In this document: positions 1-15,711 of the stretch, one piece after another
Numbering within the stretch: the stretch's first letter is position 1
Layout of the letters: the number at the start of each line of letters is the position of its first letter
NCBI GenBank assembly: GCA_002369195.1
Contig: DFEW01000009.1
Location: forward strand, 6,854 to 22,564
Direction of reading: 5' to 3'
DNA length: 15,711 nt
Source: Christensenella sp. UBA3792
GTDB taxonomy: Bacteria; Bacillota; Clostridia; Christensenellales; CAG-138
Made by a program: the position numbers and the translations under genes
The notes under the pieces: generated by a model
Databases searched by the model: none
What the model was told of the DNA's origin: nothing
What the model saw: only the letters and a program-made list of their open reading frames with translations

Positions 1-128
1 AAAGTCTTGCGTGTCATCCTGAATCGCGAAGCGATGAAGGATCTCAGAACGAAACTGTCTTGTCATGCAACACTGTTTCAAACTTGCGTTCAGAGATTCT
101 TCGCCTGCGGCTCAGAATGACAGACTTT
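1..128. repeat. Imperfect palindromic intergenic repeat (MITE/REP-like)
   Basis: Positions 12-22 (TGTCATCCTGA) and 112-122 (TCAGAATGACA) are near-perfect inverted copies. Flanking them, AAAGTCT (1-7) and AGACTTT (122-128) are also inverted, with about four extra bases in the left arm. The inner parts also pair loosely (GAAGGATCTC near 36-44 against GAGATTCTTCG near 93-103). The whole stretch could therefore fold into one long irregular hairpin. The core resembles a GTCATTCTGAGC...GAAGAATCTC sequence that I recall as recurring between genes in many bacterial genomes. No reading frame in it resembles a protein. It lies just past the 3' end of the LysR gene, so a role in ending or stabilising that transcript is possible. 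The left edge may extend outside the window. Confidence 0.7.
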
Positions 129-156
129 CTTAACAGCCGCTTTTTCTTTTTTGGAT

Positions 157-1035
157 TCAGCGTTCCTCGTTCTGGAACTCGTAGAGCAGCGCGTCGCGGA
201 ACAGCTCGATCGCGGCGGTCTGTGCGCCTTTGCGCCACGCAAGCGACACGGGCATCGTCTCCTCGATCGCCATTTGCAGGAACATCGGATCGTGCAGCAC
301 GCGGCACCACTCGTCGAGCAGCGCGACGCCGCGGCCGTTCTCGACATACGAGTGGACGGTCTCCTGATTGGGCAGGGCGCAGAAGCGCGGGACGAAGTGG
401 AACGCGCGGAAGATGCTTTCGCTCTCCTGCACGAGCTCACGAATCAGCGGGTCGTCGGCGATCAGAAAGTCGTAGGAATAGAAGTCCGAGGGATTCTTGA
501 TGCTCTCATACCCCTCAAGGCGGCGCGAATACGCAACCGTGCGCTGCAGCGAGGTGAACCGCTCCGTTTCGAAGTCGGAGAACCGCAGCAGATAGCTTTC
601 GAGCCCGATGACCGCATCGAGCCGCTTTTTGCGCAGGCCCGCGGACAGCCCCTGAAAATCGAGGCATTCATAGACGAGCCGGAATTTGGGGTTTTTCTGC
701 TTGCAGCGTTCGACGACCTTCGGCAGATACCCCGCCGTGCTCCAGCCGATGTTGATGCCGAGGTGCAGCACCTCCGCCGTCTCGTTCATCAGACTCTTGG
801 TGCGGGCGAGCTCCAGCACCGTATGATGGAACAGGTTATAGTATGCCTTCCCCGCGTCCGTTAAGCTGATCTTGCGGTTGCGCTCACGCGTGATCAGGAC
901 CGTACCGAGCTCGTTTTCAAGCGAGGAGATATAGCGGCTGACCGCCGGCTGCGGCAGACGCAGCGTCTCGGCGGCGCGGGTGAAATTCAGCTGGCGTGCG
1001 ACCTCTAAAAAGCAATCGATCTGACGATCGTTCAT
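157..1035 (-). CDS. LysR-family transcriptional regulator
   Basis: The 292-residue product has the length and layout of LysR-type regulators. An N-terminal winged helix-turn-helix occupies about residues 3-60 (FLEVARQLNFTRAAETL, then QPAVSRYISSLENELG). A linker helix follows, then a two-lobed effector-binding domain from about residue 90 to the end. The start at 1035 is chosen because GGAGG lies seven bases before that ATG; an in-frame ATG seven codons upstream lacks such a site. The gene lies 75 bases behind the LVIVD-propeller gene on the same strand, and a strong hairpin sits in the gap. It is probably transcribed from the divergent region at 2491-2736 together with that gene. By the usual habit of the family it would bind there and switch both directions in response to a small molecule, perhaps the substrate of the neighbouring redox genes. 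The ligand cannot be read from the sequence. Confidence 0.93.
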   Translation of the reverse strand: MNDRQIDCFLEVARQLNFTRAAETLRLPQPAVSRYISSLENELGTVLITRERNRKISLTDAGKAYYNLFHHTVLELARTKSLMNETAEVLHLGINIGWSTAGYLPKVVERCKQKNPKFRLVYECLDFQGLSAGLRKKRLDAVIGLESYLLRFSDFETERFTSLQRTVAYSRRLEGYESIKNPSDFYSYDFLIADDPLIRELVQESESIFRAFHFVPRFCALPNQETVHSYVENGRGVALLDEWCRVLHDPMFLQMAIEETMPVSLAWRKGAQTAAIELFRDALLYEFQNEER

Positions 1036-1070
1036 TGTCGTTCCTCCGGATTGCACTGTGCGGGCAGGAC

Positions 1071-1098
1071 GGGCGCTCCGAAACCGTTCGGAACGCCC
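1071..1098 (-). other. Stem-loop between propeller and lysR genes
   Basis: GGGCGCTCCGAA (1071-1082) pairs with TTCGGAACGCCC (1087-1098) around a four-base loop, with a single C/A mismatch. It starts 12 bases after the stop of the LVIVD gene on the minus strand. No T-run follows on that strand, so it is a weak candidate for intrinsic termination. It could instead protect the 3' end of the upstream message or act as a partial terminator that lowers lysR expression relative to the propeller gene. Confidence 0.6.
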
Positions 1099-1110
1099 GC
1101 TGCGATCGGT

Positions 1111-2490
1111 TTATACGAGACAGCGCAGGATATATACGCCGTCATGCATGGCATTGAGATAGATATAGCCGCGATCGTCCACGATCAGGTCCTCGGCGGT
1201 ACCGAGCGGCTTGTTCGCCATCGGCACGTCGAAGCAGAGCTTTTCGGGATTCGGCGGAATGAAGTACGCGATCTCTTTCGGCACGTACGGATCCGAGAAG
1301 TCGTATACCCGCAGTCCCGCATGGAAATAACAGTCGTAGATGCGATCGGAACGGTCTTCGATCCACGTCTTGTGCGTCATCGGCTCATGCAGGTTGTGCG
1401 GTCCGAACGAGGTCGGGAACGGCTGACCGAGCTGATTGAAGTTCTTGTACGGCCAGTTCTCCGGCACTTCCGGATACGGGAACACGGAGATCAGCACGGG
1501 ATCGGTCGGATCGGAGACGTCGAACGCCTCGATGCCGCAGAACGAATGCACGCCGAAGCGGTTGAACTCGTTCTCCGAATACGTCCACTGGCGCTCGCCT
1601 TCCTGCATGCCGACGGCATACTGCGTGCCGTGTACGGGCATGAAGGTGTGGCACAGCGCGCCGCCGAACTTGGTGGCAAAGGGTGGCGTCATCTTGCACT
1701 CGCCCAGCACCTGCGGCACATGCGGATCAGAGATATCCAGGATCTTGAAGCCGGCGCCTGCGCAGCTGATATAGACGAGGTTCGAATCGGTCTCCGCATA
1801 GGGGAAGTGGACGTAGCCGGGATAGGTGTTGTAGCCCTGCCAGCCGTTCCATTCCTTTTTGCGGGTCTTTTCGGTCTGGTTGCCGATGAACTGACCGGGA
1901 TTCCACCAGCGTCCGACCTCGACCGGATGCTCCGGATCGATGATATCGACGATGCGGTAGATGTAATCCTTGAAGCCGGGCGCGGTCGCCGCCAGATGGA
2001 CGTAGCGTCCGCCGTTGTAGGTGAACCGGTGCACGCCGCTGCCGCGGTTTTCGGGATCGCCGGTCTCCCAGAACGAGAGCTTTTTCGGATGCTCCGGGTC
2101 TTCCTTCAGCGAAAAGATGTGGATGCCGCCGGGCGCGGGCTTGTAATGCTCCGGCGCGGGACCGTGCAGGAACGGAAGGCAGTTGCCGTTCGACACGATC
2201 ATCAGGTCGTCGCAGACCTGAATCTTCGGCGTGGACATGTACGGATACTCCTTCGGATCCATGACGGGCATGTACTGCACGTGACGCGGCTTTTCGGGAT
2301 CGGTCACGTCGAGGATCTCGACGCCGTAGCCGAAAAAGCATCCGCCGTACAGATAGTACTTTCCGTCCGCGGTCTTGTAGAGCTGCGACTGGAACAGATA
2401 GTGGTTGTCGCAGTCGTGGTGGGCCAGGACTTCCATATTTTTAATGTAGCCCTCGTTGCCCGGACTCTTTGCATAAAACTTCGTGCTCAT
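1111..2490 (-). CDS. LVIVD-repeat beta-propeller protein
   Basis: The 459-residue product carries regularly spaced LVIVD-type repeats, each ending in a variant of D-x-S/T-DP-x-x-P. They are at about residues 58-70 (EILDVTDPEKP), 178-190, 248-261 (FKILDISDPHVP), 320-333 and 393-406. A weaker copy (HIFSLKEDPEHP) is near 124-135. Six blades would make a closed propeller. There is no signal peptide or membrane segment, so it should be cytoplasmic. Histidines recur outside the blade motifs (HH near 24-25, H154, H165, H281, H287, HNLH at 366-369, H390). A set of such residues can line a propeller and hold a metal, as in carotenoid oxygenases and SBP56-type methanethiol oxidases; whether it does so here is inference. 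The start at 2490 follows GGGAGG; the ATG nine codons upstream would overlap that site. The gene faces away from the flavoprotein gene and shares its control region. Enzymatic activity is unknown. Confidence 0.85.
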   Translation of the reverse strand: MSTKFYAKSPGNEGYIKNMEVLAHHDCDNHYLFQSQLYKTADGKYYLYGGCFFGYGVEILDVTDPEKPRHVQYMPVMDPKEYPYMSTPKIQVCDDLMIVSNGNCLPFLHGPAPEHYKPAPGGIHIFSLKEDPEHPKKLSFWETGDPENRGSGVHRFTYNGGRYVHLAATAPGFKDYIYRIVDIIDPEHPVEVGRWWNPGQFIGNQTEKTRKKEWNGWQGYNTYPGYVHFPYAETDSNLVYISCAGAGFKILDISDPHVPQVLGECKMTPPFATKFGGALCHTFMPVHGTQYAVGMQEGERQWTYSENEFNRFGVHSFCGIEAFDVSDPTDPVLISVFPYPEVPENWPYKNFNQLGQPFPTSFGPHNLHEPMTHKTWIEDRSDRIYDCYFHAGLRVYDFSDPYVPKEIAYFIPPNPEKLCFDVPMANKPLGTAEDLIVDDRGYIYLNAMHDGVYILRCLV

Positions 2491-2559
2491 TGGTTCCTCC
2501 CTTTGATCGATTTTCACGGTTTTTGGGGTGCATGTTTATGCTTTTGTGATTTCGATTTT

Positions 2560-2588
2560 ATTATACGATTCCCATTTTCAGAATGCAA
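2560..2588 (-). promoter_or_regulatory. Promoter of the LVIVD-lysR transcript
   Basis: Read on the minus strand, TTGCAT (2583-2588) and TATAAT (2560-2565) are separated by exactly 17 bases. The -10 box is a perfect match and the -35 box matches four of six positions of the housekeeping consensus. Transcription would start near 2553, leaving a leader of about 60 bases before the ATG at 2490. The -35 box overlaps the left arm of a 9-base inverted repeat (2587-2595), so a protein bound there would touch the polymerase site. Confidence 0.65.
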
Positions 2589-2650
2589 ATGCCAATTACA
2601 ACGAATTGTTATAACAATATTGCTATTAAAAATTGTCACATTTGGCATTT
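2587..2650. promoter_or_regulatory. Spaced 9-base inverted repeat in divergent region
   Basis: AAATGCCAA (2587-2595) and TTGGCATTT (2642-2650) are exact inverted copies whose outer ends are 64 bases apart. The left arm overlaps the -35 box of the minus promoter and the right arm touches the proposed -35 box of the plus promoter. LysR-type tetramers commonly cover 50-60 bases with outer sites next to the promoter, so this pair is a plausible regulator footprint for both directions. Confidence 0.5.
2605..2618. promoter_or_regulatory. 14-base perfect palindrome, likely operator
   Basis: ATTGTTATAACAAT is identical to its reverse complement. Its centre lies about 58 bases upstream of the proposed minus-strand transcription start (near 2553) and about 72 bases upstream of the plus-strand one (near 2684). 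That is the zone where LysR-type regulators place their primary recognition site. The dyad has T-N10-A rather than the classical T-N11-A spacing, so assigning it to the neighbouring LysR gene rests on position and symmetry only. Confidence 0.5.
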
Positions 2651-2677
2651 TTCATATGAACGCCGTAGTTTTATAAT
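2649..2677 (+). promoter_or_regulatory. Possible promoter of the flavoprotein operon
   Basis: TATAAT (2672-2677) is a perfect -10 box. The hexamer 17 bases before it, TTTTCA (2649-2654), matches the -35 consensus at only four positions, as is common for promoters that need an activator. A second possible pair is TTGTCA (2633-2638) with TATGAA (2655-2660), 16 bases apart. With the first choice, transcription would begin near 2684, exactly at the edge of the 16-base palindrome downstream. Confidence 0.5.
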
Positions 2678-2683
2678 AAAAAC

Positions 2684-2699
2684 AGGCATAATTATGCCT
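2684..2699. promoter_or_regulatory. 16-base perfect palindrome at the start of the plus transcript
   Basis: AGGCATAATTATGCCT equals its own reverse complement. It begins about seven bases after the -10 box, so a protein bound here would block initiation or early elongation. Its half-site GGCAT/ATGCC is the same five bases found in the spaced repeat at 2587-2595 and 2642-2650, giving four copies in about 110 bases. Four related half-sites suggest one regulator binding at several places. Confidence 0.55.
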
Positions 2700-2736
2700 A
2701 TACATCATTTTCTTATTATATTGAGGAGGTAACTAC

Positions 2737-3729
2737 ATGAAAATCCTGGGACTTTCCTGCGGCACCAGAAACGGCAACAACGACACCATGTGCCGTGTCG
2801 CGCTCGAGGCCGCGCGCAACGCGGGGGCGGAAATCGAGTTCATCCACGTATTCGATTGGGACATCAAGTACTGCACGGGCTGCGTCGCATGCTCCAAGGG
2901 ACTCGTCATGGGAAAGGGCATGATCTGCACGCAGAGAGACGACTATGCGGCGCTCTATCAGAAGATGGTGGAAGCGGACGGCATTCTGGTCGTCGACCCG
3001 ATCTACGAATCCGGCGGCTCCGGTCTGTTCCATGTGCTGACCGACCGTATGGGACCCGGTCACGACACCGGCATGCTCCTGATGCTCGACGGCAAGCTGA
3101 AGGAACAGGGCAAGGAAGGTCTGAATCCCCGGATTTTCCAGCAGAAGGCAATCTCCTTTGTCGGCATCGGCGGTTCCGACTGGGCGGTGCGCGTCGAGAC
3201 CGATCACGCGATGCTCGCCATGTCGCCGGGCTGGAAGGTCGTTGACAACGATTTCTTCTCCTGGTCGAAGGACGTCATCATGCAGGACGACAAGATCGCG
3301 AGAATGCAGGAGATCGGCAAGAACCTCGTCGAGGCGGCGCAGTACATCATCGACAACCACGTCATGATCCCCGGCTCCGAAGAAGTCGACCTTTGGAAGG
3401 GCAAGCAGGGCGGCTGCCCGCATTGCCACGGCAACGCGTTCTATATCTTCCCCGGCACAAACCACGCGGTCTGCGAGCTGTGCGGTCTTGAGGGTCACCT
3501 CGAACTGCAGGACGGCGCAATGCGTTTGGTTGCGGATCCGGAGCTCGGCGAGAACGGCCAGATCTGGCACTGCCACGACCTGATTTCCGGCAAAGCCGCG
3601 CACGGCAAGGACATCTTTGAGAACGAAAGCCGTCTCATGAACCTCTTCAAGGACGAGGAGTTCAAGCGCCGCAAGAAGTATTATACCGACGTCGTCGCGC
3701 CGACCCCCGCTCCCTCCAAGGAAAAGTAA
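2737..3729 (+). CDS. Iron-sulfur-flavoprotein-like NAD(P)H-dependent FMN reductase with zinc-ribbon tail
   Basis: The 330-residue product begins as a flavodoxin-like FMN reductase. The strand MKILGLSCGT leads into a phosphate-binding loop with R11-N12-G13-N14-N15, and DGILVVDPIY (81-90) follows. Four cysteines at C46, C49, C52 and C64 match the CxxCxxC...C layout of archaeal and clostridial iron-sulfur flavoproteins (Isf), with a longer last gap (11 residues), so a 4Fe-4S cluster beside the flavin is likely. After about residue 220 there is an addition not found in plain FMN reductases: C227, C230, C246 and C249 form a CxxC-x15-CxxC zinc-ribbon pattern, then a charged tail. GAGGAGG seven bases before the ATG sets the start. 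The gene heads a plus-strand operon. It probably passes electrons to a substrate or a partner protein; the substrate is unknown. Confidence 0.85.
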   Translation: MKILGLSCGTRNGNNDTMCRVALEAARNAGAEIEFIHVFDWDIKYCTGCVACSKGLVMGKGMICTQRDDYAALYQKMVEADGILVVDPIYESGGSGLFHVLTDRMGPGHDTGMLLMLDGKLKEQGKEGLNPRIFQQKAISFVGIGGSDWAVRVETDHAMLAMSPGWKVVDNDFFSWSKDVIMQDDKIARMQEIGKNLVEAAQYIIDNHVMIPGSEEVDLWKGKQGGCPHCHGNAFYIFPGTNHAVCELCGLEGHLELQDGAMRLVADPELGENGQIWHCHDLISGKAAHGKDIFENESRLMNLFKDEEFKRRKKYYTDVVAPTPAPSKEK

Positions 3730-3756
3730 TCCGGTCCGAACGAAAGGAGACCGACT

Positions 3757-4608
3757 ATGGCATTTGAATTCAATCTGATGCGCAGTCTGATCTACGTCGG
3801 ACTTGCCAAGGAGGAATACCGCCCGAAGCTGGAGGAGTGGCTCTATAAATACCATGTGCCCGAATCCATTTCGAAGTTCACACCGTACTGCATCAAGTAC
3901 GCCTTCTATCAGGCGTATCCGACCCCGCCCGAGGGCGAACGGTTCGGCGCAAGAAAGATGCAGCTCACGGAGCACTACTGGCTCGTGGACGAGCATCTGC
4001 CCGAGATGGCGAACAACATCTACAACGAGTACATGCCGATGGACGTCCTGCGCTGGCAGGGCTGCATCCCCGATGTGAACACCTCCGCCCTGCACCAGAA
4101 CGCCGAAACCGGCGACGCAGGCCGTGCGGTGGGCGGCGGCGACTTCCCGCCGTTCATCTTCGCGTTCGTGCCGATCAACTGGGAAGAGGACTTCAAGGGC
4201 GCGGGCCGCACCCCCGAGGACGGACCGAACTACCGCTGGCAGTTCCTCATTCAGTATCCCGAAGGCGTTGCCAAGGAAGACGGCGAAAAGTGGTTCTACG
4301 ACCAGGTCGTTCCGTACTTTACCAAGAGCGTGTTCGTCAACCGCTTCGTCTCCAGCAAGGTCAAGATCAACTACGGCGCGCCGAGCGCGAAGTTCGACCG
4401 TCTGTGCGAGATCTGGTTCGAAGGTCCGGAAGAATGGCACGAGGCGGCAGTCGTCCTCGCTGACCGGATGATCGAAAAGCCCGAATGGGCGCAGCAGGAG
4501 CAGTTCCCGTATCTGAAACCGCAGCACAACATCGCCTCGATGTTCCTCGGCGACCGCGCGACGAGCGACAACCTCGCTCAGTACCGCGGATTCATCACCA
4601 TGCGATAA
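3757..4608 (+). CDS. Tandem dimeric alpha/beta-barrel (EthD-like) protein
   Basis: I cannot assign this 283-residue protein to a characterised family. Its N-terminal part (about 6-80) runs MRSLIYVGL...EEWLYKYHVPESISKF, with the strand, helix and K-Y-H-x-P pattern of EthD-like ferredoxin-fold domains (H33 and P35). A second half (about 160-245) starts again with WQFLIQYPEGVAKEDGEKWFYDQVVPYF, which looks like the same fold repeated, so one chain could form the barrel that usually needs a dimer. The middle stretch (about 85-155) is rich in N, D, G and P and may be an inserted loop. There is no signal peptide or membrane segment. AAAGGAGA precedes the ATG, and the gene follows the flavoprotein by 27 bases, so the two are surely co-transcribed. 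Proteins of this fold include monooxygenases, isomerases, cyclases and heme-binding proteins; which applies here is open. Confidence 0.6.
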   Translation: MAFEFNLMRSLIYVGLAKEEYRPKLEEWLYKYHVPESISKFTPYCIKYAFYQAYPTPPEGERFGARKMQLTEHYWLVDEHLPEMANNIYNEYMPMDVLRWQGCIPDVNTSALHQNAETGDAGRAVGGGDFPPFIFAFVPINWEEDFKGAGRTPEDGPNYRWQFLIQYPEGVAKEDGEKWFYDQVVPYFTKSVFVNRFVSSKVKINYGAPSAKFDRLCEIWFEGPEEWHEAAVVLADRMIEKPEWAQQEQFPYLKPQHNIASMFLGDRATSDNLAQYRGFITMR

Positions 4609-4639
4609 ATCAAACCATTCAGAAAGGATCCATTATACT

Positions 4640-5128
4640 ATGAAACCGACAAAGAAAATGATCCTCACGCAGAACCTGGTGTTCAACGCGCCGTTCGCGC
4701 TCATCATGGTTCTCGTCTCCACCTACCTCATGCAGGGCTGGGCGGGCTTCAACTTCACGATGATCCCGATGTTCTTCATCGCACTCGTACTCATCGAGAT
4801 CTTCGGATTCATCATTCCCGTTCAGAAGATCGCGGGCTTCTTCGGCGAGAAGGTCTTTAAGGGCAAGAACCCGATGGCGTTTCCGCAGTTCCTGCTCGTC
4901 GCGGCGGTTCTGACCGTCATCTTCACCGTTCTTATGACCCTCTCCATGACGCTGATCGGCATGCTGATCGGCGGCGCGCCGCTGTCCCTGTACTGGGCGT
5001 CCTGCCTGAAGGTCTTCCCGTGGCTGTGCCTGACCGCATACTGCTGCGTGCTCATCTTCCTGCCGCTCTCCATGAAGGTCTCCGGCATGGATAAGGTTGC
5101 GGCCGGTCCGCGTCCCGAAGGAAAATAA
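4640..5128 (+). CDS. Four-helix membrane protein, DUF2798-like in tandem
   Basis: The 162-residue product has four hydrophobic segments, at about 12-32, 38-60, 82-108 and 117-143. The second half (TVLMTLSMTLIGMLIGG, then a W-x-x-x-x-K-x-FPW helix and IFLPL) resembles DUF2798 membrane proteins, which normally have two helices. The first half (FNAPFALIMVLVSTYLMQG ... FIIPVQKIAGFFG) looks like a diverged copy, so this is probably an internal duplication. AGAAAGGA lies 11 bases before the ATG. It is the last gene before a terminator hairpin and belongs with the flavoprotein and barrel genes, so a role in moving or tolerating their substrate is possible. No function is known for this family. Confidence 0.6.
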   Translation: MKPTKKMILTQNLVFNAPFALIMVLVSTYLMQGWAGFNFTMIPMFFIALVLIEIFGFIIPVQKIAGFFGEKVFKGKNPMAFPQFLLVAAVLTVIFTVLMTLSMTLIGMLIGGAPLSLYWASCLKVFPWLCLTAYCCVLIFLPLSMKVSGMDKVAAGPRPEGK

Positions 5129-5148
5129 AACCAAACACCTCCCCAATC

Positions 5149-5184
5149 AGCGCTCCCTTGTCCCCGGCGGGGGAGCGCTTTTCT
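5149..5184 (+). terminator. Intrinsic terminator inside the plus-strand run
   Basis: AGCGCTCCC (5149-5157) pairs perfectly with GGGAGCGCT (5171-5179) and is followed by TTTTCT. The 13-base loop can add a few more G-C pairs. This would end the transcript that began near 2684. The next ATG (5196) lies only 12 bases beyond the T-run, so either the terminator leaks or the following genes have their own promoter; I see no good promoter in the 67-base gap. Confidence 0.8.
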
Positions 5185-5195
5185 CGAAGAATGTC

Positions 5196-5732
5196 ATGAA
5201 AAAGCTCAACCGTGAAGCGTGTACCCTCGCCCTGTGCATCGCCCTGTTTCCGCCGATCTGGGCGGTTCTCGCGCCGTATATCGGCGTGCAGACCGGCGCC
5301 GTCGCTCTGATCTGCGCCGGCATCTATGTCGCTGCCGGAAATGAAAAGAAGCGCGCCCTTCCCATGTCGCTCGGCTTTCTTGCCGGCGATGCGTGGGCGG
5401 TGTTGGCACTGTGGATCATGGAGCTGCTGCCGTGGAACGCGAACGTCGAGCTTTTTTCGACCCTGTTCGTGCTCGGCGGCGCCGCGGTGCTGATCGCATC
5501 CGTGCTGCCGCGCGTCTTTTACCTTCCCGCATGGCTGTCCGGATGGGCGATCGGTCTGACAATCCTGGCGCCCGCGGGGTGGGCGAACCTCGGCACCGTG
5601 CCGATCCAGATCGGCGTCGCGATGCTGGTGGGCGTCTGGTACGTGGGCGTCGGCGTGGACGCGGTCCATCGACTGATCCGCAAAGGACGCGACAAACATG
5701 CAACTACTGCTGACGAGGAGAATCACCGATGA
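5196..5732 (+). CDS. Small multi-pass membrane protein, DUF1097-like
   Basis: The 178-residue product has about five to six hydrophobic segments between residues 9 and 160, short loops, and a charged tail (HRLIRKGRDKHATTADEENHR). The spacing of W, P and G residues (PPIWAVLAP, LGFLAGDAWAV, WANLGTVPIQIG) resembles DUF1097 inner-membrane proteins such as E. coli YcdZ, but the match is judged by eye. The start at 5196 is preferred because an upstream in-frame ATG (5097) would lie inside the preceding gene and run through the terminator. Its ribosome binding site is poor (GAAGA). Its stop overlaps the start of the next gene in ATGA, so the two are translated in a coupled way and the protein may assist the carrier. 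Confidence 0.6.
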   Translation: MKKLNREACTLALCIALFPPIWAVLAPYIGVQTGAVALICAGIYVAAGNEKKRALPMSLGFLAGDAWAVLALWIMELLPWNANVELFSTLFVLGGAAVLIASVLPRVFYLPAWLSGWAIGLTILAPAGWANLGTVPIQIGVAMLVGVWYVGVGVDAVHRLIRKGRDKHATTADEENHR

Positions 5733-6940
5733 AGCAACGATCCGTTTCCGTTCGATGGGCATACCTCATTCTGGGCGTCGTCGCCCTGCTGTTTGCGGGC
5801 GTCATCTACGCCTGGTCCATTTTAAAGGCGCCGCTCGCGGATGCGTTCGGCTGGACGAACTCGCAGCTCGCGCTGAACTTCACGCTGACGATGTGCTTCT
5901 TCTGCCTCGGCGGCTTCGTAGGCGGACTGCTCTCCAAGCGTCTCGGCAGCACCGCGAGCTTGATCGTCGCCGCCGTGCTTTCCGGTCTCGGCTTCGTTCT
6001 CGCTTCGCGGATCAACGGCTCCGTCGCGCTGCTGTACGTGTTTTACGGCGTGCTCGCAGGACTCGGCATCGGCATCGCGTACAACGTGATCATTTCGACC
6101 GTCAGCGCCTGGTTCCCCGATAAGAAGGGCCTTTGCTCCGGCGCGCTGATGATGGGCTTCGGCGCTTCCGCGCTGGTCGTCGGCAAGCTCGCCTCCGCCC
6201 TGATGGACGGTCCCGGCTGGCGAACCGCGTACCTTGCGGTCGGCATCGCGCTTGCGGCCGTTCTGCTGGTCACGGCGCTCGTCCTGCGGCGTCCGCCGGT
6301 CGATCTCGCGCTTCCGCAGCCGCAAAAGAAGGCGGCGGGCGCGGACGAATCCTTCGAACAAACCGACTGGCCGACCGTCAAAATGGTGCGCCGGCTGTCG
6401 TTCTGGCTCGCGTTCCTGTGCATCGTGTGCCTGTCCGCCGTCGGCAATACGGTGATCTCCTTTGCGAAGGACCTCGCCCTGTCGGTCGGCGCGAAGGCGG
6501 CGCTTGCGACGACGCTCGTCGGCGTGCTGTCGGTGTGCAACGGACTCGGCCGCATCGTGATCGGCGCGCTGTTCGACGCGCTCGGACGCAAAAAGACGAT
6601 GCTGCTTGCGAACATTCTTACGATCCTTGCCGCATGCATTACGCTCGCTGCGGTGCTGTCAAAGTCCCTGCCCCTTTGCATCGCGGGGCTGTGCCTGACG
6701 GGCTTCTCCTACGGCGCGGGTCCGACCATCTCCTCGGCGTTCATCTCCGCGTTCTACGGAACGAAATACTTCCCGCTGAACTTCTCGGTCATGAACTTCA
6801 ACCTGATGGGCGCGTCCTTTGCGGCGACGGCGGCAAGCGGGCTTTTGGAGTCCACCGGCGGCTATGTTGCGCCGTTCATCCTGCTGCTCGCGCTGGCGGC
6901 GGCGTCGCTGGGGCTGAACCTGTGCATCAAAAAACCGTAA
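5729..6940 (+). CDS. MFS transporter, oxalate/formate antiporter (OFA) family
   Basis: The 403-residue product has the twelve-helix MFS layout with a charged central loop at about residues 188-222. OFA-family hallmarks are visible: YAWSILKAPLADAFGW in helix 1 and the loop after it (27-42), and WFPDKKGLCSGALMMGFGA (128-146), the diagnostic WFP-D-[KR]-[KR]-G stretch. The cargo is likely a small carboxylate, taken up or exchanged. GAGGAG lies before the ATG, and the ATG overlaps the stop of the preceding membrane-protein gene. The next gene follows after 27 bases with no terminator. The carrier could therefore bring in the substrate of the redox genes upstream or move acids for the oxoacid pathway downstream. 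The sequence does not decide between these. Confidence 0.87.
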   Translation: MKQRSVSVRWAYLILGVVALLFAGVIYAWSILKAPLADAFGWTNSQLALNFTLTMCFFCLGGFVGGLLSKRLGSTASLIVAAVLSGLGFVLASRINGSVALLYVFYGVLAGLGIGIAYNVIISTVSAWFPDKKGLCSGALMMGFGASALVVGKLASALMDGPGWRTAYLAVGIALAAVLLVTALVLRRPPVDLALPQPQKKAAGADESFEQTDWPTVKMVRRLSFWLAFLCIVCLSAVGNTVISFAKDLALSVGAKAALATTLVGVLSVCNGLGRIVIGALFDALGRKKTMLLANILTILAACITLAAVLSKSLPLCIAGLCLTGFSYGAGPTISSAFISAFYGTKYFPLNFSVMNFNLMGASFAATAASGLLESTGGYVAPFILLLALAAASLGLNLCIKKP

Positions 6941-6967
6941 CCGTCCGATAAGGAGGAAACCGCTGCG

Positions 6968-7669
6968 ATGCAATCCGAACAAACCCGTCTGTTTTTACGG
7001 GACGGGATTCACAATTTTGTCTTTTTGGGCGAGGCGGGCTGCGGCAAAAGCGAGGTTGCCGTGAATCTGGCGCTCGCGCTTGCCGAAACGGCGCAAAAGG
7101 ACGTCCACTTTTTCGACCTGGACATGACAAAGCCGCTGTTCCGCTCCCGCGATCAGGCGGGCATGCTCGAAAGCCGGAACGTGAAGGTGCATTTCGAGGA
7201 GCAGTTCTACGATGCGCCGACCGCGTCCGGCGGCGTGAGCCGGCTGCTGCGGGATGAAACGTGCTATGCGGTGCTCGACGTGGGCGGCGACTACATCGGC
7301 GCACGCTCGGTCGGCGGGTACGCCCCGCTGCTGAACGCACCCGGCACGGCTGTGTTTTACATCATCAATCCATATCGGCCCTGGTCCATGGACATCGACC
7401 ACATCGACCGGGTGCTCGGCGAAACGCTCGGCGTTTCCCACGTGCGGCTCGACCGGCTGCGCCTGCTCGGAAACCCGAACCTCGGTCCGCATACGACCGT
7501 CGAAGAAGTGATCGACGGCGCGCGAAAGCTGATCGAAACGGTCGAACCCTACAAGCCCGTCGAGGGTTGGACGGTCCTCCGTCCCCTTGCGGCGCAGGCG
7601 GAAGCAGCGCTGAACCGGCGCGTTTTCGCGATCGACCTGTATCTCACCTACGAGTGGGAGCAGGGTTAG
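6968..7669 (+). CDS. MinD/CobQ-like P-loop NTPase linked to the oxoacid oxidoreductase genes
   Basis: The 233-residue product has a Walker A loop at residues 21-28 (GEAGCGKS) after a hydrophobic strand (HNFVFL). A DLDMTKP segment follows near 45-52, the position where SIMI-class (MinD, ParA, CobQ) proteins have a conserved acidic strand. YAVLDVGGDYIGA (about 98-110) is a likely Walker B/switch region. The signature lysine early in the Walker A of ParA/MinD deviant loops is absent. AAGGAGG precedes the ATG. The gene stands directly before the four oxidoreductase subunit genes. SIMI NTPases often insert metal or help assemble complexes, so a maturation or regulatory role for the iron-sulfur enzyme is a reasonable guess, but no closer family could be recognised. 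Confidence 0.7.
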   Translation: MQSEQTRLFLRDGIHNFVFLGEAGCGKSEVAVNLALALAETAQKDVHFFDLDMTKPLFRSRDQAGMLESRNVKVHFEEQFYDAPTASGGVSRLLRDETCYAVLDVGGDYIGARSVGGYAPLLNAPGTAVFYIINPYRPWSMDIDHIDRVLGETLGVSHVRLDRLRLLGNPNLGPHTTVEEVIDGARKLIETVEPYKPVEGWTVLRPLAAQAEAALNRRVFAIDLYLTYEWEQG

Positions 7670-7718
7670 CAATCCTTTCAAGATCGACGATACAGAATCC
7701 AAGAAAAGGAGCAAAACA

Positions 7719-7928
7719 ATGGCACAAGGAAAGGTAGAAATCATCAAGGAACGATGCAAAAGCTGCGGCTACTGCATCAAGTTTTGTCCGAAAGGCGTTC
7801 TCGCCGTCGGCAAGGAGGTCAATTCCAAGGGGTATGAGTACGTATATCCGGCGAACCCCGAGGCGTGCATCGGCTGCGCGATCTGCGCAAGGATGTGCCC
7901 CGACGGCGCAATCGACGTATATCGGTAA
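7719..7928 (+). CDS. 2-oxoacid:ferredoxin oxidoreductase, delta subunit (2x 4Fe-4S ferredoxin)
   Basis: The 69-residue product has two classical 4Fe-4S motifs: C13, C16, C19, C23 (with P24) and C50, C53, C56, C60 (with P61). This is the separate ferredoxin-like subunit of four-subunit oxoacid oxidoreductases. It carries electrons from the thiamine centre towards external ferredoxin in the cytoplasm. The residues between the motifs (about 26-45) include the small beta hairpin typical of this subunit. AAAGGAG precedes the ATG. The alpha subunit gene follows 15 bases later. The order delta, alpha, beta, gamma is common for 2-oxoisovalerate and 2-oxoglutarate type enzymes in anaerobes. Confidence 0.92.
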   Translation: MAQGKVEIIKERCKSCGYCIKFCPKGVLAVGKEVNSKGYEYVYPANPEACIGCAICARMCPDGAIDVYR

Positions 7929-7943
7929 GGAGGGAAGGAACAT

Positions 7944-9023
7944 ATGGCACGCATCTTTATGAAAGGCACCGAGGCAGTGGCGGAAGCCGCTGTCCGCGCA
8001 GGATGCCGGTTCTTTGCCGGTTACCCGATCACGCCGCAGAACGAGGTTCCCGAATACCTCGCCCGCCGTCTTCCCGAGGTCGGCGGAGTCTTTGTACAGG
8101 GCGAGAGCGAGGTCGCTTCCGTCAACATGGTGTACGGCGCCGCTTCCGCGGGTACCCGCTCCATGACGTCGTCCTCCTCCCCCGGCATCTCCTTAAAGAG
8201 CGAAGGCATCAGCTACTGCGCTGCCGCCCGCGTTCCGATGGTATACGCAAACTTCGCCCGCGGCGGCCCCGGCGTCGGCTCCATTCAGCCCGCGCAGCAG
8301 GACTATCTGCAGGCAACCAAGGCGTCCGGCAACGGCGGCTTCCGCATGCCGGTGCTCGCGCCTTCTACGGTGCAGGAAGCCGTGGACCTGACCGTTCTCG
8401 CCTTTGACTGGGCGGATCGCGACCGCACGCCCGTGCTTCTGCTTGCGGACGGCGTCATCGGCACCATGATGGAGCCGGTCGAGCTTCCCGTTCCCAAGAC
8501 GGACGAGGAAGTCGCCGCCATCAAGGCGTCCAAGAAATCCTGGGCATGCATCGGTCACGAGCTCGATTACGCGAACCGCGCATGGATCCAGCCCGGCAAC
8601 TGGTCGACCCTCGTGATGCAGAAGTGCAACGAGGACGCGGCTGCCATGTATGAATCCTGGAAGAACGAAGCGATGGTCGAGGAATACCGGACCGAGGACG
8701 CCGAGATCATCCTGACCGCCTACGGCATTTCCGGCCGCATCTGCAAGTCCGCGGTGAATCTGCTGCGCGCGCAGGGCATCAAGGCGGGTCTGATCCGTCC
8801 GATCACCGTTTATCCGTTCCCCGATGCCGCGTACGACCGCATCGACTATTCGAAGGTCAAGGCGATCCTCGACGTGGAGATGTCCATCCCCGCGCTGTTC
8901 GTCGACGACGTGAAGGCGGCGGTGAAGGGCCGCGCCCGCATCGAAACCTGCCTGTGTTCCGGCGGAAACATCATGAGCCGTGAAGCCGTCATCCATGCGG
9001 CGAAGAAAATCGTGGAGGGCTGA
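7944..9023 (+). CDS. 2-oxoacid:ferredoxin oxidoreductase, alpha subunit
   Basis: The 359-residue product matches the pyrimidine-binding subunit of VorB/KorA-type enzymes. It starts with GTEAVAEAAVRAGCRFFAGYPITPQNE, contains the GESE motif with the thiamine-activating glutamate (near 52-55), and has TSSSSPGISLKSEGISY (about 74-90) and ARGGPGVGSIQPAQQDYLQA. The C-terminal part (about 250-330: ILTAYGISGRICKSAV ... IRPITVYPFPD) is the transketolase-C-like domain. Its length fits a stand-alone alpha subunit with no fused gamma domain. AAGGAGG starts translation. With beta it forms the catalytic core that decarboxylates a 2-oxoacid and transfers the acyl group to CoA. The branched-chain (VOR) choice is suggested by the phosphotransbutyrylase and butyrate kinase genes downstream; 2-oxoglutarate is the main alternative. 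Confidence 0.92.
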   Translation: MARIFMKGTEAVAEAAVRAGCRFFAGYPITPQNEVPEYLARRLPEVGGVFVQGESEVASVNMVYGAASAGTRSMTSSSSPGISLKSEGISYCAAARVPMVYANFARGGPGVGSIQPAQQDYLQATKASGNGGFRMPVLAPSTVQEAVDLTVLAFDWADRDRTPVLLLADGVIGTMMEPVELPVPKTDEEVAAIKASKKSWACIGHELDYANRAWIQPGNWSTLVMQKCNEDAAAMYESWKNEAMVEEYRTEDAEIILTAYGISGRICKSAVNLLRAQGIKAGLIRPITVYPFPDAAYDRIDYSKVKAILDVEMSIPALFVDDVKAAVKGRARIETCLCSGGNIMSREAVIHAAKKIVEG

Positions 9024-9026
9024 ACT

Positions 9027-9779
<753 letters not shown>

Positions 9780-9782
9780 TTT

Positions 9783-10331
9783 ATGGAAACCAATCTGTGC
9801 GTCGCCGGTTTCGGCGGTCAGGGCGTCATGTCGCTCGGCAAGTTCCTTGCGGACGCAACCTGCAACTCCACCGACAAGAACGTCACCTTCTTCCCCTCCT
9901 ACGGCGCGGAGCAGCGCGGCGGCACCGCGAACTGCTTTGTGGTCATCTCGGATGACGACATCGGCGCGCCGCTCGGAGACGTCATGGACGACCTCATCGT
10001 CATGAACGGTCCGTCCCTCAACAAGTTCCTGCCCACGCTCAAGAAGGGCGGCAACCTCTTTATCAACAGTTCCATCGTGCCCGATGCGATCGACCGCGAC
10101 GACGTCACGCTCGTCAAGGCGCCCGTCACCGAGCTTGCGCTCGAAATGGGCAACGCAAAGGTGCTGAACGTCATCATGCTCGGCGTTTACGTCGGCTTCA
10201 CGCAGGTCATCGATCCTGCCATCGTGTGGGAAACGATCGAGCACAAGCTCGCATCCAAGCCGAAGCTGCTGCCGCTCAACAAGCTCGCCTTCGACAAGGG
10301 ACTTGAGCTCGGTAAGGCGCAGCGCGCGTAA
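9783..10331 (+). CDS. 2-oxoacid:ferredoxin oxidoreductase, gamma subunit
   Basis: The 182-residue product has the hallmarks of the CoA-interacting gamma subunit: the glycine-rich start VAGFGGQGVMSLGKFLA (7-23) and PSYGAEQRGGTANC (about 38-51). IVMNGPSLNKFLP and GNAKVLNVIMLGVYVG complete the typical fold. Its length is normal for a free gamma subunit. GAGGAGG lies inside the last codons of beta. With delta, alpha and beta it completes the set needed for an active oxoacid:ferredoxin oxidoreductase. Phosphate butyryltransferase follows after 18 bases on what looks like the same message. Confidence 0.92.
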   Translation: METNLCVAGFGGQGVMSLGKFLADATCNSTDKNVTFFPSYGAEQRGGTANCFVVISDDDIGAPLGDVMDDLIVMNGPSLNKFLPTLKKGGNLFINSSIVPDAIDRDDVTLVKAPVTELALEMGNAKVLNVIMLGVYVGFTQVIDPAIVWETIEHKLASKPKLLPLNKLAFDKGLELGKAQRA

Positions 10332-10349
10332 GGCAGAGGGGAGCGTCCT

Positions 10350-11255
10350 ATGGTTTACAGAACCTTTGAAGAGCTGGTTGAAAAGCTGAAGGCATCCGCG
10401 CGCGCGGTGCGCATGGCGGTTGCCGCGGCGGGCGACGAGCATACGATCGAAGCGGTGCTGAACGCCCGCAAAGAAGGCATCGTCTCCCCGATCCTCGTGG
10501 GCGACAAGGCGCTGATCGAAGCGGCGCTCGCAAAATTCGGCGCAACCGTTCCCGCAGAAGACATCTACGACGTGCCGGACATCGCGGAATCGGCGAAGTA
10601 CGCGGTGCAGCTCGTGCGCGAAGGCAAGGCAAACCTGCTGATGAAGGGCAAGCTCGACACGAGCGTCATGCTCCGTCCGGTCGTCAACAAGGAAACCGGC
10701 ATCGGCAAGGGCGGCGTGATGAGCCATTTCACCGCGTTCGAGGTGCCGAGCTACCACAAGCTGCTCGTTCCCGTGGACGGCGGCATGGTCACCTATCCGA
10801 CGCTCGAGCAGAAAAAGGCGATCATCGAAAACACCGTCGGCGCGCTGCGCGCGATGGGCTATGACGAGGTCAAGGTCGGCGTGCTCGCGTGCGTCGAGAA
10901 GCTGAACCCGAAGATGCCCGAAACCGTGGACGCCGATGCGCTCAAGCAGATGAACCTGCGCGGCGAGATCACCGGCTGCATCGTCGAGGGCCCGATCTCC
11001 TACGACTGCGCCGTCAGCAAGGAAATCGCCGATTTCAAGGGCTTTAGTAGCCCCGTCGCCGGCGACGTCGACGTGCTGATCGCGCCGAACATCCACGCCG
11101 GCAACATCATGGGCAAGATGCTCGCATGCACCGCAGGCGCAAAGATGGCGGGCTTCATCGTAGGCGCGCAGGTGCCGATCGTGCTGACGAGCCGCGGTTC
11201 CACGCCGCTGGAAAAGTACAACTCCATCGCGATCGCCGCGGCTGCGGCAGAGTGA
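10350..11255 (+). CDS. ptb: Phosphate butyryltransferase
   Basis: The 301-residue product matches phosphotransbutyrylase in length and motifs. The N-terminal part has VRMAVAAAGDEHTIEAVLNARKEG (about 20-43). LLMKGKLDTSVMLRPVV (about 97-113), then the T-G-I-G-x-G-G-V-M-SH segment, follow. Near the C-terminus are DVLIAPNIHAGNIMGK and LTSRGSTPLEKYNSIA, both typical of the phosphate acyltransferase fold. It swaps CoA for phosphate on butyryl-CoA or a branched acyl-CoA (isobutyryl, isovaleryl). Placed between the oxidoreductase and butyrate kinase, it would take the enzyme's acyl-CoA product. GAGGGGAG precedes the ATG. The kinase gene begins 10 bases after its stop. Confidence 0.92.
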   Translation: MVYRTFEELVEKLKASARAVRMAVAAAGDEHTIEAVLNARKEGIVSPILVGDKALIEAALAKFGATVPAEDIYDVPDIAESAKYAVQLVREGKANLLMKGKLDTSVMLRPVVNKETGIGKGGVMSHFTAFEVPSYHKLLVPVDGGMVTYPTLEQKKAIIENTVGALRAMGYDEVKVGVLACVEKLNPKMPETVDADALKQMNLRGEITGCIVEGPISYDCAVSKEIADFKGFSSPVAGDVDVLIAPNIHAGNIMGKMLACTAGAKMAGFIVGAQVPIVLTSRGSTPLEKYNSIAIAAAAAE

Positions 11256-11265
11256 GGAGGCGACG

Positions 11266-12348
11266 ATGGAAAAACTGCTGATCATCAATCCCGGTTCCAC
11301 GTCGACCAAGATCGCGGTGTTCGAGGACGAAACGCCGCTGTTCACCGAATCCATCGTCCACACGCCCGAGCAGCTCGCGCCGTTTGAGCATGTGGCGGAT
11401 CAGTACGAGTTCCGCAAGGAACTGATCGTCAAGACGCTCGAAGCGCACGGCGTCGGTCTCGACACGCTGACCGGCATCGTCTCGCGCGGCGGTCTTCTGA
11501 CCCCGATCCGCGCGGGCGCATACGAGGTCAACGACGACATGGTCTGGCAGCTGAAGAACCGTCCGCAGAACGAGCATGCGTCCAACGTCGGCGCAATGAT
11601 CGCGCGCGCACTCAGCGTCGAATACGGCATCCCCGCGTTCATCTATGACGGCATCACCGTCGACGAGCTCGACCCGATCAACAAGATCACGGGACTGCCC
11701 GTGTTCCGCAGAAAGGGCATGGGACACAACCTCAACACCCGCGCGGCGGCGATGCGCTACGCGCGCGAATCCGGCAAGGCGTATGCGGACATCACGGTCA
11801 TCGTCGCGCATCTGGGCGGCGGCATTTCCGTCAACCTGCATCACGGCGGACGGATCGTGGACTTCATTTCGGACGAAGAAGGTCCGTTCTCGCCGGAGCG
11901 CTCCGGCGGGCTGCCGATGTTCGACGTCATCAAGATGTGCTACGACGGCGAACATACCTATCATTCGATGATGAAGATGGTCAAGCGCCAGGGCGGTCTG
12001 ATGGCGCATCTCGGCACGACAGACAGCCGCGAGGTGCAGAAGATGGTCGACGCGGGCGACGCGCATGCGAAGCTGATCTACGACGCCATGGCGCTCAACA
12101 TTGCGAAAAACATCGCAAAGTGCGCGCCGTATGTGAAGGGCAAGGTCGATGCGATCCTGCTGACCGGCGGCATCGCGTACTCGGAATACATCACCTCCTA
12201 CATCCGCGAACACGTCGAATTCATCGCGCCGGTCGTCGTCTACCCCGGCGAGGATGAAATGCTCTCGCTTGCGCTCGGCGGACTGCGCGTTCTGCGCGGC
12301 GAAGAGCAGGCGAACGTCTTTGTCAAAAACGAGAACCCCGGTTATTGA
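11266..12348 (+). CDS. buk: Butyrate kinase (possibly branched-chain fatty acid kinase)
   Basis: The 360-residue product is a member of the acetate and butyrate kinase family. LIINPGSTSTKIAVFEDE (4-21) is the phosphate-binding N-terminus, HLGGGISVNLHHGGRIVD (about 184-201) the second phosphate motif, and SPERSGGLP and LTGGIAYSEYI (about 300-310) are also conserved. It makes ATP from acyl phosphate, releasing butyrate or a branched acid. A strong GAGGAGG overlaps the ptb stop codon. The order oxidoreductase-ptb-buk suggests that the acid is formed from a 2-oxoacid, not from crotonyl-CoA, because no butyryl-CoA dehydrogenase or crotonase gene is in the window. Two terminators follow within 100 bases. 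Confidence 0.93.
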   Translation: MEKLLIINPGSTSTKIAVFEDETPLFTESIVHTPEQLAPFEHVADQYEFRKELIVKTLEAHGVGLDTLTGIVSRGGLLTPIRAGAYEVNDDMVWQLKNRPQNEHASNVGAMIARALSVEYGIPAFIYDGITVDELDPINKITGLPVFRRKGMGHNLNTRAAAMRYARESGKAYADITVIVAHLGGGISVNLHHGGRIVDFISDEEGPFSPERSGGLPMFDVIKMCYDGEHTYHSMMKMVKRQGGLMAHLGTTDSREVQKMVDAGDAHAKLIYDAMALNIAKNIAKCAPYVKGKVDAILLTGGIAYSEYITSYIREHVEFIAPVVVYPGEDEMLSLALGGLRVLRGEEQANVFVKNENPGY

Positions 12349-12351
12349 ACG

Positions 12352-12389
12352 AAAAAGCAGAAGCGCCGCGGAATTGCTCCGCGGCGCTT
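12352..12389 (-). terminator. Terminator of the phosphatase-receptor gene
   Basis: A perfect 12-base stem (12361-12372 with 12378-12389, loop ATTGC) is followed on the minus strand by CTGCTTTTTCG, with the T-run at 12352-12356. On the plus strand no T-run follows, so it serves mainly the minus-strand gene that ends at 12449. It sits just beyond the stop of buk. Confidence 0.7.
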
Positions 12390-12420
12390 GATTGTGTCAA
12401 AAACCGGTTCCAGTCCGTTC

Positions 12421-12446
12421 GCGGATGCGCTGCGCATCCGCTTTTT
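12421..12446 (+). terminator. Terminator of the oxidoreductase-ptb-buk transcript
   Basis: GCGGATGCG (12421-12429) pairs perfectly with CGCATCCGC (12433-12441) over a three-base loop and is followed directly by TTTTT. It ends two bases before the stop codon of the convergent receptor gene at 12449, so it separates two converging transcripts. Confidence 0.85.
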
Positions 12447-12448
12447 CG

Positions 12449-14623
12449 TTATTCGTTCGTTCCGCTGTCGGGTCCGAGATACATCAGGCAGAGCATCGTC
12501 AAGTCATCGAACTGCTCCGCGTCACCGACAAACGCGTCCACGTGCGCGCGCACGTTCTTGAGGATCTTGTCCGGCGCGGCTTCCTTGCGCTCGTTGAGCG
12601 CGGCGAGCATGCGCTCGACGCCGAACAGCTCGCTGTCCGCGTTCGTCGCCTCCGGCACGCCGTCGGTATAGACGAACAGCTTTGCTCCGGGCTTGAGCTG
12701 AATCTCGTAATCGCGATAGCGCATGCCGTCCATGCCGCCGATCACAAAGCCATGCTTGTCATGATACAGTTCGAAGCTGCCGTCCGGCATCTTCAGAACG
12801 GGGTATTCGTGCCCGGCGTTCGAGCAGGTCAGCTTGCCGGTCGAAAGCTCCAGCACGCCGAGCCAGACGGTGACGAACATCTGCTCGCGGTTGTTCGCGC
12901 AGATCTGGTGGTTGACCGTTTCCAGCACCTTGGCGGGCGACATGCCGGTCATCGTGAAGTTCTGCACCAGAATCTTCGATCCCATCATGAACAGCGCCGC
13001 CGGAATACCCTTGCCGGACACGTCCGCGATGACGATGCCGAGATGGTCGTTGTCGATCAGGAAGAAGTCGTAGAAGTCGCCGCCGACCTCCTTTGCCGGA
13101 TCCATGCCGGCGTAGATGTCGAACTCGGCGCGTTCGGGGAATGCCGGGAAGATGTTCGGCAGCATGTCCGCTTGAATGCGCGTCGCCAGCGCAAGCTCCG
13201 TGCCGATCCGCTCCTTTTCGGCGGTAATTGCCGTGATGTCGCGGATGTACCGGCGCGTCCGGTCGGACAGATCGGCGAACGATTCGGCGAGGATTTCGAT
13301 CTCGTCGTTCGTGCGGTAGCGATCCTGCATCTCAAAGAACTGTCCGTCGCGTCCGCACTTGACGATGTCCTCGGTCATCTGCCGGACCGGCTTGACCATT
13401 CTGCGCACCGCCAGCATTGCGGCGACCAACCCGATCAGAAATGCCAGAACCAGTAGGATGATGCCGGAAACGTACATCTGCTGCGATTTCGTTTGAAACT
13501 GTGCGCTCGACTGCGCGTTGATTCCGTCGTATGCCGAGAGAAGCTGACGCTCGGGCTGCTCGGTCAGTTCCTTTTCGACGGCGGTAATGACCGTCCAGCC
13601 GACCGTCGGCATCGGCGCGCCGCACATGAAGTATTCCTTTTGACCGACCGTGACCGTATGCAGTCCGGTCGCTTCCGTGAGCGCCTCGCGGATGAACTGC
13701 GCGAGCGCTTCGTTGTTCGAACTGCGAAGGTCCTCCGCGCGGCTCTGCACCGCCACTTCGAAGATGCCGCCGTCCTCCGGTCCGAGGATGATCTGTCCGC
13801 GGTCGTTGACGATATACGCGCTGCTGCCCTGCGAGGATGCGCCGACAAAGTCGCTCATGCTGCCGAGCACGACATCGACGCCCACGACGCCGACCGTCTT
13901 GCCGTCCGCTTCGACCGGTGCAGAACAGGTGACCATCAGCTTTCCGCTGAACGCGTCGATCATGATGCCGGTGAAGTACAGATCGCCTGCATCGACCGCG
14001 CCCATGTACCACGGGCGCCGCGTGACGGGGAACGGAATCGGTTTGCCGGTTTCGTCGAGTTTTGCCGCGGATTTCTCATCGACGCACAGGTCGGTGCCGT
14101 CGCACAGCCCGATATAGCAGCCGTCGATTTTCGCCGAGTTGCGGTGCATCGCGATCATCGGCGTGGCAAGGTGCGCAATATAGCCGATGTATTCCGACTG
14201 CGTATAATCGACGCCTTCTTCGGACAGGACGTACGCGGTGGTCGTGCCGTCCTTCGACGCGTCCGGAAGCCCGATCGGCACCGGCGACAGCATGTCGCGG
14301 TTTGCAAGAATGCCCTGCGCCATCGTCTGCAGCATGCGCGTGTTGCCGACGATCTCCTCAAAATCGTTGTCCGCCAGGGATGCGCGCAGCTGCGTCGACG
14401 AAATGAGCGAGTTCTCCAGGACCGAATGCATCGTGGCTTTGGACATCTCGGAGATCGCCTTCTGTTGCTCGGTGCGCGTCTCTGCAACGATGTCGGTGAG
14501 CGTCCGGTTCTGATAAATGTTGATCCCGGTAAACATCAGAACCAACAGAAGCATCACGCTCGCGACAAGAAGGAGCGCTCTTTTCTGCAGTCCGCCGAAT
14601 GTGATGCCCAAAATCTTCTTCAC
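12449..14623 (-). CDS. Membrane receptor: Cache sensor, HAMP and SpoIIE/RsbU-type PP2C phosphatase
   Basis: The 724-residue product has a first membrane helix at about 16-36 and an outside sensor domain at about 40-382, with RRPWYMGA (202-209), FSGKLMVTCSAPV (225-237) and VGVVGVD (244-250) as in double-Cache domains. A second helix (384-406), a HAMP segment (407-460) and a PP2C phosphatase (about 470-716) follow. The metal-binding acidic residues are D516 (GGDFYD), D534 (ADVSGKG), D654 (YTDG) and D706/D707 (DDLTM). It probably senses a small molecule outside the cell and dephosphorylates a serine or threonine on an anti-sigma-factor antagonist; no such partner gene is in the window. The start is a GTG (14623) after GGAGG; upstream in-frame codons lie beyond the promoter. 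A strong promoter and a leader hairpin precede it. Confidence 0.9.
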   Translation of the reverse strand: MKKILGITFGGLQKRALLLVASVMLLLVLMFTGINIYQNRTLTDIVAETRTEQQKAISEMSKATMHSVLENSLISSTQLRASLADNDFEEIVGNTRMLQTMAQGILANRDMLSPVPIGLPDASKDGTTTAYVLSEEGVDYTQSEYIGYIAHLATPMIAMHRNSAKIDGCYIGLCDGTDLCVDEKSAAKLDETGKPIPFPVTRRPWYMGAVDAGDLYFTGIMIDAFSGKLMVTCSAPVEADGKTVGVVGVDVVLGSMSDFVGASSQGSSAYIVNDRGQIILGPEDGGIFEVAVQSRAEDLRSSNNEALAQFIREALTEATGLHTVTVGQKEYFMCGAPMPTVGWTVITAVEKELTEQPERQLLSAYDGINAQSSAQFQTKSQQMYVSGIILLVLAFLIGLVAAMLAVRRMVKPVRQMTEDIVKCGRDGQFFEMQDRYRTNDEIEILAESFADLSDRTRRYIRDITAITAEKERIGTELALATRIQADMLPNIFPAFPERAEFDIYAGMDPAKEVGGDFYDFFLIDNDHLGIVIADVSGKGIPAALFMMGSKILVQNFTMTGMSPAKVLETVNHQICANNREQMFVTVWLGVLELSTGKLTCSNAGHEYPVLKMPDGSFELYHDKHGFVIGGMDGMRYRDYEIQLKPGAKLFVYTDGVPEATNADSELFGVERMLAALNERKEAAPDKILKNVRAHVDAFVGDAEQFDDLTMLCLMYLGPDSGTNE

Positions 14624-14640
14624 GCTGTTTTCCTCCGTTT

Positions 14641-14659
14641 GCGAGCGTCTCCCGCTCGC
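14641..14659 (-). promoter_or_regulatory. Leader hairpin before the receptor gene
   Basis: GCGAGCG (14641-14647) pairs with CGCTCGC (14653-14659). On the transcript the five-base loop reads GGAGA and the hairpin ends a few bases before the real ribosome binding site (GGAGG, near 14631-14635). It may stabilise the 5' end or tune translation of the GTG start. No known riboswitch is evident. Confidence 0.45.
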
Positions 14660-14669
14660 ATAATAGAAT

Positions 14670-14698
14670 ATTATAACATATCGTTGCAGAACGCTCAA
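14670..14698 (-). promoter_or_regulatory. Promoter of the receptor gene
   Basis: On the minus strand TTGAGC (14693-14698) and TATAAT (14670-14675) are exactly 17 bases apart, and TG stands one base before the -10 box (extended -10). The -10 box is a perfect match. Transcription would start near 14663, giving a leader of about 40 bases. This looks like a constitutive housekeeping-sigma promoter. Confidence 0.75.
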
Positions 14699-14837
14699 GT
14701 CATGATTTGAAAGAATCCTGCGCGGTCGGCTGCGGCGCTTGCAAACCGCGGCGCGCGATGATAGGAATGGATGCAATCTGACCGCCGCCTTGCGCGGCCG
14801 GAAACGTGTCACCGCCGCAGAATCAAGGAGAGAAATC
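14699..14837. other. Non-coding stretch without recognisable features
   Basis: Between the receptor promoter and the gene remnant I see no protein-like reading frame, tRNA or clear plus-strand promoter. AAGGAGA (near 14825-14831) at its end is the ribosome binding site of the remnant that follows. The stretch may contain flanks left by the deletion that broke that gene. Confidence 0.5.
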
Positions 14838-14970
14838 ATGCTGCTGTATCACGCGAGCCAATCGGAGATCCGCACGCCGAAGATCGACCGCGGACGCGTC
14901 ACTCATTGCCGAGCAGGCGGCGTACGATGAAGCGCTCGGCAGGGTCATCGAAACGCTCGATCTGCCGTAA
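14838..14970 (+). pseudogene. Remnant of a DUF3990-like gene
   Basis: The ATG at 14838 has a good ribosome binding site. It opens a frame reading MLLYHASQSEIRTPKIDRGR, close to the start of DUF3990 proteins (typically M-L-Y-H-G-S followed by E-x-x-P-K), which are usually well over 100 residues long. The resemblance stops after about 20 codons and this frame ends at 14930. From about 14896 the next frame (+1) reads SLIAEQAAYDEALGRVIETLDLP and ends in TAA at 14970, just before a terminator. This looks like the C-terminus of a protein, from the same gene or the next one. The simplest account is an internal deletion that fused a gene start to another end out of frame. The remnant is probably not functional. 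Confidence 0.6.
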
Positions 14971-15008
14971 AAAAAGCGGGGGCTGTTCATCGGAACAGTC
15001 CCCGTTTT
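14969..15008. terminator. Bidirectional terminator
   Basis: CGGGGGCTGTTC (14977-14988) pairs with GAACAGTCCCCG (14993-15004), with one G-T pair and a four-base loop. TTTT follows on the plus strand (15005-15008). A run of seven A (14969-14975) before it becomes a T-run on the minus strand. It serves both the remnant and the convergent ATPase gene, whose stop is at 15018. Confidence 0.85.
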
Positions 15009-15017
15009 CGTTTTGAT

Positions 15018-15711
15018 TCAGCGGTTCGGCTTGTAGCGGCGGTCGTACAGCAGTGCCGCGAGCAGCACGACGAAGCATGACCCCGCATTGTGTACGAGCG
15101 CGCCGGTCGTCGGCGTGAGAACGCCGAGCACCGACAGCGTTACCGCAACAAAGTTGATGCACATCGACAGCGTGATCGCAAGCTTGATCGTCCCCACCGT
15201 CGCATTCGAAAGCCACTTCAGGTACGGCACCTTGGATACATCGTCGGTCATCAGCGCGACGTCCGCCGCCTCGACGGCGATGTCGCTGCCCATCGCGCCC
15301 ATCGCGACGCCGATGTCCGCCGTTTTCAGCGCAGGCGCGTCGTTGACGCCGTCGCCGATCATGCAAACCGCGCCGCGGGTCTTGAGCGCATTGAGCCGGT
15401 CGACCTTGTCCGCGGGCAGAAGTCCCGCATACACCTCCTCGATGCCGACGCGTTCAGCGGCGTACGCCGCGGCTTTTTCGTTGTCGCCGGTCAGCAGCGC
15501 TGCGCGCGTGCCGAGCGCTTTGAGTTCTGCGATCATCTCCCTCGCCTCGGGACGGAGCGTGTCGGACAGTGCGACGATGCCCAGCACCGTTCCTTCGCAT
15601 TCGACCAGCACCGACGCCTTCCCCGCCTGCCGCAGCCCGTCCAGCGCGGCGCGCGCGGCATCGGACAGAACGACACCGTGTTCGAGCAGGTACGGCTCGC
15701 TGCCGAGCCGG
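15018..15711 (-). CDS. Heavy-metal-transporting P-type ATPase, C-terminal part (cut by window edge)
   Basis: The frame is open from the right edge (last full codon ends at 15710) to a TGA at 15018, giving 231 residues without the true start. The nucleotide-binding and phosphorylation domain is seen from ALSDTLRPEA, LTGDN (near 15480-15495) and GDGVNDAPAL (near 15340-15365), all invariant in P-type ATPases. Two closing membrane helices follow. The last one carries TGALVHNAGSCFVVLLAALLYDR, an HNxGS-type signature of P1B metal pumps that differs from the typical copper pattern (NPxxA with MxxSS). The metal could be zinc, cadmium, cobalt, manganese or another; the N-terminal metal-binding region and the CPx motif that would help are outside the window. 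It would export metal across the cytoplasmic membrane. Confidence 0.9.
   Translation of the reverse strand, partial: RLGSEPYLLEHGVVLSDAARAALDGLRQAGKASVLVECEGTVLGIVALSDTLRPEAREMIAELKALGTRAALLTGDNEKAAAYAAERVGIEEVYAGLLPADKVDRLNALKTRGAVCMIGDGVNDAPALKTADIGVAMGAMGSDIAVEAADVALMTDDVSKVPYLKWLSNATVGTIKLAITLSMCINFVAVTLSVLGVLTPTTGALVHNAGSCFVVLLAALLYDRRYKPNR

What the first reader, a model, noticed from the sequence alone, without database searches (positions are those of the whole stretch)
1111..4608. Uncharacterised redox set: LVIVD propeller, iron-sulfur flavoprotein, double-barrel protein and LysR
Three cytoplasmic proteins of unknown job (a propeller with recurring histidines, an Isf-like flavin/Fe-S protein, and a tandem EthD-like barrel) share one divergent control region with a LysR regulator. 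LysR-type genes beside oxidoreductases commonly report substrate-inducible pathways. The set has a reductase, a possible metal enzyme and a possible ligand-handling barrel, with membrane proteins and a carrier nearby. I infer one pathway that modifies a small organic compound. No described system with this composition comes to mind.
Basis: partly seen in the sequence, partly recalled or inferred. Interest (0 to 1): 0.8.

Follow-up and report, generated by a model that had tools for sequence, protein, structure and literature searches.

The report
Gut flavonol-degradation operon with propeller enzyme
These genes look like a gut/rumen bacterium's kit for breaking down plant flavonols such as quercetin, and the unknown propeller protein is a strong candidate for the missing enzyme that splits the molecule so the cell can harvest energy from it.

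Summary
Two of its three 'unknown' proteins have known families. The 'Isf-like flavoprotein' (2737-3729) is a flavone-reductase (FLR) homologue. The 'tandem EthD-like barrel' (3757-4608) is a bacterial chalcone isomerase (CHI), the family that turns flavanonols into auronols such as alphitonin. The set is a flavonoid/flavonol catabolic operon.

The LVIVD propeller has no known function. It tracks CHI: found in 59 of 62 CHI-positive Clostridia genomes and 0 of 424 CHI-negative handles tested. Two of the three exceptions carry a DAPG/phloretin-hydrolase-like protein near CHI; the third is 67% complete. In five lineages a 2-oxoacid:ferredoxin oxidoreductase lies within 10 kb, in four of them with Ptb and/or Buk; here all three follow (6968-12348). 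In two propeller-less clusters that enzyme is the indolepyruvate (IOR) type.

Best reading: flavonol -> flavanonol (FLR) -> auronol (CHI) -> phloroglucinol + arylpyruvate (propeller, inferred) -> arylacetyl-CoA -> arylacetate + ATP. A 2025 paper calls the alphitonin-cleaving enzyme unknown. The catalytic role is untested; the pathway assignment is strong.

The parts
157..1056 (-). LysR-type regulator, probably of the divergent operon
   Evidence: PF00126 and PF03466 over cut-off; a LysR lies within 10 kb of CHI or LVIVD in 34 of 46 genomes or contigs compared
1111..2490 (-). LVIVD propeller; proposed auronol (acyl-phloroglucinol type) C-C hydrolase
   Evidence: PF08309; 4 invariant His (154, 228, 281, 365) in 105 sequences; AF2 pLDDT 93.8; best PDB match is the propeller hydrolase 5hrm; tracks CHI. 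Function inferred.
2611..2626 (.). imperfect palindrome ATAACAATATTGCTAT, candidate LysR box between the two promoters
   Evidence: variants in 6 of 6 intergenic regions compared, window included; perfect palindrome in L003
2560..2565 (-). candidate -10 box (TATAAT) towards the propeller gene
   Evidence: scan; found in 6 of 6 regions compared
2672..2677 (+). candidate -10 box (TATAAT) towards the FLR gene
   Evidence: scan; found in 6 of 6 regions compared
2737..3729 (+). flavone reductase (FLR) homologue: flavone/flavonol -> flavanone/flavanonol
   Evidence: phmmer to 7d38 E 3.7e-78 over residues 1-323; FMN_red
3757..4608 (+). bacterial chalcone isomerase (CHI), E. ramulus type: flavanonol -> auronol ring contraction
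   Evidence: PF18232 E 1.9e-53; 4d06 E 1.2e-87 over residues 3-283
4640..5128 (+). small protein with membrane-type sequence, no family; candidate uptake component
   Evidence: no Pfam match; relatives next to CHI in L002, L003, L014, L017
5196..5732 (+). DUF1097 protein; candidate uptake component
   Evidence: PF06496 E 9.7e-19 (scanned from the longer ORF at 5097); within 10 kb of CHI or LVIVD in 12 of 46
5729..6940 (+). OFA/monocarboxylate-type MFS carrier
   Evidence: MFS_1; closest NCBIfam models NF049980 and TIGR00890, both below cut-off; in 13 of 46
6968..7669 (+). P-loop NTPase of the oxidoreductase cluster, role unknown
   Evidence: CbiA/ParA-like, just below cut-off; a relative is on 17 of the 18 compared stretches that hold a VorB gene, L150 being the exception
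7719..7928 (+). two-cluster ferredoxin (delta) subunit
   Evidence: two CxxCxxC motifs; OorD/PorD-like, below cut-offs (scanned from 7740)
7944..9023 (+). 2-oxoacid:ferredoxin oxidoreductase alpha (VorB type); proposed arylpyruvate oxidation
   Evidence: NF005507 429.8 vs 399 bits
9027..9779 (+). 2-oxoacid:ferredoxin oxidoreductase beta (VorA)
   Evidence: PorB/KorB-like, below model cut-offs
9783..10331 (+). 2-oxoacid:ferredoxin oxidoreductase gamma (VorC)
   Evidence: PF01558 E 2.2e-33
10350..11255 (+). phosphate butyryltransferase (Ptb) homologue; proposed arylacetyl-CoA -> arylacetyl-phosphate
   Evidence: best models NF004472 and TIGR02706, both below cut-off; just over the cut-off of the bifunctional model NF006045, 282.8 vs 282
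11266..12348 (+). butyrate kinase (Buk) homologue; proposed arylacetyl-phosphate + ADP -> arylacetate + ATP
   Evidence: TIGR02707 464 vs 289 bits

Best explanation
The locus is an anaerobic flavonol-catabolism operon under a LysR regulator. Assigned by homology: FLR reduces the C2=C3 bond of flavones/flavonols, and CHI ring-contracts flavanonols to auronols (alphitonin from quercetin via taxifolin). Inferred: the LVIVD propeller, related to a metal-dependent propeller hydrolase, cleaves the bond between the A-ring and the former C4 of the auronol (the hemiketal of an aryl 1,2-dione). This releases phloroglucinol and an arylpyruvate. Inferred from gene context: the adjacent VorBAC oxidises the arylpyruvate to arylacetyl-CoA + CO2 + reduced ferredoxin, and Ptb/Buk convert this to arylacetate (3,4-dihydroxyphenylacetate from quercetin) + ATP. 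The membrane proteins and the OFA carrier import the flavonoid or export the acid.
For: (1) CHI and FLR identity. (2) The propeller tracks CHI. Class sample: propeller in 4 of 391, all four among the 6 CHI genomes (chance 1.6e-8, or 1.0e-6 without the window's own genome, kinship ignored). Family f8: 46 of 47 CHI+ vs 0 of 20 CHI- tested out of 302. Lachnospiraceae: 10 of 10 CHI+ vs 0 of 20 CHI- tested out of 319. The two f8 genomes with two propellers (G396, G411) also have two full CHI genes. (3) It tracks CHI rather than FLR: 3 FLR-positive, CHI-negative genomes lack it, though two of these FLR matches are only 34-35% identical. (4) The CHI genomes without propeller, G163 and G226, and Acetoanaerobium noterae L020, carry a 206-225 aa DAPG/phloretin-hydrolase-like protein within 3 kb of CHI. 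(5) Oxidoreductase, Ptb and Buk lie within 10 kb of CHI or LVIVD in 19, 16 and 15 of 46 genomes or contigs, in different gene orders; L144 has them in one run: VorB-A-C-Ptb-Buk-LVIVD-FLR-DUF1097-CHI-OFA. In L020 and L033 the oxidoreductase is IOR (TIGR03336, 694.7 and 705.9 vs cut-off 650.9). (6) Precedent: two gut 'VOR-like by sequence' enzymes that preferred aromatic 2-oxoacids (PMC13290082 passages), and Ptb/Buk homologues in an arylpyruvate-oxidation cluster, hypothesised to make ATP (PMC13285125 passages). (7) Catenibacillus decagia turns alphitonin into 3,4-dihydroxyphenylacetate, and the authors propose a dihydroxyphenylpyruvate intermediate (PMC11170127 passages). (8) A genome identified as E. 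ramulus (CHI 98.6% identical to the PDB chain), named in that paper for this route, has two propellers.
Against: No activity data for the propeller. In E. ramulus and eight other LVIVD+CHI genomes the two genes were not found together on the stretches fetched, and 27 of 46 have no oxidoreductase within 10 kb. E. ramulus also has a divergent DAPG-hydrolase-family protein (L235), 4 of 12 LVIVD genomes have distant relatives of the Phy-like protein, and 4 of 17 have a PF18089 protein; these could do the cleavage instead. Metal ligands of 5hrm were not mapped; the alignment to it is partial. The IOR clusters are the ones without the propeller; propeller clusters carry VOR-type enzymes, whose model is named for a branched-chain 2-oxoacid. 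VorB relatives of 77-80% identity also lie away from CHI in three Lachnospiraceae genomes. The window's Ptb is below the phosphate-butyryltransferase cut-offs. Propeller relatives at 25-34% identity in Proteobacteria sit in other catabolic loci without CHI or FLR (12 regions).
Confidence: 0.6

Rival explanations
1. Same flavonoid pathway, but the propeller does another step on the CHI branch, for example opening or isomerising the auronol hemiketal, or making the flavanonol stereoisomer CHI accepts; the C-C cleavage is done by a DAPG/Phy-family hydrolase encoded elsewhere.
For: E. ramulus and some other LVIVD genomes have Phy-family proteins elsewhere; CHI without propeller exists where a Phy-like protein is present. 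One distant propeller lies beside an AI-2 kinase gene.
Against: 13 of 17 LVIVD genomes tested have no PF18089 match at E 0.01, and 8 of 12 no match to the Phy-like protein, so these would lack a cleavage enzyme (some genomes are incomplete). The Phy-like protein stands near CHI in 3 of 46, none of which has LVIVD.
Confidence: 0.22
2. FLR/CHI homologues here act on a different plant aromatic (flavanone, isoflavone or another polyphenol), and the VorBAC-Ptb-Buk set is ordinary branched-chain amino-acid fermentation that merely sits nearby.
For: VorB matches the 3-methyl-2-oxobutanoate model; G000 shows a single VorB-type gene at E 1e-30, so it may serve general metabolism; 27 of 46 loci lack an oxidoreductase nearby.
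Against: Interleaved order in Pseudobutyrivibrio, Butyrivibrio and Oribacterium (CHI-Ploop-Fd-VorBAC-Ptb-Buk-OFA-FLR), one run in L144, and separate IOR+Ptb+Buk clusters beside CHI/FLR.
Confidence: 0.13
3. The propeller is a non-catalytic flavonoid-binding or scaffold protein.
For: Most listed PDB matches are WD40-type interaction propellers.
Against: Invariant His, Glu, Asp and Arg set in 105 sequences; best fold match is a hydrolase, E 1.6e-16 against 1.5e-9 for the next entry.
Confidence: 0.05

Closest known systems
Eubacterium ramulus / Flavonifractor plautii flavonoid pathway (FLR, CHI, Fcr, Phy)
   Same: FLR and CHI homologues; the genome identified as E. ramulus carries the propeller
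   Different: No PF18089 (Phy) protein found in the window's genome (73.6% complete); a propeller and an oxidoreductase-Ptb-Buk module are added; the propeller is not mentioned in the papers whose text I searched for it (PMC7862272, PMC8398226, PMC11170127)
Clostridium butyricum flr-fcr-phy operon (PMC11868195)
   Same: FLR start, anaerobic flavonoid degradation
   Different: No CHI found there; reductive C-ring cleavage via a potential Fcr and Phy (passages); here the CHI/auronol branch
Sb-PTE, haloalkylphosphorus hydrolase of Sphingobium TCM1 (PDB 5hrm/5ioj)
   Same: Best Foldseek and sequence-profile match to the propeller; a cited title calls it a binuclear metal centre in a seven-bladed propeller (reference list)
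   Different: About 16% identity; phosphotriester substrate; metal ligands not shown to be shared
Oxidative aromatic amino-acid fermentation (IOR/VOR-like + Ptb/Buk homologues; HpdJ/HpdK)
   Same: Arylpyruvate -> arylacetyl-CoA -> arylacetate + ATP logic (PMC13285125, PMC13290082, passages)
   Different: Here fed by a flavonol, not an amino acid; the cluster contains FLR and CHI

Membership tests
Flavone reductase FLR | Full-length homology to the solved FLR (7D38-7D3B) | tested here: met
   phmmer E 3.7e-78, query 1-323
Flavone reductase FLR | Reduces flavones/flavonols | not testable with these tools
   needs an enzyme assay
Bacterial chalcone isomerase (E. ramulus type) | Chalcone_N domain and full-length match to 4D06/3ZPH | tested here: met
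   179.5 vs 25 bits; E 1.2e-87 over 3-283; the His of 'kyHvpesis' aligns with the His of 'KVHIPDSIS' (that this His is catalytic is recalled)
Bacterial chalcone isomerase (E. ramulus type) | Flavanonol ring contraction | not testable with these tools
   needs an assay; family activity stated in PMC8398226 (passage)
LVIVD repeat propellers (PF08309) | Pfam model over gathering score | tested here: met
   27.5 vs 20.2 bits for the whole protein, no single stretch significant alone
Sb-PTE phosphotriesterase | Same metal-ligand set | tested here: inconclusive
   only parts align; H228 aligns with a His of 5hrm in the single-sequence alignment; ligands of 5hrm not seen in any call
DAPG/phloretin hydrolase (PF18089) | PF18089 domain in the propeller | tested here: not met
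   only PF08309 found in the propeller
Fcr-Phy reductive flavonoid route | Phy in the genome | tested here: not met
   no PF18089 in G000, but the genome is 73.6% complete; Fcr not searched
2-oxoacid:ferredoxin oxidoreductase, VOR type | VorB model over cut-off with beta, gamma and ferredoxin subunits | tested here: met
   alpha 429.8 vs 399 bits; beta and delta by similarity below model cut-offs; gamma
Arylpyruvate-specific oxidoreductase | Activity on aromatic 2-oxoacids | not testable with these tools
   in print, sequence alone mispredicted this for two VOR-like enzymes
LysR-type regulator with divergent target | HTH_1 + LysR_substrate and a conserved palindrome in the divergent promoter | tested here: met
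   binding not tested

The most novel reading that the evidence does not exclude
The LVIVD propeller founds a new class of metal-dependent C-C hydrolases that split auronols (alphitonin type) into phloroglucinol and an arylpyruvate. It would be the missing enzyme of anaerobic flavonol breakdown, and it lets gut and rumen bacteria make ATP from the flavonol side chain by arylpyruvate oxidation. In some lineages a DAPG-hydrolase-like protein does the same job (non-orthologous replacement).
Probability: 0.5. Interest if true: 0.85.

Novelty: new variant of a known kind. Interest (0 to 1): 0.75.

Why it matters
[quoted passage not shown] A 2025 paper states that alphitonin is expected to be cleaved by 'an unknown enzyme' (PMC12203004 passage). 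This work names a single testable candidate, present in named rumen strains such as Pseudobutyrivibrio ruminis DSM 9787. It also suggests why cells would degrade flavonols at all: a predicted ATP and reduced ferredoxin per molecule. If right, the propeller gene together with CHI becomes a marker for flavonol-to-arylacetate capacity in microbiomes.

Tried and rejected
'EthD-like ligand barrel': rejected in favour of CHI; NCBIfam TIGR02118 EthD scores only E 0.016, below its cut-off.

Phy-like assignment of the 206-225 aa proteins: a first profile comparison gave nothing (several ORFs in the Phy set had been picked wrongly). With corrected ORFs hhalign gave P 3.6e-6 for that one comparison. A protein of the E. 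ramulus genome bridges the two: it passes PF18089 (27.7 vs 22.7 bits) and matches the query at E 1.9e-13. PDB searches with these proteins found nothing useful.

A dedicated 'flavonoid' VOR clade was considered. VorB relatives of 77-80% identity also lie away from CHI and LVIVD in G906 (E. ramulus), G797 and G1056, so no clade claim is made.

Literature: LVIVD + flavonoid gave one unrelated paper. 'LVIVD' and 'propeller' do not occur in the main texts of PMC8398226 and PMC11170127, nor 'propeller' in PMC7862272. One listed paper holds 'beta-propeller' and 'flavonol' (PMC13426309, aryl sulfotransferases) and was not opened. This speaks for this open-licence library only. The CHI ring-contraction paper PMC5055601 is not held.

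Limits of the counts: the 46 genomes or contigs are the window, the 17 loci fetched with the propeller (biased to close relatives), two plasmid records, 5 class-sample genomes, 10 of 10 CHI-positive Lachnospiraceae (one of them among the 17) and 15 of 47 CHI-positive f8 genomes picked across genera (three of them already counted in those groups). One genome can bear two handles (L002 lies in G747 and its contig also appears as G658:C16), so up to 20 of the 424 CHI-negative handles may be counted twice. CHI-negative f8 and Lachnospiraceae genomes were tested only in part (20 of 302 and 20 of 319). The f8 search used the L035 propeller as query, the others the window's.

Not done: no F. plautii genome was recognised in the samples; Fcr was not searched.

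Full report
WHAT IS THERE. The four genes described are present at the stated coordinates and lie around one divergent control region. Pfam, NCBIfam and PDB searches identify the tandem barrel at 3757-4608 as a bacterial chalcone isomerase (PF18232 1.9e-53; PDB 4d06 1.2e-87). The flavoprotein at 2737-3729 is a homologue of the flavone reductase FLR (PDB 7d38 3.7e-78; entry assigned to FLR in PMC7862272, passage seen). Both enzymes belong to anaerobic flavonoid breakdown, so the set is not uncharacterised as a whole. The propeller at 1111-2490 has no assigned function.

THE OPERON IS LONGER THAN THE FINDING. Downstream on the same strand come two small membrane-type proteins, an OFA-type carrier, a P-loop protein, a ferredoxin, the three subunits of a VOR-type 2-oxoacid:ferredoxin oxidoreductase, a Ptb homologue and a butyrate-kinase homologue (to 12348). 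In Pseudobutyrivibrio, Butyrivibrio and Oribacterium these genes are interleaved with CHI and FLR: CHI-Ploop-ferredoxin-VorBAC-Ptb-Buk-OFA-FLR, next to a divergent LVIVD and a LysR. The 17 loci were fetched with the propeller, so they are biased to close relatives; CHI is visible in 15 of 17, the other two being contigs of about 4 kb. In G1018 all lie in one run: Ploop-VorB-VorA-VorC-Ptb-Buk-LVIVD-FLR-DUF1097-CHI-OFA (L144).

THE PROPELLER TRACKS CHI. In 391 Clostridia genomes drawn evenly from the class, CHI occurs in 6 and the propeller in 4, all four among the six (chance 1.6e-8, or 1.0e-6 without the window's own genome, ignoring kinship). In family f8, CHI occurs in 47 of 349; the propeller in 46 of those 47 and in 0 of the 20 CHI-negative genomes tested. 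The one miss (G466) is 67% complete with an incomplete CHI match. In Lachnospiraceae, CHI occurs in 10 of 329; the propeller in 10 of 10 and in 0 of the 20 CHI-negative genomes tested. Pooled, with one CHI-positive and one CHI-negative f8 genome that were also in the class sample counted once: 59 of 62 CHI-positive and 0 of 424 CHI-negative handles; up to 20 of the latter may be double counts. FLR occurs in 9 of the 391, including all six CHI genomes; the three FLR-positive, CHI-negative ones (two at only 34-35% identity) lack the propeller. So it follows CHI, whose family makes the auronol.

NEIGHBOURHOODS. In 46 genomes or contigs compared (selection told under Tried and rejected), LVIVD lies within 10 kb of CHI in 31 of the 43 that have it. 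Within 10 kb of CHI or LVIVD there is a LysR in 34 of 46, an oxidoreductase in 19, Ptb in 16, Buk in 15, DUF1097 in 12 and OFA in 13. The oxidoreductase cases fall in five lineages: the window's family f1, Lachnospiraceae, f46 (G121), f8 (G411, oxidoreductase only) and f51 (G163).

THE EXCEPTIONS ARE INFORMATIVE. CHI loci without propeller in G163 and G226, and in Acetoanaerobium noterae (L020, found by CHI search of plasmid records), carry a 206-225 aa protein of the DAPG/phloretin-hydrolase type 6-2,894 bp from CHI. Its direct Pfam score is below cut-off (E 0.0015 and 0.00026), so the assignment rests on a profile comparison and on an intermediate sequence. That superfamily hydrolyses the bond between an acyl group and the phloroglucinol ring (recalled for PhlG and Phy), the reaction the propeller would have to do. 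Two of these three clusters (L020, L033) also hold Ptb, Buk and IOR (TIGR03336 over cut-off), an oxidoreductase named for an arylpyruvate. Different enzymes for the same two steps, beside the same CHI/FLR pair, point to an arylpyruvate intermediate.

CHEMISTRY. Alphitonin is the cyclic hemiketal of an aryl 1,2-dione (recalled). Hydrolysis between the A-ring and the old C4 gives phloroglucinol + 3-(3,4-dihydroxyphenyl)pyruvate. Oxidative decarboxylation and thioester-to-ATP conversion give 3,4-dihydroxyphenylacetate. This fits known products. Catenibacillus decagia turns quercetin, taxifolin and alphitonin into 3,4-dihydroxyphenylacetate; C. scindens makes the lactate; the authors suggest dihydroxyphenylpyruvate as a hypothetical intermediate (PMC11170127 passages). 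Butyrivibrio is cited for quercetin -> phloroglucinol + 3,4-dihydroxyphenylacetate (PMC8780962 passage). The cleaving enzyme is called unknown (PMC12203004 passage). Two VOR-like enzymes with aromatic preference, and Ptb/Buk homologues beside such oxidoreductases, are in print (PMC13290082 and PMC13285125 passages).

THE PROPELLER ITSELF. In 105 aligned homologues four His (154, 228, 281, 365), Glu 297, 406 and 433, and Arg 155, 300, 394 and 440 are invariant. AlphaFold2 gives pLDDT 93.8. The best Foldseek match is the Sphingobium phosphotriesterase 5hrm, E 1.6e-16 against 1.5e-9 for the next entry, and a profile search also finds it (2.9e-11). A cited title calls it a binuclear metal centre in a seven-bladed propeller (reference list seen). 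A metal-dependent hydrolase is therefore the natural guess, but metal binding is not shown. In 12 distant relatives (25-34% identity to the G121 copy) from plasmids of Proteobacteria, His 228, 281 and 365 are kept in 12 of 12 and His 154 in 11 of 12, while Lys 89 is replaced (His in 11, Gln in 1). Their regions of 14-15 kb hold no CHI or FLR relative.

CONTROL REGION. The LVIVD/FLR intergenic region holds an imperfect palindrome (2611-2626) and a TATAAT on each side, found in all six such regions compared: the window, L002, L003, L004, L014 and L017. The pattern was written after the alignment was seen, so this is a footprint, not a test.

WEAK POINTS. The propeller's activity is inferred. In nine LVIVD+CHI genomes, E. 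ramulus included, propeller and CHI were not on the same fetched stretch, and 27 of 46 have no oxidoreductase within 10 kb of CHI or LVIVD. E. ramulus has a DAPG-hydrolase-family protein as well, 4 of 12 LVIVD genomes match the Phy-like protein distantly and 4 of 17 have a PF18089 protein. The E. ramulus identification of G906 rests on a CHI 98.6% identical to the PDB chain. The VorB model is named for a branched-chain 2-oxoacid, and the propeller-linked clusters carry VOR, not IOR.

VERDICT. Flavonoid/flavonol catabolic operon: about 0.9. Propeller as the auronol-cleaving hydrolase feeding arylpyruvate oxidation and ATP formation: about 0.5-0.6. The finding turns an open step of gut and rumen flavonol metabolism into a simple enzyme test.

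Noticed in passing
L141:8759-13784 (genome identified as E. ramulus): A second, more divergent propeller sits with an MFS carrier, an SDR, a glyoxalase-family protein and a LysR; a glyoxalase+SDR pair also lies near distant propellers in Leisingera and Alisedimentitalea plasmids (L223, L232).
   Followed up: partly
L226:6995-9840 (Roseicitreum antarcticum plasmid): A distant propeller lies beside an autoinducer-2 kinase gene, with FucU-like and 'antibiotic biosynthesis monooxygenase' genes nearby; AI-2 is also a dione that cyclises (recalled), a possible hint at a shared substrate type.
   Followed up: no
L019:11805-15849 (Clostridioides difficile plasmid) and L032:5028-9110 (G301): Propeller-FLR-DUF1097-CHI module in the same order on a 163-kb plasmid and on the 4.26-Mb contig of G301.
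   Followed up: partly
L119-L123: Very divergent CHI paralogues (about 21-28% identity) in five Lachnospiraceae genomes that also have true CHI.
   Followed up: no
P0129: A propeller labelled Klebsiella oxytoca, 77% identical to the G121 one, starts with what looks like a signal peptide, so some members may be periplasmic.
   Followed up: no
window 12449-14839 (-): SpoIIE-type phosphatase with a dCache sensor domain directly after the operon.
   Followed up: partly
L031:3783-5651 and L033:5825-7678: Sigma-54-dependent regulators with a PrpR_N domain lie in the same cluster as CHI in two families, a possible alternative to LysR control.
   Followed up: partly
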